A DNA stretch of 64,000 nt from Tsukamurella tyrosinosolvens (GTDB lineage Bacteria > Actinomycetota > Actinomycetes > Mycobacteriales > Mycobacteriaceae). A program made the position numbers and the translations under genes. Positions within the stretch are counted from its first letter, which is position 1, and each line of letters opens with the position of its first letter. Positions 1 to 64,000 of this stretch are shown piece by piece. The stretch lies in contig NZ_FNSA01000003.1 of the NCBI RefSeq assembly GCF_900104775.1, positions 3,968,001-4,032,000 of the forward strand. The letters run 5' to 3'. Below the pieces are notes generated by a model. The model made no database searches. It saw only the letters and a list, made by a program, of their open reading frames with translations, and had not been told where the DNA came from.

Positions 1-1
1 C

Positions 2-523
2 CGCGCGCTGCAGCAGTTCCTCGCCGACGTCTTCTGGGGCGACCTCGACGTGCTGCTCCTCGACCTTCCGCCCGGCACCGGTGACGTCGCGATCTCCATC
101 GCCCAGCTCATCCCCGGCGCCGAGATCCTCGTGGTCACGACCCCGCAGACCGCGGCCGCCGAGGTCGCCGAGCGGGCCGGCGCCATCGCGCTGCAGACCC
201 GCCAGCGCGTGGCCGGCGTCATCGAGAACATGTCGGGGCTCACGCTGCCCGACGGGACCGTGATGGACGTCTTCGGCTCCGGCGGCGGCGAGCAGGTCGC
301 GGCGCGCCTCACCCGCGCCGTGGGCGCCGACGTGCCCCTCCTCGGCCAGATCCCGCTGGACCCGCAGCTCCGCGAAGCCGGCGACTCCGGGACCCCGGTG
401 GTGCTCTCCGCGCCGGATTCCCCCACCGGCGCCGCCCTCCGCGCCATCGCCGACAAGCTCGCCGTCCGCAAGCGCGGCCTGGCCGGCATGTCGCTGGGCA
501 TCGACACCACCCGCCACCTGTAG
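2..523 (+). CDS. mrp: Mrp/ApbC P-loop ATPase, C-terminal part (5' end outside window)
   Basis: The reading frame is open from base 2 and continues upstream of the window. It lacks the N-terminal P-loop but retains the DLPPGTGD segment near residue 21 of the visible part, the VVTTPQ strand and the GVIENMSG segment that mark Mrp/NBP35 ATPases, which assemble and deliver Fe-S clusters. The CxxC pair that follows the IENMS segment in E. coli-type Mrp is absent, and the visible part contains no cysteine at all, which as I recall is also true of actinobacterial Mrp. It sits near tatB and htrA, as in M. tuberculosis, where mrp lies a few genes beyond tatB. An internal GTG at 50 is not a plausible start because homology extends upstream of it. 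Confidence 0.93.
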   Translation, partial: RALQQFLADVFWGDLDVLLLDLPPGTGDVAISIAQLIPGAEILVVTTPQTAAAEVAERAGAIALQTRQRVAGVIENMSGLTLPDGTVMDVFGSGGGEQVAARLTRAVGADVPLLGQIPLDPQLREAGDSGTPVVLSAPDSPTGAALRAIADKLAVRKRGLAGMSLGIDTTRHL

Positions 524-550
524 CCCGACGGTCCGCCGCCCGCCCGCGCC

Positions 551-610
551 GCGGGTAGCGATGGGGCGGGTAACGATGCGGCGGGTGACGATGCGGCGGG
601 TGACGATCCG
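551..610. repeat. Four tandem copies of a 15-bp unit
   Basis: Consensus GCGGGTRACGATGCG is repeated four times without gaps (551-565, 566-580, 581-595, 596-610) with one to three changes per copy. It lies between the mrp stop codon and the first 58-bp palindromic repeat. It does not belong to any recognisable gene. It is too short and has no spacers, so it is not a CRISPR array. Confidence 0.85.
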
Positions 611-620
611 AACGTCCGCT

Positions 621-678
621 GCCGAAAGTCGTGGGCGCTGCCAGTACTCGGCAGCGTTCGGAGTTACCGGCAGCGCGA
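621..678 (+). repeat. 58-bp palindromic repeat, copy 1 (downstream of the AbiEi-like gene)
   Basis: This segment matches 1778-1835 in the same orientation at 55 of 58 positions. From base 617 it has an ordered layout: CGCTGCC, 12 nt, CGCTGCC, 7 nt, GGCAGCG, 12 nt, GGCAGCG, with a further GGCAGCG at 690. The centre CGCTGCC-AGTACTC-GGCAGCG (636-656) is a perfect 7-bp-arm hairpin. It begins 42 bp beyond the stop codon of the 720-1640 gene. It could be a REP-like element, a transcription terminator or a protein-binding array. Confidence 0.85.
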
Positions 679-719
679 TAGCGAACACCGGCAGCGGATG
701 GAGTTCAGGCCGCGCACGA

Positions 720-1640
720 TCACGCGACCGACTGGACGATGCCATTGCGCGCCATCGCGGGGAGGAGCAACCGTCGCAGACCGTCGTTCGCGTTGAGCAC
801 GCGCCAGCGCCAGCGGACGACCTCGATCCCCGCGTCCGCGAACAACTCGTGACGTCGCTTCTCCTCGGCCATCGCCGCATCGACGTCCGCGGGCTCGTCG
901 CCGTACTTGCCCCGGCCGTCGAACTCGCCGGTCATCGTGCCCCAATCGAAATCGGCGTAGAAGAGCTCGTCGCCGAGGACCCGCGGTACCTGCAGGCGCG
1001 GCGCCGGAAGGCCGGCCGAGAGCATCTGCATGCGCGACAACGACTCGCCCGCCGACTCGCTGCACTCCACGGACAACGCCAGCGCCCGACGTGCGAGCGC
1101 GGCACCCCGGCAGCGGCCCAGCACCGAGATGCAGTCCTCCAACTCCGCCAACGGCACCGGGGCCGGTTCGTCCGGCTGCGCGAACCGCGGTACCAGCCGG
1201 ACGGCGTCGAAGGCGACCACCGCGCGTTCGAGCCCGCCGGTCATGGCGGCATCCACCGCGGTGCGACACCGTGAGGTCACGAACACGCCGTCGAGGACCA
1301 TCACGTGTTGCGCGGGCAGCGGCCGCGCGTGCACGTGAAGCGTGCGTCGTCGGTACCCACCGCTCGTGCGATCGATCGTGAAATGGACGTACTTCCGTTC
1401 GGGCCGCAGGAAGGGGATTCCGTGGAGGGCCGCAGCACTTTCGTGACTGACGACACCGTCGCAGGTCAGCGCCGTCGCGCGCACCCGGTCGCGGTCTGTC
1501 ACCCACGGCGGAGCGTCGTCGTTGCGCTCACCGTAGACGCCGTGCGCGAGGCGCTGGATCTTCTCCTCGGTGGCCCGCACGATCCGCGCATCGCTCCATC
1601 CCATGGCCGCGAGCTGCTGTCGTGTCCAGATCTCCCCCAT
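720..1640 (-). CDS. AbiEi-type HTH / nuclease-like protein of unknown function
   Basis: A 306-residue protein. The N terminus (WTRQQLAAMGWSDARI, then a basic helix ending RLAHGVYG) resembles the winged-helix region of AbiEi-family antitoxin-like proteins. The C-terminal part (EFDGRGKYGDEP, EKRRHELFADAGIEVVRW) resembles the small DUF559/Vsr-like endonuclease fold that often follows it in actinobacteria. The ATG at 1640 fits the family start; an in-frame upstream extension to 1715 is possible. No partner toxin is adjacent, so a working type IV toxin-antitoxin pair is not supported. The gene is bracketed by 58-bp repeats and has two DnaA-box-like sequences upstream, which suggests a dispersed or mobile unit inserted between mrp and tatB. 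Function is unknown. Confidence 0.72.
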   Translation of the reverse strand: MGEIWTRQQLAAMGWSDARIVRATEEKIQRLAHGVYGERNDDAPPWVTDRDRVRATALTCDGVVSHESAAALHGIPFLRPERKYVHFTIDRTSGGYRRRTLHVHARPLPAQHVMVLDGVFVTSRCRTAVDAAMTGGLERAVVAFDAVRLVPRFAQPDEPAPVPLAELEDCISVLGRCRGAALARRALALSVECSESAGESLSRMQMLSAGLPAPRLQVPRVLGDELFYADFDWGTMTGEFDGRGKYGDEPADVDAAMAEEKRRHELFADAGIEVVRWRWRVLNANDGLRRLLLPAMARNGIVQSVA

Positions 1641-1689
1641 GAGGCAAGTGAACACCGCCACGCCCCCGCGCCGACCGATCCGCGGGCGT

Positions 1690-1716
1690 TCATCCACAGG
1701 TTCGGCGTTATCCACA
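1690..1716. promoter_or_regulatory. Two DnaA-box-like nonamers upstream of the AbiEi-like gene
   Basis: TTATCCACA at 1708-1716 is an exact match to the DnaA-box consensus. TCATCCACA at 1690-1698 differs by one base, has the same orientation and starts 18 bp away. They lie 50-76 bp upstream of the start codon of the minus-strand gene ending at 720, in its promoter region. No dnaA/dnaN genes are nearby, so this is not oriC. Confidence 0.5.
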
Positions 1717-1777
1717 GCCGGCCCACATCACCCGGGGTCTCCGCCGTCTCGCTACCACGCTCGCGATGCGGAACGAT

Positions 1778-1835
1778 GCCGAAAGCCGTGGGCGCTGCCA
1801 GTACTCGGCAGCGTTCGGAGATATCGGCAGCGCGA
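1778..1835 (+). repeat. 58-bp palindromic repeat, copy 2 (upstream of the AbiEi-like gene)
   Basis: This is the partner of 621-678, in the same orientation with three mismatches. The CGCTGCC/GGCAGCG hairpin (1793-1813) and the third arm (1826-1832) are conserved, while the outermost left arm has one change (CGATGCC at 1774). It ends 44 bp before the tatB stop codon, so the repeat pair encloses about 1.1 kb containing a single gene. Confidence 0.85.
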
Positions 1836-1879
1836 GCGCGACTGCCGGCAGTCTCGAGGATCAGCTGAGGGGCGGCGGG

Positions 1880-2380
1880 CTACGTCGCGTCGACGTCGAA
1901 GGGTGGGCGCTCCTCGGGAGCGAGCGGCTTGTGCATCCGCGGCATCGTCGGCATCGGCCCGGCCGGGACCTCGGGCTGCGTCTTCTCCAGCGACGTGCCC
2001 TTCTCCAGCGAGGCGACGGGTGCGACGGGCGCGGCCGCGTCGACCGCCTTGCGCAGGTTCAGCGCGTCGGCGGTGGAGCGCACCTGCTCGCTCATCTCGC
2101 GGATCACGGTGTCGTCGCCGCTCAGCAGGTGCTTGGTGACGATGGCGGTGGGTGTCATGCCGCGCAGGTTCTGGATCTGCTGCAGGGGCTCGCGGATCGC
2201 GTCGAAGTCGCCGCCCATGTCGTCCTTGAGCTGCTGGGTCGCGCCGGTGGCGTAGTCGCGCACCTGCCGCAGCGACGTGAAGAACCAGTTGACCGCGCCC
2301 GGGAGTCGCTCCGGCCCCAGGATCACCAGACCCACGACGACCAGCATGAGGATCTCCCCCATGCCGAGATTCGAGAACAC
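1880..2380 (-). CDS. tatB: Sec-independent protein translocase subunit TatB
   Basis: A 166-residue protein of the TatA/B family. It has one N-terminal membrane helix (about residues 7-22, [20 protein letters not shown]) followed at once by the hallmark ILGPERLP hinge, an amphipathic helix and a long polar, proline-rich cytoplasmic tail, which distinguishes TatB from the shorter TatA. TatB works with TatC as the receptor for folded twin-arginine substrates in the cytoplasmic membrane. It follows htrA in the same orientation after 85 bp, the order seen in M. tuberculosis (Rv1223-Rv1224), where it belongs to the sigE neighbourhood. Confidence 0.95.
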
Positions 2381-2465
2381 CCCGCCATGCTACGGGAAGC
2401 TCAGCACCGACCGCACCCCGCGGCGGCGCACCCGGCGCCTCGGCGCGGCGGCCCGGCTCAGCGGC

Positions 2466-3938
2466 TCAGCTCAGCGGTTCGGGCGTGACCTTGATGGGGA
2501 CCTGCCGCCCGTCGCGGGCGACGGTCACCGTCGTCTCCTTGCCCACACCGGCGGCGCGGATGGCGACGATGACGTCGGCGGCCTCCGCCACCTCGGTGTC
2601 GCCGACCTTGGTGATGACGTCGCCCTCGCGGATGCCCGCCTTCTCGGCGGCGCCGCCCTTCTTCACGTTCTCCACGCGCACGCCGGACGCGGCCTCGTTG
2701 CTGACCTCGCGACCGTTGATGCCGAGGTCGGCGTGGACCACCTTCTGGCCGCGGATGATCGACTCGGCGATCGGCCAGGCGACGTTGGAGGCGATGGCGA
2801 AGTTCAGGCCGATCGAGCCGCCGCCTCCGGGCGAGAGCCCGAGGGTGTTGATCCCGATCTGCCGGCCCTGCAGATCCAGCAGGGGGCCGCCGGAGTTGCC
2901 GGGGTTGATCGCGGCGTCGGTCTGCACCGAGTCGAAGGTCGCGGGCGGGTTCGGACCGCTCGCGGGCCCCTGGACGGGACGGTGCGTCGCGGACACCACG
3001 CCGGAGGTGACGGTGCGGCGCAGGCCCAACGGGGAGCCGATGGCCACGACCTGCTGCCCGGCGACGAGCTCGCCGGAGTCGCCGCGGGCGATCTGCTGCA
3101 GCCCGTCGACGGAGACCTTGACGACGGCCACGTCGGTGTACGGATCCGTCCCGACGAGCTGCGCCGGGGTCCGGGTGCCGTTGAAGAAGACGACCTCGAT
3201 CTTGGCGTCCTTGTTGGTGGACGCGGTCTCGACGACGTGGTTGTTCGTCATGATGTAGCCGCGCTCGGCGTCGATGACAGAGCCGGACCCGGTCTCGCCG
3301 GAGGTCTTGGTGCGCACCTCGATGGTGACGACGCTCGCCCCGACCTTCCCGACCATGGAGGCGACGGCGCCGGCCTCGGCGGGCTTGCCCTCGGCCGCCG
3401 GCAGCGAGACCCGCGAGTCGGTGAGCTTCTCGATCGTGGTGCCGGTGATCCGGCCGATGGCGCCGCCGAGCAGGCCGATGACCAGTGCCAGCACACCGAG
3501 GACGGCCAGGGCGCGGACGGAGACGCGGCGGCCGAACAGGACGTCGCGGACGCCGAGCTGCTCGGGATCGGGCTGCGGCACGGCCCGCGGGGGCGCCTTC
3601 AGGCCGGGCTCACCGATCCCGGCGAGCGACTCGGTGTCGCGCCACGGGTCCTCGGGCTCGGGTTCCGGCTCCGGGACGAGCGGCCCGGCGTACGGATCGC
3701 GCTGCAGCGCGTCGGTCGCACCCGGCGGGCGCGAGAAGGCCTCGGTGAGGACGGGATCGGGCGCGGCGGCCTGCGGCTGCGGCCCGCGTCCAGTGGCGCT
3801 GCGGACGGACTCGGGCGCGAAGGCACCGTCGACCCCCTCCGGCCTGCCGAAGACGACCTGCTCGCCCTCGGACACCGAGGGACGGTATGTGGGGCGCGGC
3901 TCCAGGCGCGGACGCCGAGTGTCGGGTTCGGAGGTCAC
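2466..3938 (-). CDS. htrA: Membrane-anchored HtrA-family serine protease
   Basis: A 490-residue protein. A long acidic, proline-rich cytoplasmic region (residues 1-138) precedes one membrane helix (about 141-163) and an extracytoplasmic trypsin-like domain with the catalytic triad H234 (TNNHVVE), D269 (DPYTDVAVV) and S349 (NPGNSGGPL). A C-terminal PDZ domain covers roughly 395-485. HtrA proteases and chaperones handle misfolded envelope proteins. It lies 10 bp after rseA, so sigE, rseA and htrA probably form one stress-response unit. In mycobacteria the corresponding protease is linked to SigE envelope-stress control. Confidence 0.94.
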   Translation of the reverse strand: MTSEPDTRRPRLEPRPTYRPSVSEGEQVVFGRPEGVDGAFAPESVRSATGRGPQPQAAAPDPVLTEAFSRPPGATDALQRDPYAGPLVPEPEPEPEDPWRDTESLAGIGEPGLKAPPRAVPQPDPEQLGVRDVLFGRRVSVRALAVLGVLALVIGLLGGAIGRITGTTIEKLTDSRVSLPAAEGKPAEAGAVASMVGKVGASVVTIEVRTKTSGETGSGSVIDAERGYIMTNNHVVETASTNKDAKIEVVFFNGTRTPAQLVGTDPYTDVAVVKVSVDGLQQIARGDSGELVAGQQVVAIGSPLGLRRTVTSGVVSATHRPVQGPASGPNPPATFDSVQTDAAINPGNSGGPLLDLQGRQIGINTLGLSPGGGGSIGLNFAIASNVAWPIAESIIRGQKVVHADLGINGREVSNEAASGVRVENVKKGGAAEKAGIREGDVITKVGDTEVAEAADVIVAIRAAGVGKETTVTVARDGRQVPIKVTPEPLS

Positions 3939-3948
3939 GGAGTCGAAT

Positions 3949-4329
3949 CTACCGAGCGTTCCGCCGCCGGCCGCGCTTGTCGCGCTCGTTGCGTCGCGAG
4001 GACTCGGGCGTGAAGGTCGGGAAGCCGTCGAACGGCGGCCGGCCGCCGTGGCAGTCCGTGGGGATCTGCGCGAGCTGGCCCAGCAGGTGGTGCGGCACGG
4101 TGATCTCGCCGGATTCGCGGAGCGCGGTGCGCACCTGGCGCTGCGCGTCGACCTCGGCCGCGCAGACGGCGCACTCGGCGATGTGGGTGCCGGCGCGCAG
4201 GTGCGCGTTCATCCGCAGCTCGCCGTCGACGAACGCGACGACCGCCTCGTACGCGAGGTGCTCGGTGGACGAGAACTCGCCCGGGCGGCGCGAGAAGGCG
4301 CGCTTGAAACTGCCACTGAGGTGCTCCAC
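3949..4329 (-). CDS. rseA: RseA-type zinc-binding anti-sigma factor for SigE
   Basis: A 126-residue soluble protein with the ZAS motif H-X3-C-X2-C (H49, C53, C56 in THIAECAVC), the zinc-coordinating core of anti-sigma factors that hold ECF sigma factors inactive. The C-terminal tail is strongly basic. It sits between sigE (120 bp upstream) and htrA in the order of M. tuberculosis Rv1221-Rv1222-Rv1223. No membrane helix is seen, so it is cytoplasmic. In mycobacteria RseA is released from SigE by phosphorylation-triggered proteolysis; whether that applies here is inference. Confidence 0.9.
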   Translation of the reverse strand: MEHLSGSFKRAFSRRPGEFSSTEHLAYEAVVAFVDGELRMNAHLRAGTHIAECAVCAAEVDAQRQVRTALRESGEITVPHHLLGQLAQIPTDCHGGRPPFDGFPTFTPESSRRNERDKRGRRRNAR

Positions 4330-4449
4330 GCCGCTCCCCTCCTCTGCTCGGTCCGATGGGCGTACCGCGGTTCTACCGCCACAGTACCTGCACTCCTGGG
4401 TTCAACGACCGGAGTCGCTCGGGAGTTCCCGACGGTGCCGGGGGCGCGC

Positions 4450-5103
4450 TCAGTAGGCGAGCGCGGCGCTGCTGGTCAGCCCCTGATTCGCCAGTGCCTC
4501 GCGGATGGACTTGCGACCGCGATGGATGCGCGAGCGTACCGTGCCGAGCTTCACACCCAGGGTGGCCGCGACCTCCTCGTAGGAGAGGCCCTCGATGTCG
4601 GCGAGGACGACGGCGGCGCGGAACTCCGGCGCCAGCGCGTCGAGCGCGTTCTGCAGCTGCGGGCCGAGGTTGGCGTCCGCGTAGATCTGGCCGGGGTCCG
4701 GGTCGCTCGACGGTACGCGTTCGTAGTCCTCCGGCAGCGCCTCCATGCGGATGCGGTTGCGGCGGCGGACCATGTCGAGGAACAGGTTCGTGGTGATGCG
4801 GTGCAGCCAGCCCTCGAAGGTGCCGGGCTCGTAGCTCTGGAGGCTGCGGAAGACGCGGATGAAGGTCTCCTGGGTGAGGTCCTCGGCGTCCTGCGCGTTG
4901 CCGGAGAGGCGGTAGGCGAGGCGGTACACGCGGTCGGCGTGCTCGCGGACGAGTTCGTCCCAGGTGGGCATGTCAGCACGGTCGCCCGACGCATCGAATG
5001 CGGCGGTACCCGCGGGTTCGGCAGCGCGCTCGTCGTCGAACGTCGCGTACGCAGCCTGGGGCTGCGGCTCCTGCCGGGGTCCGGCCTTGCGGGCCAGGGC
5101 CAT
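4450..5103 (-). CDS. sigE: ECF RNA polymerase sigma factor SigE
   Basis: A 217-residue ECF sigma factor. Region 2 (about residues 50-115) contains [28 protein letters not shown] and the DMVRRR segment. Region 4 (about 150-205) contains the helix-turn-helix [25 protein letters not shown]. The start is supported by an AGGAGG Shine-Dalgarno sequence a few bases upstream. An internal ATG at 4971 (MPTWDELV) could give a shorter form, as M. tuberculosis sigE also uses several starts. It directs envelope-stress transcription and heads the sigE-rseA-htrA series. A GGGAAC-18-GTT promoter lies upstream. Confidence 0.94.
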
Positions 5104-5154
5104 GCGCTCCTCCTCGTGCCACCGCCGCTCGGCGGGGCGCTCTTACTACTGCAG

Positions 5155-5181
5155 AACTCCCGGGGCGACCGTTTTGTTCCC
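5155..5181 (-). promoter_or_regulatory. Candidate ECF (SigE/SigH-type) promoter of sigE
   Basis: On the minus strand, GGGAAC (5181-5176) is followed after 18 nt by GTT (5157-5155). This matches the GGAAC-N17/19-GTT pattern of mycobacterial SigH/SigE promoters. The expected transcript would start 40-50 bp upstream of the sigE start codon. Confidence 0.6.
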
Positions 5182-5333
5182 ACGATCGGCAATTCCACGT
5201 CGGGCGTTCTTCACTGTCCGATACCTTTCCCTGCCGCGGTGTGGGAGCGCTGATTCCTCCCTGAGTGTTGCCTGTGCATGCATCGCGATTGCTAACGATC
5301 GCGTCACGAGAGGGTGACCGGTGGGCGACGGGC

Positions 5334-5339
5334 TACCAT
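5334..5339 (+). promoter_or_regulatory. -10 element for a leaderless O-methyltransferase transcript
   Basis: TACCAT ends 6 nt before the GTG start at 5346, so transcription would begin at or next to the start codon. No Shine-Dalgarno sequence is present. Confidence 0.5.
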
Positions 5340-5345
5340 TGCGGC

Positions 5346-5999
5346 GTGTCTGACTCCGCCGCATCCGCCCTCGTCACGTACGCCGAGAACGCCATCGTCG
5401 AGGACGAGGCGATGTCCTCCGCCCGCGAGCGCGCCGCCGACCTGGGCGTCGACGCCGTCTCCCCGTCGGTGGGTGCCCTGCTGTCGGTGTTCGCCGCGGC
5501 GGGCGGCGCGAAGTCCGTGGTCGAGGTCGGGACGGGAGCCGGGATCAGCGGCCTGTGGCTGCTCTCGGGCATGCGCCCCGATTCGGTGCTCACGACGATC
5601 GACTCGGAGCAGGAGTTCCAGGCCGCCGCGAAGATCGGCTTCCAGCAGGCGGGCGTCGCCGCGAACCGCACGCGTCTCATCAACGGCCACGCCCTCGACG
5701 TGCTGCCCCGCCTCGCCGACGCCGCCTACGATCTCATCTTCCTCGACGGCGAGCCCGTCGATCACCCGCGCTACGTGATCGACGCGGTGCGCCTGCTCCG
5801 CCCCGGCGGCGTCGTCGTGGTGAACCTCGGCGACGCGGGCTACCGCATCCCCGATCCGGAGGCCTACGACGACGAGGCCTTCGCCGCCCGCGAGGCCACC
5901 CGCATCATCGCCGCCGACGAGAACCTGCTCCCCGTCATCCTCCCCCTGGGCGGCGGACTCGTCGCCGCCGCGAAGGCCTTCGTCCCCCCGGAGCAGTAG
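5346..5999 (+). CDS. SAM-dependent O-methyltransferase (Rv1220c-like)
   Basis: A 217-residue class I methyltransferase of the caffeoyl-CoA/catechol O-methyltransferase-like family. It carries the SAM-binding motif VEVGTGAGISGLWLL near residue 59 and the acidic motif DLIFLDGEP in the middle of the domain. The GTG at 5346 is preferred because a -10 box lies 6 nt upstream and homology begins there; an upstream ATG at 5265 would add 27 unrelated residues. It is divergent from sigE, as is Rv1220c in M. tuberculosis. The substrate is unknown. Confidence 0.88.
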   Translation: MSDSAASALVTYAENAIVEDEAMSSARERAADLGVDAVSPSVGALLSVFAAAGGAKSVVEVGTGAGISGLWLLSGMRPDSVLTTIDSEQEFQAAAKIGFQQAGVAANRTRLINGHALDVLPRLADAAYDLIFLDGEPVDHPRYVIDAVRLLRPGGVVVVNLGDAGYRIPDPEAYDDEAFAAREATRIIAADENLLPVILPLGGGLVAAAKAFVPPEQ

Positions 6000-6003
6000 G
6001 CCG

Positions 6004-6966
6004 CTACCGCTGCACCGCCTTGGCGACGGTGACGCACCGCGTGATCCGGTCCCGTTCGTCCGCGTCGAGCGCTCGGTCCCTGCGGCGCGCGCCCTCCACC
6101 GCCCGGTGCGCACCCAGGATCATCCGGACGATCACCCAGTCCCGGGCGCGGTCCTCGTCGAATCCCGCCGCCTCGACCACGGTGTAGAACCGGCGCTGGA
6201 TGGACTCGCGCACGTAGCCCGACATCTCCTCCCAGCGGTGCCACAGCAGCGGCGCGACCTCGTAGTGCGGATCGCCCGACGTCGGGCGCGGGGCGATCGC
6301 CAGCCAGGGAGCCCGGTCCGCCGCGAGGACGTTCGCGAAGTGCAGATCGCCGTGGACGATCCGCCCGACCGATTCCGGGTCGTCGACGAACGCCCGGCCG
6401 CGGGCCAGCGCCAGGTCGACGAGCCGCGGCGGGACCGGCACGTGCCGACGGTCCGCCTCGAGCGCGTCGAGCCCCGCGCGCAGGACTCCGGTGAGCGGGC
6501 GCAGCCGCCCCGGAGCCAGCCGGTGCAGCCGCCCGTACAGGCCCGCGACGATCTCGCACGCCTCCAGGTCCCACTCCTGCGTCAGGTCCCGCTTGCCGAG
6601 CTTCTCGAGCAGCAGCGCGCGCCGCGCGGGGTCGGCGCGCATCAGGCGCACGGCACCGTCGCCGCCCCAGTGCTGCAGGGCCAGGTGCTCCTGTGCGGTC
6701 TCCTCCGCACCGTCGAAGGCGAGCTTGAGGACGGCCTCGCCGTCCGGCCCGCGGACCGGGACGACCAGCGAAGCGCGCCCGGCCCGCACTTCCCCCGACG
6801 GTGCCAGCCGCCATTCGGCGAGCACATCGTCGGCGAGACGCGGCAACCGGTCGAGCCACCCCTCCCAGTCCGGCCCGAGCCGGCGCCGCGCGTCGAGCTC
6901 GGCCGGGATGTCCACGCCGCCCGGTCGGTGCGCGCCGCCGCGGGACCGCTCGTGCTCGGGTCTCAC
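6004..6966 (-). CDS. APH(6)/hydroxyurea-type aminoglycoside phosphotransferase homologue with altered active site
   Basis: A 320-residue protein of the streptomycin 6-/hydroxyurea phosphotransferase family. It has the ATP-contacting lysine (K81 in AVLKLAF), the catalytic loop IVHGDLHFANVL (D207, N212) and the downstream GDPHYEVAPLLWHRW segment. In the magnesium-binding loop, usually IDPK, this protein reads LAIAPRP with alanine at 225 where the family has aspartate, so kinase activity may be lost or changed. The GTG start overlaps the vapC stop codon by 4 bp, showing translational coupling to the toxin-antitoxin pair. A drug-resistance role is not established. Confidence 0.82.
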   Translation of the reverse strand: MRPEHERSRGGAHRPGGVDIPAELDARRRLGPDWEGWLDRLPRLADDVLAEWRLAPSGEVRAGRASLVVPVRGPDGEAVLKLAFDGAEETAQEHLALQHWGGDGAVRLMRADPARRALLLEKLGKRDLTQEWDLEACEIVAGLYGRLHRLAPGRLRPLTGVLRAGLDALEADRRHVPVPPRLVDLALARGRAFVDDPESVGRIVHGDLHFANVLAADRAPWLAIAPRPTSGDPHYEVAPLLWHRWEEMSGYVRESIQRRFYTVVEAAGFDEDRARDWVIVRMILGAHRAVEGARRRDRALDADERDRITRCVTVAKAVQR

Positions 6967-7382
6967 GGCAGAAGGGTCAGCGCTGCCACGTGGTTCGGGC
7001 GTACCACCGTGAAGTGACGGTGATCAAGGGTCGCAACCTCGACCACGTTCAGACGCTCGGCCACGGCGACGACCGCCGCGTCGGTCGTGCCGAGAGGCAA
7101 GTCACCGTACTGCTCGACCAGCTCGGCGGCCCGACGATAGTCCTGGTCAGTGAGGCTCTCGACGCGAAAGGTCCCGTCGGCCAATGATGTCAGGAACGAT
7201 GCCTCGATCCTGGGATTTCCCCGCGTGCCCAGCAGGTATCCGACTTCCGCGACCACCGGTGCGGGGATGACGATCGGCCGCCGGGCCATATGCATCCCAG
7301 CGAACATGTCGACGCACGGTCGGTAGTCGGGGTCACTGACGATCGCGGCCGCGACCAACGGGCCCGTATCGCATATGACCAT
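6963..7382 (-). CDS. vapC: VapC-type PIN-domain toxin
   Basis: A 139-residue PIN-domain protein with the expected acidic cluster D5 (ICDTGPLVA), E46 (VAEVGYLL), D101 (TTDAAVVAVA) and D120 (TLDHRHF) for magnesium-dependent RNA cleavage. VapC toxins cut tRNA or rRNA and are held inactive by VapB. The ATG at 7382 directly abuts the stop codon of the antitoxin-like gene, with no spacing. The 3' end overlaps the APH-like gene, so the three are probably one transcript. The RNA target cannot be read from sequence. Confidence 0.9.
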   Translation of the reverse strand: MVICDTGPLVAAAIVSDPDYRPCVDMFAGMHMARRPIVIPAPVVAEVGYLLGTRGNPRIEASFLTSLADGTFRVESLTDQDYRRAAELVEQYGDLPLGTTDAAVVAVAERLNVVEVATLDHRHFTVVRPNHVAALTLLP

Positions 7383-7589
7383 CTACCGTCCGAAGCCCTC
7401 GGCCAGAAACTCGTCGGCGCGCGCCCCGACGGCGGTCCCGTCGCCCTCGATGGACCCGAACCACGCAGGCGGCCACGTCCCGCGGGGCACAGGCGCGAGG
7501 TGGCGCTTCACCTCGGTCAGCACGTGCGCGACGTCGGCGTCCGGCATCTCGTCCACCAGGCGCCTCAACTCGTCCCGATCCGCGCTCAT
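7383..7589 (-). CDS. VapB-like antitoxin
   Basis: A 68-residue protein immediately upstream of vapC. Its C-terminal segment (PPAWFGSIEGDGTAVGARAD, then EFLAEGFGR) is typical of small antitoxins paired with PIN toxins of this subgroup and would wrap the toxin active site. The N-terminal half forms a predicted helix (ELRRLVDEMPDADVAHVLTE) but no clear ribbon-helix-helix or AbrB DNA-binding motif is obvious. A -10 box TACCAT ends 7 nt before the ATG, indicating a leaderless operon promoter. Confidence 0.78.
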   Translation of the reverse strand: MSADRDELRRLVDEMPDADVAHVLTEVKRHLAPVPRGTWPPAWFGSIEGDGTAVGARADEFLAEGFGR

Positions 7590-7596
7590 ACTTCCG

Positions 7597-7602
7597 ATGG
7601 TA
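7597..7602 (-). promoter_or_regulatory. -10 element of the vapBC-kinase operon (leaderless)
   Basis: TACCAT on the minus strand is followed by 7 nt and then the antitoxin ATG at 7589. Confidence 0.5.
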
Positions 7603-7620
7603 GCTCGACGGCCGCGCGGA

Positions 7621-8427
7621 TCAGGACTGCTCGCCTGCTGGTTCCGGCTCGCCGGCGTCCACCCCGACGGGCCGCAGCAGCGTGGGGTACTTCGGCGGCA
7701 GGCCGTCGCCGGTGGAGATGCCGCGCACGCGGCGGGAGATCCACGGGTAGGCGAACTCGCGACGCCAGCGCTTCTTGATCGCGCGGTCCTCGGCCGGGGT
7801 GATCACGGGCTCCGGTCCCAGGTCCGGGACCTCGAGCGCGTGTGGCACGCCCAGCACGTCGAGCACCTCGATCGCCATCCGCAGATGCCCGGGCTGCGAC
7901 ATGTGGATCCGGTCGAACTCCCACATCCGCAGGTCTCGGTACTCCTTCATCCGCCAGTAGTCGAGCAGCAGCAGCCCCCGCTCGGCGGCGATCTCGCGGA
8001 CCAGCTCGTTGTAGATGGCGAAGCGGCCTCGGAGCGCGCCGAAGATCCCGCTGCCGTGGGTGTCGGCGGCGGTCCACACCACCACCGTCGCGCCGGAGTC
8101 CGCGAGCCGCGACAGCAACGCGTCGTAGGCCGCGACCACCGCGTCGACGTCCACCGACGGCCGGATCAGGTCGTTCGCCCCGGCGTATACGGTCACGAGA
8201 TCCGGGGCCAGCTCCAGGCAGGGATCCAGTTGCTCGGCGACGATCTGGTCCATCTTCTTGCCGCGGATCGCCAGGTTCGCGTACCCGAAGTCCGCGGAGC
8301 GCGAGGCCAGCACCTCGGCGACCCGGTCGGACCAGCCCCGGTACTCGTGCGTCCCCGTCGGATCGGGATCGCCGACGCCCTCGGTGAACGAGTCCCCGAT
8401 CGCCACGTACCGCAGGAAGTCAGCCAC
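7621..8427 (-). CDS. SGNH/GDSL-family hydrolase
   Basis: A 268-residue protein with the GDSL block I motif (AIGDSFTEG, nucleophile S13), a block III GAND motif (VYAGANDLIR) and the C-terminal block V DRIHMSQPGH carrying the Asp-His pair. These are the catalytic elements of SGNH esterases/lipases. No signal peptide is visible, so it is probably cytoplasmic. It starts with GTG 12 bp downstream of manB in the same direction and may be cotranscribed, although TATAGA (overlapping the manB stop codon) could serve as its own -10. The substrate is unknown; deacylation of a lipid or sugar ester is plausible. Confidence 0.88.
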   Translation of the reverse strand: MADFLRYVAIGDSFTEGVGDPDPTGTHEYRGWSDRVAEVLASRSADFGYANLAIRGKKMDQIVAEQLDPCLELAPDLVTVYAGANDLIRPSVDVDAVVAAYDALLSRLADSGATVVVWTAADTHGSGIFGALRGRFAIYNELVREIAAERGLLLLDYWRMKEYRDLRMWEFDRIHMSQPGHLRMAIEVLDVLGVPHALEVPDLGPEPVITPAEDRAIKKRWRREFAYPWISRRVRGISTGDGLPPKYPTLLRPVGVDAGEPEPAGEQS

Positions 8428-8439
8428 CGCGATGCCCCT

Positions 8440-9546
8440 CTATACGTCCGTCGAGAACCGCACGCCGCCGTCGGGCAGCTCGACGCCCGGCCACACGCGC
8501 GCTCCGTGCAGCAGTTCGCACCGGGCGCCGACGGAGGCACCGTCGCCGATGACGGCCTCGCGGATGCGGGCCCGCGGCCCGATGTGCGCGCCGAAGCCGA
8601 TGATCGACCGCTCGACGATCGCGCCGGCCTCGATCCGCACCCCGTCGAAGACGACGGCGCCGTCGAGCCGGGCGCCGGCGCCGATCTCCGCGCCGCGCCC
8701 GACGACGGAGCCGCCGATCACCAGCGCGCCCGGCGCCACGGAGGCGCCGGGGTGGATGAGGCACTCGCCGCGCCCACCGTCGAGGGCGGCCGACGGGGCG
8801 ATGCCGCGCACCAGGTCGGAGCTGCCGGCGACGAAGTCCTCGGGCGTACCCATGTCGCGCCAGTAGCCGTAGTCGACGTGGCCGTAGAGGCGGCTGCCAC
8901 CGTTGAGCAGGGCCGGGAAGACCTCGCGCTCGACCGAGACCGGCCGGCCCGCGGGGATCTCCTCGATCACCGAGCGCTTGAAGACGTAGCAGCCGGCGTT
9001 GATCTGGTCGGTCGGCGGATCCTGGGTCTTCTCGAGGAAGGCGGTGACCCGGCCGGTGGCGTCGGTCGGCACGCAGCCGAAGGCGCGGGGGTCGGGCACG
9101 CGCACGAGGTGCATCGTGACGTCGGCGTCCTTCTCGCGGTGCGTGTTCACGACGGCGCGGATGTCGGAGCCGCCGAGCACGTCGCCGTTGAAGACCAGCA
9201 CGGTGTCGGCCTTGACCGCGGACAGCACGTTGCGGATGCCGCCGCCGGTGCCGAGCGGCTCGGTCTCGACGACGTACGAGAGCTCGAGCCCCAACTCGGA
9301 GCCGTCGCCGAAGTACTCCTCGAAGACCTCCGCCTTGAAGGAGGTGCCCAGGACCACGCGGCGGATCCCGGCGTCGCGGATCCGCGAGAGCAGGTGGGTG
9401 AGGAAGGGCTTGCCCGCCGTGGGCAGCATCGGCTTGGGCGCCGACAGGGTGAGCGGGCGCAGGCGTGTGCCCTTGCCGCCCACCAGGATCACGGCCTCCA
9501 CGTCACTGAGGTCCACACCGGCGTCCTGATCCACCGAGGTCATCAT
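8440..9546 (-). CDS. manB: Mannose-1-phosphate guanylyltransferase (ManB/GMPP type)
   Basis: A 368-residue nucleotidyltransferase. The N-terminal Rossmann-like domain has the signature VILVGGKGTRLRPLTLSAPK and the later GDV segment (VFNGDVLGG) for metal binding. The C-terminal third is a left-handed beta-helix of hexapeptide repeats (about residues 270-360). It makes GDP-mannose for lipomannan, phosphatidylinositol mannosides and glycans. Two adjacent ATGs (9546 and 9543) overlap the wbbL stop codon, indicating coupling. The order manB-wbbL-rmlD is that of Rv3264c-Rv3266c. Confidence 0.9.
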   Translation of the reverse strand: MMTSVDQDAGVDLSDVEAVILVGGKGTRLRPLTLSAPKPMLPTAGKPFLTHLLSRIRDAGIRRVVLGTSFKAEVFEEYFGDGSELGLELSYVVETEPLGTGGGIRNVLSAVKADTVLVFNGDVLGGSDIRAVVNTHREKDADVTMHLVRVPDPRAFGCVPTDATGRVTAFLEKTQDPPTDQINAGCYVFKRSVIEEIPAGRPVSVEREVFPALLNGGSRLYGHVDYGYWRDMGTPEDFVAGSSDLVRGIAPSAALDGGRGECLIHPGASVAPGALVIGGSVVGRGAEIGAGARLDGAVVFDGVRIEAGAIVERSIIGFGAHIGPRARIREAVIGDGASVGARCELLHGARVWPGVELPDGGVRFSTDV

Positions 9547-10436
9547 TCCCCTTTTCGTCTCCGCGTCGCCGCGAGAACACTGATCCGCGAGCGCGCGGCC
9601 AGCCCCACCTTCATCGCCGCGCGCAAGGGCGCGGCCGCCGGACCGGGGTGCCGGTCGGCGAAGAACCGGTACGCGGAGGCGTGGTGCGCGGGGAGCATGA
9701 GCTCCGGCACCTTTCCCGCCGCGTGGCCCTTGGCGTGCACGATCTCCGCCGTCGGGACGTAGACGTTGCTCCAGCCGGCGCGGGCGAGCCGGTCGCCGAA
9801 GTCGACGTCCTCCATGTACATGAAGTAGCGGTCGTCGAAGCCGCCGATCTCCGCGAAGGCCTCCGGCCGCACCAGCAGGCAGGAGCCCGAGAGCCAGCCG
9901 GCCTCGCGCTCGGCCACCTCGGCCTGCGACTGCTGGTAGGCCCGGGTCCACGGGTTCGACTTCCAGACGGTGCCGAGCAGCGCGTGCCCGATCCCGAACC
10001 GCATGCTGGGCACGTTCCGGGCCGACGGGTAGACGGTGCCGTCGGGGTCGCGGATCAGCGGGCCCAGCGATCCGGCGCGGGGGTGCCGCGCGGCCGCCTC
10101 GATGAGGGCGTCGATCGATCCCGGGCCGAAGACGACGTCCGGGTTGCTGATGAGCAACCAGTCGAGCGCGCCGAGGTCCAGGCGCGCGACGGCGTAGTTG
10201 ATCGCGCCGCCGTAGCCGAGGTTCGCTCCGGTGCGGAGCAGCTCGGCCTCCGGGTGGGCGGCCTCGGCCGCCTCGGGGGACCCGTCGACGGAGCCGTTGT
10301 CGGCCATGAGGACGCGCGGCGCGGCGCCGGAGAAGGCACCGTCGATGCTGGTCAGGAAGTTCTCGAGGTGTTCACCCGGCGAATAGGTGACGGTGACCAC
10401 GGCGAGCGTGGGCAGCGCTTTGTCGGTTCCGGGCAC
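9543..10436 (-). CDS. wbbL: Rhamnosyltransferase WbbL (arabinogalactan linker)
   Basis: A 297-residue GT2 glycosyltransferase. It shows the nucleotide-binding N terminus (VVTVTYSPGEHLENFL, then MADNGSVDGSPE), an NPDV segment and the acidic motif YMEDVDFGDRL. WbbL transfers rhamnose from dTDP-rhamnose to GlcNAc-PP-decaprenol, forming the linker that joins arabinogalactan to peptidoglycan; the enzyme is essential in mycobacteria. It starts with GTG at 10436, 9 bp beyond the rmlD stop. A -10 box TAACCT overlaps that stop codon and could give a leaderless internal transcript. Confidence 0.92.
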   Translation of the reverse strand: MPGTDKALPTLAVVTVTYSPGEHLENFLTSIDGAFSGAAPRVLMADNGSVDGSPEAAEAAHPEAELLRTGANLGYGGAINYAVARLDLGALDWLLISNPDVVFGPGSIDALIEAAARHPRAGSLGPLIRDPDGTVYPSARNVPSMRFGIGHALLGTVWKSNPWTRAYQQSQAEVAEREAGWLSGSCLLVRPEAFAEIGGFDDRYFMYMEDVDFGDRLARAGWSNVYVPTAEIVHAKGHAAGKVPELMLPAHHASAYRFFADRHPGPAAAPLRAAMKVGLAARSRISVLAATRRRKGE

Positions 10437-10442
10437 GCGGCC

Positions 10443-10448
10443 AGGTTA
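10443..10448 (-). promoter_or_regulatory. -10 element before wbbL overlapping the rmlD stop codon
   Basis: TAACCT on the minus strand is separated by 6 nt from the wbbL GTG. It may be an internal leaderless promoter inside the rmlD-wbbL-manB operon. Confidence 0.4.
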
Positions 10449-11354
10449 CCGGGCGGGCTGTGCGGGTGCGGCCAGCGCCCGGTCCAGTGCGTCGCGCCAG
10501 TCCGGCAGCGGCGCCAGCCCCCACGCCGCCCACGCGGCGGACGACAGCACCGAGTACGCCGGGCGCGGCGCCGGCCGCGGGAAGTCGGCGGTCGTGCACG
10601 GCGTGACCCGCCCGGGGTCCGCGCCCACCCGGGCGAAGACGCCGCGGGCCACGTCGAACCACGTGGCGGCCCCGCCGCCGGCGGCGTGCAGCACCGCGCC
10701 GGGCCGCTCCGGCTCCGCGCCGAGGAGGACGGCGAGGTCGAGCAGCCCCGCGGCGAGGTCGGGCGCGTAGGTGGGCGAGCCGGTCTGGTCGTCGACGACC
10801 TTCGGGTCGACGTCGCCGTCGGCGAGCCGCCCCATCGTCCCCACGAAGTCCGGCGCCCAGGCGGTACCGCCGTCGGGGCCGGCCGTGCGCCCCGTGTACA
10901 CCCAGGCGGTCCGCACCACGACGGTCCGCGGGTCGGCGGCCCGGGCGGCCTCCTCTCCGGAGAGCTTGGTGCGCCCGTAGACGCTCGCGGGTCCCGTCGG
11001 GTCGCCCGGCTCCCACGGCCGCGGGGGCACCGGTGCGGGTCCGAAGACGTAGTCGGTCGAGACGTGCACGAGCCGCGCGCCGGTGGCGGCGCACCGCGCG
11101 GCGAGCAGGCCGGGGGCGACCGCGTTGAGGGCCGCGGCGGCGTCCGGCTCGGACTCCGCCGCGTCGACGGCGGTGTGCGCCGCGCAGTTGATCAGCACCG
11201 TCGACGGGCCCAGCGCGAGCTCGGCGACCGATTGTGGCGAAGTCACATCGAGATGGGCGCGCCCCAGCGCGCGGGCCGCGATTCCGCGGCCGGCGGCCTC
11301 CGCGACCAGCGCCGATCCCAGTTGTCCGGACGCGCCGGTGATCACCAGTTCCAC
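10446..11354 (-). CDS. rmlD: dTDP-4-dehydrorhamnose reductase
   Basis: A 302-residue short-chain dehydrogenase/reductase. The N terminus has the NAD(P)-binding motif ITGASGQLGSAL, with the catalytic region STDYVFG and YGRTKLSGEE (the YxxxK pair). RmlD performs the last step of dTDP-L-rhamnose synthesis, the donor used by the next gene product WbbL. The GTG at 11354 (VELVITG) is chosen because a TACCGT -10 box lies 7 nt upstream and homology starts here; upstream in-frame sequence is unrelated. Confidence 0.92.
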   Translation of the reverse strand: MELVITGASGQLGSALVAEAAGRGIAARALGRAHLDVTSPQSVAELALGPSTVLINCAAHTAVDAAESEPDAAAALNAVAPGLLAARCAATGARLVHVSTDYVFGPAPVPPRPWEPGDPTGPASVYGRTKLSGEEAARAADPRTVVVRTAWVYTGRTAGPDGGTAWAPDFVGTMGRLADGDVDPKVVDDQTGSPTYAPDLAAGLLDLAVLLGAEPERPGAVLHAAGGGAATWFDVARGVFARVGADPGRVTPCTTADFPRPAPRPAYSVLSSAAWAAWGLAPLPDWRDALDRALAAPAQPAR

Positions 11355-11361
11355 ACCGCGA

Positions 11362-11367
11362 ACGGTA
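11362..11367 (-). promoter_or_regulatory. -10 element of the rmlD-wbbL-manB operon (leaderless)
   Basis: TACCGT on the minus strand is followed by 7 nt and then the rmlD GTG start. Confidence 0.5.
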
Positions 11368-11431
11368 CGTGACGGCCGCGTCTGCGGAGTGTTCACATGT
11401 CGAGTCGGTACCGTTATGGAGATGTGATCAT

Positions 11432-11454
11432 GCGGGCCGAAGCAGCCGGCCCGC
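11432..11454. other. Hairpin in the leader of the LCP gene
   Basis: GCGGGCC and GGCCCGC form perfect 7-bp arms around a 9-nt loop, followed by TTT. It lies 25 bp upstream of the LCP start codon and would be in its 5' untranslated region. It could be an RNA structure or a weak terminator; no known riboswitch is recognised. Confidence 0.4.
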
Positions 11455-11478
11455 TTTCCCGACGTTGAGGAGTGGTGG

Positions 11479-13227
11479 GTGTCCGACAGCCCCAGCCGAC
11501 GCGGCGCACGCCATTCCCGGAGCGCCGACGCCAAGCGCGCAGCGGCAGAGCGCGCCGGTGAGCAGCCCGACGGCAAGCGCGCGGGGACGCGGCGCCGGAG
11601 CGTCCGCGCCGAGAACGAGGGCGACGGTGCGCAGTCCCTGCGGGCCCGGCCCGTCCCCCGCGCCGGGGACCTCTCCGTCGACACCCGGGAGCGGCTGCAG
11701 CGCAGCGGCAAGGTCCTCATCGCGCTGATCACGGCCATCGTGATCGTGGTGACGGGCGTGGCCTGGTTCTGGTGGTCCCGCTTCGCCGGCGACATCGTGC
11801 GCGGCCCGAGCATCGCGGCCAAGCCCGACGGTGCGACCGACATCCTGCTGGTGGGCACGGACTCGCGCACCGACGCCAAGGGCAACCCGCTCACCAAGCA
11901 GGAGCTGGCGCGACTCAACGCGGGTGTCGACGACGGCACCCTGAACACCGACACCATCATCCTCATCCGCATCCCCAACGACGGGAAGTCGGCCACCGCG
12001 ATCTCGATCCCCCGCGACGCCTACGTGGCGATCCCGGACCAGGGCAAGGGCAAGATCAACTCCGCCTTCGCGGGCGCCGCGAACGTGACCCGTGACAAGG
12101 CCATCGCGAACGGCGACGACGAGAAGACCGCCGTGCAGAAGGGCAACGAGGACGGCCGCAAGGCGCTCATCGAGACCGTCGCGAACCTCACCGGCGTCTC
12201 CGTCGACCGGTACGCGGAGATCGGCCTCGTCGGCTTCTCCCGCCTGACCAACGCGGTCGGCGGCGTCGACGTGTGCCTGAAGAAGCCCGTCAACGACCCC
12301 TACTCGGGCGCGCGGTTCAAAGCCGGCAAGCAGACGCTCAAGGGCCCGCAGGCGCTGAGCTTCGTGCGGCAGCGCCACGGCCTTCCCCGCGGCGACCTCG
12401 ACCGCGTCACGCGCCAGCAGGTGTTCATGGCCTCGCTGGCCAGCAAGATCCTCTCCACGGGCACCCTGACCAGCCCCAGCAAGCTCAGCCAACTGCAGGA
12501 CGCGCTGTCCACGTCCGTCACGCTCGACCAGGAGTGGGACGTGATGGGCTTCGCGAAGGAGCTGGCGAACCTCTCGGCCGGGAAGGTCCAGTTCTCGACG
12601 GTGCCCGTCGTCCGCGACGACGGCTGGAGCGACGACGGCCAGCAGTCTGTCGTGGTCGTCGATCCCAAGCAGGTCCAGGCGTACGTCGCGGGGCTGCTCG
12701 GCGACAAGCCGGGCACCACGAAGCCGAAGGCCACCTCGGCGAGCTCGTCGCCGGCGGTCCCGTCGGTGAACCGCTCCTCGTACACGGTGGACGTCGTGAA
12801 CGGGGGCACCACGTCGGGCCTCGCGAGCAGCGTCTCGACCTTCCTCGGCGGCAAGGGCTTCGCGCAGGGCTCCACGGGCAACGCCTCGTCCTCCGAGTCG
12901 TCGTCCAGCGGTAAGAGCGCGGTCCTGGCGAGCTCGGCGAACGACCAGGGCGCGAAGGCCGTGGCCGCGCTGCTCGGCGGGCTGCCCGTGGTGGCGAGCG
13001 GCGCCGTGCAGTCCGGGCACGTCAAGGTCCTGATCCAGGACGGCTACAGCGGCCCCGGCTCGTCCAGCGACTCCGGCTCGGACTCCGATTCCGCGGCGAC
13101 GACCACGTCGATCCCGCCGGGCATGACCGAGGCGCTCGATCCCAGCGAGGCGGCGCGCATCAGCTCGCTGCTCAACCGCCCGGGCTTCACCGCCCAGCAG
13201 GACGGAGGCGTGCCGTGCGTGGACTGA
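11479..13227 (+). CDS. LytR-CpsA-Psr (LCP) family cell-wall polymer ligase with LytR_C domain
   Basis: A 582-residue protein. It has an arginine-rich cytoplasmic N terminus (1-75), one membrane helix (about 78-100) and an LCP catalytic domain with DILLVGTDSRTD, NTDTIILIRIP, SIPRDAYV and the FVRQRHGLPRGDLDR pyrophosphate-binding arginines. A C-terminal LytR_C domain (about 432-525) precedes a Ser/Asp-rich tail. LCP enzymes ligate arabinogalactan from its lipid carrier to peptidoglycan. The GTG at 11479 follows a GAGGAG Shine-Dalgarno sequence. It is divergent from rmlD, as Rv3267 is from Rv3266c, so linker synthesis and final ligation are encoded side by side. Confidence 0.92.
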   Translation: MSDSPSRRGARHSRSADAKRAAAERAGEQPDGKRAGTRRRSVRAENEGDGAQSLRARPVPRAGDLSVDTRERLQRSGKVLIALITAIVIVVTGVAWFWWSRFAGDIVRGPSIAAKPDGATDILLVGTDSRTDAKGNPLTKQELARLNAGVDDGTLNTDTIILIRIPNDGKSATAISIPRDAYVAIPDQGKGKINSAFAGAANVTRDKAIANGDDEKTAVQKGNEDGRKALIETVANLTGVSVDRYAEIGLVGFSRLTNAVGGVDVCLKKPVNDPYSGARFKAGKQTLKGPQALSFVRQRHGLPRGDLDRVTRQQVFMASLASKILSTGTLTSPSKLSQLQDALSTSVTLDQEWDVMGFAKELANLSAGKVQFSTVPVVRDDGWSDDGQQSVVVVDPKQVQAYVAGLLGDKPGTTKPKATSASSSPAVPSVNRSSYTVDVVNGGTTSGLASSVSTFLGGKGFAQGSTGNASSSESSSSGKSAVLASSANDQGAKAVAALLGGLPVVASGAVQSGHVKVLIQDGYSGPGSSSDSGSDSDSAATTTSIPPGMTEALDPSEAARISSLLNRPGFTAQQDGGVPCVD

Positions 13228-13916
13228 CGGTGACCGACCGGCTGCTCGTGCCGATCGTCCAGGCGGACGGTGCCGCACCCCGGTTCACCTGGTACGACGA
13301 TGCCGCCGGCGCCCGGATGGGCCTGTCGGCGATCACGCTGGGCAATTGGGCCGCCAAGTGCGGCAACCTGCTCCGCGACCAGTACGGCCTCGGCCCGGGC
13401 GACCCCGTCGGGGTGCTGCTGCCGGCGCACTGGCAGACCGCGGGGATCCTGTTCGGCGCCTGGTGGGCCGGCTGCGAGGTCCGCTTCGGCGAGTCCGGCG
13501 ACGTGACCTTCGCCGCCCCCGACCGCCTCGACGAGGCGGAGGGCGACGAGATCCTGGCCGTCGGCCTCGACGCCTTCGGCCTGGCCGTGCCCGACCTGCC
13601 GCCGGGCATCGACGACTACACCACCGAGGTGCGCGTGCACCCCGACGCCTTCACGCCGGGCGGGGCGGGCACCACCCTCGCGGGCGACGACGCCGAGATC
13701 GTGCTGGCCCGCTCGACGGCGCTGGCCGCGTCCGCCGGCTACGCCGCCGGCGACCGGGTGCTCTCCACGCGGGAGTGGCGCACCGTCGACGACCTGTACG
13801 ACGGCCTGCTCGCCCCCTTCGCCGCGCCCGCGTCGGTCATCCACGTCTCCCACCCGGACCCCGCGAAGCTGACGGACAAGTTCGCCACCGAGAAGGCCAC
13901 CGCCCGCGTCGCCTGA
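13215..13916 (+). CDS. TIGR03089-type conserved actinobacterial protein (truncated AMP-ligase-like fold)
   Basis: A 233-residue protein that overlaps the end of the LCP gene by 13 bp (GTG at 13215; GTG at 13230 is an alternative). The segment LGNWAAKCGNLLRDQYGLGPGDPVGVLLPAHWQTAGILFGAWWAG resembles (over two stretches) the N-terminal part of acyl-CoA synthetases, but the AMP-binding P-loop and C-terminal domain are absent, so it cannot be a complete ligase. Rv3268 occupies the same place in M. tuberculosis. The function is unknown; coupling to LCP suggests a cell-envelope role. Confidence 0.8.
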   Translation: MRGLTVTDRLLVPIVQADGAAPRFTWYDDAAGARMGLSAITLGNWAAKCGNLLRDQYGLGPGDPVGVLLPAHWQTAGILFGAWWAGCEVRFGESGDVTFAAPDRLDEAEGDEILAVGLDAFGLAVPDLPPGIDDYTTEVRVHPDAFTPGGAGTTLAGDDAEIVLARSTALAASAGYAAGDRVLSTREWRTVDDLYDGLLAPFAAPASVIHVSHPDPAKLTDKFATEKATARVA

Positions 13917-13922
13917 CGGCCC

Positions 13923-14534
13923 CTACTGCTGCACGTCGACGACGATGCGTCCCGGCCCCGTCAGGGTGGAGTCGGCGTAGCGCTGCGCGTTGCCGGTGAG
14001 CTTGATCGCGACCTGCAGTTGTCCCTCGAAGTGGCAGGTGACGATCGCGCGCGAGACGGCGTTGCCGGGTCCGGCGACCGTCCGCTCACCCGTGTACGGC
14101 GAGACCCCGTCGTGGTCGAAGATCCCCACCGGCTCGGCGCGCACCACCAGGTACTCCCCCGGCCCGCCGAGCACGGCGCCCGACGCGCAGTCGACGACCG
14201 GCCCCGCCTCGCGGGTGACCCGGTACGGCGGCGTCGCCCCGGTGAACTCCAGCACCACCCGGTCGGCGCCGTCGCGCGCCCCGGTCCGCAGGTCCTTCAG
14301 CATCGTCGAGCCCGGAGCGACGGAGGCGCTCGTCGTGGTCGTCGCGCTCGGGGGTGCGCTGGTGGCCGTCCCCGGCCTCGACGGTGCCGTGCCCGTCACC
14401 GTCGTCGCCGACGACGGGCGTGCGATGCCCGACGGGGCCGTCACCGGCCCGGTCTGGCCGCACGCGGTCACCGCCGCCCCCAGTACGAGCACCGCCGCCC
14501 CCGACAGTGCCCGACGCATCGTCGTCGAATACAC
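13923..14534 (-). CDS. Secreted AMIN-like-domain lipoprotein
   Basis: A 203-residue protein. A signal peptide ends in the lipobox VTAC (Cys 25), then a Ser/Thr/Pro-rich linker (26-75) leads to a beta-rich domain (DRVVLEFTG, YRVTREAGP, GRIVVDV) of the AMIN-like type found in actinobacterial lipoproteins. It should be anchored to the outer face of the membrane. It starts with GTG at 14534; ATG at 14519 is an alternative that keeps the full signal peptide. It is convergent with the preceding gene, 6 bp apart. No specific ligand can be assigned. Confidence 0.8.
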   Translation of the reverse strand: MYSTTMRRALSGAAVLVLGAAVTACGQTGPVTAPSGIARPSSATTVTGTAPSRPGTATSAPPSATTTTSASVAPGSTMLKDLRTGARDGADRVVLEFTGATPPYRVTREAGPVVDCASGAVLGGPGEYLVVRAEPVGIFDHDGVSPYTGERTVAGPGNAVSRAIVTCHFEGQLQVAIKLTGNAQRYADSTLTGPGRIVVDVQQ

Positions 14535-14632
14535 GTCCGCCCCTCTCGTCCGGTCCAGGCTATGAGTGGATCGGTCGGGAGGGGCGGATCGTTATCGAAC
14601 CGAGGGCGAGCCGGTACCGGCCCGCGGAACGG

Positions 14633-15793
14633 TCAGCGCAGCAGCTGCCGCGACATGACCAGGCGCTGCACCTGGTTGGTGCCCTCGTAGATCTGGGTGA
14701 TCTTGGCGTCGCGCATCATCCGCTCGACCGGGAAGTCGCGGGTGTAGCCGGCGCCGCCGAGCAGCTGCACGGCGTCGGTGGTGACGTCCATCGCGACGTC
14801 GGAGGCGAAGCACTTCGACGCGGAGCTGATGAAGCCGAGGTTCTTCTCGCCGCGCTCGGCGCGGGCGGCGGCGGTGTAGACCATGAGGCGGGCGGCCTCG
14901 AGGCGCATCGCCATGTCGGCGACCATGAACTGGACGCCCTGGAACTCGGAGATGGACTTGCCGAACTGCTTGCGGTCCTTGATGTACTCGATCGCCACGT
15001 CGAGCGCGCCCTGCGCGATGCCGACGGCCTGCGCGCCGATGGTCGGGCGGGTGTGGTCGAGGGTCTGCAGCGCGGTCTTGAAGCCGGTTCCCTCGTCGCC
15101 GATCATGCGCATGGCGGGGATGCGGCACTCCTCGAACGCCAACTCGGCGGTGGGGCTGCCCTTGATGCCCAGCTTGTGCTCGTAGCCGGTGACGGAGAAG
15201 CCCGGGTCGTCCTTGTGCACGATGAAGGAGCTGATCCCGTTGGCGCCCTTCTCGGGGTCGGTGACGGCCATGACGGTGTACCAGGTGGACTTGCCGCCGT
15301 TGGTGATCCAGCACTTGGAGCCGTTGAGGACCCAGTCGTCGCCGTCCTTGCGGGCGCGGGTGCGCATCGACGCGGCGTCGGAGCCGGCCTCGCGCTCGGA
15401 GAGGGCGTAGGAGGCCATGGCCTCGCCGTTGGCGAGCGACGGCAGCACGTGCTGCTTGAGCTCCTCGGAGCCGTTGAGGATCAGGCCCATGGTGCCGAGC
15501 TTGTTCACGGCGGGGATCAGCGAGGAGCTGCCGCAGACGCGGGCCACCTCCTCGATGACGATGCAGGTGGCGACGGAGTCGGCGCCCTGGCCCTCGTACT
15601 CCTCGGGGACGTGGATGGCGTTGAAGCCGCTGGCGACCAGCGCGTCGAGCGCCTCCTGCGGGAACCGCTCCTTCTCGTCGACGTCCTTGGCGTGCGGCGC
15701 GATGTCGCGCTCGGCGAGCGCCCGGATGGCGGCGCGCAGTTCCTCGTGCTCCTCGGGGAGCTGGAACAGGTCGAAGTCGGGGTTGCCAGCCAT
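14633..15793 (-). CDS. fadE25: Acyl-CoA dehydrogenase FadE25-like
   Basis: A 386-residue FAD-dependent acyl-CoA dehydrogenase. Signatures include YALSEREAGSDAASM (FAD and substrate binding), WITNGG, RKQFGKSISEFQGVQF and the C-terminal IYEGTNQVQRLV whose glutamate is the usual catalytic base in short/medium-chain enzymes. It introduces the 2,3-double bond in acyl-CoA. It has a GGAGG ribosome-binding site and a TACAAT -10 element at 15837-15832. Its position upstream of purE matches Rv3274c-Rv3275c. Chain-length specificity is not readable. Confidence 0.92.
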   Translation of the reverse strand: MAGNPDFDLFQLPEEHEELRAAIRALAERDIAPHAKDVDEKERFPQEALDALVASGFNAIHVPEEYEGQGADSVATCIVIEEVARVCGSSSLIPAVNKLGTMGLILNGSEELKQHVLPSLANGEAMASYALSEREAGSDAASMRTRARKDGDDWVLNGSKCWITNGGKSTWYTVMAVTDPEKGANGISSFIVHKDDPGFSVTGYEHKLGIKGSPTAELAFEECRIPAMRMIGDEGTGFKTALQTLDHTRPTIGAQAVGIAQGALDVAIEYIKDRKQFGKSISEFQGVQFMVADMAMRLEAARLMVYTAAARAERGEKNLGFISSASKCFASDVAMDVTTDAVQLLGGAGYTRDFPVERMMRDAKITQIYEGTNQVQRLVMSRQLLR

Positions 15794-15891
15794 GAGGCCT
15801 CCATCAGCGTCTACGTGTTTGGTCCGCGCTGATTGTATCCATGCCCCATCCGCGGTCAGTTAGTCGCACGTAACCAGCATTCGCCGCCTCT

Positions 15892-15909
15892 GTTGTTCCC
15901 GGGAACAAC
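15892..15909. promoter_or_regulatory. Perfect 18-bp palindrome between the reductase-like gene and fadE25
   Basis: GTTGTTCCCGGGAACAAC reads the same on both strands. It starts 4 bp beyond the stop codon of the minus-strand gene ending at 15914 and lies about 100 bp upstream of the fadE25 start. No T-run follows it. It may be an operator for fadE25 or a terminator stem. Confidence 0.5.
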
Positions 15910-15913
15910 CGGG

Positions 15914-16570
15914 CTACCGCGGCAGGCGGGTGAAGACGCGGTGCACGACGCCGGCGCCGGGGCTCACGACGGATTCGATCGCGAACCGCTCCTGCACGCC
16001 CTCGAGCCCGTCCCACAGCCGCTCGCCGCGGCCGAGCACGATCGGCACCTCGACGAGGTGCAGGTGATCGACGAGGTCGGCGGCGAGGAACTCGCGCACC
16101 GTCGCCACGCCCCCGCCGATGCGGATGTCCGCATCCCCTGCGACCTCCCGTGCCGCGGCGACGGCCTCGGCGGGCGATGCGTCGAGGAACCGGAACTCCA
16201 CGCCGTCCTCCGTGGTGAACGTCGGCCGGGGGTGATGGGTCAGCACGATGATCGGCGTGGTGAACGGCGTCTGCTCGCCCCACCAGCCGCGCCAGGACTC
16301 GTCGGCGAGCACCTCGGGCGTCGGCGCGAACTTGCCGCGGCCCATGATCTCGACGCCGATGCCCTCGTCCCAGGCCTCCGCGAAGGCATCGTCGACGCCT
16401 CGCGCCGCGCTGGTCAGCCCGTGGATCGCGGCGCCCCGTCGGGTGCCGAAGAACCACTCCATGAGCGATCCGCCCGCATGCCCGAAGGGCGCGTCGACGC
16501 TCTGCTCGGCACCGGTGCCGAAACCGTCCAGCGAGATCGCGAAGTTGTGCACGCGCACCTGACCCGTCAT
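15914..16570 (-). CDS. RibD-C/dihydrofolate reductase-like reductase
   Basis: A 218-residue protein of the RibD C-terminal/dihydrofolate reductase-like superfamily. It shows the ISLDGF N-terminal motif, GRGKF and the diagnostic C-terminal part IGGGVATVREFLAADLVDHLHL followed by EVPIVLGRGERLW. Such enzymes are NADPH-dependent reductases, but the substrate is unknown; folate or riboflavin function should not be assumed. It is a monocistronic minus-strand gene; 16571-16799 upstream (229 bp) contains no recognisable gene. Confidence 0.85.
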   Translation of the reverse strand: MTGQVRVHNFAISLDGFGTGAEQSVDAPFGHAGGSLMEWFFGTRRGAAIHGLTSAARGVDDAFAEAWDEGIGVEIMGRGKFAPTPEVLADESWRGWWGEQTPFTTPIIVLTHHPRPTFTTEDGVEFRFLDASPAEAVAAAREVAGDADIRIGGGVATVREFLAADLVDHLHLVEVPIVLGRGERLWDGLEGVQERFAIESVVSPGAGVVHRVFTRLPR

Positions 16571-16799
16571 GGGTCCAGGCTAGGTGACGTGCCCGGGCCG
16601 CCGGACCGCAACGGCGGGAGCGCGACCGGAGCGGGGCGTCGTGGGGCACCTCGCGCGCGATCGGCCATACAGAAAGTGAATACCGCCTGGTCAGCGGCCG
16701 CCGAACCGCGCTCACCTGCGGTTATTCAGAATGTGAATGGACGCGCTGCAATGCAGGCACCCACCGCCGTCCTCGCGGACGCGGACGAGAGCCGCTCGT

Positions 16800-17306
16800 C
16801 TATCCCTCCAGGAGCTTGCGCCGCAGCGCCTCGTCCTTACGCAGCACCATCTGTTCCAGGTCGGCCTGGAAGGCGGCCATGCGGGAGCGCAGCGCGGGGT
16901 CGGCGGCGCCGAGGATGCGGACGGCCAGCAGCCCGGCGTTGCGGGCGCCGCCCACGGACACCGTCGCCACGGGGATGCCGGCGGGCATCTGCACGATCGA
17001 GAGCAGCGAGTCCATGCCGTCGAGGTGCTTGAGCGGCACGGGCACGCCGATCACCGGCAGCGGGGTCGCGGAGGCGACCATGCCCGGCAGGTGCGCGGCG
17101 CCGCCGGCACCGGCGATGATCACCTCGACGCCGCGGTCGGCGGCGCCCTTGGCGTAGTCGAGCATCCGCTGCGGGGTGCGGTGCGCCGAGACCACGCCCA
17201 CCTCGAACCGGATCCCGAACTCGGCGAGCGCCTCGGCGGCGGCCTCCATCGTCGGCCAGTCCGAGTCGCTGCCCATGATCAATCCGACGCGGGGTCCGTC
17301 AGCCAT
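16800..17306 (-). CDS. purE: N5-carboxyaminoimidazole ribonucleotide mutase
   Basis: A 168-residue class I PurE. It has the signature [30 protein letters not shown] with the catalytic histidine, [13 protein letters not shown] and the final helix. It converts N5-CAIR (made by PurK) to CAIR in purine synthesis. The ATG at 17306 overlaps the end of purK by 8 bp and has a GGAG upstream; an in-frame ATG at 17321 would add five residues. The purK-purE coupling ensures joint supply of the two steps. Confidence 0.93.
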
Positions 17307-18525
17307 GCTCGCTCCATCCATCGGTCCATTCCGCGGTCGCCATCCAGTGCGCCGCGCGTTCCGCCCGCTCCCGCAGCTCCGCCACGTAGTCGGGGTCGTT
17401 CCGGTCCCCGCTCAGGGCGCCGACCAGGTTCACGTGCCCCACCTTGCGGTCGGGCCGCCCCTCCTTGCCGTACATGTGCACGTGCGCCTCGGGCATCCGG
17501 GCCATGAGGTGGTGCAGCCGCTCGTCGACGCCCATCTCGGGCTCCGACGGTGCGCCGAGCACGTTCGCCATGACGGTGAGCGGCGCGGTCGCGGCGGTGT
17601 CCCCGAGCGGGTAGTCGAGCACGGCCCGCAGGTGCTGCTCGAACTGGCTGGTGACGCAGCCGTTCATCGACCAGTGACCGGAGTTGTGGGGGCGCATCGC
17701 GAGCTCGTTGACCAGCATCTCGCCCGACGGGGTCTGGAACAGCTCGACCGCCATCACGCCGACGACGCCCAGCTCGTTCGCGAGCCGCAGCGCGAGCGAC
17801 TCGGCGAACGACGCTTCCTCGTCGGACAGGTTCGGCGCGGGCGCGAGCACCACGGCGCACTGCCCGTTCCGCTGCACCGTCTCCACCACGGGCCACGTGG
17901 CACCCTGCCCGAAGGGCGAGCGCGCGACCATCGCCGACAGCTCCCGTGCCAGCTCGACCCGCTGTTCCGCGAGCAGCTGCACGCCGGCGGCGAGCTGCTC
18001 CGCCGCGACCTCCAGCGCCTCGGCCCGCGTGTCCGGCAGCCACACGCCGCGGCCGTCGTAGCCGCCCCGGACGGCCTTGAGCACGACGGCACCGTCGAAC
18101 CGGTCCCAGAAGGCCTCGACGTCGGCGACGGCGGTGATCTCGGCGAAGCCCGGCACGGGCGCGCCGAGCTCGGCCAGACGGTGCCGCATCGCCAGCTTGT
18201 CCTGCGCGTACAGCAGCGCCTGCGGCGGCGGGTTGACCGTCACGCCCTCGGACTGCAGCTGCAGCAGGTGCTCGGTGGGCACGCCCTCGTGGTCGAAGGT
18301 CAGGGCGTGCGCCCCGGTCGCGACGCGGCGCAGGTCCTCGATGCGGTCGTGGTCGCCGAGCACGACGTCGGCGCACACCTGGGGCGCGGGCTCGTCGGGC
18401 GCGGCGGCCAGGACGCGCAGGGACTGGCCCAGCGCGATGGCGGCCTGATGGGTCATGCGGGCCAGCTGACCTCCGCCGACCATGGCCACCACGGGCCGCG
18501 ACCGGCGCGGTTGAACATCACTCAC
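17299..18525 (-). CDS. purK: N5-carboxyaminoimidazole ribonucleotide synthase
   Basis: A 408-residue ATP-grasp enzyme. The N-terminal dinucleotide-fold motif is [13 protein letters not shown]. The ATP-grasp core includes [15 protein letters not shown], the [24 protein letters not shown] segment (split here as [12 protein letters not shown] and [12 protein letters not shown]) and the [11 protein letters not shown] helix. It carboxylates AIR with bicarbonate and ATP, feeding PurE. A GATTAT element ends 6 nt before the GTG start, consistent with a leaderless transcript. Divergent from the GtrA gene, as in M. tuberculosis Rv3276c/Rv3277. Confidence 0.94.
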
Positions 18526-18628
18526 CGGTCCATAATCGCAGGTCCACGCCGCCGCGGGGGTGCCCGGGAGGCCCCACGCCCCCGGTCCGACCGCGTCACA
18601 CTCTCCGCGGTACTATTCACGGTTCCGT

Positions 18629-18634
18629 TAGAGT
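18629..18634 (+). promoter_or_regulatory. -10 element for the leaderless GtrA gene
   Basis: TAGAGT is followed by 7 nt and then GTG at 18642. The same hexamer and spacing occur before accD5 (22599-22604), which supports the 18642 start over GTG 18633. Confidence 0.55.
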
Positions 18635-18641
18635 GGCGCAC

Positions 18642-19184
18642 GTGGCTTTCATCGAGGCGATTCTGGATCGCACCCCGGCACCGCTCCGCGGCCTGGTCAT
18701 GCAGCACCACGAGCTGATCAAGTTCGCCATCGTGGGCAGCACGACGGCGGTCTTCGACCTCGCCATCTTCTACGGCCTGGTGCTCACCGTCCTCGACGAC
18801 AAGCCCACCGTCGCGAAGGTCTTCTCCGGCGTCTGCGCCGTGATCCTCTCGTACATCCTCAACAGCGAGTGGAGCTTCAAGCACCGCGGCGGCCGTGAGA
18901 AGCACCATGAGGCGCTGCTCTTCTTCGCGATCTCGGGCATCGGCGTGCTCATCATGGCCGCGCCGATCTTCATCGCGAACAACTTCTTCGACCTGCGCAA
19001 CGTCGACTCGAAGACCACGCTGATCATCGTCGACTTCGTGCTCAATTACATCGTCGGCAACCTGCTGCAGATGGCCTTCCGCTTCTGGGCGCTGCGCCGG
19101 TACGCCTTCCCCGAGGACATGCGCGACGCCCCGGATCAGGAGTCCATCCCGGACGACGAGACCCGCGCCAACGCCGAGCGCTGA
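18642..19184 (+). CDS. GtrA-family membrane protein (polyprenyl-linked sugar flippase-like)
   Basis: A 180-residue protein with four predicted membrane helices (about residues 25-47, 57-77, 92-117 and 128-150) and the GtrA signature ELIKFAIVGSTTAVFDLAIF plus SYILNSEWSFK. GtrA proteins are thought to help move polyprenyl-phosphate sugars across the membrane; in this lineage the Rv3277 orthologue sits at the same locus. The C-terminal tail is acidic. The histidine kinase gene follows after 12 bp and is probably cotranscribed. Confidence 0.87.
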   Translation: MAFIEAILDRTPAPLRGLVMQHHELIKFAIVGSTTAVFDLAIFYGLVLTVLDDKPTVAKVFSGVCAVILSYILNSEWSFKHRGGREKHHEALLFFAISGIGVLIMAAPIFIANNFFDLRNVDSKTTLIIVDFVLNYIVGNLLQMAFRFWALRRYAFPEDMRDAPDQESIPDDETRANAER

Positions 19185-19196
19185 GCCCCCCCGGGC

Positions 19197-20501
19197 GTGC
19201 GGCACCGGATCCTCCGCTCGACCATCGCGGTCGTCGCGGTCACGGGCCTGTTCCTCGGCCTGCCGCTCATGTTCTACACGTGGCGCTGGCTCGACGACAC
19301 CGCCCGCACCGACCTCCAGCACCGCCTGCAGCGGGCATCGTCGGCGATCCTCCTGCAGGAGCAGCGCACCGGCGTCACCGATGAGCCGCCGGTCGAGGCG
19401 CTCCGCCTCCTGGTCCCGTCCGACGGCCGTCTGGTCCTCACCTACACCGACCGCACCGGCGCCTCGCGCGAGCTGGCCGTCGGCCGCGGTCCGCTCGAGC
19501 ACGCGATGGTCGAGGGCACCTCGCTGGGAGACGCGGGGATGCTGCGGATCGAGCAGGACTACGCGGGCGTCCGCGACGACCAGTTCCGCGCCCTGAGCAT
19601 CGAGTTGATCGTCATGGTGCTGTCGCTGACCGCGGGCGTCGTGGTCGCGGCGGTCACGGCGAGCCGCGTCGCCGACCCGGTGCAGGAGGTCGCGGGCCGC
19701 GCGCAGCGCCTCGCGAACGGCGACTTCCGGCCCGATCCGCACCGGCACGGCATCGAGGAGCTCGACCGCGTGCTGGACGTGCTCGACACCGCGACGGTGG
19801 AGATCGCCGACCGGCTGCAGCGCGAGCGGCAGATCGTGGGCGAGGTGTCGCACCAGCTGCGGAGCCGCCTCACCGCGATCCACATCCGCCTCGACGAGCT
19901 GACCCTGCACCCCGACCCCGAGGTGGTCACGGAGGCGCGGGCCGCCCTCGATCAGGTCGACCGGCTCACCTCGTCCGTCGGCGACATGGTGCAGATGGCG
20001 CGGTCCGAGCGCTCGCCGCAGGGCACCGTCGACGTGCGGGCCGAGCTCGTCCCTCTGCTGGCCGACCTCGCCCCGTCGTTCGACCGGGCCGGACGGCGGC
20101 TCACGGTGCTCCCGCCCGACGGTCCGCCGCTCCCCGCCCGGGCCACCGCGACGCGGGTGCGGGAGGCGACGACGGTGCTCGTCGACAACGCGCTGATGCA
20201 CGGCACCGGCGAGGTGACGGTGCGGCTCGGCTCGGTGGGGGCGCACACCGTGCTGGTGACCGTGTCGGACGAGGGCTCCGGGATCTCCGACGGCGATGCC
20301 CAGCGCATCTTCCGGCGGGGCTACTCGGTGGGCGACGGGACCGGGGTCGGCTTGGCGCTGGCCCGCGCCTTCGTCGAGGGCGACGGGGGCCGCCTCCAGT
20401 TGCAGAGCCGCAAGCCGACGACGTTCGCGATGTTCCTGCCCGCGGCCGCGCCCGGCACCGCCCCGGAGGCGGCCGTCGAGCGCGAGCCCGAGCCCCGCTG
20501 A
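19197..20501 (+). CDS. Membrane sensor histidine kinase
   Basis: A 434-residue kinase. Two membrane helices (about 8-29 and 133-154) flank an extracytoplasmic sensor region of about 100 residues. These lead to a HAMP linker (SRVADPVQEVAGRAQRLANG), a HisKA box with H219 (EVSHQLRSRL) and an HATPase domain with the N box (LVDNALMHG) and G boxes (DEGSGI, GTGVGLALARAF). It starts with GTG just after gtrA. Its gene converges on the response regulator gene at 20513, leaving 11 bp between stop codons, so the likely partners are on separate transcripts. The signal is unknown. Confidence 0.88.
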   Translation: MRHRILRSTIAVVAVTGLFLGLPLMFYTWRWLDDTARTDLQHRLQRASSAILLQEQRTGVTDEPPVEALRLLVPSDGRLVLTYTDRTGASRELAVGRGPLEHAMVEGTSLGDAGMLRIEQDYAGVRDDQFRALSIELIVMVLSLTAGVVVAAVTASRVADPVQEVAGRAQRLANGDFRPDPHRHGIEELDRVLDVLDTATVEIADRLQRERQIVGEVSHQLRSRLTAIHIRLDELTLHPDPEVVTEARAALDQVDRLTSSVGDMVQMARSERSPQGTVDVRAELVPLLADLAPSFDRAGRRLTVLPPDGPPLPARATATRVREATTVLVDNALMHGTGEVTVRLGSVGAHTVLVTVSDEGSGISDGDAQRIFRRGYSVGDGTGVGLALARAFVEGDGGRLQLQSRKPTTFAMFLPAAAPGTAPEAAVEREPEPR

Positions 20502-20512
20502 CCGGCTCCCGA

Positions 20513-21199
20513 CTACTCCGCGTCGAACCGGAAGCCGACGCCGCGGACGGTCACGATGCGCCGCTGCGGGCCGGTGTCGTCGCCGATCTTCCGGCGCAGC
20601 CAGGAGATGTGCATGTCGAGGGTCTTCGAGCCGCGCAGGTCGGAGTCGCCCCACACGTCCGCCAGGATCTCCTCGCGCGAGAGCAGGCGCCCGGCGTGCT
20701 CCATGAGGAAGCGCAGCAGCTCGAACTCCTTGTTCGCCAGGGCCACGTCGGCACCGTCGACGGTGACCCTCCGCGCGGTGGCGTCGAGCCGGATGCCGGC
20801 GGCCTCGACGACCTCGGGGGCGTCCTGGACGGGCGCGCTGCGCCGCAGCAGGGCCCGGGTGCGGGCCATGAGCTCGAACATGCGGAAGGGCTTGCCCACG
20901 TAGTCGTCGGCGCCGGCGTCGAGGCCCACGACGAAGTCCATCTCGTCGGTGCGGGCGGTCAGCATGAGCACGGCCAGCTCGGGGCGCGCGGTGCGCACCT
21001 CGCGGCACACCTCCAGCCCGTCCAGCTCGGGCAGCCCGAGGTCGAGGATGAGCAGCGCGTACTCGCCGTCGAGGGCGTTCCGCAGGGCCTCGGTGCCCGT
21101 GCCCGCGACGTCCACCTCGTAGCCCTCGCGCGACAGCGCCCGGGCCAGCGGCGATGCGATCGCCTCGTCGTCCTCGGCCAGGAGCACCCGCGTCGTCAT
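20513..21199 (-). CDS. OmpR/PhoB-family response regulator
   Basis: A 228-residue regulator. The receiver domain has the acidic pair E9/D10/D11 (LAEDDEA), phosphoacceptor D53 (LLILDLGLPELDG) and the conserved lysine in GKPF. The C-terminal winged helix (about 135-226) includes NKEFELLRFLMEHAG, VWGDSDLRGSKTLDMHIS and VRGVGFRF. The ATG at 21199 overlaps the stop codon of the PH-domain gene by 3-4 bp, so it is translated from the birA-PH-regulator transcript. The convergent kinase at 19197-20501 is the probable partner; targets are unknown. Confidence 0.9.
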   Translation of the reverse strand: MTTRVLLAEDDEAIASPLARALSREGYEVDVAGTGTEALRNALDGEYALLILDLGLPELDGLEVCREVRTARPELAVLMLTARTDEMDFVVGLDAGADDYVGKPFRMFELMARTRALLRRSAPVQDAPEVVEAAGIRLDATARRVTVDGADVALANKEFELLRFLMEHAGRLLSREEILADVWGDSDLRGSKTLDMHISWLRRKIGDDTGPQRRIVTVRGVGFRFDAE

Positions 21200-21741
21200 G
21201 ACCGCCGAGAGTACTCCGCCGAGCCGTCGTCGCGGCCCCGGTAGTCGTCCGCGTCGTCGAGCGCATCCACGAGGAGCGCGTGGGTCGCGGCGATCCGCGG
21301 CACGTCGGGGAAGTCGAGGGGATCCTCCCCCGCGGACTCGACGGTGAGGACGCCGCTGCGCAGGGCCCGGTCGATGAGCCGCTGGTGGTACTGCACCGAG
21401 TTGATGCGGCGCAGCGGGATGTCGATGCCGCGGCGGCGCACGATGCCGGAGCGGAACATGATCCGCAGGTCGGTGACCACGAGGTGGGTCGCCCGCCAGA
21501 CCGCCCACGGCCGCGCCGTCCACCAGCCGACGACCAGGACCCACACCACGACGATCGCGAGCAGCAGCCAGTCCGGCAGCGCGCCGTCGAGCTTGGCGCG
21601 GCTGAGCAGGCCGAGCGCGACGCCCGCGCCCGCGCACGCGGCGAACAGCACGAGGACCGGCACGATCATCCGCGTGGCGTGCGGGCGGGTGTGCAGCAGG
21701 ATCCGCTCGTCGTCGACGAGCGCCTTCGCGGGGAAGCCCAT
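21196..21741 (-). CDS. Membrane protein with bacterial PH domain (Rv3278c-like)
   Basis: A 181-residue protein. Two membrane helices (about 27-48 and 57-77) precede a bPH2-type domain of beta strands (TDLRIMFRSGIVRRRGIDIP, RRINSVQYHQ, GVLTVESAG). Such proteins are common in actinobacterial membranes, but no activity is established. It lies 2 bp from birA and overlaps the response regulator start. The orthologous position in M. tuberculosis is Rv3278c, between gtrA and birA. Confidence 0.82.
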   Translation of the reverse strand: MGFPAKALVDDERILLHTRPHATRMIVPVLVLFAACAGAGVALGLLSRAKLDGALPDWLLLAIVVVWVLVVGWWTARPWAVWRATHLVVTDLRIMFRSGIVRRRGIDIPLRRINSVQYHQRLIDRALRSGVLTVESAGEDPLDFPDVPRIAATHALLVDALDDADDYRGRDDGSAEYSRRS

Positions 21742-21743
21742 TC

Positions 21744-22550
21744 TCAGGCCGGTCGCAGGTGGGTGACGTCGCCCGCGGAGAGCACGTGGCGCTTCCCGGC
21801 CGCGTCCTGCACCACGATGCGCCCCTCGGCGTCCACGTCGACGGCGGTGCCGCGCAGCACCTCGTCGGCGGGGAGCGAGACCGTCACTTCCTGCCCGACG
21901 GTGACGCACGCGGCCAGGTACTCGGCGCGGGCGGCGGCCGGGTCGTCGGTCCAGGCGGTCAGCCCGGCGTCGAGGTGCCGCAGGTACGCGATGGCCAACG
22001 CGGTCCGGTCGGGGTCCGCGGCGCCGGCCAGCTGGAGCGAGGTGGCCGTCTCGACCGGCACGTCGGCCGCGGCCAACGTCGTGTTGAGGCCCGTGCCGAT
22101 GACGGCGACGAGGTTCCCGCCGGGCGCGGTGGCGAGCTCGGAGAGGATGCCGGCGGTCTTGCCGCCGCGCCCGCCGGGCTCGGCGTCCAGGAGCACGTCG
22201 TTCGGCCACTTGAGGCCCGCGCTCAGGCCCGTCACCTCACGCACGGCCGCGACTGCGGCGACGCCGGTGACCAGCGAGAGCCAGCCCGCGCGGGGAGCCG
22301 CGGCGGCGGGCACGGCCACCGTCACCGAGATGGACAGCTGGGTGCCGGCGGGTGCCGACCACGGCCGCAGGTGCCGGCCGCGGCCGGCCGTCTGCACGTC
22401 GGCGATGAGAACGCGGCCGGGCTCGTCGCCCGCGCGGACGCCGTCGGCGAGGTCGGCGTTGGTGGAGCCAGTGCTGGGCACCACCAACACCTGGTGCCAG
22501 CGCGTGCCGCGCACGGCTGCGGCGATCGCCGCCTGATCGGGGAGCACCAC
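21744..22550 (-). CDS. birA: Biotin--[acetyl-CoA-carboxylase] ligase (class I BirA)
   Basis: A 268-residue enzyme that forms biotinyl-AMP and attaches biotin to the AccA-type carrier. Motifs are STGSTNADL, the biotin-binding [11 protein letters not shown] (GRGR variant of GRGRxGR), KWPNDVLL and IGTGLN; a C-terminal SH3-like domain ends the protein. There is no N-terminal helix-turn-helix, so it is a class I ligase and not a repressor. The GTG start has a GGAGG ribosome-binding site. It is divergent from accD5 across 61 bp, and the biotin carrier subunit accA3 lies 13 kb away, so this locus supplies the carboxylase and its modification. Confidence 0.93.
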
Positions 22551-22586
22551 GACGTCCTCCTTCTATGGGCAGTGCGGTTCGGAATC

Positions 22587-22605
22587 GACTCTATTGGTTA
22601 GAGTC
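22587..22605. promoter_or_regulatory. Inverted repeat in the birA-accD5 intergenic region
   Basis: GACTCTA-TTGGT-TAGAGTC has perfect 7-bp arms. It covers the presumed accD5 -10 element (TAGAGT, 22599-22604) and ends 6 bp before the ATG. This is the right place for a repressor operator controlling accD5 and possibly birA. It does not resemble a known biotin-repressor site. Confidence 0.45.
22599..22604 (+). promoter_or_regulatory. -10 element of accD5 (leaderless)
   Basis: TAGAGT is followed by 7 nt and ATG 22612. Confidence 0.5.
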
Positions 22606-22611
22606 GGGTCT

Positions 22612-24264
22612 ATGACGAGTGCCTCCACCACCGACGGCGCCTCCGGCGGCAACACCGCTGACGCCGAGCCCAGCATCCACACCACGGCCGGCAAGCTGGC
22701 CGCCTTCCGCAAGAAGGACGCCGAGGCGCTGGCCCCGATGGGCCAGGGCGCCATCGACAAGGTGCACGAGAAGGGTCGGCTCACGGCCCGCGAGCGCGTG
22801 CTCGCGCTGCTGGACGAGGGCTCGTTCGTGGAGCTGGACAAGCTGGCGCAGCACCGTTCGACGAACTTCGGCATGGCGGCGCGGCGTCCCGTCGGCGACG
22901 GCGTGGTGGCCGGTTACGGCACCATCGACGGCCGCGAGGTGTGCGTCTTCAGCCAGGACTCGTCGGTCTTCGGTGGCTCGCTCGGCGAGGTCTACGGCGA
23001 GAAGATCGTCAAGGTCATGGACCTGGCCACCAAGACGGGCCGTCCGCTGGTCGGCATCATCGACGGTGCCGGCGCCCGCATCCAGGAGGGCGTGGTCTCG
23101 CTCGCCCTGTACTCGCAGATCTTCTTCCGCAACACGCAGGCCTCGGGCGTCATCCCGCAGATCTCCGTGGTGATGGGCGCGGCCGCCGGCGGCCACGTCT
23201 ACTCCCCCGCGCTGACGGACTTCGTGGTGATGGTGGACCACGAGAGCCAGATGTTCATCACCGGCCCGGACGTCATCAAGTCCGTGACCGGCGAGGAGGT
23301 CACCAAGGAGGAGCTGGGCGGCGCCCAGACCCACATGACCAAGTCGGGCACCGCGCACTACGTCGCATCGGGCGAGCAGGACGCGCTGGACTACGTCCGC
23401 GAGCTGCTCACCTACCTGCCCTCGAACAACCGCGCCGAGGCTCCGCGCTTCGTGCCGACCGACCCGCTCACGGGCTCGATCGAGGAGTCGGTGAACGACG
23501 AGGACCGCGAGCTGGACACGCTGATCCCGGATTCGCCGAACCAGCCGTACGACATGCACGAGGTCATCCGCCGCCTGCTCGACGACGACGAGTTCCTCGA
23601 GATCCAGCCGCAGCGCGCGATGAACATCATCGTGGGCTTCGGCCGCATCGACGGCCGCAGCGTCGGCATCGTCGCGAACCAGCCCACCCAGCTGGCCGGC
23701 TGCCTCGACATCGACGCCTCGGAGAAGGCCGCGCGGTTCGTGCGCTTCTGCGACGCCTTCAACATCCCCATCGTCACCCTGGTGGACGTGCCCGGCTTCC
23801 TGCCCGGCACCGGCCAGGAGTACGACGGCATCATCCGCCGCGGCGCGAAGCTGCTCTACGCCTACGGCGAGGCCACCGTCCCGAAGATCACCGTCGTCAC
23901 CCGCAAGGCCTACGGCGGTGCGTACTGCGTCATGGGCAGCAAGGACATGGGCGCCGACATCAACCTCGCGTGGCCCACCGCCCAGTTCGCCGTGATGGGC
24001 GCGGGCGGCGCCGTCGGCTTCGTCTACCGCAAGGAGCTGGCGGAGGCGGCCGAGAAGGGCGAGGACGTCGAGGCCCTGCGCCTGAAGCTGCAGGAGGAGT
24101 ACGAGGACACCCTGGTCAACCCGTACGTGGCGGCCGAGCGCGGCTACGTCGACGCGGTGATCCCGCCCTCGCACACCCGCGGCCAGATCGTGACGGCCCT
24201 GAACATGCTCGAGCGCAAGGTCGTCGCCACCCTGCCCAAGAAGCACGGGAACATCCCGCTGTGA
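22612..24264 (+). CDS. accD5: Acyl-CoA carboxylase beta subunit (carboxyltransferase) AccD5
   Basis: A 550-residue carboxyltransferase of the propionyl/acetyl-CoA type. It has the N-terminal crotonase-like half ([13 protein letters not shown] oxyanion segment, [14 protein letters not shown]) and a matching C-terminal half ([51 protein letters not shown]). With AccA3 and AccE it forms the acyl-CoA carboxylase that makes methylmalonyl-CoA and malonyl-CoA for lipid synthesis. The ATG at 22612 is preferred: a TAGAGT -10 lies 7 nt upstream. It is coupled to accE by a 4-bp overlap. Confidence 0.95.
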
Positions 24265-24533
24265 GCGCCGAGCAGAAGCCGGTCGAGGCCAGCGCGGCCG
24301 ACGTCGAGAAGCTCAAGGCGGCCATCCGGTTCGAGCGGGGCAACCCGTCGGACGCGGACGTCGCCGCCGTCGTCGCGGTGCTCGCCGCGGCGACCGGCTC
24401 GACGCCGCAGTCCGGCCCGGAGGGCCCGAAGTCGCTGTGGGGCGACGTCCGCGACCGGATGCGCCCGCAGTACTTCAACGGCCCCAACGCCTTCACCAGC
24501 CAGACGCCGGTCTTCTGGACCAAGGGGTCCTGA
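24261..24533 (+). CDS. accE5: Acyl-CoA carboxylase epsilon subunit AccE5
   Basis: A 90-residue protein starting at the GTG that overlaps the accD5 stop. The basic/hydrophobic first half ([20 protein letters not shown], then VVAVLAAAT) and the C-terminal segment [10 protein letters not shown] ... FNGPNAF are characteristic of the small epsilon subunits that bind AccD5 in actinobacteria and raise carboxylase activity. M. tuberculosis has the same order accD5-accE5-maf. It is easily missed because longer frames overlap it. Confidence 0.9.
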
Positions 24534-24544
24534 TCCCCGCTCCC

Positions 24545-25183
24545 GTGCGCCTCGTGCTCGCGTCGGCCTCGCCGGCGCGGCTGTCGGTGCTGCGCGCCGC
24601 CGGCACCTCCCCGCTGGTCTCGGTCTCGCAGGTCGACGAGGACGCGATCCTCGCGGGCCTGGGCCCGGACGTCGCGCACGAGGACGCCGTCGCCGCGCTG
24701 GCGCGGGCCAAGGTGCAGGACGTGGTGGGCCGGATCGTCGCCGAGGAGCCGCTGCCCGGCCGCGCCGTGGTGATCGGCTGCGATTCGATGCTCTCCATCG
24801 ACGGCGAGCTCGTCGGCAAGCCGCACACGCCCGAGGTCGCGGCGGCGCGCTGGCGCGCGATGCGCGGCCGCACGGGCCGCCTCCTCACGGGGCACTGCGC
24901 GATCCTCCTCGACGACGGTGCCGTGGCCGGCGAGTCCGGCGGCACCCGGGCGACGACGCTGCGCTTCGGCGCACCGTCGGACGCGGAGATCGACGCCTAC
25001 GTCGCGACGGGCGAGCCCCTGCCGGTGGCCGGCGGGTTCACGCTCGACGGGCTCGGGGGTTGGTTCGTCGACGGCATCGAGGGTGACCCCAGCTCGGTCA
25101 TCGGCATCTCCCTGCCGCTGACCCGGCAGCTGTTGGGCGACCTGGGCGTCTCGCCCGTCGCGCTGTGGTCCGACCGAGCCTGA
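24545..25183 (+). CDS. maf: Maf-family nucleotide pyrophosphatase
   Basis: A 212-residue protein with the Maf signature LVLASASPARLSVLRAAG at the N terminus, IGCDSMLSIDGELVGKP (catalytic Asp) and the C-terminal GGFTLDGLGGWFVDGIEGDP. Maf proteins hydrolyse non-canonical or methylated nucleoside triphosphates and have been linked to cell-division arrest. The GTG at 24545 gives the family N terminus 11 bp after accE. In M. tuberculosis the next gene is sseA; here an 8-kb acyltransferase cluster intervenes. Confidence 0.9.
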   Translation: MRLVLASASPARLSVLRAAGTSPLVSVSQVDEDAILAGLGPDVAHEDAVAALARAKVQDVVGRIVAEEPLPGRAVVIGCDSMLSIDGELVGKPHTPEVAAARWRAMRGRTGRLLTGHCAILLDDGAVAGESGGTRATTLRFGAPSDAEIDAYVATGEPLPVAGGFTLDGLGGWFVDGIEGDPSSVIGISLPLTRQLLGDLGVSPVALWSDRA

Positions 25184-25448
25184 TCTTCACCATGACGGAC
25201 GTGGCGGACCTCACAGGGTTCGCGATCCGAATTCCGTAAGCATCGCGTTAACTCCGCGCAATCAGTACGTTTCCGCAGCTGGGAACCACAGTCGAAGGTT
25301 CAATCGCGTACGCCGTTCGAGCTGCAAGAACACCGAAGTAATCACCCCCTGCAAGTTCCCCCAACCCCGGTCAAGGGTCCGGCAGCGTGACGAGCGACAC
25401 CGCTCGTTCGTCTCGCGAAAGGAATAGACGTCGGCTTAGCGTCATGCC
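25184..25448. other. 265-bp AT-richer intergenic region at the left edge of the acyltransferase cluster
   Basis: This non-coding stretch is visibly lower in G+C than its surroundings (for example TTCCGTAAGCATCGCGTTAA). I see no gene, tRNA or intrinsic terminator in it. It ends with TAGCGT (25437-25442), 6 nt before the first acyltransferase ATG. It probably holds the control region of the cluster. Confidence 0.5.
25437..25442 (+). promoter_or_regulatory. -10 element of the acyltransferase operon (leaderless)
   Basis: TAGCGT is followed by 6 nt and ATG 25449; no Shine-Dalgarno sequence is seen. Confidence 0.4.
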
Positions 25449-26690
25449 ATGACCACGACGCTCCGCCCCCTCGCCTCGTCCGAGATCGGCTTCGTGGGCC
25501 CGCACCCCACCACGTGCGCCTTCGAGCTGACCGTGCGCGGCCCGCTGGACACCGACGCCCTCTCCGACGCCTTCAACGCGCTCCGCGCCGAGCACCCCGC
25601 GCTCGACGCCGCCGTCGCGCCCGCCGGCGACGGCTACGCCTTCGTCCCTCCCCGCGACCGCGCCACCCGCACCGACGGCACCGGCGCGCCCCTCGTCGAC
25701 CCCGCGGCCGCACTGGCCCGCCTGCACGTCACCTCGCTCGGCGACCGGCATCGCGTCGCGCTCGCCGTCAACCACGCCCTCGCCGACGGCACCCACCTGT
25801 ACGCGCTCCTGCGCCGGCTCTGGTCGCACTACACCGCGCTGGTGCGCACCGGCGCGACGGACGTCGCCGCGCCCCATCCCTTCCCCCGCTCGGCGCAGCG
25901 GATCCTCGAGGGCCTCGACGTCCCCAAGGTCAGCACCGGCCGCGCCCGGCTCGACGGTGCGCGGTGGTACGGCGCCGCCCCCGTCCTCGGTCCCCGGGCC
26001 GGCGACGCGGTGCTCCCCGAGACGACCTCCCTGCGCTTCTCGGCCGAGACCACCGCGGGGCTGCTCGCCGCCGCCGAGGGCATCGGCCTGAACGCCCTGC
26101 TCTCCGGGATCCTGCTCACCGCCGAACGAGCCGGTTTCGTCGACGAGGATCCGGCGGCACCCGTCCGGATCGGCGCGATGACCCTCGTCGACCTGCGGCG
26201 CCGGGTGCGCCCGATGCTCGATCCCACCGAGGTGACCAACTTCGTCGGCGCCTCGTACGCCGCCGCGGAGCTCACCGCCGGCTCCGACCCCGCCGCGGTG
26301 GGCGAGGACCTGGCCCGGACGGTCCGCCGGGACGTGCGCGGCGGCCGTGCCCTCACCGCCCTGGCGGTCGCCGCCCCGGCGGGCGAGGCGCCCGAGCCGC
26401 CCGTGGTGCTCAGCAACCTCGGCCCGCTCGACGTGGAGCTCCCCGACGGCCTGGTCGCCGAGGACCTGCGTCCCGTCCTGTCGATGGACTCCGCGGCCCT
26501 GCACGTGCCGGCCGGTGCGCGGCGCCCCGCACCGTCGGCCACGATCCACCAGGTCTCGACGTTCCGCGGCCGCCTCGGGATCGAGGCGATCACGCTGGGC
26601 GGCACCGCCTCCGAGGCGGCCCGCGCCGCCGTCGCCGACCGCATCGACTCGCTCGTCCACGCCGCCGCCCGCCGGGCACCCGCCGCCTGA
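25449..26690 (+). CDS. PapA5-like HXXXD acyltransferase, paralogue 1
   Basis: A 413-residue protein of the CoA-dependent acyltransferase/condensation superfamily, close in layout to phthiocerol dimycocerosyl transferase-like proteins. The catalytic HXXXD motif is NHALADGTH (H109, D113). The second half has VTNFVGASY, LSNLGPLD and FRGRLGIEA at positions shared with the genes at 26745 and 30130. Such enzymes esterify hydroxyl groups with fatty-acyl groups from CoA or carrier proteins. It opens a compact operon with a membrane protein and a glycosyltransferase. No signal peptide is present; the acyl donor and acceptor are unknown. Confidence 0.83.
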   Translation: MTTTLRPLASSEIGFVGPHPTTCAFELTVRGPLDTDALSDAFNALRAEHPALDAAVAPAGDGYAFVPPRDRATRTDGTGAPLVDPAAALARLHVTSLGDRHRVALAVNHALADGTHLYALLRRLWSHYTALVRTGATDVAAPHPFPRSAQRILEGLDVPKVSTGRARLDGARWYGAAPVLGPRAGDAVLPETTSLRFSAETTAGLLAAAEGIGLNALLSGILLTAERAGFVDEDPAAPVRIGAMTLVDLRRRVRPMLDPTEVTNFVGASYAAAELTAGSDPAAVGEDLARTVRRDVRGGRALTALAVAAPAGEAPEPPVVLSNLGPLDVELPDGLVAEDLRPVLSMDSAALHVPAGARRPAPSATIHQVSTFRGRLGIEAITLGGTASEAARAAVADRIDSLVHAAARRAPAA

Positions 26691-26744
26691 CGCCCGCCGT
26701 ACCGCCGCCTCGCCGCCGAACCGCCGTCCAGAACAGGAGCCGCC

Positions 26745-28031
26745 ATGCAGAATCACCGCGCACTCACCTTCTCCGAGGCGTCCTTCGTGCGCCCCACCTC
26801 GCGCGAGGTGATCGGCACGTCGTTCGAACTGCGGGGCGTCGTCGACGGCACCGCGCTCCGGTCGGCGTTCACCGCGCTGCTCGAGGAGTACCCGGTGCTC
26901 GCGGCGCGGATCGTGGACGTCAAGGGCCGCCCCCACTTCGCGCCGGGCGACGCGGCCGTGGCCGCCGCGATCGGCTTCCGCGACACCACGGCGCCGTGGA
27001 CCGGCTACGAGCAGACGCCGCCGTGGTTCGTCGGCTCCGAGCAGCTCGCGGCCCTGTCGCTCACCGGGATCGGCGAGCGGCACCGGCTCACCCTCTGGGC
27101 CAGCCACGCCGCGACGGACGGCTCGGGCATCGTGGCGATCGCGGCCCGGCTGTTCGAGCTGTACACCGCGCTGGCGAGCGGGGCGACGCCGATCATCCGG
27201 CGCGCCACCGACTTCCCGGCCGAGCCGCACCTGGTGATGGCGGCGCGCGGCCACCTCCCCGAGGAGCTGGACTACGAGGAGCGACTGGCGGGCACCGTGT
27301 GGCACGGCGCGGTCCCGGCGGAGTTCCCCGACGAGCCCGGGCCCGACGTCGACGACGCGCTGCGGGTCCGGTTCGGCACCGGCGAGACCACGGCGCTCGA
27401 CGCCGCCGCCCGCGCCCACGGCGTCTCGTCGCACGCCCTGGTCAGCGGCATCATCGCCCGCGCCGAGCTCGCCGAGTGCGCGGAGGACGCGGCGGTCGCG
27501 CTGCTCACCCCCGTCGACTTCCGCGGCCGGATCAGCCCGCCCATTCCCCTGCGCTCGGTGACGGCGCTGTGCGGCTTCTCCTACGTCGCGGTCGGCGACG
27601 CCCCGACCGCGGACATCGCCCGGACGGTGGCCGACCGGATCCGCGCCGACGTGCGCGACGGGACCGTGCTGCGGACCGCCGTGAGCCCGATGCCGGATCC
27701 GCGGACCCGCCGCCACGGCCCGCCCGTCCTCATCAGCAACCTCGGCGAGGTACCGGCGCCGGTCGCGCCCGCCGGGCTCGAGGTCCTCGACTTCCACGCG
27801 CAGATCGTCCGCAGCGCGGGCGGGATCCGCGAGTACGCCGCGGGCCACACGGGCCCCGGCCTCCCGGCCGCACCCATCGGGACCTCGTACCTGGTCTCCA
27901 CCTTCGGCGGGCGCCTCTCGGTCGAGCTGCGCGCCCTGCCCGGCACGCTCGACGGTGCCGTCCGCGCCCGCCTCCTGGACCGGATCGAGGACGGGGTGCA
28001 CGCGCTGCTCGAGATCGGCACCGCCGCATGA
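26745..28031 (+). CDS. PapA5-like HXXXD acyltransferase, paralogue 2
   Basis: A 428-residue paralogue of the preceding protein, 54 bp downstream with an AGGAG ribosome-binding site. The active-site motif is SHAATDGSG (H121, D125). The later signatures TPVDFRGRI, ISNLGEVPAP and FGGRLSVELR align with paralogues 1 and 3. It probably transfers an acyl group to a sugar or lipid hydroxyl. The threonine in the HAATD motif differs from the Ala in the other paralogues but leaves H and D intact. The stop codon overlaps the start of the membrane protein gene (ATGA). Confidence 0.83.
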   Translation: MQNHRALTFSEASFVRPTSREVIGTSFELRGVVDGTALRSAFTALLEEYPVLAARIVDVKGRPHFAPGDAAVAAAIGFRDTTAPWTGYEQTPPWFVGSEQLAALSLTGIGERHRLTLWASHAATDGSGIVAIAARLFELYTALASGATPIIRRATDFPAEPHLVMAARGHLPEELDYEERLAGTVWHGAVPAEFPDEPGPDVDDALRVRFGTGETTALDAAARAHGVSSHALVSGIIARAELAECAEDAAVALLTPVDFRGRISPPIPLRSVTALCGFSYVAVGDAPTADIARTVADRIRADVRDGTVLRTAVSPMPDPRTRRHGPPVLISNLGEVPAPVAPAGLEVLDFHAQIVRSAGGIREYAAGHTGPGLPAAPIGTSYLVSTFGGRLSVELRALPGTLDGAVRARLLDRIEDGVHALLEIGTAA

Positions 28032-28744
28032 CCGTCCCCCTCGCCGACACCGAGTCGCCGCCGGCCCCGCCGGTGGCGCTGCTCGTCGACGTCGGCCTGC
28101 AACTGGGCGTGTACTTCGCGCTGCGCTATCTGGTCGGCGCGGGGCAGCTCCTCGCCCTCGTCGCCGGCACCGCGCTGGTGGCGGTGCGCATCCTGGCGCG
28201 TTCGCTCGTGCGCCGCGCGACCGACCCGCTCGAGCTGTTCACCCTCACCCTGCTCGCCTGCTCCATCACCGCCGCCGCGATCTCCGGCAGCCCCCGCGTG
28301 ATCCTGCTGGTGGAGACCGCGATCGGCGCGCTCATGGCCGTCGCGATCGCCGCCGGCCTGGTCCTGCGACGCCGGGCCGTCGCGACGCTCATGATGCGGT
28401 TGACCGTCCGCGGCGACGCCGGACGCGCCCAGCAGTGGAACCGCCGCGTCCGCACCGAACGGCCCTGCGTCCGGGCGATCGGTGCCGTCGACCCGCTCTG
28501 GCTCGTGGCGGTCGTCCTCAGCACCACCGCCTCGGTCACGGCGGCGCTGAGCCTGCCGATCGACTACGCGGTCGTCGCCTGTCAGGTGATCCCGCTGCTG
28601 GTCGCCGTCCCGGTGCTGCCGCTCACGCTGCTGCTCCTGCGCCCCGTCCGGGCCGCGCTCGCCGGCGCCGCTCCGGAGGGAGCCGTCCCGGCCCCCGTCG
28701 CCCCCCGAACCGATCTCCACCCGACCGTCGAAAGGACGAACTGA
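28028..28744 (+). CDS. Polytopic membrane protein in the acyltransferase/glycosyltransferase operon
   Basis: A 238-residue protein starting with the ATG that overlaps the upstream stop. Hydrophobic segments at about residues 15-34, 38-57, 70-88, 92-115 and 155-205 indicate roughly six membrane helices. The pattern (VDVGLQLGVYFALRYLVGAG and IDYAVVACQVIPLLVAVPVL) recalls VC0807/septation-type small membrane proteins, but the match is weak. Its place inside the operon, one base before the glycosyltransferase start, suggests a role in moving or anchoring the lipid product or intermediate. The function is unassigned. Confidence 0.75.
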   Translation: MTVPLADTESPPAPPVALLVDVGLQLGVYFALRYLVGAGQLLALVAGTALVAVRILARSLVRRATDPLELFTLTLLACSITAAAISGSPRVILLVETAIGALMAVAIAAGLVLRRRAVATLMMRLTVRGDAGRAQQWNRRVRTERPCVRAIGAVDPLWLVAVVLSTTASVTAALSLPIDYAVVACQVIPLLVAVPVLPLTLLLLRPVRAALAGAAPEGAVPAPVAPRTDLHPTVERTN

Positions 28745-28745
28745 C

Positions 28746-30128
28746 ATGAAGGTCTGCATCCTCGCCATGGGGAGCCGCGGCGACGTCCAGCCGACGATCG
28801 CGATCGGGCTCGCGCTGCGCGCCCGCGGGCACGACGTGACCATCGCCGCGATGGGCGACCCGCTGGTGCGGCTCATCCGGTCGGCGGGCCTGGACGCCCA
28901 CCGGCTCAACGACTTCGTGCCGGACTACGACGACGACTACCGGGACGTGATCCACCGTCCGGTCGAGCGGATGCGGGCCTACGGGCGCTGGCTGGTACGC
29001 AACATCGCGACCATCTCCCGCGAGACCGAGACCGTGTGCCGCGATGCCGACGTGGTGCTGACCCATTCGGACGCCGTCGATTTCGCCCTGCCGATCACGC
29101 GGCGCAGCGGCGCGACGATCATCAGCTACCGGTTCTTCCCCGGCACCACCAACAGCGTCTACCCCATGACCCAGTACACCCCCGCGGGCCTGACCAGCGA
29201 CGTGCTGTCCCGGTCGCCGCGCGTGGTCAAGCGCGCGACGTGGGCCCTCGGCGACTCCTTCACGTGGACCCACGTGCGGGCCGCGGTGAACTTCCACCGG
29301 ATGTCGGTGGGCGAGGCGCCGTACCGGTCGCGGCGCGCCAAGAACCGCGATGCCAACGAGATCGTCGACCTGCAGCTCTACGATCCCGCGCTCACCCCGG
29401 ACCTGGTTCCCGAGTTCAGCCGGACGCGGCCGATGCTCGGCTTCCTCGAGGTCCCGGCCGACGCCTGGCTGCGCCAGGGCGAGCAGAAGCGCACCGACGC
29501 CGATCTCCTGGCCTGGCTCACGGACGGCGACGCCCCGATCTACTGGGGCTTCGGCAGCATGCGGATCGCGGACCCGGACGGCATGGCGCGCACCTTCGCC
29601 CGGGTCTGCGCCGAGCGCGGGCGCCGCGGCCTCATCGTCGCCGGCTGGAGCGATCTGGTCGGCGCCGACCTGGGCGACCACGTCCGCGTCGTCGACGAGG
29701 TGGTGCACGCGGAGGTCCTGCCGCACTGCGCCGCCGCCGTCCACCACGGCGGCGCCGGCACCACCGCCGCGTCGCTGCGGGCCGGGCTGCCCACGCTGAT
29801 CTGCCCGGTGCTCGCGGACCAGCCCTTCTGGGGCGCGCGGGTCACCGACCTCGGCGTCGGCGCCTGCCTGCCGATGCGCAACGTCACCGCGGAGCGCCTG
29901 CACGCGGCTTTCGACCTGCTGCTCGATCCGGCCACCCGCCGTCGCGCACAGCGGATCTCGTCGCTCATCGACCTCGGCGACATCCCCGCGCGCCGTGCCG
30001 CGACGATCATCGAGTCGATCGCGGAGGACGACGGCGTGGACGTGCGGACCGTTCCGGCGGTGACCGCGCCCGACACCGTCGACTTCGACGCCGCCGATGT
30101 GGTCTCCCTCGCCGGGCTGGAGGTGTGA
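28746..30128 (+). CDS. GT1-family glycosyltransferase (sterol/GPL glycosyltransferase-like)
   Basis: A 460-residue GT-B fold enzyme. The N terminus ILAMGSRGDVQPTIAIGLAL is the signature shared with sterol 3-beta-glucosyltransferases, macrolide glycosyltransferases and the mycobacterial glycopeptidolipid Gtf/Rv1524-type enzymes. The sugar-nucleotide site is HHGGAGTTAASLRAGLP ... CPVLADQPFWG, with the preceding VDEVVHAEVLPHCAA segment. It likely adds a hexose or deoxyhexose to a lipid or glycolipid acceptor. It lies between acyltransferase genes with gaps of 1 bp each side, so glycosylation and acylation are encoded in one transcript. Confidence 0.88.
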   Translation: MKVCILAMGSRGDVQPTIAIGLALRARGHDVTIAAMGDPLVRLIRSAGLDAHRLNDFVPDYDDDYRDVIHRPVERMRAYGRWLVRNIATISRETETVCRDADVVLTHSDAVDFALPITRRSGATIISYRFFPGTTNSVYPMTQYTPAGLTSDVLSRSPRVVKRATWALGDSFTWTHVRAAVNFHRMSVGEAPYRSRRAKNRDANEIVDLQLYDPALTPDLVPEFSRTRPMLGFLEVPADAWLRQGEQKRTDADLLAWLTDGDAPIYWGFGSMRIADPDGMARTFARVCAERGRRGLIVAGWSDLVGADLGDHVRVVDEVVHAEVLPHCAAAVHHGGAGTTAASLRAGLPTLICPVLADQPFWGARVTDLGVGACLPMRNVTAERLHAAFDLLLDPATRRRAQRISSLIDLGDIPARRAATIIESIAEDDGVDVRTVPAVTAPDTVDFDAADVVSLAGLEV

Positions 30129-30129
30129 G

Positions 30130-31377
30130 ATGTCCCGACGCGCCCTGACACCGCTCGAGATCCCGTACGTGCTCACGGGGACCACCTCCAGCGGCAGCTT
30201 CACCGTCCGCGGCCCGATCGACGCGGGCCGCCTGGCCCGCGCCTACGCGGCGCTGCGCCGGGAGTACCCCGTGCTCGCGGGCCGGATCGAGGCGCACGCC
30301 TTCGGTTTCGACCTGATCGCACCGGACGCGGCGCCCGAGAAGGACGCCGCACCGATCCAGGTAGACCTGCGGCCCTTCGCGCCCGGCGACGTGCGGCTCG
30401 GCGTGGACGCCGAGCGGGCGATCGCGGCGGTACAGCTCGTCTCCGACGGCGACCTGCACCGCGTCACGCTCGGGGTGAGTCACGCCGTCGCCGACGGCGC
30501 CCACGCGCTGTTCCTGAATCTGCGCCTGTGGGAGCTCTACTCGGGCGCCGAGCCCGCAGCTCCCTCCGGCCTCCCGGCCGCGCCGACGGACCTCGCGGAG
30601 CGGCTCGCGGCAGGCGACCCGCCGGACCCATCCGTGGTCGAGGTCCTCCCCACCGCGACGGTGCCGTCCCCCGCCGACGTCGACGCCGGCGACTTCGCGT
30701 TCGACCGGATCCGCCTCGACGCCGCCGCGACCGAGGCGCTGCGCCGCCGCGCCAAGGACGCGGGCCTGAGCGTGCACGGGCTCCTCGCGGGGATCATCGT
30801 CGCCGCCGAACGCGCGGAGATCGACCGCCCCGCCGAGGATCCGGTCCCCCTCGCCGTGTTCAGCCCCGTCGACCTCCGGGCCCGCGCCGAGCCGGCCGTC
30901 CCGGCCGCCGCGGTCACCAACTTCGCCGGCTCGTCGACGGTGCCCGTCGCCGTGCGCGGCGACACGACGCCCGAGGAGATCGGTCGCGCCGTCCTGGACG
31001 GCCTGCGCGCCGACCTCGCGAACGGCACCGTCGCGGCGGCCCTGGCCGGCGCCGCCCCGGTCACGGTGACCGGCGGGGTCCCCGTGCGGCTGAGCAACAT
31101 CGGCGCGATCCCGGCACCGTCGACCCCGGACGACGTGACCGTGCTGGACTTCCACACCAGCTCCGAGGTGGACATCGAGCGGGTCCGCGCCCTGGTGCGG
31201 CAGGCACCGCCCGAGGCGCTCGCCCCGCTCGTCGGCCTGCACCATCACGCGCTCACCTTCGACGGCCGACTGTCGATCGAGTTGCGGCACGCGCCGGGCA
31301 CCCTCGCGCCCGACGCCGCCCGGCGCATCCGGGACCGGATCGAGGCCGGTCTCGTCGGCGCGGGAGCCGCCGCATGA
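30130..31377 (+). CDS. PapA5-like HXXXD acyltransferase, paralogue 3
   Basis: A 415-residue paralogue starting at the ATG 1 bp after the glycosyltransferase stop. The catalytic motif is SHAVADGAH (H118, D122). It shares LTPLEIPYV at the N terminus, SPVDLRARAE, VTNFAGSS, LSNIGAIPAP and FDGRLSIELR with paralogues 1 and 2. It probably acylates a distinct position of the same product. The stop overlaps the ATG of the next acyltransferase (ATGA), which implies tight stoichiometric expression. Confidence 0.83.
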   Translation: MSRRALTPLEIPYVLTGTTSSGSFTVRGPIDAGRLARAYAALRREYPVLAGRIEAHAFGFDLIAPDAAPEKDAAPIQVDLRPFAPGDVRLGVDAERAIAAVQLVSDGDLHRVTLGVSHAVADGAHALFLNLRLWELYSGAEPAAPSGLPAAPTDLAERLAAGDPPDPSVVEVLPTATVPSPADVDAGDFAFDRIRLDAAATEALRRRAKDAGLSVHGLLAGIIVAAERAEIDRPAEDPVPLAVFSPVDLRARAEPAVPAAAVTNFAGSSTVPVAVRGDTTPEEIGRAVLDGLRADLANGTVAAALAGAAPVTVTGGVPVRLSNIGAIPAPSTPDDVTVLDFHTSSEVDIERVRALVRQAPPEALAPLVGLHHHALTFDGRLSIELRHAPGTLAPDAARRIRDRIEAGLVGAGAAA

Positions 31378-32648
31378 CGGCCGACCTGCTGGCGTTCGTC
31401 GATCAGGGCGCGGCCGCGGGCACCCGTGCGACCGGCCGCAATTCACTCATCCAGGTGACCTGGATCTACGACGACGGCGTCGACCTCGCCGGGCTCGAGC
31501 GGTTCCGCACCGCGCTCACCGGCGGACTGCTGGGCCGCCGGATCGCCCACTCCCCGCTGCCCTTCGGCCGGGACCGCTGGGTGGCGACCACCGCGGCGCC
31601 GCGGGTCGCCGTCGAGGCCGTCCCGCGCCCGCGCGAGGCGATCGACGGGTGGCTCGACGAACGCGCCGCCGCGCCCATCGACCCCTGGTCGGGGCCGGGC
31701 TGGCACCTGGGGGTGCTGCCGCTGACCGAGGGCGGATCCGCCGTGACCCTGGTGGTCTCGCACGTGCTCGCCGACGGCGTGGGCACCGCGACCGCCGTCG
31801 CGGAGGCCGCGCTGGGCGCACCCCGCGACCTGCCGTACCCGCGCGAGGCCGCGCCCCCGCTCCGGGCCGCCCGTCGCGACGCGGCCCTGGCGGCGCGGGA
31901 GCTGCCCGCCGCCGCGCGGGCCGCGGCGACCGCCGCCCGTCTGGCGCGAGAACGCCTCGATCACGACGGTCCCGCACCCGCGCACCCCGTCGGCACCGAC
32001 CGCTGGGCGGTCGTGCACCTCGACCGCGCGGCCCTCGCCGCGCGCGCCGCCGCGTCGGGCGGCACCGAGTCGACCCTGCTGTTCCGGGCCACCGCGCGGA
32101 TCGCCGCCGGACTCGGCTGGGTCCGTCCCGACGGGCAGGCCGTCCTCGGCCTGTCCGTGAACCGGCGCGAGGACGGCGACTTGCGCGGCAACGCGATCGT
32201 CGACGCGGAGCTCCTCGTCGACCCGGCGGCGGGTCCCGAGGGCGTGGTCGCCCTGCGCGCGGATGTCAAGGGCGTGCTGGGGGCGTTGCCGGACGCCGGG
32301 CAGTACGACGCCTTCGGCCCCCTCCTCACCCTGCTACCGCGCCGCACGCTGGCCTCACTCATCGACGCGCCGCCCGATCCGGCGCACCCGGTCACCACCT
32401 GCGCCGGCGTCGGCGCCCTGCCGGCACCGGTCCGCGCACCCGACGGCACCCCGGCGGACCGGACCTGGTTCCGCCTGGCGTGGTCGGCGCTGCCCGGGCG
32501 GGTCGCCCCGCCGCGACCGCCGTACCTGTACGTCGGGTGGACGGGCACGGAGACCGAGACCTCGCTGTTCGTCGCGAGCAACCTCGCGGCCGCCGCCGAC
32601 CTGCACGGGGTCGTCGAGCGGTCGATTCCCGACTACGCACACCACTGA
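31374..32648 (+). CDS. Divergent HXXXD acyltransferase (WS/DGAT- or condensation-domain-like)
   Basis: A 424-residue protein with the motif [10 protein letters not shown] (H130, D134) and a second-half segment LGLSVNRRE ... [10 protein letters not shown] recalling wax ester synthase/DGAT-type enzymes. It lacks the LSNIG and GRLSIEL signatures of the other three, so it is a separate subfamily. The active-site histidine is preceded by Ser rather than a second His. It closes the operon: a 9-bp-arm hairpin follows at 32665-32698. Substrates are unknown; a final acylation or transesterification is one possibility. Confidence 0.78.
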
Positions 32649-32664
32649 GTGCAGGAACACGCCG

Positions 32665-32698
32665 CCGCCCGGGGTCGCCGCGGCGCGGCCGGGCGGCC
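32665..32698 (+). terminator. Hairpin at the end of the acyltransferase operon
   Basis: GCCGCCCGG (32665-32673) and CCGGGCGGC (32690-32698) form perfect 9-bp arms; the 16-nt loop contains a further GCCGCGGC palindrome. No U-run follows, as usual for actinobacterial terminators. It precedes the sseA promoter. Confidence 0.5.
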
Positions 32699-32705
32699 TG
32701 GGGGC

Positions 32706-32711
32706 TAGGCT
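32706..32711 (+). promoter_or_regulatory. -10 element of sseA-sufE (leaderless)
   Basis: TAGGCT is followed by 7 nt and the GTG at 32719. It gives sseA its own promoter, separate from the upstream cluster. Confidence 0.5.
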
Positions 32712-32718
32712 GGCGGAC

Positions 32719-33612
32719 GTGGCTATCGAGACCGATCCGAGCGCGGAACTGCAGGACTACGCACACCCCGAGCGCCTCGTCACCGCGGACTGGCTGAGCG
32801 GGCACCTGGGGGTGCCCGGGCTCAAGGTGATCGAGTCCGACGAGGACGTGCTCCTCTACGACATCGGGCACATCCCGACCGCGCAGAAGGTGGACTGGCA
32901 CCTGCACCTGAACGACCCGGTGACGCGCGACTACATCACCGGCGAGCAGTTCGCGGAACTCATGCGGGCCAAGGGCATCAGCCGCGACGACACCGTCGTC
33001 ATCTACGGCGACAAGTCCAACTGGTGGGCCGCGTACGCGCTGTGGGTGTTCACCCTCTTCGGGCACCCGGACGTGCGCCTACTCGACGGTGGCCGCGACA
33101 AGTGGATCAGCGACGCCCGCGACGTCTCGCTGGAGCAGCCGGAGTACCCGCGCAGCGACTACCCCGTCGTCGAGCGCGACGACACGGTCATCCGCGCCTT
33201 CGCCGATCAGGTGCGCGCCGACATCGGCACGCGCGCCCTCGTCGACGTGCGGTCGCCGCAGGAGTACACCGGCGAGCGCACCCACATGCCCGACTACCCG
33301 GAGGAGGGCGCCCTGCGCGGCGGCCACATCCCCACCGCGGTGTCGATCCCGTGGGCGAAGGCGGCCCGGCAGGACGGCCGGTTCCTCCCTCACGCCGACC
33401 TCACCGAGGTCTACGGCGGCCTCGATCCGCAGTCGCCGGTGACGGCCTACTGCCGCATCGGCGAGCGCTCGAGCCACACGTGGTTCGTGCTCACCCACCT
33501 CCTCGGCTTCACGGACGTCAAGAACTACGACGGCTCGTGGACCGAGTGGGGCAACACCGTGCGGGCCCCCATCGTGCGCGGCGAGGAGCCCGGCGCCGCG
33601 CCCGGCGCATGA
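32719..33612 (+). CDS. sseA: Thiosulfate/3-mercaptopyruvate sulfurtransferase (rhodanese) SseA
   Basis: A 297-residue two-domain rhodanese. The inactive N-terminal domain ends with LLDGGRDKW; the C-terminal domain has [13 protein letters not shown] and the active loop [15 protein letters not shown] with C245 as persulfide carrier. It transfers sulfane sulfur. The GTG at 32719 is set by the -10 box 7 nt upstream. The stop codon overlaps the sufE-like ATG. In M. tuberculosis sseA directly follows maf; the operon inserted before it is specific to this genome or its relatives. Confidence 0.92.
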
Positions 33613-34025
33613 GCGCCCTGCCCGCGCCCCTGGCGGAGATCGTCGACGACTTCGCCGGGGTCGGCGAGCAGGACCGGCTCGAACTGCTCCTGGAGTTCTC
33701 GCGGGAGCTTCCCGAGCTGCCCGAGCACCTGACCGCGGCGGCGATGGAGCCCGTCCCGGAATGCCAGTCGCCGCTGTTCCTCGACGTCGACGCCTCGAAT
33801 CCCCAGGCGGTCCGGCTGTACTTCAGCGCCCCGCCCGAGGCGCCCACCACCCGCGGCTTCGCGTCGATCCTGGCGCAGGGCCTCGACGGGCAGCCGGCCG
33901 CGGCGATCGTCGCCGTGCCCGACGACTTCCACCACGCCCTCGGCCTCGACGCCGTGGTCAGCCCGCTGCGCCTGCGCGGCATGTCGGCGATGCTCGCCCG
34001 CATCAAGCGCCGGCTCGCCGGGTAG
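33609..34025 (+). CDS. sufE: SufE-like cysteine desulfurase-associated protein
   Basis: A 138-residue SufE/CsdE-family protein. It contains the catalytic cysteine C52 in [10 protein letters not shown], the DPQAVRL-like segment ([20 protein letters not shown], then GFASIL) and the C-terminal [16 protein letters not shown]. SufE accepts persulfide sulfur from a cysteine desulfurase and passes it to Fe-S assembly. It is translationally coupled to sseA (ATGA overlap), consistent with the sulfur-trafficking pair Rv3283-Rv3284. Confidence 0.9.
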
Positions 34026-34049
34026 CCCGGTCCTTCGAGCGAGCCCGCC

Positions 34050-35510
34050 GTGCAATTCACCGAACTGGACGCGTACCCGCTGCGCCCGGGTGAACTGCGC
34101 AACTGGATCCCCACCACGGGTCCGGCCGCGCGCTGGCGCGACGACCCGCGCGCCACCTCGCACGTGCACGAGGCGCACCTGCGGGGCGCGCAGTCGGTGC
34201 TGCAGCGCCGGCACATCGACGGTGGCCGCGAGTCGTGGCTGGGCCTGGGCATCGAGTTCGACGAGCCGCTCTCCATCCCCGGGATGCGCACGGCGCTGCG
34301 CGCGTGGATCGACCGGCACGAGGTGCTGCGCACCCACGTCTTCCTCGAGGACGACCGGCCGCGCCGCCGGAGCGCGCAGACCGCCACCGTCGACCTGCGG
34401 GTCAAGGCGATCGGCACCTACCGGTCCACCGGCCCCCTCGCCGAACAGCTGCTGGGCGAGTTCGACCGGTCGACGGCCCCGCTGACCTGGCCGGCCTACA
34501 TGTTCTCGACCGTGGCGCGGGAGGACTCGTTCACCCTGTTCTTCGCCGCGGATCACTCCCTGCTCGACGGCTACTCCCTCATCCTCAGCCCGTACGAGCT
34601 GCGCGAGTTCTACCGCGAGGCCGTGCACGGCGAGCAGCCGCGGCTCCTCCCCACCGGCAGCTACGTCAACTACTCGGACACCGACCGGCAATCGGCGGAC
34701 CGGGCCGGCGCGACGCACCCGGCGGCGCTGATGTGGGACGAGTACCTCAGCGAGACCGGCTTCAAACCCGACCCCTTCCCCATGCCGCTGCTGCCGCTCA
34801 GCGCGAAGGTGCTCGCGGACGAGACGCGGGCCGCCCTGAGCCGCGATCCGGACGGGGTGCCCCGGCTGCCGCAGGGGGCGCTGAACTTCCACCTGCTCGA
34901 CGACGACCGGTCCAACAACTTCACCCGCGTGTGCTCCGAGTCGGGCGCCTCGCTGGTGACGGGCGTGCTCGCATGCATGGCGAAGATCAACACCGACCTC
35001 GGCTTCGGACCGGTCTTCCGGTGCGCCGTCACCCGCCACACGCGCGACGCCGAGCAGTGGATCGCGGCGCTCGGCTGGTTCGTCGGCATCGCGCCCTTCC
35101 GGCTCGACACCACCGGCACCCGGACCTTCGGCGAGCTGGCCCAGCGGGCGCAATCCGCATGGAAGCACTCGAAGGCCGGCAGCACCCTGCCCTACCTGCG
35201 CATCGGCGAGGTCCTCGCCGACGAGCCCGGTCGCTCCCAGGCGCCGCCGCCCCGGTTCGTCGTCTCCTTCATGGACACGCGCTCGGCCCCGGGGTCGGAC
35301 GTCAACGACGCCGGCGGGGCCGGGGCGCTGCGCTCGCGGGACTACTCGATCGACGACGTCTACCTCTGGATGCTGCGCACCCCCTCCGGATTGCACGTGG
35401 CGGCGCGCTTCCCCGGCTTCGACACGGCACGCCGGAGTATCACTCTGTACCTCGGCGCGCTACGTTCGTTGTTGACCGAAATAGGCGATGCGACGGTTAC
35501 TCGTGGGTAA
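34050..35510 (+). CDS. PapA1-4-like condensation-domain acyltransferase
   Basis: A 486-residue protein resembling PapA1/PapA2/PapA3 of sulfolipid and acyltrehalose pathways in overall layout: N-terminal LRPGELRNWIP, WLGLGIEFDEPLS, DRHEVLRTHVF and the active-site DHSLLDGYS (H169, D173), with the late FVVSFMDTR segment. PapA enzymes acylate trehalose or related sugars. It lies 24 bp after sufE with no promoter visible, so it may be read through from sseA. It is longer than, and distinct from, the PapA5-like paralogues upstream. The acceptor is unknown; an acyltrehalose-like glycolipid is a reasonable guess. Confidence 0.83.
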   Translation: MQFTELDAYPLRPGELRNWIPTTGPAARWRDDPRATSHVHEAHLRGAQSVLQRRHIDGGRESWLGLGIEFDEPLSIPGMRTALRAWIDRHEVLRTHVFLEDDRPRRRSAQTATVDLRVKAIGTYRSTGPLAEQLLGEFDRSTAPLTWPAYMFSTVAREDSFTLFFAADHSLLDGYSLILSPYELREFYREAVHGEQPRLLPTGSYVNYSDTDRQSADRAGATHPAALMWDEYLSETGFKPDPFPMPLLPLSAKVLADETRAALSRDPDGVPRLPQGALNFHLLDDDRSNNFTRVCSESGASLVTGVLACMAKINTDLGFGPVFRCAVTRHTRDAEQWIAALGWFVGIAPFRLDTTGTRTFGELAQRAQSAWKHSKAGSTLPYLRIGEVLADEPGRSQAPPPRFVVSFMDTRSAPGSDVNDAGGAGALRSRDYSIDDVYLWMLRTPSGLHVAARFPGFDTARRSITLYLGALRSLLTEIGDATVTRG

Positions 35511-35596
35511 CCGAAACCGCGAGGGGACTGTCGGCTCCGCCACAAGTGAGTAGGCATACACTCGTCAGGAGTTGCGCCCGGACGGGACATGTAAGG

Positions 35597-35618
35597 GCGG
35601 CGCGCCGCTGCGCGCCGC
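35597..35618 (+). other. GC hairpin in the accA3 leader
   Basis: GCGGCGCGC (35597-35605) and GCGCGCCGC (35610-35618) form perfect 9-bp arms with a 4-nt CGCT loop, 20 bp upstream of the accA3 GTG. It could act as a terminator for upstream transcripts or as a 5' mRNA structure. The upstream stretch 35511-35596 carries a TACACT -10-like sequence. Confidence 0.45.
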
Positions 35619-35638
35619 AACGGAACGAGGAGACTTGA

Positions 35639-37447
35639 GTGGCAGCCCACGCTGACAAGAAGATCGAGAAGGTACTCATCGCCAACCGCGGTGAGATCGC
35701 CGTCCGCGTCATCCGCGCCGCCCGGGACGCCGGCCTGACCAGCGTCGCCGTGTACGCCGAGCCCGACGCCGACGCCAAGTTCGTGCGCCTCGCCGACGAG
35801 GCGTTCGCCCTCGGCGGCCAGACCTCGGCCGAGTCCTACCTCGTCTTCGACAAGATCCTCGACGCCGCCGCCAAGTCCGGCGCCGACGCGATCCACCCCG
35901 GCTACGGCTTCCTCTCGGAGAACGCCGACTTCGCGCAGGCCGTCATCGACGCGGGCCTGACCTGGATCGGCCCGTCGCCGGCCTCGATCCGCGACCTGGG
36001 CGACAAGGTCACCGCGCGGCACATCGCCGAGCGCGCCGAGGCCCCGATGGCGCCCGGCACCAAGGACCCGGTCAAGGACGCCGACGAGGTCGTCGCCTTC
36101 GCGCAGGAGTACGGCGTGCCCGTCGCCATCAAGGCGGCGTTCGGCGGCGGTGGCCGCGGCATGAAGGTCGCGTACACCATCGAGGAGATCCCCGAGCTGT
36201 TCGAGTCGGCGACCCGCGAGGCCGTCGCGGCCTTCGGTCGCGGCGAGTGCTTCGTCGAGCGCTACCTCGACAAGGCCCGCCACGTCGAGGCGCAGGTCAT
36301 CGCCGACCAGCACGGCAACGTCGTGGTCGCCGGCACGCGCGACTGCTCGCTGCAGCGCCGCTTCCAGAAGCTGGTCGAGGAGGCGCCCGCGCCGTTCCTC
36401 ACCGAGGCGCAGCGCACCTCCATCCACGAGTCGGCCAAGCGCATCTGCCGTGAGGCGGGCTACTACGGCGCCGGCACCGTCGAGTTCCTCGTCGCCGCCG
36501 ACGGCCTCGTCAGCTTCCTCGAGGTCAACACCCGCCTGCAGGTCGAGCACCCGGTCACCGAGGAGACCGCGGGCATCGACCTCGTGCGCCAGCAGTTCCG
36601 CATCGCCGAGGGCAAGGAGCTGACGATCACGGAGGATCCCACTCCCCGCGGTCACAGCTTCGAGTTCCGCATCAACGGCGAGGACGCCGGCCGCGGCTTC
36701 CTGCCGGCCCCCGGCCCGATCAGCGTGTACCGCGAGCCCACCGGCCCCGGCGTGCGCGTCGACTCCGGCGTGGACCAGGGCGACGTCATCGGCGGCCAGT
36801 TCGACTCGATGCTCGCCAAGCTCATCGTGACCGGCGCGACCCGCCAGGAGGCGCTGGAGCGCTCGCGGCGCGCGCTGGCCGAGTTCGAGGTCGAGGGCCT
36901 CGCGACGGTCATCCCGTTCCACCGCCACATCGTCTCCAACCCGGCGTTCGTGGGCGACGAGAACGGTTTCGAGGTCTACACCAAGTGGATCGAGACCGAC
37001 TGGGAGAACCCGATCGAGCCGTACACCGGTGGCCAGGCCATCGAGGAGGACGACTCGCTGCCCCGCCAGAACGTGGTCGTGGTCGTCGACGGCCGCCGCG
37101 TCGAGGTCTCGCTGCCCGGCGAGCTCTCGCTGGGCGGTGGCGGCGCGGCCGGCGGCGCCGGCGTGATCCGCCGCAAGCCGAAGGCGCGCACCCGCGACCG
37201 CGGCGCCGGCGTGGCCGCCACGGGCGATTCCGTGACCGCGCCCATGCAGGGCACCGTCGTCAAGGTGGCCGTCGAGGACGGCCAGCAGGTCAGCGCCGGC
37301 GACCTCGTCGTGGTGCTCGAGGCCATGAAGATGGAGAACCCGGTCGCGGCGCACAAGGACGGCATCGTGACCGGCCTGGCCGTCGAGCCCGGCACCGCCG
37401 TCACGCAGGGCACCGTCCTGCTCGAGATCAAGTCCGACGAGGCCTGA
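35639..37447 (+). CDS. accA3: Acyl-CoA carboxylase alpha subunit (biotin carboxylase + biotin carrier) AccA3
   Basis: A 602-residue fusion. The biotin carboxylase ATP-grasp part (about 1-455) shows [31 protein letters not shown], the glycine-rich [32 protein letters not shown] and [16 protein letters not shown]. The C-terminal biotinyl domain has EAMKMENP with the biotinylated K564. It is the shared alpha subunit for AccD partners, making malonyl- and methylmalonyl-CoA. It has a GAGGAG ribosome-binding site. BirA and AccD5/AccE in this window supply its modification and partner. Confidence 0.96.
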
Positions 37448-37451
37448 TTCC

Positions 37452-37679
37452 TTGGACCCGATCGGCCTGAACGTCGGGGCGTGGTACCTCACGGAACTGC
37501 GCCCCGACGCCTGGCTGGCCGATGAGGCCTACGCCTGGGCCGTCCGCGTGAACACCACCGGCGACTCGATCGGCGAGGTCACCCTCCTCCCCTCGGGCGA
37601 GGTCACCGTCGACGGTGCCGACAGCGAGGGCCTGCGCACCGCCCGCGCCGCCGTGGAACGATTCGGCGCGTCGCTCTAG
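37452..37679 (+). CDS. Small acidic hypothetical protein
   Basis: A 75-residue frame starting with TTG 4 bp after the accA3 stop. It has good actinobacterial codon bias and ends before the next gene. The composition is mixed (WYLTELRPDAWLADEAYAWA, then a DGADSEGLRTARAAVERFG helix). No family is recognised. The close spacing to accA3 suggests cotranscription. A GACGAGG sequence upstream may be its ribosome-binding site. Confidence 0.6.
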   Translation: MDPIGLNVGAWYLTELRPDAWLADEAYAWAVRVNTTGDSIGEVTLLPSGEVTVDGADSEGLRTARAAVERFGASL

Positions 37680-37722
37680 CCAAATCCCCGTGCCGGGCCG
37701 CCGGACGGGCGATGATCGAGAC

Positions 37723-38127
37723 ATGGCGAGAAAGCCGGAGCCCCCGAAGGCCCCACCCAGCATCAGCGAATCGGTCAACGACCTGGTCGACTCCGTGCGG
37801 TCCGCCGCCGGCAAGGCGATGGACAACACCGGCCGCACGGTGACCAGCGTCAGCAAGCTCAGCACCATCCCACCCGACACCATCGAGCTGATCGCCGAGC
37901 TGCCCAAGGTGATGCTCGCGATGGCCGACATGATCGAGCGCGCCAACAACGTCATCGACCGGGTCGAGCGGCTCACCGCCGTCGCCGATCCGGCCCTCAA
38001 CACGCTCGACGCCGTGTTGCCTCCCCTCGTCGACGTCACCAACAAACTCAGCGACGTGCAGCGCGGCGTCAACAAGCTGCCGGGCGTCAGTCACCTCCGC
38101 AAGGCCACCGGCCTCAGCAACGAGTGA
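37723..38127 (+). CDS. Hypothetical helical protein
   Basis: A 134-residue protein with no signal peptide or membrane helix. Long amphipathic helices (ESVNDLVDSVRSAAGKAMDN; MADMIERANNVIDRVERLTA; VDVTNKLSDVQRGVNKLPG) suggest a coiled-coil or phasin/apolipoprotein-like protein. A GATGAT -10-like element ends 6 nt before the ATG. It is convergent with the XRE-cupin regulator, 9 bp apart. I do not recognise the family. Confidence 0.75.
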   Translation: MARKPEPPKAPPSISESVNDLVDSVRSAAGKAMDNTGRTVTSVSKLSTIPPDTIELIAELPKVMLAMADMIERANNVIDRVERLTAVADPALNTLDAVLPPLVDVTNKLSDVQRGVNKLPGVSHLRKATGLSNE

Positions 38128-38136
38128 CCTGGAGGC

Positions 38137-38721
38137 TCACTCCGGTCCGCCGGCCCTGCTCACGTGGTGCGCGCGTTCACCCTGCGGGCCGTAGATGCCG
38201 AGGTACTCCACCGGCTTCCCGTCGGCGCTGCCGAACCAGTGCGGCAACCGGGTGTCGAACTCGATCACCTCGCCGGGCTTGATCACCATCTCCTTCTCGC
38301 CGAGGATCAGGCGCAGGGCACCGTCGAGGACGTACACCCAGTGGTAGCCGGGGTGCGAGACCGGCGTCGGCGCGACCCCCTCGCCCGGTCGCGGCCGGAT
38401 GACCTCTTTGAAGGTGCGCAGGCCGCCGGCGCGGCGGGTGAGCGGGACGATGGTGCGGTCCCCGTGCCGCTGCGGCTTGAGCCGCACGCGCGGGTCACCG
38501 GTCTCGGGCGCGTCGACGAGCTCGTCGAGCGGCAGGCCGTAGGTGCGCGCGAGCGGCAGCAGCAGCTCCAGCGTGGGCTTGCGCGTGCCGCCCTCCAGCC
38601 GTGAGAGCGTGCTCACGGAGATGCCCGTCGCCTCGGCGACTGCGGTCAGGGTGATGTCGCGCTCCTGCCGGATCGCGCGCAGCCGCGGGCCGACCTGCTC
38701 GAGAACCGGATCGTCTGCCAT
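38137..38721 (-). CDS. XRE-family regulator with cupin sensor domain
   Basis: A 194-residue regulator. The N-terminal helix-turn-helix (residues 10-65) reads ITLTAVAEATGISVSTLSRL. A C-terminal cupin barrel (about 105-190) contains SHPGYHWVYVLDGALRLILG and KPGEVIEFDTRLPHWF, which presumably binds a small ligand or metal. This architecture (SutR/PuuR-like) usually represses a neighbouring metabolic gene. It is divergent from the FMN reductase, and palindromes lie in the 108-bp space between them. Confidence 0.9.
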   Translation of the reverse strand: MADDPVLEQVGPRLRAIRQERDITLTAVAEATGISVSTLSRLEGGTRKPTLELLLPLARTYGLPLDELVDAPETGDPRVRLKPQRHGDRTIVPLTRRAGGLRTFKEVIRPRPGEGVAPTPVSHPGYHWVYVLDGALRLILGEKEMVIKPGEVIEFDTRLPHWFGSADGKPVEYLGIYGPQGERAHHVSRAGGPE

Positions 38722-38728
38722 GTGACCG

Positions 38729-38734
38729 ATTGTG
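38729..38734 (-). promoter_or_regulatory. -10 element of the XRE-cupin regulator (leaderless)
   Basis: CACAAT on the minus strand is followed by 7 nt and ATG 38721. Confidence 0.45.
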
Positions 38735-38755
38735 CCGAATACACCTCGCCCCGCC

Positions 38756-38780
38756 TAGCGGACCGCGGTCCGTTCCGCTA
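38756..38780. promoter_or_regulatory. Candidate operator between the XRE-cupin regulator and the FMN reductase
   Basis: The perfect palindrome CGGACCGCGGTCCG (38759-38772) lies within a wider inverted repeat TAGCGGA-N11-TCCGCTA (38756-38780). It overlaps the likely promoter of the reductase (TACGGT at 38779-38784) and lies 35 bp from the regulator start, as expected for an autorepressor site. Confidence 0.5.
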
Positions 38781-38829
38781 CGGTGGACAGCACGCCCGAG
38801 CGGGCGGCAACCCCGTCGAAAGGACCCCC

Positions 38830-39390
38830 ATGAAGATCGGCATCATCCTCGGCTCCATCCGCGACGGCCGCAAGGCCGAGCAGGTCGGCCAGTGGGTCGC
38901 CGCGGCCGCCGCGGCGCGCGACGGCGTCGAGGTCACCGTGCTGGACCTCAAGGATTTCGACGTCCCGCTGCTCACCTCCGCCACCGTGCCGGGCGCCGCG
39001 AACCGGCAGTACGACAGCGCCGCGGTCACCGCGTGGGGCGAGGCCGTCGACGCCCAGGACGGCTTCGTCTTCGTCACCCCCGAGTACAACCACTCGATCC
39101 CCGGCGCCTTCAAGAACGCCTTCGACTCGATCGGTCCCGAGTGGGCCGGCAAGACCGTCGGCTTCGTCGCCTACGGCGCCGACGGCGGCGTCCGCGCGGT
39201 GGAGCACTGGCGCCAGATCACCGCCAACTTCTCGATGGTCGACGCCCGCTCGCAGGTCAGCCTGGGCCTGTTCACCGACTTCGACGGTGCCGGCGCGTTC
39301 GCCCCGATCGACCGCCGCCCGGCCGAGCTCGCCGCGCTGCTCGACGAGCTGACCGCCGCCACCGAGCGTCACCTGGTCGCCGCCCGCTGA
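38830..39390 (+). CDS. NADPH-dependent FMN reductase-family oxidoreductase
   Basis: A 186-residue flavodoxin-fold protein. The N terminus IGIILGSIRDGRKAEQVG binds FMN phosphate, and the signature TPEYNHSIPGAFKNAFDSI is that of NAD(P)H-dependent FMN/quinone/azo reductases. The ATG at 38830 is preceded by AAAGGA. It is divergent from an XRE-cupin regulator that probably controls it. A 14-bp-arm hairpin follows the gene. The physiological substrate (quinone, nitro or azo compound, or FMN) is unknown. Confidence 0.9.
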   Translation: MKIGIILGSIRDGRKAEQVGQWVAAAAAARDGVEVTVLDLKDFDVPLLTSATVPGAANRQYDSAAVTAWGEAVDAQDGFVFVTPEYNHSIPGAFKNAFDSIGPEWAGKTVGFVAYGADGGVRAVEHWRQITANFSMVDARSQVSLGLFTDFDGAGAFAPIDRRPAELAALLDELTAATERHLVAAR

Positions 39391-39397
39391 CCTCCCC

Positions 39398-39432
39398 CGC
39401 GCCGGGCCCCGATCCCGCCGGGGCCCGGCGCG
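39398..39432 (+). terminator. Strong GC hairpin after the FMN reductase
   Basis: CGCGCCGGGCCCCG (39398-39411) and CGGGGCCCGGCGCG (39419-39432) are perfect 14-bp arms around a 7-nt loop. It begins 7 bp after the stop codon. There is no U-tract, as is common for actinobacterial terminators. Confidence 0.7.
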
Positions 39433-39485
39433 CGAGCGCCGAATCGATTAGGCTCGCAATCGTCACACGACGAGCGGGGAGCCCC

Positions 39486-41245
39486 ATGCGCTACGACCTC
39501 ATCATCCGCGACGGGCTGTGGTTCGACGGCACCGGTGCGGAGCCGCGGCCGGCCCACCTCGGCATCATCGGCGACCGCGTCGCCACCGTCGCGCGCGAGC
39601 CGCTCGACGAGGCCGGCTGCCCCGAGGTGATCGACGCCCGCGGGAAATGGGTCCTCCCCGGCTTCGTCGACATCCACACGCACTACGACGCCGAGATCCT
39701 CCTCAATCCCGGCCTCGGCGAGTCCGTCCGGCACGGCGTCACCACCGCCGTCCTGGGCTGCTGCTCGATGTCGACGGTCTACGCCCGCGCCGAGGACGCC
39801 GCCGACCTGTTCAGCCGCGTCGAGGCCGTGCCCCGCAAGCACGTCATCGCGGCCCTGGAGGACTTCCAGGACTGGACCGAGCCCGAGGGGTACGTCAAAC
39901 GCCTCGATTCCCTGCCCCTGGGACCCAACATCGCCTCCTTCCTGGGCCACTCGGACCTGCGCACCGCGGTGATGGGCCTGCGCCGCGCCACGGACACCTG
40001 GTCGTTGCCGTCCCGCGCGGAACTGCGCCGGATGGCCGAGATGCTCGACCGCGCCCTCGACGCCGGCATGCTGGGCATGTCCGGGATGGACGCGCCCATC
40101 GACAAGCTCGACGGTGACCGCTACCGCTCCCGCGCACTGCCGTCCACCTACGCCTGGTGGCACGAGCGGTGGCACCTCATCAACGTCCTGCGCAAGCGCG
40201 GCCGGATCCTGCAGAGCGCGCCGAACATCAACAATCCGCTCACGGCCGTGATGTTCTTCCTCGCCTCCGGCGACCGCCTGTCGCCGGGACGCCCCGTCCG
40301 GACGTCGCTGCTGGTCGCCGCGGATTCGAAGTCCGCCCCCGGCGCGCACCGATTCCTCAGCCGCGCCGCCGCGCTGGGCAACCGGATCTTCCGGTCCCGA
40401 GTCTCCTTCCAGCACCTCCCCCTGCCCTTCACCCTCTACTCGGACGGCATCGATCTGCCCGTCTTCGAGGAGTTCGGCGCGGTACCGCCGCGTTGCACAT
40501 CCGGGACCAGCTCGAGCGCAACGCGCTCATGGCCGACACCGACTACCGGCGGCGGTTCCGGCGCGAGTTCGCCCTCAAGAAGCACAAGCCCGGTCTGTGG
40601 CACAAGGACTTCCGCGAGGCCGTCATCGTCGAGTGCCCGGACGCCTCGCTGATCGGCCGGAACTTCGCGGACATCGCCGAGGAGCGGGGCGTCGCCCCGC
40701 TCGACGCCTTCCTCGACGTCCTGGTCGAGAACGGCGAGAAGAACGTCCGCTGGACCACGACGGTCGGCAACCACCGCCCCGCCGTGCTCGACGAGATGGC
40801 GGCGGACCCGAACTTCCAACTCGGCTTCTCCGATGCGGGGGCGCACCTGCGCAACATGGCCTTCTACAACTTCCCGCTGCGCTTCCTCAAGCGGATGCGC
40901 GACGCCGAGGAAGCGGGCCGCACGGTGCTCCCGCTGGGCCGTGCCGTCCACCGGCTCACCGGCGAGCTCGCGACCTGGTTCGGGCTCGACGCCGGATTCC
41001 TCCGCGAGGGAGACCGCGCCGATTTCGTCGTCGTCGATCCGGAGCGGCTCGACGACACCGTCGACGCCTACAACGAGGCGGAGGCGCCCTTCTTCGACGA
41101 CCTCTCCCGCATGGTCAACCGCAACGACGCGACCGTGGTCGCCACCGGCATCGGCGGCCGAGTCGTCTTCCGGCTCGGCGAGTTCGTCCCCGGCTACGGC
41201 CGCGATCAGCAGACGGGCCACTACCTCCGCGCCGGCGCACGCTGA
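39486..41245 (+). pseudogene. N-acyl-D-amino-acid deacylase-like amidohydrolase, frameshifted
   Basis: Homology to the D-aminoacylase/amidohydrolase family runs through two frames. The first (39486 to about 40480) has VLPGFVDIHTHYDAE, the metal-binding HTH, and a long (beta/alpha) core. The second (from about 40481 to 41245) carries ALHIRDQLERNALM, FSDAGAHLRN with the metal-binding Asp, and the C-terminal EGDRADFVVVD. The frames join at GCGCGGTACC (40477-40486): one extra G would restore a single protein of about 586 residues. It is either a disrupted gene or a sequencing error. An RBS-like GGGGAG precedes the ATG, and a TAGGCT -10-like element lies about 35 bp upstream. Confidence 0.8.
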
Positions 41246-41268
41246 CCCGCCGGTCGGGCCGGTCGCGT

Positions 41269-41288
41269 ACCTACCCGACCGGACGGGT
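41269..41288. promoter_or_regulatory. Candidate regulator operator upstream of mdo (site 1)
   Basis: ACCTACCCGACCGGACGGGT matches 17 of 20 positions of a site at 45255-45274 ahead of the second dehydrogenase. The arms CCCGACC and GGTCGGG (5-nt spacer) extend to 41292. It is 121 bp upstream of mdo. A related GACCCGCCGGTCGGGCC sits 10 bp further upstream (41243-41259). Confidence 0.5.
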
Positions 41289-41358
41289 CGGGACCGGCGA
41301 CCGTACGGTTTCGCCCACAAGCCCTCCCACCCACTCCTTTCCGCGCCCACAGTGTGCC

Positions 41359-41383
41359 TGTGAGATGGATCACGCCATCTCAC
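41359..41383. promoter_or_regulatory. CRP-like site overlapping a 9-bp-arm inverted repeat before mdo
   Basis: TGTGAGATGGATCACG (41359-41374) matches the CRP/GlxR consensus TGTGA-N6-TCACA at 9 of 10 defined bases. It overlaps GTGAGATGG-N6-CCATCTCAC (41360-41383), a perfect inverted repeat. It lies 27-51 bp upstream of the mdo ATG. Confidence 0.5.
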
Positions 41384-41409
41384 CGGACCGCAGACGCAGG
41401 AGAGACGAC

Positions 41410-42681
41410 ATGGCCATCGAGCTGAATCAGATCTGGGACTTCCCGATCAAGGAGTTCCACCCCTTCCCCCGCGCGCTGATGGGCGTCGGCGCGCACGACA
41501 TCATCGGCGTGGAGGCCAAGAACCTCGGCTTCAAGCGCGCCCTGCTGGTGACCACCGGCCTCCGCGGCTCGGGCATCATCGAGGAGCTCATCGGCAAGAT
41601 CGAGTACCAGGGCGTCGAGGTGGTCCTGTTCGACAAGGTGGAGTCGAACCCCAAGGACTACAACGTCATGGAGGCCGCGGCGATGTACGAGAAGGAGAAG
41701 TGCGACAGCATCATCTCCGTCGGCGGCGGCTCCAGCCACGACGCCGCCAAGGGCGCCCGCGTGGTCATCGCGCACGACGGCCGCAACATCAACGAGTTCG
41801 AGGGCTTCGCCAAGTCCACCAACAAGAAGAACCCGCCGCACATCGCCGTCTCCACCACCGCCGGCACCGGCTCGGAGACCTCGTGGGCGTACGTCATCAC
41901 CGACACGTCCGACATGGACAAGCCGCACAAGTGGGTGGCCTTCGACGAGGCCTCCATCGTGACGCTCGCGATCGACGACCCGCTGCTGTACTACTCGTGC
42001 CCCCAGCACTTCACGGCGTACTGCGGCTTCGACGTGCTGGCGCACGGCAGCGAGCCCTACGTCTCGCGGCTGGACTTCGCGCCGTCGCTGGGCAACGCCC
42101 TGTACTCGATCGAGCTGGTCGCGAAGAACCTGCGCGAGGCCACGTTCGAGCCGCGCAACCTCAAGGCCCGCGAGGGCATGATGAACGCGCAGTACATCTC
42201 GGCGCAGGCCTTCAACTCGGGCGGTCTGGGCATCGTGCACTCGATCTCGCACGCCGTCTCCGCCTTCTTCGACAGCCACCACGGCCTTAACAACGCGATC
42301 GCGCTGCCCCGCGTGTGGGAGTACAACCTGCCCTCGCGCTACGAGCGGTACGCCGAGATCGCCGTCGCGATGGGCGTCGACACCCGCAACATGACCACGG
42401 TGCAGGCCGCGGACGCCGCGGTGGAGGCGGCGATCCGGCTCGCGAAGGACGTCGGCATCCCCGACAACTTCGGGCAGATCCGCACCGACTCGTACGACAA
42501 GAACCAGATGAACTCGGGCAAGTACGCCGGCCGCGGCGAGGTGATCAAGGGCGACGAGAAGTCGGTGCTGGCGATCTCGGAGCACATCCAGGACGACTGG
42601 TGCACGCCGGGCAATCCGCGCGAGGTCACGGTCTCCTCGATGATCCCGGTCGTGGACCACTGCATCAACGGCACGTACTGA
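41410..42681 (+). CDS. mdo: Mycofactocin-associated methanol dehydrogenase (NDMA-dependent, Mdo/Mno)
   Basis: A 423-residue iron-containing alcohol dehydrogenase (type III). It has VGGGSSHDAAKGA (nucleotide binding), STTAGTGSETS and the metal region GIVHSISHAVSAFFDSHHGLN (H residues separated by the usual spacing). Over its whole length it resembles the nicotinoprotein methanol dehydrogenases of mycobacteria and Rhodococcus, which hold NAD(P) tightly and pass electrons to mycofactocin in vivo or to NDMA in vitro. The following MoxR, VWA, dehydrogenase, kinase and regulator genes are those found around M. smegmatis mno. It starts with an AGGAGAG ribosome-binding site. Confidence 0.9.
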   Translation: MAIELNQIWDFPIKEFHPFPRALMGVGAHDIIGVEAKNLGFKRALLVTTGLRGSGIIEELIGKIEYQGVEVVLFDKVESNPKDYNVMEAAAMYEKEKCDSIISVGGGSSHDAAKGARVVIAHDGRNINEFEGFAKSTNKKNPPHIAVSTTAGTGSETSWAYVITDTSDMDKPHKWVAFDEASIVTLAIDDPLLYYSCPQHFTAYCGFDVLAHGSEPYVSRLDFAPSLGNALYSIELVAKNLREATFEPRNLKAREGMMNAQYISAQAFNSGGLGIVHSISHAVSAFFDSHHGLNNAIALPRVWEYNLPSRYERYAEIAVAMGVDTRNMTTVQAADAAVEAAIRLAKDVGIPDNFGQIRTDSYDKNQMNSGKYAGRGEVIKGDEKSVLAISEHIQDDWCTPGNPREVTVSSMIPVVDHCINGTY

Positions 42682-42703
42682 CGCCACCAGGGAGGAGACG
42701 GCC

Positions 42704-43765
42704 ATGACCACGGTGACCATGATCGAGAAACCTACGGAGGAGACGGGATTCGCCGATGGGCCCGCGCTGCGGGCGGCGCTGCGCGGAGCGGACTACATCG
42801 CGGACCCCGACCTGGCCACCGTGGTCCACCTGGCGACGGTGCTCGGCCGGCCCCTGCTCCTGGAGGGGCCGGCGGGTGTCGGCAAGACCGAGCTGGCGAA
42901 GGCCTTGGCGGAGGTCGCCGGCCGCCGCCTGATCCGGCTCCAGTGTCACGAGGGGCTCGACGACAGCCGCGCCCTCTACGAGTGGGACTACGCGCGACAG
43001 CTGCTGCACGTGCAGATGCTGCGGGACCGGATCGGCACCGATCTGGCGGCCTTCGACACCCTGGAGGAGGCGTCGGCGCACCTGGCCGCCAAGGACTTCG
43101 GGCTCTACTCGGAGACCTTCCTCGCGGCGCGGCCCCTCCTCGCGGCGATCCTGTCCGAGGAGCCGGTGGTGCTGCTGGTCGACGAGGTGGATCGCACCGA
43201 GGAGTCGATGGAGGCGCTGCTGCTCGAGGTGCTGGCGGAGAACCAGGTGACGGTGCCGGAGATCGGCACTTTCACCGCCCGCACCCGGCCGTGGGTCGTG
43301 TTGACCTCCAACGACACCCGCGAGCTCAGCGCCGCACTCAAGCGCCGCTGCCTGCACTACCACCTCGGCTACCCCGCCGCCGGCCGCGAGCGCGACATCG
43401 TCGCCGCCCGCGCGCCCGAGGTGGAACCCGCCGCGATCGCCGAGGTGGTCGCGCTCGCGGGCGAGCTGCGGGACCTGCCGCTGCGCAAGAGCCCGTCGAT
43501 CTCGGAGGTGATCGACGCGGCCCGGATCGCCGCCGTCCTGGCCGGCACCGGCACCACGGCGGCCGAGCGCCCCGAGCTGCTCTACGCCGCGCTCCTGAAG
43601 TACTCCACGGACGTGGAGCTGGTGCGCACGCGGAAAGGCGGCGCACCGTCGGGTCCGGCGGAGGCGACGGGCCGGCCGGACCGGACGACGGTGGCGGCCG
43701 ATCCCGCCAACACCACGACGGCCGTCTTCCGGGGGCACGGGGGCCGGGGCCGTGGCGGCAACTGA
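42704..43765 (+). CDS. MoxR-family AAA ATPase
   Basis: A 353-residue AAA+ protein. Walker A is EGPAGVGKTELA (K61), Walker B is VVLLVDEVDR, sensor 1 is WVVLTSNDTRELSAA and the arginine-rich RRCLHYHLGYP follows. MoxR ATPases work with VWA proteins as chaperones that activate or insert cofactors into metalloenzymes such as methanol dehydrogenase or CO dehydrogenase (CoxD/CoxE). It follows mdo by 22 bp and overlaps the VWA gene by 14 bp, so the client is probably Mdo or the second dehydrogenase (inference). The last 50 residues are low-complexity. Confidence 0.9.
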   Translation: MTTVTMIEKPTEETGFADGPALRAALRGADYIADPDLATVVHLATVLGRPLLLEGPAGVGKTELAKALAEVAGRRLIRLQCHEGLDDSRALYEWDYARQLLHVQMLRDRIGTDLAAFDTLEEASAHLAAKDFGLYSETFLAARPLLAAILSEEPVVLLVDEVDRTEESMEALLLEVLAENQVTVPEIGTFTARTRPWVVLTSNDTRELSAALKRRCLHYHLGYPAAGRERDIVAARAPEVEPAAIAEVVALAGELRDLPLRKSPSISEVIDAARIAAVLAGTGTTAAERPELLYAALLKYSTDVELVRTRKGGAPSGPAEATGRPDRTTVAADPANTTTAVFRGHGGRGRGGN

Positions 43766-45248
43766 GACGGCGGGCCTGCTCGACGTCGTCGCCGCGGCCT
43801 TCGGCGCGCGGCTGCGCGCGCACGGCGTGGGCGCCTCCCCCGCCGAGGTGATCGAGGTGCGCCGCGTGCTCGCGCTGTACGGGGCGCGCGACCGGGCGCG
43901 GCTCGGCGCTGGGCTTCGCGCGACCTGCGTCAAGTACGCGCACGAGGACGCCGGGTTCGATGCGGCCTTCGCCGAGCTCTTCGCGGCCGCCCCCGGCACC
44001 GTCGACGCCCCGGACCGGACGCCGGCGCCCGCGGCGCTGACGGGCGACCTGCCCGACGACCTCGTCCTCGATCCCGACGGGGAGGTGGGCCGCTACGCCG
44101 ACTACAACGAGCGGGCGGCGGAGGTCGGGGATCTCGTCGTGGACACCCCGGAGGCCGAGGAGGGCTTCAACCCGCACAAGGACGACGACGACTTCTCGGT
44201 GACGTCGGCGGCGGACGGCGAGCTCGCCGTCTCCGGGGAGGACGGGGGTCGCCGCGGCGTGAGCTACACCCTCGACGTGGCGCGGGCCGGGACCGCCGAG
44301 GTCGGGGCGCTGTCCGACGGTGCCGCGATGGCCGCGTCCGGCGCGCTGCGCTGGGACGATCCGGCGGCGATTCTGGCGTGGCTGGACCGCTACGACCCGA
44401 GCCGGGTGTACGCCGACGCCGGGCCGGAGCAGGAGCTGACGCAGGCCACCGCCGACCGGCTGGCCGCGGCGCTGAGCGCCTTCGTCGAGGCCCTGGCCGC
44501 GGCGGGCCCGGTCCCGCCCGGGCCGCCGGGCGAGGTCGAATCGCGGCCCCACGCCGAGCTGGAGCTCGCGGTGCACGAGGTGCTGCGCCGCATGCGCGGG
44601 GCGCCGCGGGAGCGGGTGCGCTACCACGGCCACGGGCGGCTCGACCTGCGCGCGACCGCCCGGACGGCGCAGCGCACGGACGGCGTTCCGTTCCGCCTCG
44701 CGACCCGCGTGCCCCGCCCCGACCGGCTGCGCCTGCTGATCCTCGCGGACGTCTCGCTGTCGGTGCGCCCGGTGACCGCGTTCGTCCTGCGCCTCGCGCA
44801 GTCGATCCGGCGGCGCACCGCCCGGTGCGAGGTCTACGGCTTCGTCGACCGCCCCGTGGACGTGACCGAGGCCCTGCTGCCCGGCGCGGGCGACGACGCC
44901 CTCGCACAGGTCCTGGCCGACCCGGAGATCGACCTCGAGGCGTCCAGCGACTACGGGCGGGTCTTCGCGGAGCTCCTCGCGGCGCCCGCCGGCCTCACCC
45001 GGCGCACGTCGGTCCTCATCGTCGGCGACGGGCGCTCGGGCGGCCTGCCCGACGGCGCCGGCGACCTCGCGGAGCTGCGGCGACGCGTGCACCGGCTGGC
45101 GTGGATCACACCGGAGCCGGAGCGGTACTGGGCGCAGGCGACGTGCGCGATGCCCGCGTACCGCGAGCACTGCGACGCGGTGGTCACGGCGCGCGACGCG
45201 GACCAGCTGATCGAGCGGGCGGCGGAGCTCGGGAACGCGCTGCGCTGA
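43752..45248 (+). CDS. VWA-domain protein, CoxE-like
   Basis: A 498-residue protein. The C-terminal half is a von Willebrand A domain with MIDAS-like ADVSLSVRP and SSDYGRVFAEL, typical of CoxE-type partners of MoxR ATPases. The N-terminal half is acidic and of unknown fold. It has no membrane helix. The GTG at 43752 lies within the end of the MoxR gene, indicating coupling. The pair is likely an activation chaperone system for the adjacent alcohol dehydrogenases. Confidence in the exact client is low. Confidence 0.85.
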   Translation: MAATETAGLLDVVAAAFGARLRAHGVGASPAEVIEVRRVLALYGARDRARLGAGLRATCVKYAHEDAGFDAAFAELFAAAPGTVDAPDRTPAPAALTGDLPDDLVLDPDGEVGRYADYNERAAEVGDLVVDTPEAEEGFNPHKDDDDFSVTSAADGELAVSGEDGGRRGVSYTLDVARAGTAEVGALSDGAAMAASGALRWDDPAAILAWLDRYDPSRVYADAGPEQELTQATADRLAAALSAFVEALAAAGPVPPGPPGEVESRPHAELELAVHEVLRRMRGAPRERVRYHGHGRLDLRATARTAQRTDGVPFRLATRVPRPDRLRLLILADVSLSVRPVTAFVLRLAQSIRRRTARCEVYGFVDRPVDVTEALLPGAGDDALAQVLADPEIDLEASSDYGRVFAELLAAPAGLTRRTSVLIVGDGRSGGLPDGAGDLAELRRRVHRLAWITPEPERYWAQATCAMPAYREHCDAVVTARDADQLIERAAELGNALR

Positions 45249-45254
45249 CGGCGC

Positions 45255-45274
45255 ACCTACCCGATCGGGCAGGT
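45255..45274. promoter_or_regulatory. Candidate regulator operator upstream of the second dehydrogenase (site 2)
   Basis: ACCTACCCGATCGGGCAGGT is a 20-bp palindrome with a single mismatched pair and a perfect CCCGATCGGG core. It matches the site at 41269-41288 at 17 of 20 bases. It begins 7 bp after the VWA stop codon and ends 81 bp before the dehydrogenase GTG. Confidence 0.55.
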
Positions 45275-45355
45275 ACCCGCCCCTGCGAACGGCCCGCCGG
45301 CGGCCTCCCGGGCTGACGTAACATGGGTCACATCGATCCGGTGAGGAGCAGCCCC

Positions 45356-46582
45356 GTGACCCACCTCGATGATCGCGCCGCGAACGATCTCGATCACCGC
45401 ACCGCGATGGTGCCGTTGGTCTCGCGCGAGGTGCCGCGCACCGTCAAGTTCCACGCCCCGGAGATCGTCTTCGGCGTCGATTCCCTCGGCGAGGCCGCGC
45501 ACGCGGCGGTCCGCCTCGGCGCGGTCCGCCCGCTGCTGGTGACCGACCCGGGGCTGATCGAGGCCGGCTGGGTCGACGAGCTCCTCGGGCACCTGCGCGA
45601 CGCGGGCCTGCGGCCCGAGGTCTTCAGCGCCGTGACGCCGAATCCGAAGGACCACGAGGTCGCCGCGGCCTTCGAGCGGTACGCCGAGGCCGGCTGCGAC
45701 GTGGTGCTCGGGATCGGCGGCGGCTCGGTCATGGACGCGGCGAAGGGCGTGGCGATCCTCGCCACCAACGGCGGAGGGATCCTGGACTACGTGGGCGTGG
45801 ACCGGGTGACCCGCCCCATCCCGCCGACCGTCATGGTGCCCACGACCGCGGGCACCGGCGCCGACGTCTCCCAGTTCTGCATCGTCACCGACACCGAGCG
45901 GGCCACCAAGGTCACCATCCTGGGCCGGGCCCTGGTGCCCGACGTCACCGTCATCGACCCGCGGCTGCTGACCACGATGCCGGAGTGGTTGGGCGCCGCG
46001 AGCGGCCTCGACGCGCTCACGCACGGCGTGGAGGCGTACGTCTCGCTGGCCCACAACCCGCTCACCGATCACCACGCGCTGCGGGCCGTGGGCCTTGTGT
46101 CCGAGTCGCTCACCGCCAGCATGGCGGACCCGCGCAGCATCTCCGCCCGCCTGGTGATGGCGCAGGCCAGCCTGGAGGCGGGGATGGCCTTCACCAACGC
46201 GATCCTCGGGGCCGCGCACGCGATGAGCCACCAGGTGGGCGGGCTGCTGGACAAGCCGCACGGGGTGATCAACGGCATCCTGCTGCCGCACGTCGTGCGG
46301 TTCAACGCGGCCGCGGACCCCGCGCCCTACGTGGCGATCGCCGCCGGGATGGGCCTCGACGCGCAGCACGCGCCGCCCGCGGAGGCGGCCGCCGCCGTGG
46401 CCGACCGGGTGGAGGAGCTGGCGCGGGAGGTCGGCGTCCCGCGGGGACTGTCGGAACTGGGCGTCCCCGAGGACGTCCTCCCCCGGCTGGCGGCGCAGAG
46501 CCTCGAGGACTCGTGCATGACCACGAACCCGCGGGCCGCGACGGTCGGCGAGATCACCGAGCTGTTCCGGGCGGCGATGTGA
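45356..46582 (+). CDS. Iron-containing alcohol dehydrogenase (1,3-propanediol/butanol dehydrogenase-like)
   Basis: A 408-residue type III alcohol dehydrogenase. Motifs are GIGGGSVMDAAKG, PTTAGTGADVSQF and the metal site GAAHAMSHQVGGLLDKPHGVING. The GTG at 45356 has GAGGAG 8 bp upstream; an ATG at 45323 would add 11 residues without a ribosome-binding site. It probably oxidises alcohols or diols; M. smegmatis has a comparable gene beside mno whose locus is needed for 1,3-propanediol use. Its last ATG overlaps the sensor kinase GTG, so the two are coupled. Confidence 0.87.
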   Translation: MTHLDDRAANDLDHRTAMVPLVSREVPRTVKFHAPEIVFGVDSLGEAAHAAVRLGAVRPLLVTDPGLIEAGWVDELLGHLRDAGLRPEVFSAVTPNPKDHEVAAAFERYAEAGCDVVLGIGGGSVMDAAKGVAILATNGGGILDYVGVDRVTRPIPPTVMVPTTAGTGADVSQFCIVTDTERATKVTILGRALVPDVTVIDPRLLTTMPEWLGAASGLDALTHGVEAYVSLAHNPLTDHHALRAVGLVSESLTASMADPRSISARLVMAQASLEAGMAFTNAILGAAHAMSHQVGGLLDKPHGVINGILLPHVVRFNAAADPAPYVAIAAGMGLDAQHAPPAEAAAAVADRVEELAREVGVPRGLSELGVPEDVLPRLAAQSLEDSCMTTNPRAATVGEITELFRAAM

Positions 46583-47913
46583 CCGCCGAGTCGGACCTCG
46601 CCGCGCTCACCGGGCTCCGGTCGGGCAAGAGCAGCTACTACCCGCAGTACCGGGGAGCGGTCGAGCGCGCGGAGCGCGTCCTGCACGCGCTGGACCTCAT
46701 CGCGGGCGCCCTGGTGCGGACCGTCGAGGGGCCGGAGACACTGGTGTGCTCGGTCGCGGAGGTGGCGCGGGAGCACCTGCGCGCCGACTGGGTGGTCTTC
46801 GCGCTCACCGACGGCCGCCTCACGGCCGCGGGCATGCGGCGCCTCGTGCTCGGCCCGGACGGCATCCCCTACCTCGTGGACCGGGTGACCGGCCCGCCCC
46901 TCCCGTACGAGGTGGTCGACTGCCTCGAACGGATCCGCGACCCCGCCACGGTCTCGGACCGCACGTCGCTCGAGGGCCGGCACGCCTTCGTGCCCCTCGT
47001 GCTCGACGGTGCCGTGGTCGGCGCGATCGCCGCGTGGGTGCCCGAGGGACGCGAGCTGGACGGCACCGACGCGGCCGTGCTGAGCATCTTGGCGAGCCAG
47101 ACCGCGGTCGCACTGCACAACGCGGCGCTGTACGAGGGCATCGCGACGCTGCTGACGCGGTCGGAGCAGGCGCACGCCCAGGCCCGCCGGACCGCCGCCG
47201 ACCTCGCGGTGCGCAACGCCGAGCTCGTCAGCACGCAGCGCGAGCTCGGCGTGGCCCAGCGGCAGCGCGTCCTCGACGACGAGCGCCACCGCATCGCCCG
47301 CGAACTCCACGACAGCGTCACCCAGGCCGTGCTCTCCGCGGGCATGCAGATCGAGGTGTGCCGCAGCGACATCCCGGCGGCCGAACGCGCCGAGCGGCTC
47401 GACCTCGCCAAGGAGATGACGCGACGCGGCGTGGAGCAGCTGCGCGCCGCGATCTACACGCTGGGCAACAGCCACGACCACGAGGACGCGGCGCTGCCCG
47501 AGATGCTGCGCCGCCTCGGCGTGGTGCACGAGCCCGACGAGCTGACCGTCTCGGTCCGGGTGCGCGGCGAAGCCCGGGAACTGCGCGCGGCCGTCGAGCA
47601 CGCGCTGCTGCGGATCGCGGGCGAGGCCCTCTTCAACGTCGCGGTCCACGCGGGCGCGAGCCGCGCTGTGGTCTCGCTGCGCTACGGACCGGACGTCGTC
47701 GAGCTCGCCGTCGACGACGACGGCACCGGCGATCCCGCCGCCCTGCGCACCGCGCTCGCGGCCAGCCGGGAGCGCGATCTCGACGGCCACGGTCGCGGGC
47801 TCGCGAACATGGCGGCGCGCGCCGCCGAATGCGGTGGGCGGCTGTCGATCCGGCGGTCGCGGATCGGCGGGGTCCGCGTGCAGGTGGCACTACCGGTGGA
47901 GGAGGAGTCGTGA
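46579..47913 (+). CDS. mnoS: GAF-domain sensor histidine kinase, MnoS-like
   Basis: A 444-residue soluble kinase without membrane helices. A GAF domain (about residues 35-185) is followed by a coiled coil and a HisKA_3 box with H244 (RIARELHDSVTQAVLSAGMQ), then an HATPase domain with the late GRGLANMAARAAECGG box. The NarL/DesK-type dimerisation domain fits the LuxR-type regulator encoded next, with a 4-bp overlap. The M. smegmatis MnoSR pair at the same kind of locus controls mno expression. A cytosolic alcohol- or aldehyde-derived signal is likely. Confidence 0.8.
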   Translation: MTAESDLAALTGLRSGKSSYYPQYRGAVERAERVLHALDLIAGALVRTVEGPETLVCSVAEVAREHLRADWVVFALTDGRLTAAGMRRLVLGPDGIPYLVDRVTGPPLPYEVVDCLERIRDPATVSDRTSLEGRHAFVPLVLDGAVVGAIAAWVPEGRELDGTDAAVLSILASQTAVALHNAALYEGIATLLTRSEQAHAQARRTAADLAVRNAELVSTQRELGVAQRQRVLDDERHRIARELHDSVTQAVLSAGMQIEVCRSDIPAAERAERLDLAKEMTRRGVEQLRAAIYTLGNSHDHEDAALPEMLRRLGVVHEPDELTVSVRVRGEARELRAAVEHALLRIAGEALFNVAVHAGASRAVVSLRYGPDVVELAVDDDGTGDPAALRTALAASRERDLDGHGRGLANMAARAAECGGRLSIRRSRIGGVRVQVALPVEEES

Positions 47914-48569
47914 CGGAGACCCGGGAACGGACGGCGGAGCGGTCGCGGCTGGTGCTGGTCGACGACCACGCGATCCTGCGGCAGGGGCTGCGGTCGGTGC
48001 TGGAGCGCGAGCCCGATCTGGAAGTCGTGGGAGAGGCGGTGTCGCGCGCCGAGGCCCGCGCGGTGGCGGAGCACGTGCGGCCCGACGTGATGGTGATCGA
48101 CCTGAAGCTATCGGGCGGCTCGGAGCTGGAGGGCCTGAGCCTGTGCCGGGATCTCACGGCCGCGCACCCGGAGATCGGGCTGCTCGTGCTCACGACCTTC
48201 CTCGACGAGCGGCTCGTGGTCGAGGCGGTCCAGGCCGGCGCGCGTGGCTACGTCGTCAAGGACGTGGACACCACGGAGCTGGTGAGCGCCATCCGTTCGG
48301 TGACCCGGGGGCAGAGCGCCTTCGACTCGCGCACCGCGGTCGCCGTGGTGAGGACGCTGGCGGGTGGAGCGCCCGACGACACGCTCACCGCTCGCGAGCT
48401 GGAGGTGCTGCGCCTGCTGGCGAAGGGCCACTCCAACACCCGGATCGGCGAGCAGCTGTTCATCTCCCCCACGACCGTGAAGTTCCACGTGAGCAATCTG
48501 CTGCGCAAGCTGGGCGTGAGCCGCCGCACCGAGGCCGCGTACGAGGCCAGCAAGCGCGGGATCATCTAG
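47910..48569 (+). CDS. mnoR: NarL/LuxR-family response regulator, MnoR-like
   Basis: A 219-residue regulator. The receiver has D18/D19 (LVDDHAI), phosphoacceptor D64 (VMVIDLKLSG) and K in VKDVD. The C-terminal LuxR helix-turn-helix is LTARELEVLRLLAKGHSNTR with ISPTTVKFHVSNLLRKLGV. The GTG overlaps the kinase stop codon. It is the last gene of the dehydrogenase-kinase-regulator unit. The repeated ACCTACCCG/CGGG site ahead of both dehydrogenases is a candidate binding site, which is inference. Confidence 0.82.
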   Translation: MTETRERTAERSRLVLVDDHAILRQGLRSVLEREPDLEVVGEAVSRAEARAVAEHVRPDVMVIDLKLSGGSELEGLSLCRDLTAAHPEIGLLVLTTFLDERLVVEAVQAGARGYVVKDVDTTELVSAIRSVTRGQSAFDSRTAVAVVRTLAGGAPDDTLTARELEVLRLLAKGHSNTRIGEQLFISPTTVKFHVSNLLRKLGVSRRTEAAYEASKRGII

Positions 48570-48575
48570 GCGGCG

Positions 48576-49382
48576 TCACCGGTCGACCACGAGCCACCCG
48601 CCGTGGTGCTCGGTGACCGCGAAGGCGAGGCCGGTCGCGGCGCCGAGCTCACGCAGCGTCGTCGCCGTGAAGCTCCGCACGTGCCCGTACCGCGCGTCGG
48701 GCTCGTCCTCGTAGGGCACCGCGACGATCACCCGGCGGCGGGCCAGCCGCACCGCCTCGGCGAGGATCGCGCGCCCGGCCGCGGGCGACACGTGCTCGAG
48801 GAGGTGCAGGGCGGTGACAGTGTCCGCGTAACCGTCGGGCAGGCCCGTCGCGGCCGCGTCTCCGGCGACGGTGCGCAGCGGTGCGCCCAGGTCGGGCGCG
48901 ACCCGCGCGAGCAGCGCCATGGTGCCGGGGCACAGGTCCGAGGCCGTGACGCGCCACCCGCGGCGGGCGGCGCGCAGCGCGAAGAAGCCGAAGCAGGAGC
49001 CGAGATCGAGCAACGACTCGCCCACGAGCAGCTCCTCGGCGCGCTCGTGGACGGGAGCGAAAGGGGTGCAGCCGGATTCGAGATCGGCGAGGGAGTTGCG
49101 GTAGTACGTCAGCCAGGCCTCGTGCGGCACGTCGACGGTGCTGCGCACGGCGCCGACCACGAGCCGCTCGAACTCGTCGACGGTGGGGGGTGCCGCGATC
49201 GCGGCGAGGCGTGCCGCGAGGGAGTCGCGCAGGTGCTCGGGCCGGAGCCGGTGCCGCAGGTGCACCCGCCCGCCGGCGCGCTCGACGGCGAGGAGGGCAC
49301 CGCCGGGACGGCCCGAACGGGAGACGGTCACCGTTCCGTCCGACCAGGTTCCGGGCCGCTGCGGGGCGAGCACATCGATCAT
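48576..49382 (-). CDS. mftM: SAM-dependent methyltransferase, mycofactocin glycan methyltransferase MftM-like
   Basis: A 268-residue class I methyltransferase. Motif I is LLDLGSCFGFFALRAA and the post-I acidic strand is VTASDLCPG. The N-terminal region (RVHLRHRLRPEHLRDSLAAR, then WLTYYRNSLADLESG) is that of the family around M. smegmatis MSMEG_6237, shown to 2-O-methylate the oligoglucoside chain of mycofactocin. It is convergent with mnoR (6 bp apart), as expected from that locus. Methylation would trim or cap the cofactor used by Mdo. The other mft genes are not in this window. Confidence 0.78.
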   Translation of the reverse strand: MIDVLAPQRPGTWSDGTVTVSRSGRPGGALLAVERAGGRVHLRHRLRPEHLRDSLAARLAAIAAPPTVDEFERLVVGAVRSTVDVPHEAWLTYYRNSLADLESGCTPFAPVHERAEELLVGESLLDLGSCFGFFALRAARRGWRVTASDLCPGTMALLARVAPDLGAPLRTVAGDAAATGLPDGYADTVTALHLLEHVSPAAGRAILAEAVRLARRRVIVAVPYEDEPDARYGHVRSFTATTLRELGAATGLAFAVTEHHGGWLVVDR

Positions 49383-49388
49383 CCTCCG

Positions 49389-49394
49389 AGCGTA
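49389..49394 (-). promoter_or_regulatory. -10 element of the mftM-like gene (leaderless)
   Basis: TACGCT on the minus strand is followed by 6 nt and ATG 49382. Confidence 0.45.
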
Positions 49395-49469
49395 GGAACG
49401 CCCGCGCGGCCCCGCGCCGGGCCGACGAACGGGACGCGGCCTATCCGGTCGGAGGGGCGGTCCCCGCCG

Positions 49470-50087
49470 TCACGGCCAGGTGATCACGCCGCGCTGGAAG
49501 GTCTGGGAGAAGCTGCTGCCCGTGCGGATCTCGGGCCCGGTCGGGTAGCCGTACTTGCCGGATTCGCGCTTGTCGGCGCTCCACTTCACCAGGATCTCGC
49601 CCCACACCGGCCACGCGCCGGACGCGGGCGACCAGTAGATCACGCCGCCCTGGAAGGCGTTCATCGCGCCGGTGACGGCGTTGAACGGGCCGCGCGACTG
49701 CAGCTCGTCGGTGGTCGGGTAGCCGAGCGGGCCGTTCTCCCAGCGGTTCTCGCCCCACTTGGCGCGGATGGCGCCGCCGATCTGGTGGGCGTTGCCGCCG
49801 TCGGCCCCGGGGTGCCAGTAGAAGGAGGCCTGGTTCTTGAAGGTCTGGAACTTGCCGCCGCGCCCCGCGTTGGTCTCGGGGATGAGCGGAACGCCCCACG
49901 TCGCGGGGCCGCCCGTGGCGAAGTAGGAGACCTCGATCTGGCCCTTGACCAGGAACCGGCCGACCTGCTGGTCGGCCTTGGCGACGGCGGTCACGCCGCC
50001 GCTGATACCCACCGCGACGGCCGCCGCGGCGACGGCGCCCCGGAACCAGGCGCGACGGTGGCTGTTCGACGAGACGTGCGTGGTCAT
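49470..50087 (-). CDS. Secreted LGFP-repeat protein
   Basis: A 205-residue protein. A twin-arginine-like signal (HRRAWFRGAVAAAAVAVGIS) ends near AKA at about residue 38, followed by LGFP repeats: ATWGVPLIPET, NGPLGYPTTDE, GKYGYPTGPE and their GGVIYWSP/RGVITWP strands. LGFP repeats occur in corynebacterial and mycobacterial cell-surface proteins and are believed to bind the envelope. It should be exported and attached to the wall. It may use its own promoter; the strong hairpin at 50155-50192 separates it from the esterase gene upstream. Confidence 0.88.
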   Translation of the reverse strand: MTTHVSSNSHRRAWFRGAVAAAAVAVGISGGVTAVAKADQQVGRFLVKGQIEVSYFATGGPATWGVPLIPETNAGRGGKFQTFKNQASFYWHPGADGGNAHQIGGAIRAKWGENRWENGPLGYPTTDELQSRGPFNAVTGAMNAFQGGVIYWSPASGAWPVWGEILVKWSADKRESGKYGYPTGPEIRTGSSFSQTFQRGVITWP

Positions 50088-50154
50088 TCCTGCTCCTTAG
50101 GTCCGTACCTCCTGAACATCATGAATCACATCAGTCACACAGACAACAACAAGG

Positions 50155-50192
50155 AGGGGCGTGTCGCCGGCTGTGACCGGCGGCACGCCCCT
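50155..50192 (-). terminator. Intrinsic terminator of the carboxylesterase gene
   Basis: AGGGGCGTG and CACGCCCCT enclose CGCCGG and CCGGCG with a 6-nt loop, giving a stem of about 15 bp with one internal mismatch. On the minus strand it is followed by CCTTGTTGTTGT, a T-rich tail. It starts 21 bp after the esterase stop codon. Confidence 0.75.
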
Positions 50193-50213
50193 GCTACCGC
50201 ACTCCCGGGCCGA

Positions 50214-51638
50214 TCAGTACACCCACGCCCCCAGTGCGTCCCGGTTCCGCTCCGCGGGCGGCCCGAACACCTTGAGGTCGGCCTCGGCGGCGAACGGCCG
50301 CCAGTCCGGGCCGGGCGAGCCGGTCTTGATGAACTCCATCCAGCGGCCGTGGATGTCGTCGGCGAGGGCCTGCGGCGCATCCTCGCCCGCGTACATCACG
50401 AAGCCCGGATCGGCGACGTTGTCGAAGGCGAAGCCCAGGTCCAGCGTGTGCATCGCCGACTTCGTGTGCACCGTCGAGGGCCAGGTGAAGTAGTACGCGA
50501 AGCAGTTCTCACCCTGTCCGCGCTGCGCCGCGTAGCTGGGGCCGCCAAAGGCGCCGTCGGAGAGCAGCTCCAGGACGATCTCGCCCGGTGTGAGACTGTC
50601 GCCGTACACCTTCCGGTACGCGCCCACGATCGGGGCCGTGTCGCCGAACGGGCGCAGCAGGACGTCGAGGGCCTTGAGCGGGTTGTCGCCGGGCACGAAC
50701 TCCCCGAACACCCGCCAGAAGTCGGACTCCTTGTGGTTGTTGCCGATGATCATCCGCACCGGCACCGGGCCCTTCGCCAGCCGGCTCACCGGGTTCTCGG
50801 GCAGGAGATCGCCGTCGATCACGGGCGGGAACAGGGTGAGCACGTTGTGCGGGCTCAGCTTGTGCAGCAGCTTCGCCACGGCCGCCGCCGATTCCCGCGG
50901 GTCCTTCTCGCGCAACGCCTTCGCGGTCAGGTGCAGGCCCAGCGCGGCCTTGAGCGGGTCCGCGAGCTTCGCCGCCGTCGGCACATCGGCCGCCACGCCG
51001 ATGCCGGACTCGCAGATCACCTGATGGAACAGCTTCCCGGCGAACTCCGTGGTCGCCAGGGCGGAGACCGACATCGAGCCGGCGGACTCGCCGCCGATCG
51101 TCACCCGGCCGGGGTCGCCGCCGAACGCGGCGATGTTCGCCTGCACCCAGCGCAGCGCCTGCAGCTGGTCGTGCAGGCCGCGGTTGTCGGGGGCGTCCGG
51201 CAGGTGGGTGAAGCCCTCCAGGCCCACCCGGTAGTTCGCGGAGACGTACACCGCCCCGTCGCGAGCGAACGCGGTCCCGTCGAACAGCGACTGCGCCGTG
51301 TTGCCCATGGCGAACGAGCCGCCGTAGATCCACACGTAGACGGGCAGTGCGTCACCCGGCTGCGCGTCGGCCGGGGCCCAGACGTTGAGCGTGAGCCAGT
51401 CGTCGCCCTCGATGACCGGGTACGTGTAGGGCTCGGGCAGCTCCATCGACGGCGGCGGCGTCGGTCCGAACGCCGTGGCCTCGAAGACGCCCTCGAACGG
51501 ATCCGCCGGCTCCGGCAGCGCGAACCGCCGCTCCCCCACCGGGGGCTTGGCGTACGGGATCCCGAGGTAGCGCGCGACACCCCCCACCAGCGCGCCACTG
51601 ATCTCGCCGGCCGGACACACGACCCGGGGTCCACTCAC
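50214..51638 (-). CDS. Type-B carboxylesterase
   Basis: A 474-residue alpha/beta hydrolase of the carboxylesterase/cholinesterase type B family. It has YLGIPYAKPPVGERRF, the oxyanion-hole region YVWIYGGSF, SANYRVGLEGF and the nucleophile elbow GGESAGSMS (S185). A later acidic residue and a C-terminal His (about 390) would complete the triad. No signal peptide is visible, so it is cytosolic. It has its own terminator (50155-50192) and is divergent from lhr over 173 bp. The substrate is unknown. Confidence 0.88.
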   Translation of the reverse strand: MSGPRVVCPAGEISGALVGGVARYLGIPYAKPPVGERRFALPEPADPFEGVFEATAFGPTPPPSMELPEPYTYPVIEGDDWLTLNVWAPADAQPGDALPVYVWIYGGSFAMGNTAQSLFDGTAFARDGAVYVSANYRVGLEGFTHLPDAPDNRGLHDQLQALRWVQANIAAFGGDPGRVTIGGESAGSMSVSALATTEFAGKLFHQVICESGIGVAADVPTAAKLADPLKAALGLHLTAKALREKDPRESAAAVAKLLHKLSPHNVLTLFPPVIDGDLLPENPVSRLAKGPVPVRMIIGNNHKESDFWRVFGEFVPGDNPLKALDVLLRPFGDTAPIVGAYRKVYGDSLTPGEIVLELLSDGAFGGPSYAAQRGQGENCFAYYFTWPSTVHTKSAMHTLDLGFAFDNVADPGFVMYAGEDAPQALADDIHGRWMEFIKTGSPGPDWRPFAAEADLKVFGPPAERNRDALGAWVY

Positions 51639-51799
51639 TCCGTACCACCCTTCGTCAGGGCCGGCGGTCGCCCGGACAGCCCGTTGTCAACACCTGTCCT
51701 TTGCGATTCAAGCAGAAGTCGCAACCTGGCGACGGCTTTGCGACCGACCGATGCACAGCCGCGGCAATCGGACGCAGTGGACTTGTCGGAGGGCTGCGC

Positions 51800-51805
51800 C
51801 ATGAT
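51800..51805 (+). promoter_or_regulatory. -10 element of lhr (leaderless)
   Basis: CATGAT is followed by 6 nt and ATG 51812. The rest of 51639-51799 shows no recognised motif apart from two TCGCAA/TTGCGA-containing half repeats around 51718-51747. Confidence 0.35.
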
Positions 51806-51811
51806 GGACCC

Positions 51812-56281
<4,470 letters not shown>

Positions 56282-56291
56282 TCCGCGAGGA

Positions 56292-57035
56292 TCACTGCAG
56301 GAGAACACCGATGCGCGCCGCCGCGGCGGCGACCTGCGGGCCGAGCTCATCGAAGCGCTCCTCGACCATCCGGCTGCTCGGCCCGGACACCGAGATCGCG
56401 CCCACGGGCGTGCCGCCGTGGTCGAGGATCGGCGCGCCGATCGAGCTGATCCCCGCGGACAGCCCGCCGATGTTCGTCGAATAGCCGCGCGCCGCCACCT
56501 CCGCGAGGACCTCGCGCAGCCGTCCGGGATCGGTGATCGAGTCGGGGGTCGACGCCGCCAGCGGGCCGGCCAGGTACTCGTCCACGACCGCAGGGTCGCA
56601 CGCGGACAGATAGGCGAGGCCGGTCGCACTGGCGTGCAAGGAGATCCGCTCACCCAGCGGCAGGAAGGCGCGCAGGGGGTGGGAGGTGTCGAGGCGCTCG
56701 ATGAGCACCAGCGAATCGCCGTCGGGCGCACAGAGGTGCACGGTCTCCGTCGTCGCGAGCTGCAGCTCGTTCATCGTGGCGATCGCCACGTCGCGCAGCC
56801 CGCGCCCCACGCCGGCCCGCCCGCACACGGCGATCGCGCGATAGGTCATCTGCCAGCGCGGCGGGCTGCTCTCGGTCGGCGCCAGCCACCCCACCTCGTG
56901 CAGCGTCAGCAGGCACCGTTGGGTCGTGCTCTTGGGCAGATCCACCGCGCGGGCGAGTTCGGACAGCCCCACCGGCTGCATCCGCGCCACCGCTTCGAGC
57001 ACCTTGAACGCCGAAACCACACTGTTCGTGGCCAT
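56292..57035 (-). CDS. IclR-family transcriptional regulator of the malonate locus
   Basis: A 247-residue regulator. The N-terminal winged helix (residues 5-60) contains GLSELARAVDLPKSTTQRCL; the C-terminal IclR effector domain (about 80-245) has the signature HASATGLAYLSA and GISSIGAPILDHGG. It is divergent from matC across about 100 bp holding a clear inverted repeat. The likely role is control of malonate uptake and activation in response to malonate or malonyl-CoA (inference). Confidence 0.9.
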   Translation of the reverse strand: MATNSVVSAFKVLEAVARMQPVGLSELARAVDLPKSTTQRCLLTLHEVGWLAPTESSPPRWQMTYRAIAVCGRAGVGRGLRDVAIATMNELQLATTETVHLCAPDGDSLVLIERLDTSHPLRAFLPLGERISLHASATGLAYLSACDPAVVDEYLAGPLAASTPDSITDPGRLREVLAEVAARGYSTNIGGLSAGISSIGAPILDHGGTPVGAISVSGPSSRMVEERFDELGPQVAAAAARIGVLLQ

Positions 57036-57092
57036 TCCCTTGCCCTCCTCCTCGGCCGTGATCTACATTACATCCCGCTGGTCCATTCAGTA

Positions 57093-57115
57093 GTCCATTG
57101 TGCCACACAGTGGAC
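57093..57115. promoter_or_regulatory. Candidate IclR operator between the regulator and matC
   Basis: GTCCATTGTG-CCA-CACAGTGGAC has 10-bp arms with one mismatch. A further GGTCCATT half site lies at 57080-57087. It is 22 bp upstream of matC and 58 bp upstream of the regulator start. Confidence 0.55.
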
Positions 57116-57136
57116 CGATAGGGAAAGAGGGTCCCC

Positions 57137-58474
57137 GTGTCAGCACAACTGATAGCGCTGGGAGTGTTCGTCGCGGTCTTCGCGCTGTCCGCCGCCCGGA
57201 ACGTGAACATCGGGATCGTGATGTTCCCGGCGGCCTGCGGTGTCGGGCTGTGGGTCGCGGACATGGCGCTCAAGGACGTCGTCGCGGGGTTCCCGTTGTC
57301 CATCCTGGTCCTCCTCGTCGGGGTGACCTACTTCTTCGGCGTCGCGCACGCCAACGGCACCGTCGACTGGCTCATCGAGTCCTCGCTCGCCCGGGTCGGC
57401 GGGCGGGACAAGCTGTTCCCCGTCGTCTTCTTCGTGCTCACCGCCGCGCTCTCGGCCATGGGCGCCCCGCTCGGCGGACTCGTGATGGCCCCGATGGGCA
57501 TGAGCATCGCGCACCGCCGCGACATCGATCCGATGCTCATGGCGCTCGCCATGGGCGCCGGGCTCAGCGCGGGCGCCTTCGCCCCGACCAGCCTGTTCGG
57601 GATCATCACCTGGGGGACCGCCGACGCGGCCGGCATCCCGCTGAGCCCGCTCCTGCTGTTCGGCGTCGCCGTCGCCGTCAACCTGGTGCTGGTCGCGGTC
57701 GCCTACGCCCTGTTCGGGCGCTCCCGCGCCGAGCGCCGCACCCCCGCGTTCGCGGAGGCCATGGTCGCCCGCGGTGCCGCGCTCTCCGAGTCGGGCCAGT
57801 CCACGCTCGCGGTCGACGAGGGCCCGTCCGCCGAGCCTGCGCGGCCCGGCCGGCCGAGCCCGATCCAGCTCCTCACGGTGGTCGCCATGGCGGGCCTGGT
57901 CGGCACGGTGATCGCGCTGTCGGTCAGCGGTCTGGAGCCCGACATCGGCGTCCTCGGCTTCGCGCTCGGCGCCGTCCTCGCCCTCGTCGACCCGGCCGCG
58001 GGCAAGCAGGCCATGACCCGGATCGACTGGGGCTCCGTCCTCCTCGTGGGCGGCATCATCACCTTCGTCGGCGTGCTCACCGAGCTCGGCGTGGTGGACA
58101 TGCTCGGCCGGCAGGCCGTCCATCTCGGCTCGCCGCTCGTCGCCGCGCTCCTGCTCTGCGCCGCCGCCGGGCTGATCTCCGCGTTCGCCTCCACCACCGG
58201 AATGCTCGCCGCGCTCGTCCCCCTCGCGCTCCCGCTCATCGCCGACGGCGGCATCCCCGGCTGGGCCCTGATCTGTGCGATCGGCGTGTGCTCGTCGATC
58301 GTCGACGTCTCCCCCTTCTCGACGGTCGGCGCCACCTACGTCGCCACCACCGTCGACGAGGCCGAACGCCCGCGGATGACCCGGATGCTCACCCGCTGGG
58401 GCCTGTCCATGGTCGTGGCCGGCCCCGTCGTCCTCACCCTCGTCCTCATCGTCCCAGGAATGGTGTTCTCATGA
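57137..58474 (+). CDS. matC: MatC-type malonate/dicarboxylate transporter
   Basis: A 445-residue membrane protein with about 11-12 hydrophobic segments. The N-terminal MatC_N-like region (RNVNIGIVMFPAACGVG, then FPLSILVLLVGVTYFFGVA) and the later GAFAPTSLFG and SPFSTVGATYV segments fit the MatC family of the IT superfamily. Start GTG at 57137 has GAAAGAGGG upstream. Adjacent matB and an IclR regulator make malonate the most likely substrate. The stop overlaps the matB start (ATGA). Confidence 0.85.
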   Translation: MSAQLIALGVFVAVFALSAARNVNIGIVMFPAACGVGLWVADMALKDVVAGFPLSILVLLVGVTYFFGVAHANGTVDWLIESSLARVGGRDKLFPVVFFVLTAALSAMGAPLGGLVMAPMGMSIAHRRDIDPMLMALAMGAGLSAGAFAPTSLFGIITWGTADAAGIPLSPLLLFGVAVAVNLVLVAVAYALFGRSRAERRTPAFAEAMVARGAALSESGQSTLAVDEGPSAEPARPGRPSPIQLLTVVAMAGLVGTVIALSVSGLEPDIGVLGFALGAVLALVDPAAGKQAMTRIDWGSVLLVGGIITFVGVLTELGVVDMLGRQAVHLGSPLVAALLLCAAAGLISAFASTTGMLAALVPLALPLIADGGIPGWALICAIGVCSSIVDVSPFSTVGATYVATTVDEAERPRMTRMLTRWGLSMVVAGPVVLTLVLIVPGMVFS

Positions 58475-60609
58475 CCGCTCTGCTCGCCGCACTCCGCGAC
58501 CGCACCCGCGCCGACGACCCACGGGCGGTGACCATCGACGGCCACAGCCTCTCGCGCGCCGAACTGCGGTCCGCCGCCCTGTCCTTCGCCGCATCGCTCG
58601 ACACCCGGGGCCCCGTCGCGATCTGCGCGGCACCGACGCTCGAAACCGTCGTCGCCGTCACCGGCTGCCTGCTCGCCGGCATCACCGCCGTACCGGTGCC
58701 GCCCGACGCCGGGCCGGCCGAGATCGCCCACATCCTCGCGGATTCCGCGGCCACCGCCTGGGTCGGCGAGCCGCGTGATCACGTCGGCCTGCCCGTCCAT
58801 CGGGTCACCCCGGACACGGGATCCGTTCCGGCGCAGGAGACTGAGCCGGGCGGCGACGCGGTCGCGATGATCCTGTACACCTCGGGCACCACGGGCGCGC
58901 CGAAGGGCGTCCTGCTCAGCCGCGCGGCGATCGCGGCGGGTCTCGACGCGCTCGCGGAGGCGTGGGATTGGACCGACCGCGACACCGTCGCGCACGGGTT
59001 GCCGCTGTTCCACACCCACGGCCTCATCCTCGGCGTCCTCGGCTCGCTGCACATCGGCTCCCGCGTGGTGCACACCGGGAAGGCCACGCCCGAGCGGTAC
59101 GCCGCCACGCCCGCCACGATGTACTTCGGCGTGCCCACCGTGTGGGGCCGGATCGCCGCGGACGAGGACTCCGCGCGTGCCCTCGCCGGCGCGCGCCTGC
59201 TCGTCTCCGGCAGCGCGCCGCTGCCTCTGCCCGTCTTCGAGCGGCTGCGCGCGCTCACCGGACAGGCGCCGATCGAGCGGTACGGGATGACCGAGACCAT
59301 GATCACGCTCAGCACCCGCGCCGACGGCGAGCGCCGCCCCGGATGGGTCGGCTCCGCGGTCGACGGCGTGCACACCCGGCTCCGCGGGGAGGACGGTACC
59401 GAGGTCCCCGCCGACGGCGAGAGCGTCGGCCGGCTCGAGATCCGCGGGCCCATGGTGTTCGCGGGCTACCTCGGCCGGCCGGAGGCGACCGCCGCCTCGT
59501 GGACCGAGGACGGCTGGTTCATCACCGGCGACGTCGCCGTCAAGGACGCGGGCGGGTTCCACCGCATCGTCGGGCGCGAGTCCGTCGACCTCATCAAGTC
59601 CGGCGGCTACCGGATCGGCGCGGGCGAGATCGAGACATCGCTGCTGGCGCGCCCGGAGGTCCGCGAGGTCGCGGTCGTGGGCGTGCCGGACGCCGACCTC
59701 GGGCAGCGGATCGTCGCGTACGTGGTCGCCACGCCCGGGAGCGGTGACGACGCGGCCGCCGAGGCGCTCATCGCACACGTCGCCGGCGAACTGTCCTGGC
59801 ACAAGCGGCCGCGCGCCGTCCGGTTCATCGACGCCCTGCCCCGCAACGCCATGGGCAAGGTGCAGAAGGCGTCCCTGATCCGCGGCGACGTCGGCACTCC
59901 GGCGCGTTCCGCCGACGGGCACACTGAGCCCATGGACACCCTCCCCGTCGATCTGCCGCCCGACGCCGATCACCGCGCCGCGGAGGCCGCGTTCACGGCC
60001 GCGGGCTGGACGCGGTGCGGCGCCGGGGACTGGGCGATCGCGCTCGCCTCGCCCGACGGTGCCCTCGTCGCGCGGATCAGCCCGTTCGACCCCGTCGGGC
60101 CGTACAGCGCAGCGCTGTACCGGGAGGCGGCGGGCACCGGGCAGGTCCCCGCCCTGCACGCGCACCGGCGGCTGGCGGGAGGCGGTGATCTGCAGGTGAT
60201 GGAGCGCCTCGAGGACGCCCCGCAGGACGTGGCGGAGGCCTTCCACCGGTCGATCGCGGCCGGCGACGACGCCGTCGCGGAGCTGGTGGCGATCGTGACC
60301 CGGATCCACGCCGACGCGCGCCGGGAGCTGCCGTGGTGCGGGCCGCTCGACACCAACCCGACCAACGTGATGCTCCGCGGCGACGGGGCGCCGGTCCTGA
60401 TCGACCCGTTCTACGCCGACGGCCCGGACCTGTACGCGACGGCGGGCCGCGACCCCGACCGGTTCGTGACGCGGATCCCGGAGGCCCAGCGGCGCTTCCT
60501 CACCGAGATCCCGCTCGCCGCGTCCGGCCCCTGGCCCGAGGCCGAGCGCGCGGCGATGCGGGCCGCCCTCGCGGCCGCCGATGCGCGATCGGAGAGGATG
60601 GAGGGATGA
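58471..60609 (+). CDS. matB: Malonyl-CoA synthetase MatB fused to a C-terminal APH-like kinase domain
   Basis: A 712-residue protein. Residues 1-480 form an adenylate-forming ligase with the P-loop LYTSGTTGAPKG, the segment RYGMTET and the MatB-typical RESVDLIKSGGYRIGAGEIE plus K463 in MGKVQK. This makes malonyl-CoA from malonate. From residue 488 (MDTLPVDLPP) an extra 225-residue domain resembles aminoglycoside/choline kinases, with LDTNPTNVM (D, N, N of the catalytic loop) and VLIDPFY (metal Asp). No stop codon separates them, but the internal ATG at 59932 has a CACACT -10-like box 6 nt upstream, so the second domain might also be made alone. It overlaps a thioesterase gene. Confidence 0.85.
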   Translation: MTALLAALRDRTRADDPRAVTIDGHSLSRAELRSAALSFAASLDTRGPVAICAAPTLETVVAVTGCLLAGITAVPVPPDAGPAEIAHILADSAATAWVGEPRDHVGLPVHRVTPDTGSVPAQETEPGGDAVAMILYTSGTTGAPKGVLLSRAAIAAGLDALAEAWDWTDRDTVAHGLPLFHTHGLILGVLGSLHIGSRVVHTGKATPERYAATPATMYFGVPTVWGRIAADEDSARALAGARLLVSGSAPLPLPVFERLRALTGQAPIERYGMTETMITLSTRADGERRPGWVGSAVDGVHTRLRGEDGTEVPADGESVGRLEIRGPMVFAGYLGRPEATAASWTEDGWFITGDVAVKDAGGFHRIVGRESVDLIKSGGYRIGAGEIETSLLARPEVREVAVVGVPDADLGQRIVAYVVATPGSGDDAAAEALIAHVAGELSWHKRPRAVRFIDALPRNAMGKVQKASLIRGDVGTPARSADGHTEPMDTLPVDLPPDADHRAAEAAFTAAGWTRCGAGDWAIALASPDGALVARISPFDPVGPYSAALYREAAGTGQVPALHAHRRLAGGGDLQVMERLEDAPQDVAEAFHRSIAAGDDAVAELVAIVTRIHADARRELPWCGPLDTNPTNVMLRGDGAPVLIDPFYADGPDLYATAGRDPDRFVTRIPEAQRRFLTEIPLAASGPWPEAERAAMRAALAAADARSERMEG

Positions 60610-60995
60610 GCACGCAGCAGCCCGTGGACCGGTACGCGCAGTTCCTCGGGATCGAGGTGACCGGGCACGGCGGCGGACGGGCGGTGTCGACGGTGACGGT
60701 CACCGAGGACCACCTCAACCCGCACGACACGACGCACGGCGCCTTCGTCTTCGCCCTGGTGGGCACGGCCGTCGCGGCGGCGGCGAACGACGACGAGCAC
60801 ACCGGCGTCGCCAGCGCGATCCACATCGACTACCTGCGCCCCACCCGCCTGGGCGACGCCCTGACCGCGGAGGCCGTCGTCGGCGAGCGGCTGCCGAAGG
60901 AGGACCTCTTCGTCATCCGTGTCACCCGGGACGCCGACGGTGAGGTGGTGGCCCGCGCCACCGCCCGGTTCACGCGACGCGTCCGCGCGCGCTAG
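60606..60995 (+). CDS. PaaI-type hotdog thioesterase
   Basis: A 129-residue hotdog-fold protein. It shows NPHDTTHGAFVFALVGTAVA with the catalytic-type Asn/Asp and His-Gly positions, then HIDYLRPTRLGDALTAEA, and a short C-terminal strand, as in PaaI/YdiI thioesterases. It may hydrolyse acyl-CoA made or mis-made by the preceding MatB. Its ATG overlaps the matB stop (ATGA), so it is the last gene of the matC-matB operon. Confidence 0.88.
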   Translation: MSTQQPVDRYAQFLGIEVTGHGGGRAVSTVTVTEDHLNPHDTTHGAFVFALVGTAVAAAANDDEHTGVASAIHIDYLRPTRLGDALTAEAVVGERLPKEDLFVIRVTRDADGEVVARATARFTRRVRAR

Positions 60996-61048
60996 CGTCC
61001 TCGCCGTTCCGCCACCCCGGCCGCCGGGAAAGCGGAGTATGGACAGGT

Positions 61049-61264
61049 ATGACGAACAACGTGTACCGAGTCATCGAAGTCGTCGGCACCTCCACCGAGG
61101 GGTACGACGCGGCCATCGCGAACGCCGTCGGGCGGGCGTCGCAGACGATGCGGAACCTGGAGTGGTTCGAGGTGGTGTCCACCCGTGGGCACATCGAGAA
61201 CGGCGCCGTCGCGCACACCCAGGTGACGGTCAAGATCGGCTTCCGGATGGACGGCGCCGACTGA
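61049..61264 (+). CDS. Dodecin (flavin-storage protein)
   Basis: A 71-residue protein of the dodecin family, the normal length. It reads VYRVIEVVGTSTEGYDAAIA, then NAVGRASQTMRNLEWFEVV, with the flavin-stacking tryptophan (W39) and the C-terminal VTVKIGFRM strand. Dodecins assemble into hollow dodecamers that bind FMN/riboflavin or CoA. It is monocistronic, convergent with the SRPBCC gene. Confidence 0.94.
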   Translation: MTNNVYRVIEVVGTSTEGYDAAIANAVGRASQTMRNLEWFEVVSTRGHIENGAVAHTQVTVKIGFRMDGAD

Positions 61265-61277
61265 CCCGACCCCCGGA

Positions 61278-61721
61278 TCAGCGGGCGAGCTTCTCCGCCT
61301 GCCGGACGAGCCCGTCGACGTTGCCGTCGAAGCCGCGGCGCAGGTGCGCGCCGAGCAGCGCGCCGACGAGCGGCGACAGCGGACCGTCGAGCTGGAAGTG
61401 CGAGGTGTAGCGCGACCGGCCGCCCCCGAGGTCGACGATGTCCTGTTCGCGGATGCTGCGCAGCAGCCCGGCGGGCGCGGGCTTCATCGCGTACGCGAAG
61501 CCGCGGCCCTCGTCGACGGAGACGATGTACTCCTTCTGCGTCATCACCTTCGGGGGGCGCAGCGCCACCCGCATGGTGATCGCGCCGCCGGGCCGCAGGT
61601 CGCACGCGGCCTCGACGGCGAAGGGGTTCCACTGCCCGTAGGCGTCGAAGTCGGTGAGCGCCTGCCAGACGAGGGCGGGCGGGGCCGCGATCTCGCGGCT
61701 GTGATCGATGGTGAAGGCCAT
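61278..61721 (-). CDS. SRPBCC/START-like lipid-binding protein
   Basis: A 147-residue protein of the SRPBCC superfamily. It has the usual start FTIDHSREIAAPPALVWQAL, the W-containing FDAYGQWNPF and a long C-terminal helix. These proteins form a hydrophobic pocket for lipids or polyketides. A TAGGTT -10 box lies 6 nt upstream of the ATG (leaderless), overlapped by a KstR-like palindrome, so lipid- or steroid-responsive control is possible. No enzyme activity is inferred. Confidence 0.87.
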   Translation of the reverse strand: MAFTIDHSREIAAPPALVWQALTDFDAYGQWNPFAVEAACDLRPGGAITMRVALRPPKVMTQKEYIVSVDEGRGFAYAMKPAPAGLLRSIREQDIVDLGGGRSRYTSHFQLDGPLSPLVGALLGAHLRRGFDGNVDGLVRQAEKLAR

Positions 61722-61731
61722 GCCTCCAACC

Positions 61732-61745
61732 TAGAACATGTTCCA
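61732..61745. promoter_or_regulatory. KstR-type palindrome at the SRPBCC promoter
   Basis: TAGAACATGTTCCA fits the KstR consensus TNNAACNNGTTNNA at all defined bases, with a perfect GAACATGTTC core. It starts 11 bp upstream of the SRPBCC ATG and overlaps its -10 element (61728-61733, minus strand). Confidence 0.5.
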
Positions 61746-61849
61746 CCCGTTGCGAGCTGAGTCACAGGTAATGAGGTGGCGGAATATCTTCGCCGTAGTT
61801 ACAGTTGCACCCTGCACGTTATTGCTTAGAGCTTTGAAGGAAGGTCCCG

Positions 61850-63487
61850 ATGTCCGAGATCACGGCGGAAGCCGAACCACAGGCCTCGGCCCCCATGACG
61901 CACCGGGAGATCCTCGAGGTCATGGCGGGCCTGCTGGCCGCACTGTTCACGGCGCTGCTGAGCACCACCGTCGTCTCCACGGCGCTGCCGCGGATCATCG
62001 CCGACCTCGGCGCATCGACGACGGCGTTCTCCTGGGTGATCACCACCGCCCTCCTTGCGAACGCCGCGTCGACCCCGATCTGGGGCAAGCTGGCCGACCT
62101 GTTCAACAAGAAGGTCCTGGTCCAGGCCGCGATCATCATCTTCGTGGCCGGGTCGGTCCTCGCCGGCGCCACCCCGAACGTCGAGGTGCTGCTCGTCGCC
62201 CGCGTGATCCAGGGCATCGGCATGGGCGGCCTGACCGCGCTGGTCGTCGCCATCATCGGCAGCATCGTCCCGCCGCGTGAGCGCGGCCGGTACTCCGGCT
62301 ACATGGGCGCCGTCATGGGCGTGTCGATGGCCGGCGGCCCGATCCTGGGCGGCGTGATCACCGACCACATCGGCTGGCGCTGGTGCTTCTACGTCAGCGT
62401 CCCGCTCGCCGTCGCCGCGCTGATCCTCATCCAGCGCACGCTGCACCTGCCGTCGACCCGCAAGGACGACGTCTCGATCGACTGGCTCGGCGCGATGCTG
62501 CTGACCGCCGGCGTGTCCGTGCTGCTCATCTGGGTCTCCTTCGCCGGCAAGAACTACGGCTGGGTCTCCACGTCGTCGGCGGTGTACCTGATCACCGGCT
62601 TCGCACTGCTCGTCGCGACGGTGTCCGTCGAGCTGCGCGCCAAGGACCCGATCATCCCGATCGGCATCATCACCGAGCGCACCACCGCGCTCGCGATCAT
62701 CGCCTCGATCGCCGTCGGCGTCGGCATGTTCGGCGCCATGTCCTTCCTCGGGCTGTACTTCCAGAACTCGCGCGGCTACAGCCCGACGATGGCCGGCGTC
62801 CTCACGATCCCGATGGTGGTCGGCATGCTGTTCTCGTCGGTCGCGTCCGGCCAGCTGATCACCCGGTTCGGCAAGTGGAAGCGGTTCGTCGTCGGCGGCG
62901 CGATCGTCATGGTCGCCGGATTCGCCCTGCTCAGCAGCATCGACCACCTGACGCCGATCTGGCAGGTGCAGGTCTACATCGCGATCATGGGCTTCGGCGT
63001 CGGCGCGCTGATGCAGAACCTCGTGCTCGCCGTGCAGAACACGGTGAGCGTGCAGAACATCGGCGCGGCGTCCAGCTCGGTCGCCTTCTTCCGGACCTTC
63101 GGCGGCGCGATCGGCGTCTCCGCCCTGGGCGCGATCCTCACCGCTCGCGTCACCGAGCTGGTGAAGGAGGGCGTGGTGGCGAACCACGTCCGCGATCCGC
63201 ACAGCCCGCTCATCGCGGAGATCACCAACGCCGCGTTCGGCGACGCGACCGGCAGGATCTTCCTGGTGTCGACGGCGTGCGCGCTCGTCACGCTGATCGC
63301 GGTCGCGATGCTCCCCAACAAGCCGCTCCGCACCACGCTCGACCTGGAGCCCGGCGCTCAGGCCGCTCCCCTGGACGAGCCCGCGGACGGGCCCGCGATC
63401 ACCGCTCCCACCAGCACGAACGACCTCGTCGGCGGTGCGGTGAAGGACAGCGGCAGGGCCCGCGTGGGGATCAGCAAGACCAACTAG
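61850..63487 (+). CDS. MFS drug exporter of the EmrB/QacA (DHA2) family
   Basis: A 545-residue transporter with about 14 predicted membrane helices. Motifs include LLSTTVVSTALPRIIADLG (motif D1), NAASTPIWGKLADLF (motif A) and GGPILGGVITDHIGWRWCF (motif C), characteristic of DHA2 proton-driven multidrug exporters. The cytoplasmic tail after residue 500 is polar. A GGAAGG ribosome-binding site precedes the ATG. No adjacent regulator is present, and the substrate is unknown. Confidence 0.9.
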   Translation: MSEITAEAEPQASAPMTHREILEVMAGLLAALFTALLSTTVVSTALPRIIADLGASTTAFSWVITTALLANAASTPIWGKLADLFNKKVLVQAAIIIFVAGSVLAGATPNVEVLLVARVIQGIGMGGLTALVVAIIGSIVPPRERGRYSGYMGAVMGVSMAGGPILGGVITDHIGWRWCFYVSVPLAVAALILIQRTLHLPSTRKDDVSIDWLGAMLLTAGVSVLLIWVSFAGKNYGWVSTSSAVYLITGFALLVATVSVELRAKDPIIPIGIITERTTALAIIASIAVGVGMFGAMSFLGLYFQNSRGYSPTMAGVLTIPMVVGMLFSSVASGQLITRFGKWKRFVVGGAIVMVAGFALLSSIDHLTPIWQVQVYIAIMGFGVGALMQNLVLAVQNTVSVQNIGAASSSVAFFRTFGGAIGVSALGAILTARVTELVKEGVVANHVRDPHSPLIAEITNAAFGDATGRIFLVSTACALVTLIAVAMLPNKPLRTTLDLEPGAQAAPLDEPADGPAITAPTSTNDLVGGAVKDSGRARVGISKTN

Positions 63488-63524
63488 GGTGTAACTGAAG
63501 GTGCGCAAGGGGCGGGTGAGGCGG

Positions 63525-63530
63525 CATAAT
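63525..63530 (+). promoter_or_regulatory. -10 element of the META lipoprotein gene (leaderless)
   Basis: CATAAT is followed by 7 nt and ATG 63538. Confidence 0.45.
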
Positions 63531-63537
63531 CGCATTC

Positions 63538-64000
63538 ATGATGCGTAATACCGCCTCCCTCGCCCTTCCGCTGCTCGCGGGTGCCGCGGTCCTCACGGCC
63601 GGATGCGCCGCCTCCGCCGGCGCCGATCCGGCCACCTCGACCAGCGGCGCACCGGCCGCGTCGTCGGCACCGTCGAAGCCCGCGCTCGTGGGCTCGCAGT
63701 GGCGGCTCAAGTCCGATCCGACGGCCTGGTTCTGGGTCCGCGGCTCGAACATCACGGGCAACGATTCGTGCAACACCCTCACCGGCACCGCGACGTCGCT
63801 GGCCACCGCGGACCGCGTGGACTTCGGTGCCGGCCTCGCGGCCACGCAGCGCTACTGCACGGACCCCAAGGGCACGCAGACCGCGATCAGCGAGGCGCTC
63901 AAGGGCGAACGGATCTGGTCGCGCAACGGTACCGAGCTGGTGCTCACCGACCCCGACAACAACCGGGCGTGGACGTTCGTCCTGACCCCTGCGGGCGCCT
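63538..64000 (+). CDS. META-domain lipoprotein (3' end outside window)
   Basis: The frame stays open to the window edge, giving 154 residues. A signal peptide (LALPLLAGAAVLTAGC) ends in the lipobox LTAGC with the lipidated cysteine at 23. An Ala/Ser/Pro linker leads to a domain with GSQWRL, ITGNDSCNTLTGT, ATQRYC and a late ELVLTDPDN strand, the layout of META (HslJ-like) domains. It would sit on the outer face of the membrane. An in-frame ATG at 63541 is an equal alternative start. The function is unknown. Confidence 0.85.
   Translation, partial: MMRNTASLALPLLAGAAVLTAGCAASAGADPATSTSGAPAASSAPSKPALVGSQWRLKSDPTAWFWVRGSNITGNDSCNTLTGTATSLATADRVDFGAGLAATQRYCTDPKGTQTAISEALKGERIWSRNGTELVLTDPDNNRAWTFVLTPAGA

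What the first reader, a model, noticed from the sequence alone, without database searches (positions are those of the whole stretch)
25449..35510. Acyltransferase/glycosyltransferase cluster inserted into a conserved core block
In M. tuberculosis maf is followed directly by sseA, sufE-like and accA3. Here six lipid or glycan genes (four HXXXD acyltransferases, a membrane protein, a GT1 glycosyltransferase) sit between maf and sseA, and a PapA1-4-like acyltransferase sits between sufE and accA3. Overlapping stops and starts show one operon. No polyketide synthase, fadD or mmpL gene is present, so it differs from the PDIM, sulfolipid, acyltrehalose and trehalose polyphleate loci. Predicted product: a glycolipid carrying up to five acyl groups. 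From memory, Tsukamurella strains make acylated trehalose-type oligosaccharide lipids, which could be related.
Basis: partly seen in the sequence, partly recalled or inferred. Interest (0 to 1): 0.75.

Follow-up and report, generated by a model that had tools for sequence, protein, structure and literature searches.

The report
Swappable trehalose glycolipid gene cassette
A block of five fatty-acid-attaching enzymes, a sugar-attaching enzyme and a membrane protein sits beside core metabolic genes of Tsukamurella tyrosinosolvens, and comparison with relatives suggests it builds that species' long-known soap-like trehalose oligosaccharide lipids, whose genes I could not find described.

Summary
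Between maf and sseA lie AT1, AT2, a membrane protein, a GT1 glycosyltransferase, AT3 and AT4; a PapA2-type acyltransferase lies between sufE and accA3. All five acyltransferases keep HXXXD. The window matches T. tyrosinosolvens NCTC 13231 exactly over 17,200 bases, a species reported to make acylated trehalose tri- and tetrasaccharides. The six genes are contiguous in 11 of 16 Tsukamurella genomes; PapA is in place in 16 of 16. Two genomes carry another acyltransferase cassette in the gap, two are empty, one is cut by a contig end. In other genera the same spot holds an analogous, largely non-orthologous cassette (GT1 plus three PapA-type genes): 11 of 47 regions and 18 of 25 Rhodococcus loci (the sets overlap). 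R. fascians NBRC 12155, a reported trisaccharide-lipid producer, has it; T. spumae DSM 44113, listed only for trehalose diesters, has none; T. pseudospumae does not fit neatly. Best reading: a socket for swappable trehalose-glycolipid assembly genes, here making the species' oligosaccharide lipids. The product is inferred; one operon and five acyl groups are not shown. New variant of a known kind.

The parts
24545..25183 (+). maf (core flank)
   Evidence: TIGR00172; start as in RefSeq
25184..25448 (+). non-coding leader before AT1, GC 0.589, conserved in Tsukamurella (probable promoter/regulatory region of the cassette)
   Evidence: no second full copy in own genome
25449..26690 (+). AT1, PapA5-type acyltransferase (HXXXD H109)
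   Evidence: PapA_C 2.5e-43; motif
26745..28031 (+). AT2, PapA5-type acyltransferase (HXXXD H121)
   Evidence: PapA_C 1e-49; motif
28028..28744 (+). multi-pass membrane protein of the VC0807 family
   Evidence: NF041646 92.6 bits, cut-off 65; alignment (hydrophobic stretches seen by eye, no topology program run)
28746..30128 (+). GT1 family glycosyltransferase
   Evidence: Pfam; PDB GtfA/GtfB/sterol glucosyltransferase relatives
30130..31377 (+). AT3, PapA5-type acyltransferase (HXXXD H118)
   Evidence: PapA_C 6.2e-58; motif; nearly restricted to Tsukamurella
31374..32648 (+). AT4, HXXXDG acyltransferase, probably a remote WS/DGAT relative
   Evidence: motif; no Pfam; relatives in Mycobacterium-like genomes, one of which hits WS_DGAT_cat
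32719..33612 (+). sseA, sulfurtransferase (core flank)
   Evidence: Rhodanese; 16 of 16 genus genomes
33609..34025 (+). sufE-like (core flank)
   Evidence: SufE 3.4e-29
34050..35510 (+). PapA2-type (condensation-domain) acyltransferase, HXXXD H169
   Evidence: Condensation 6.9e-19; PapA2 structure 6aef E 8.4e-28; 16 of 16 genus genomes
35639..37447 (+). accA3, acyl-CoA carboxylase alpha (core flank)

Best explanation
The block assembles acylated trehalose-based oligosaccharide lipids, probably the tri- (and as core of the tetra-) saccharide biosurfactants reported for T. tyrosinosolvens. Inferred steps: the PapA2-type enzyme acylates trehalose from acyl-CoA; the GT1 enzyme adds a glucose to (acyl)trehalose; AT1-AT4 add medium-chain acyl groups to the two acylated sugars; the VC0807-family membrane protein anchors the enzymes at, or passes the lipid through, the plasma membrane. 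Chains would be ordinary fatty acyl-CoA, as no PKS or fadD is present in the block. More generally the maf/sseA gap plus the sufE/accA3 gap is a 'socket' in which different acyltransferase/GT cassettes are exchanged between lineages while PapA stays. Shown: gene content, conservation, purifying selection, positional equivalence, alternative and empty states. Inferred: substrates, order of steps, product.
For: PapA's only strong solved relative is PapA2 (E 8.4e-28, next 5.8e-6). Window = T. tyrosinosolvens, reported to make trehalose diesters and tri/tetrasaccharide esters, the trisaccharides with two C8-10 acyls on each of two sugars. R. fascians NBRC 12155, listed for a succinic trisaccharide tetraester, has GT + PapA x3 + sseA + sufE + PapA + accA3 (L066). 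Rhodococcus sp. I2R is reported, from mass spectra, to make succinic trisaccharide tetraesters; a genome of its species (KRD197, ANI >98%) is L070, with a GT plus four papA genes, three of which can be read at exactly the lengths given for I2R (1461, 1431, 1488) and with nearly the same spacing; the start of the fourth was not resolved. The related BS-15 and 'isolate Q' lipids carry a beta-linked third glucose (figure legend), which suits an inverting GT1 (established knowledge). The third sugar is on C2 in T. tyrosinosolvens but C4 in Rhodococcus, as expected if the two GTs are not orthologues. T. spumae DSM 44113, listed only for diesters, has no cassette but keeps PapA (L052). Upstream cassettes of the other type occurred in 14 of 29 regions with PapA between sufE and accA3 and 0 of 18 without (related, non-randomly chosen genomes, so the Fisher p of 0.00025 is only indicative).
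Against: T. pseudospumae JCM 13375 has the intact block (L053), yet the species is listed only for trehalose diesters (strain DSM 44117), and trehalose lipids without a third sugar were isolated from IV19-045 (passages); other strains and media, but the fit is not clean. No oligosaccharide lipid was seen reported, in what I read, for the other block-bearing species. Strain DSM 44370, the chemotype strain, was not sequenced here. The Tsukamurella GT is not clearly grouped with the Rhodococcus cassette GTs (support 65; 32% identity), and AT1-AT3 have no hit among Rhodococcus pA1-pA4. No transporter was recognised in the block. The tetrasaccharide needs a further GT not found here. Only about four strains link genotype and chemistry.
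Confidence: 0.7

Rival explanations
1. The acyltransferases make only trehalose di- or polyesters, and the GT glucosylates some other acceptor (sterol-like, carotenoid or polyketide).
For: GT1 relatives in the PDB act on antibiotics and sterols; T. pseudospumae with the block is reported, in what I read, only for trehalose esters.
Against: T. spumae, listed for trehalose diesters, lacks the block and has no AT3 relative at 1e-10 and no GT at 1e-40 anywhere, so diesters do not need it; GT lies 1 nt from each neighbour; GT+acyltransferase pairing recurs at this spot in four other genera.
Confidence: 0.15
2. A PDIM- or phenolic-glycolipid-like pathway: PapA5-type AT1-AT3 esterify a long-chain diol, GT glycosylates it.
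For: AT1-AT3 are closest to PapA5, the dimycocerosyl transferase (AT3).
Against: No PKS, fadD or mmpL in the block; scores far below the PapA5 cut-off (157.5-179.5 against 396 bits); the partner present in all 16 genus genomes is PapA2-type.
Confidence: 0.08
3. The block serves an unrelated surface glycan or detoxifies a compound (GT1 relatives inactivate rifamycin and macrolides).
For: GT hits the Rgt rifamycin glycosyltransferase model, but at 122.6 bits against a cut-off of 800.
Against: Acyltransferases and a membrane protein conserved with it in 11 of 16 genomes have no obvious part in detoxification.
Confidence: 0.04

Closest known systems
Rhodococcus/Rhodococcoides cassette at the same locus (papA cluster of Rhodococcus sp. 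I2R, PMC8396431; R. fascians NBRC 12155)
   Same: same chromosomal place (sseA-sufE-papA-accA3), PapA in the same position (37%), a GT1, several HXXXD acyltransferases; reported producers of trehalose trisaccharide lipids
   Different: upstream acyltransferases are condensation-type pA1-pA3, not PapA5-type; GT 32% identical and not clearly orthologous; no hit to the VC0807 membrane protein by tblastn at 1e-5; maf sometimes moved
Mycobacterial acyltrehalose loci (sulfolipid, DAT/PAT, trehalose polyphleates, lipooligosaccharides)
   Same: PapA-type enzyme on trehalose, further acyltransferases (recalled)
   Different: those contain PKS, fadD and mmpL (recalled); none in this block
TlsA of Rhodococcus sp. 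SD-74 (succinoyl trehalose lipid)
   Same: PapA-related acyltransferase said to play a key role in acylating trehalose (as cited in PMC8396431)
   Different: only about 30% similar to the I2R papA genes, single gene; its sequence was not examined here
GPL/sulfolipid small membrane proteins Gap/Sap
   Same: small multi-pass protein in a glycolipid locus (recalled)
   Different: our protein is VC0807 family, no Pfam hit

Membership tests
PapA2-type trehalose acyltransferase (PapA 34050-35510) | condensation domain with HXXXD and PapA2 as nearest solved relative by sequence | tested here: met
PapA2-type trehalose acyltransferase (PapA 34050-35510) | acylates trehalose or a derivative | not testable with these tools
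   needs enzyme assay
PapA5 (AT1-AT3) | reaches curated PapA5 cut-off | tested here: not met
   157.5, 168.8, 179.5 bits against 396
PapA5 (AT1-AT3) | PapA_C domain and HXXXD | tested here: met
WS/DGAT (AT4) | WS_DGAT_cat Pfam match | tested here: not met
   no hit for AT4; relative L091:9741-11099 hits at 7.3e-8; HXXXDG present
GT1 glycosyltransferase | N- and C-terminal domain matches of GT1-type enzymes | tested here: met
PKS-based acyltrehalose loci (SL-1, DAT/PAT, TPP, LOS) | PKS, fadD and mmpL in the locus | tested here: not met
   the genes of 25449-35510 are all assigned
Rhodococcus-type cassette (type B) | upstream condensation-type pA1-pA3 orthologues | tested here: not met
   no blastp hit of AT1-AT4 to pA1-pA4 at 1e-3
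Rhodococcus-type cassette (type B) | place next to sseA and PapA between sufE and accA3 | tested here: met
Rhodococcus-type cassette (type B) | GT orthologous | tested here: inconclusive
   support 65

The most novel reading that the evidence does not exclude
The maf/sseA/sufE/accA3 neighbourhood is a glycolipid-diversification socket across the family (31 genera in the search group): a resident PapA starts acylated trehalose, and largely non-orthologous GT/acyltransferase cassettes are exchanged, lost or replaced upstream of sseA, so that Tsukamurella and Rhodococcus arrived at trehalose trisaccharide lipids with different enzyme sets at one address.
Probability: 0.45. Interest if true: 0.75.

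Novelty: new variant of a known kind. Interest (0 to 1): 0.62.

Why it matters
Trehalose tri- and tetrasaccharide biosurfactants were reported in 1998 and 2014 (dates from the review PMC4365757), but I found no paper naming their glycosyltransferase or acyltransferase set (searches; open-access library only, listings plus passages of eight papers). A defined locus makes the pathway testable gene by gene, gives a genomic marker for producers, and offers enzymes for designed biosurfactants. It also shows glycolipid genes being swapped at one core address in relatives of mycobacteria.

Tried and rejected
Insertion by recent transfer was considered and thought unlikely: block GC is 0.73-0.78 against 0.69-0.72 in sseA, PapA, accA3 and accD, and a basal relative (BOG_194 contig, L039/L055) already has AT3 and AT4 beside sseA.

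Recent transfer of the alternative cassette between G303 and PLM1 was rejected: cassette identity is 74-87% per 500 nt against 82-95% in 18 of 21 flanking stretches.

A profile comparison of AT4 with AT1-AT3 gave probability 18 with E 0.0013 over 38 columns around the motif, and with PapA nothing; the PDB profile search gave no significant hit. PADLOC gave nothing for GT. The consensus promoter/terminator scan gave none. Six frames upstream of sseA in the g7 genome L112 hit no Pfam model; what lies there stays unknown. GT neighbours outside this locus (L041-L045, L095) showed no cassette genes by tblastn. G144 regions L090 and L136 showed PapA-type genes and one PapA5-type gene at separate places, not a type-A cassette.

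Rows dropped and limits: two of 49 regions were left out of the count of 47 because they are not sseA regions (L090, L095); L083-L089 were chosen because they had a PapA hit, and without them the count is 12 of 22 against 0 of 18. Among the 18 without PapA, three have an unexplained gap of more than 1.1 kb before accA3 (L103, L108, L122) and four no sufE hit. Of 25 Rhodococcus loci, two (L060, L061) are too short to judge, four have no cassette (L075, L076, L078, L079) and one (L081) has three PapA genes but no GT in the stretch held. In the order-wide searches only the best five or six candidates per genome were scored.
Full report
What is there. Third-codon-position GC and open frames and the RefSeq annotation of the identical T. 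tyrosinosolvens NCTC 13231 sequence give the same genes with the same starts from AT1 on. AT1, AT2 and AT3 are PapA5-type (PapA_C), GT is GT1, the fifth acyltransferase is condensation/PapA2-type. AT4 matches no family model but has HXXXDG; its relatives, 35-49% identical, occur in up to five scored copies in Mycobacterium-like genomes of genus g2. In the four g2 regions that I read, two to five AT4-like genes follow a PapA-type gene; Pfam found MmpL in L091 and L093, a PKS part and an AMP-binding enzyme in L093 and an AMP-binding enzyme in L092; frames of MmpL size in L092 and L094 were not scanned. One AT4 relative hits WS_DGAT_cat. That g2 is Mycobacterium is my inference, not a name from a call.

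Which organism. A piece of the window's assembly is 100% identical over 4290 bases to a T. tyrosinosolvens NCTC 13231 plasmid record (for the strain of its sister record), and 17,200 bases of the window (21001-38200) are 100.000% identical to NCTC 13231 record NZ_LR134451.1. That record is labelled a plasmid, which is odd for a stretch with accA3 and accD.

Distribution in the genus. sseA and PapA: 16 of 16 genomes. The six-gene block is intact in 11 of 16: the window, sp. M9C, G301, T. asaccharolytica, T. ocularis, T. conjunctivitidis, T. sputi, T. pseudospumae, sp. TY48, sp. 1534 and G238 = T. paurometabola type strain (chromosome length 4,379,918 bp in both). Names come from matching contig lengths. 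G307 (contig of a MAG titled Acidobacteriaceae) ends inside AT3 and has AT4 at 57%; further AT fragments lie on another contig. T. spumae DSM 44113 and sp. 8F have no gene recognised between maf and sseA, about 100 and 320 nt apart. G303 and sp. PLM1 hold another cassette there: a shortened AT2 relative without HXXXD, PapA-type pA1 and pA2, a probable SGNH hydrolase (named by eye), an MFS transporter, an HXXXD protein ATc and PapA-type pA3 (read in detail in G303; PLM1 by DNA identity and part of the genes). In a five-gene tree those two are not sisters, T. spumae pairs with T. pseudospumae (100) and sp. 8F with G307 (100), so loss and replacement happened more than once, or the alternative cassette moved; the tree includes genes of the locus itself and has several nodes at 34-75.

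Outside the genus. AT3 has a relative at E 1e-25 or better in one genome outside Tsukamurella among the 298 of the order searched, so this cassette looks genus-specific at that threshold. PapA at E 1e-70 or better: 11 of 298, in 5 of 76 genera. I then took sseA from 121 genomes of the family (found in 119) and read 47 non-Tsukamurella sseA regions from 26 genera. PapA sits between sufE and accA3 in 29 of 47. All 14 have the sufE/accA3 PapA; none of the 18 without it has such a cassette (genomes are related and not randomly drawn). In the named Rhodococcus loci 18 of 25 show GT plus three PapA-type genes.

Chemistry against genotype. From one review (section 8 and passages): T. tyrosinosolvens DSM 44370 makes trehalose diesters and tri/tetrasaccharide esters, the trisaccharides with two C8-C10 acyls on each of two sugars and the third sugar on C2; R. 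fascians NBRC 12155 is listed for a succinic trisaccharide tetraester, third sugar on C4; T. spumae DSM 44113 is listed for trehalose diesters only. The last two are exact-strain matches to genomes here (L066 with cassette, L052 without). A third trisaccharide producer, Rhodococcus sp. I2R (PMC8396431, passages and section 16; structures predicted from mass spectra), shares its species with KRD197 = L070, which has the GT; the four papA genes that paper lists fit the L070 layout (three lengths can be read identically). That paper named these papA genes as candidates; in what I read it did not describe the locus, a GT beside them or the sseA/sufE split. T. pseudospumae is the misfit: block present in JCM 13375, only trehalose esters seen reported from other strains. 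The original chemistry and gene papers (Vollbrecht 1998, Konishi 2014, Kugler 2014, Inaba 2013) were not read.

Mechanism. Shown: five acyltransferases with intact motif, a GT1, a VC0807 membrane protein, co-conservation, purifying selection, a conserved low-GC leader before AT1. Inferred: PapA starts acylation of trehalose; GT adds glucose; AT1-AT4 acylate with ordinary acyl-CoA; the membrane protein serves assembly or translocation. Four cassette acyltransferases and four acyl groups on the reported trisaccharide match in number, which may be coincidence. Positions cannot be assigned.

Relation to the Rhodococcus cassette. Same address and PapA (37%), but AT1-AT3 have no blastp hit to pA1-pA4, AT4 has one to the reverse-strand protein over 109 residues (39%), and the GT grouping is weak (65). 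In contrast pA1, pA2 and pA3 of the Tsukamurella alternative cassette match Rhodococcus pA1 (40%), pA3 (42%) and pA2 (34%) best. So one genus uses both kinds of cassette at one address. That is the most surprising part.

Verdict. Real, conserved, functionally coherent, probably the missing genes of the Tsukamurella oligosaccharide lipids; unproven in chemistry; new variant of a known kind.

Noticed in passing
25184-25448: Low-GC leader before AT1 conserved in nine Tsukamurella genomes with blocks such as GTAAGCAT.GCGTTAA and GGTCAAG; no second full copy in the genome; in T. pseudospumae about 700 nt sit between maf and this leader.
   Followed up: partly
L031 5178-6110; L038 about 5100-6100: A shortened AT2 relative with HXXXD lost is kept as an open frame in two non-sister species, perhaps a non-catalytic partner.
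   Followed up: partly
L089, L102, L129, L131, L132, L134: Cassettes with two GT1 genes instead of one (6 of the 11 GT cassettes); could go with longer sugar chains such as the pentasaccharide lipid of Nocardia corynebacteroides listed in PMC4365757 (speculative, genomes unnamed).
   Followed up: no
L091, L092, L093, L094: AT4-like genes in tandem beside a PapA-type gene in Mycobacterium-like genomes, with MmpL (L091, L093), a PKS part (L093) and AMP-binding enzymes (L092, L093): an acyl-lipid locus whose identity I did not establish.
   Followed up: partly
plasmid records H9-H15: PapA relatives of 27-31% identity on Sinorhizobium and Cupriavidus plasmids.
   Followed up: no
L055: Contig titled Acidobacteriaceae (BOG_194) is Tsukamurella-like in this locus.
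   Followed up: no
NZ_LR134451.1 and window 41000-49500: The NCTC 13231 record labelled plasmid 9 carries core genes and may be a chromosomal piece; downstream lie mdo, MoxR, VWA and mftM genes.
   Followed up: no
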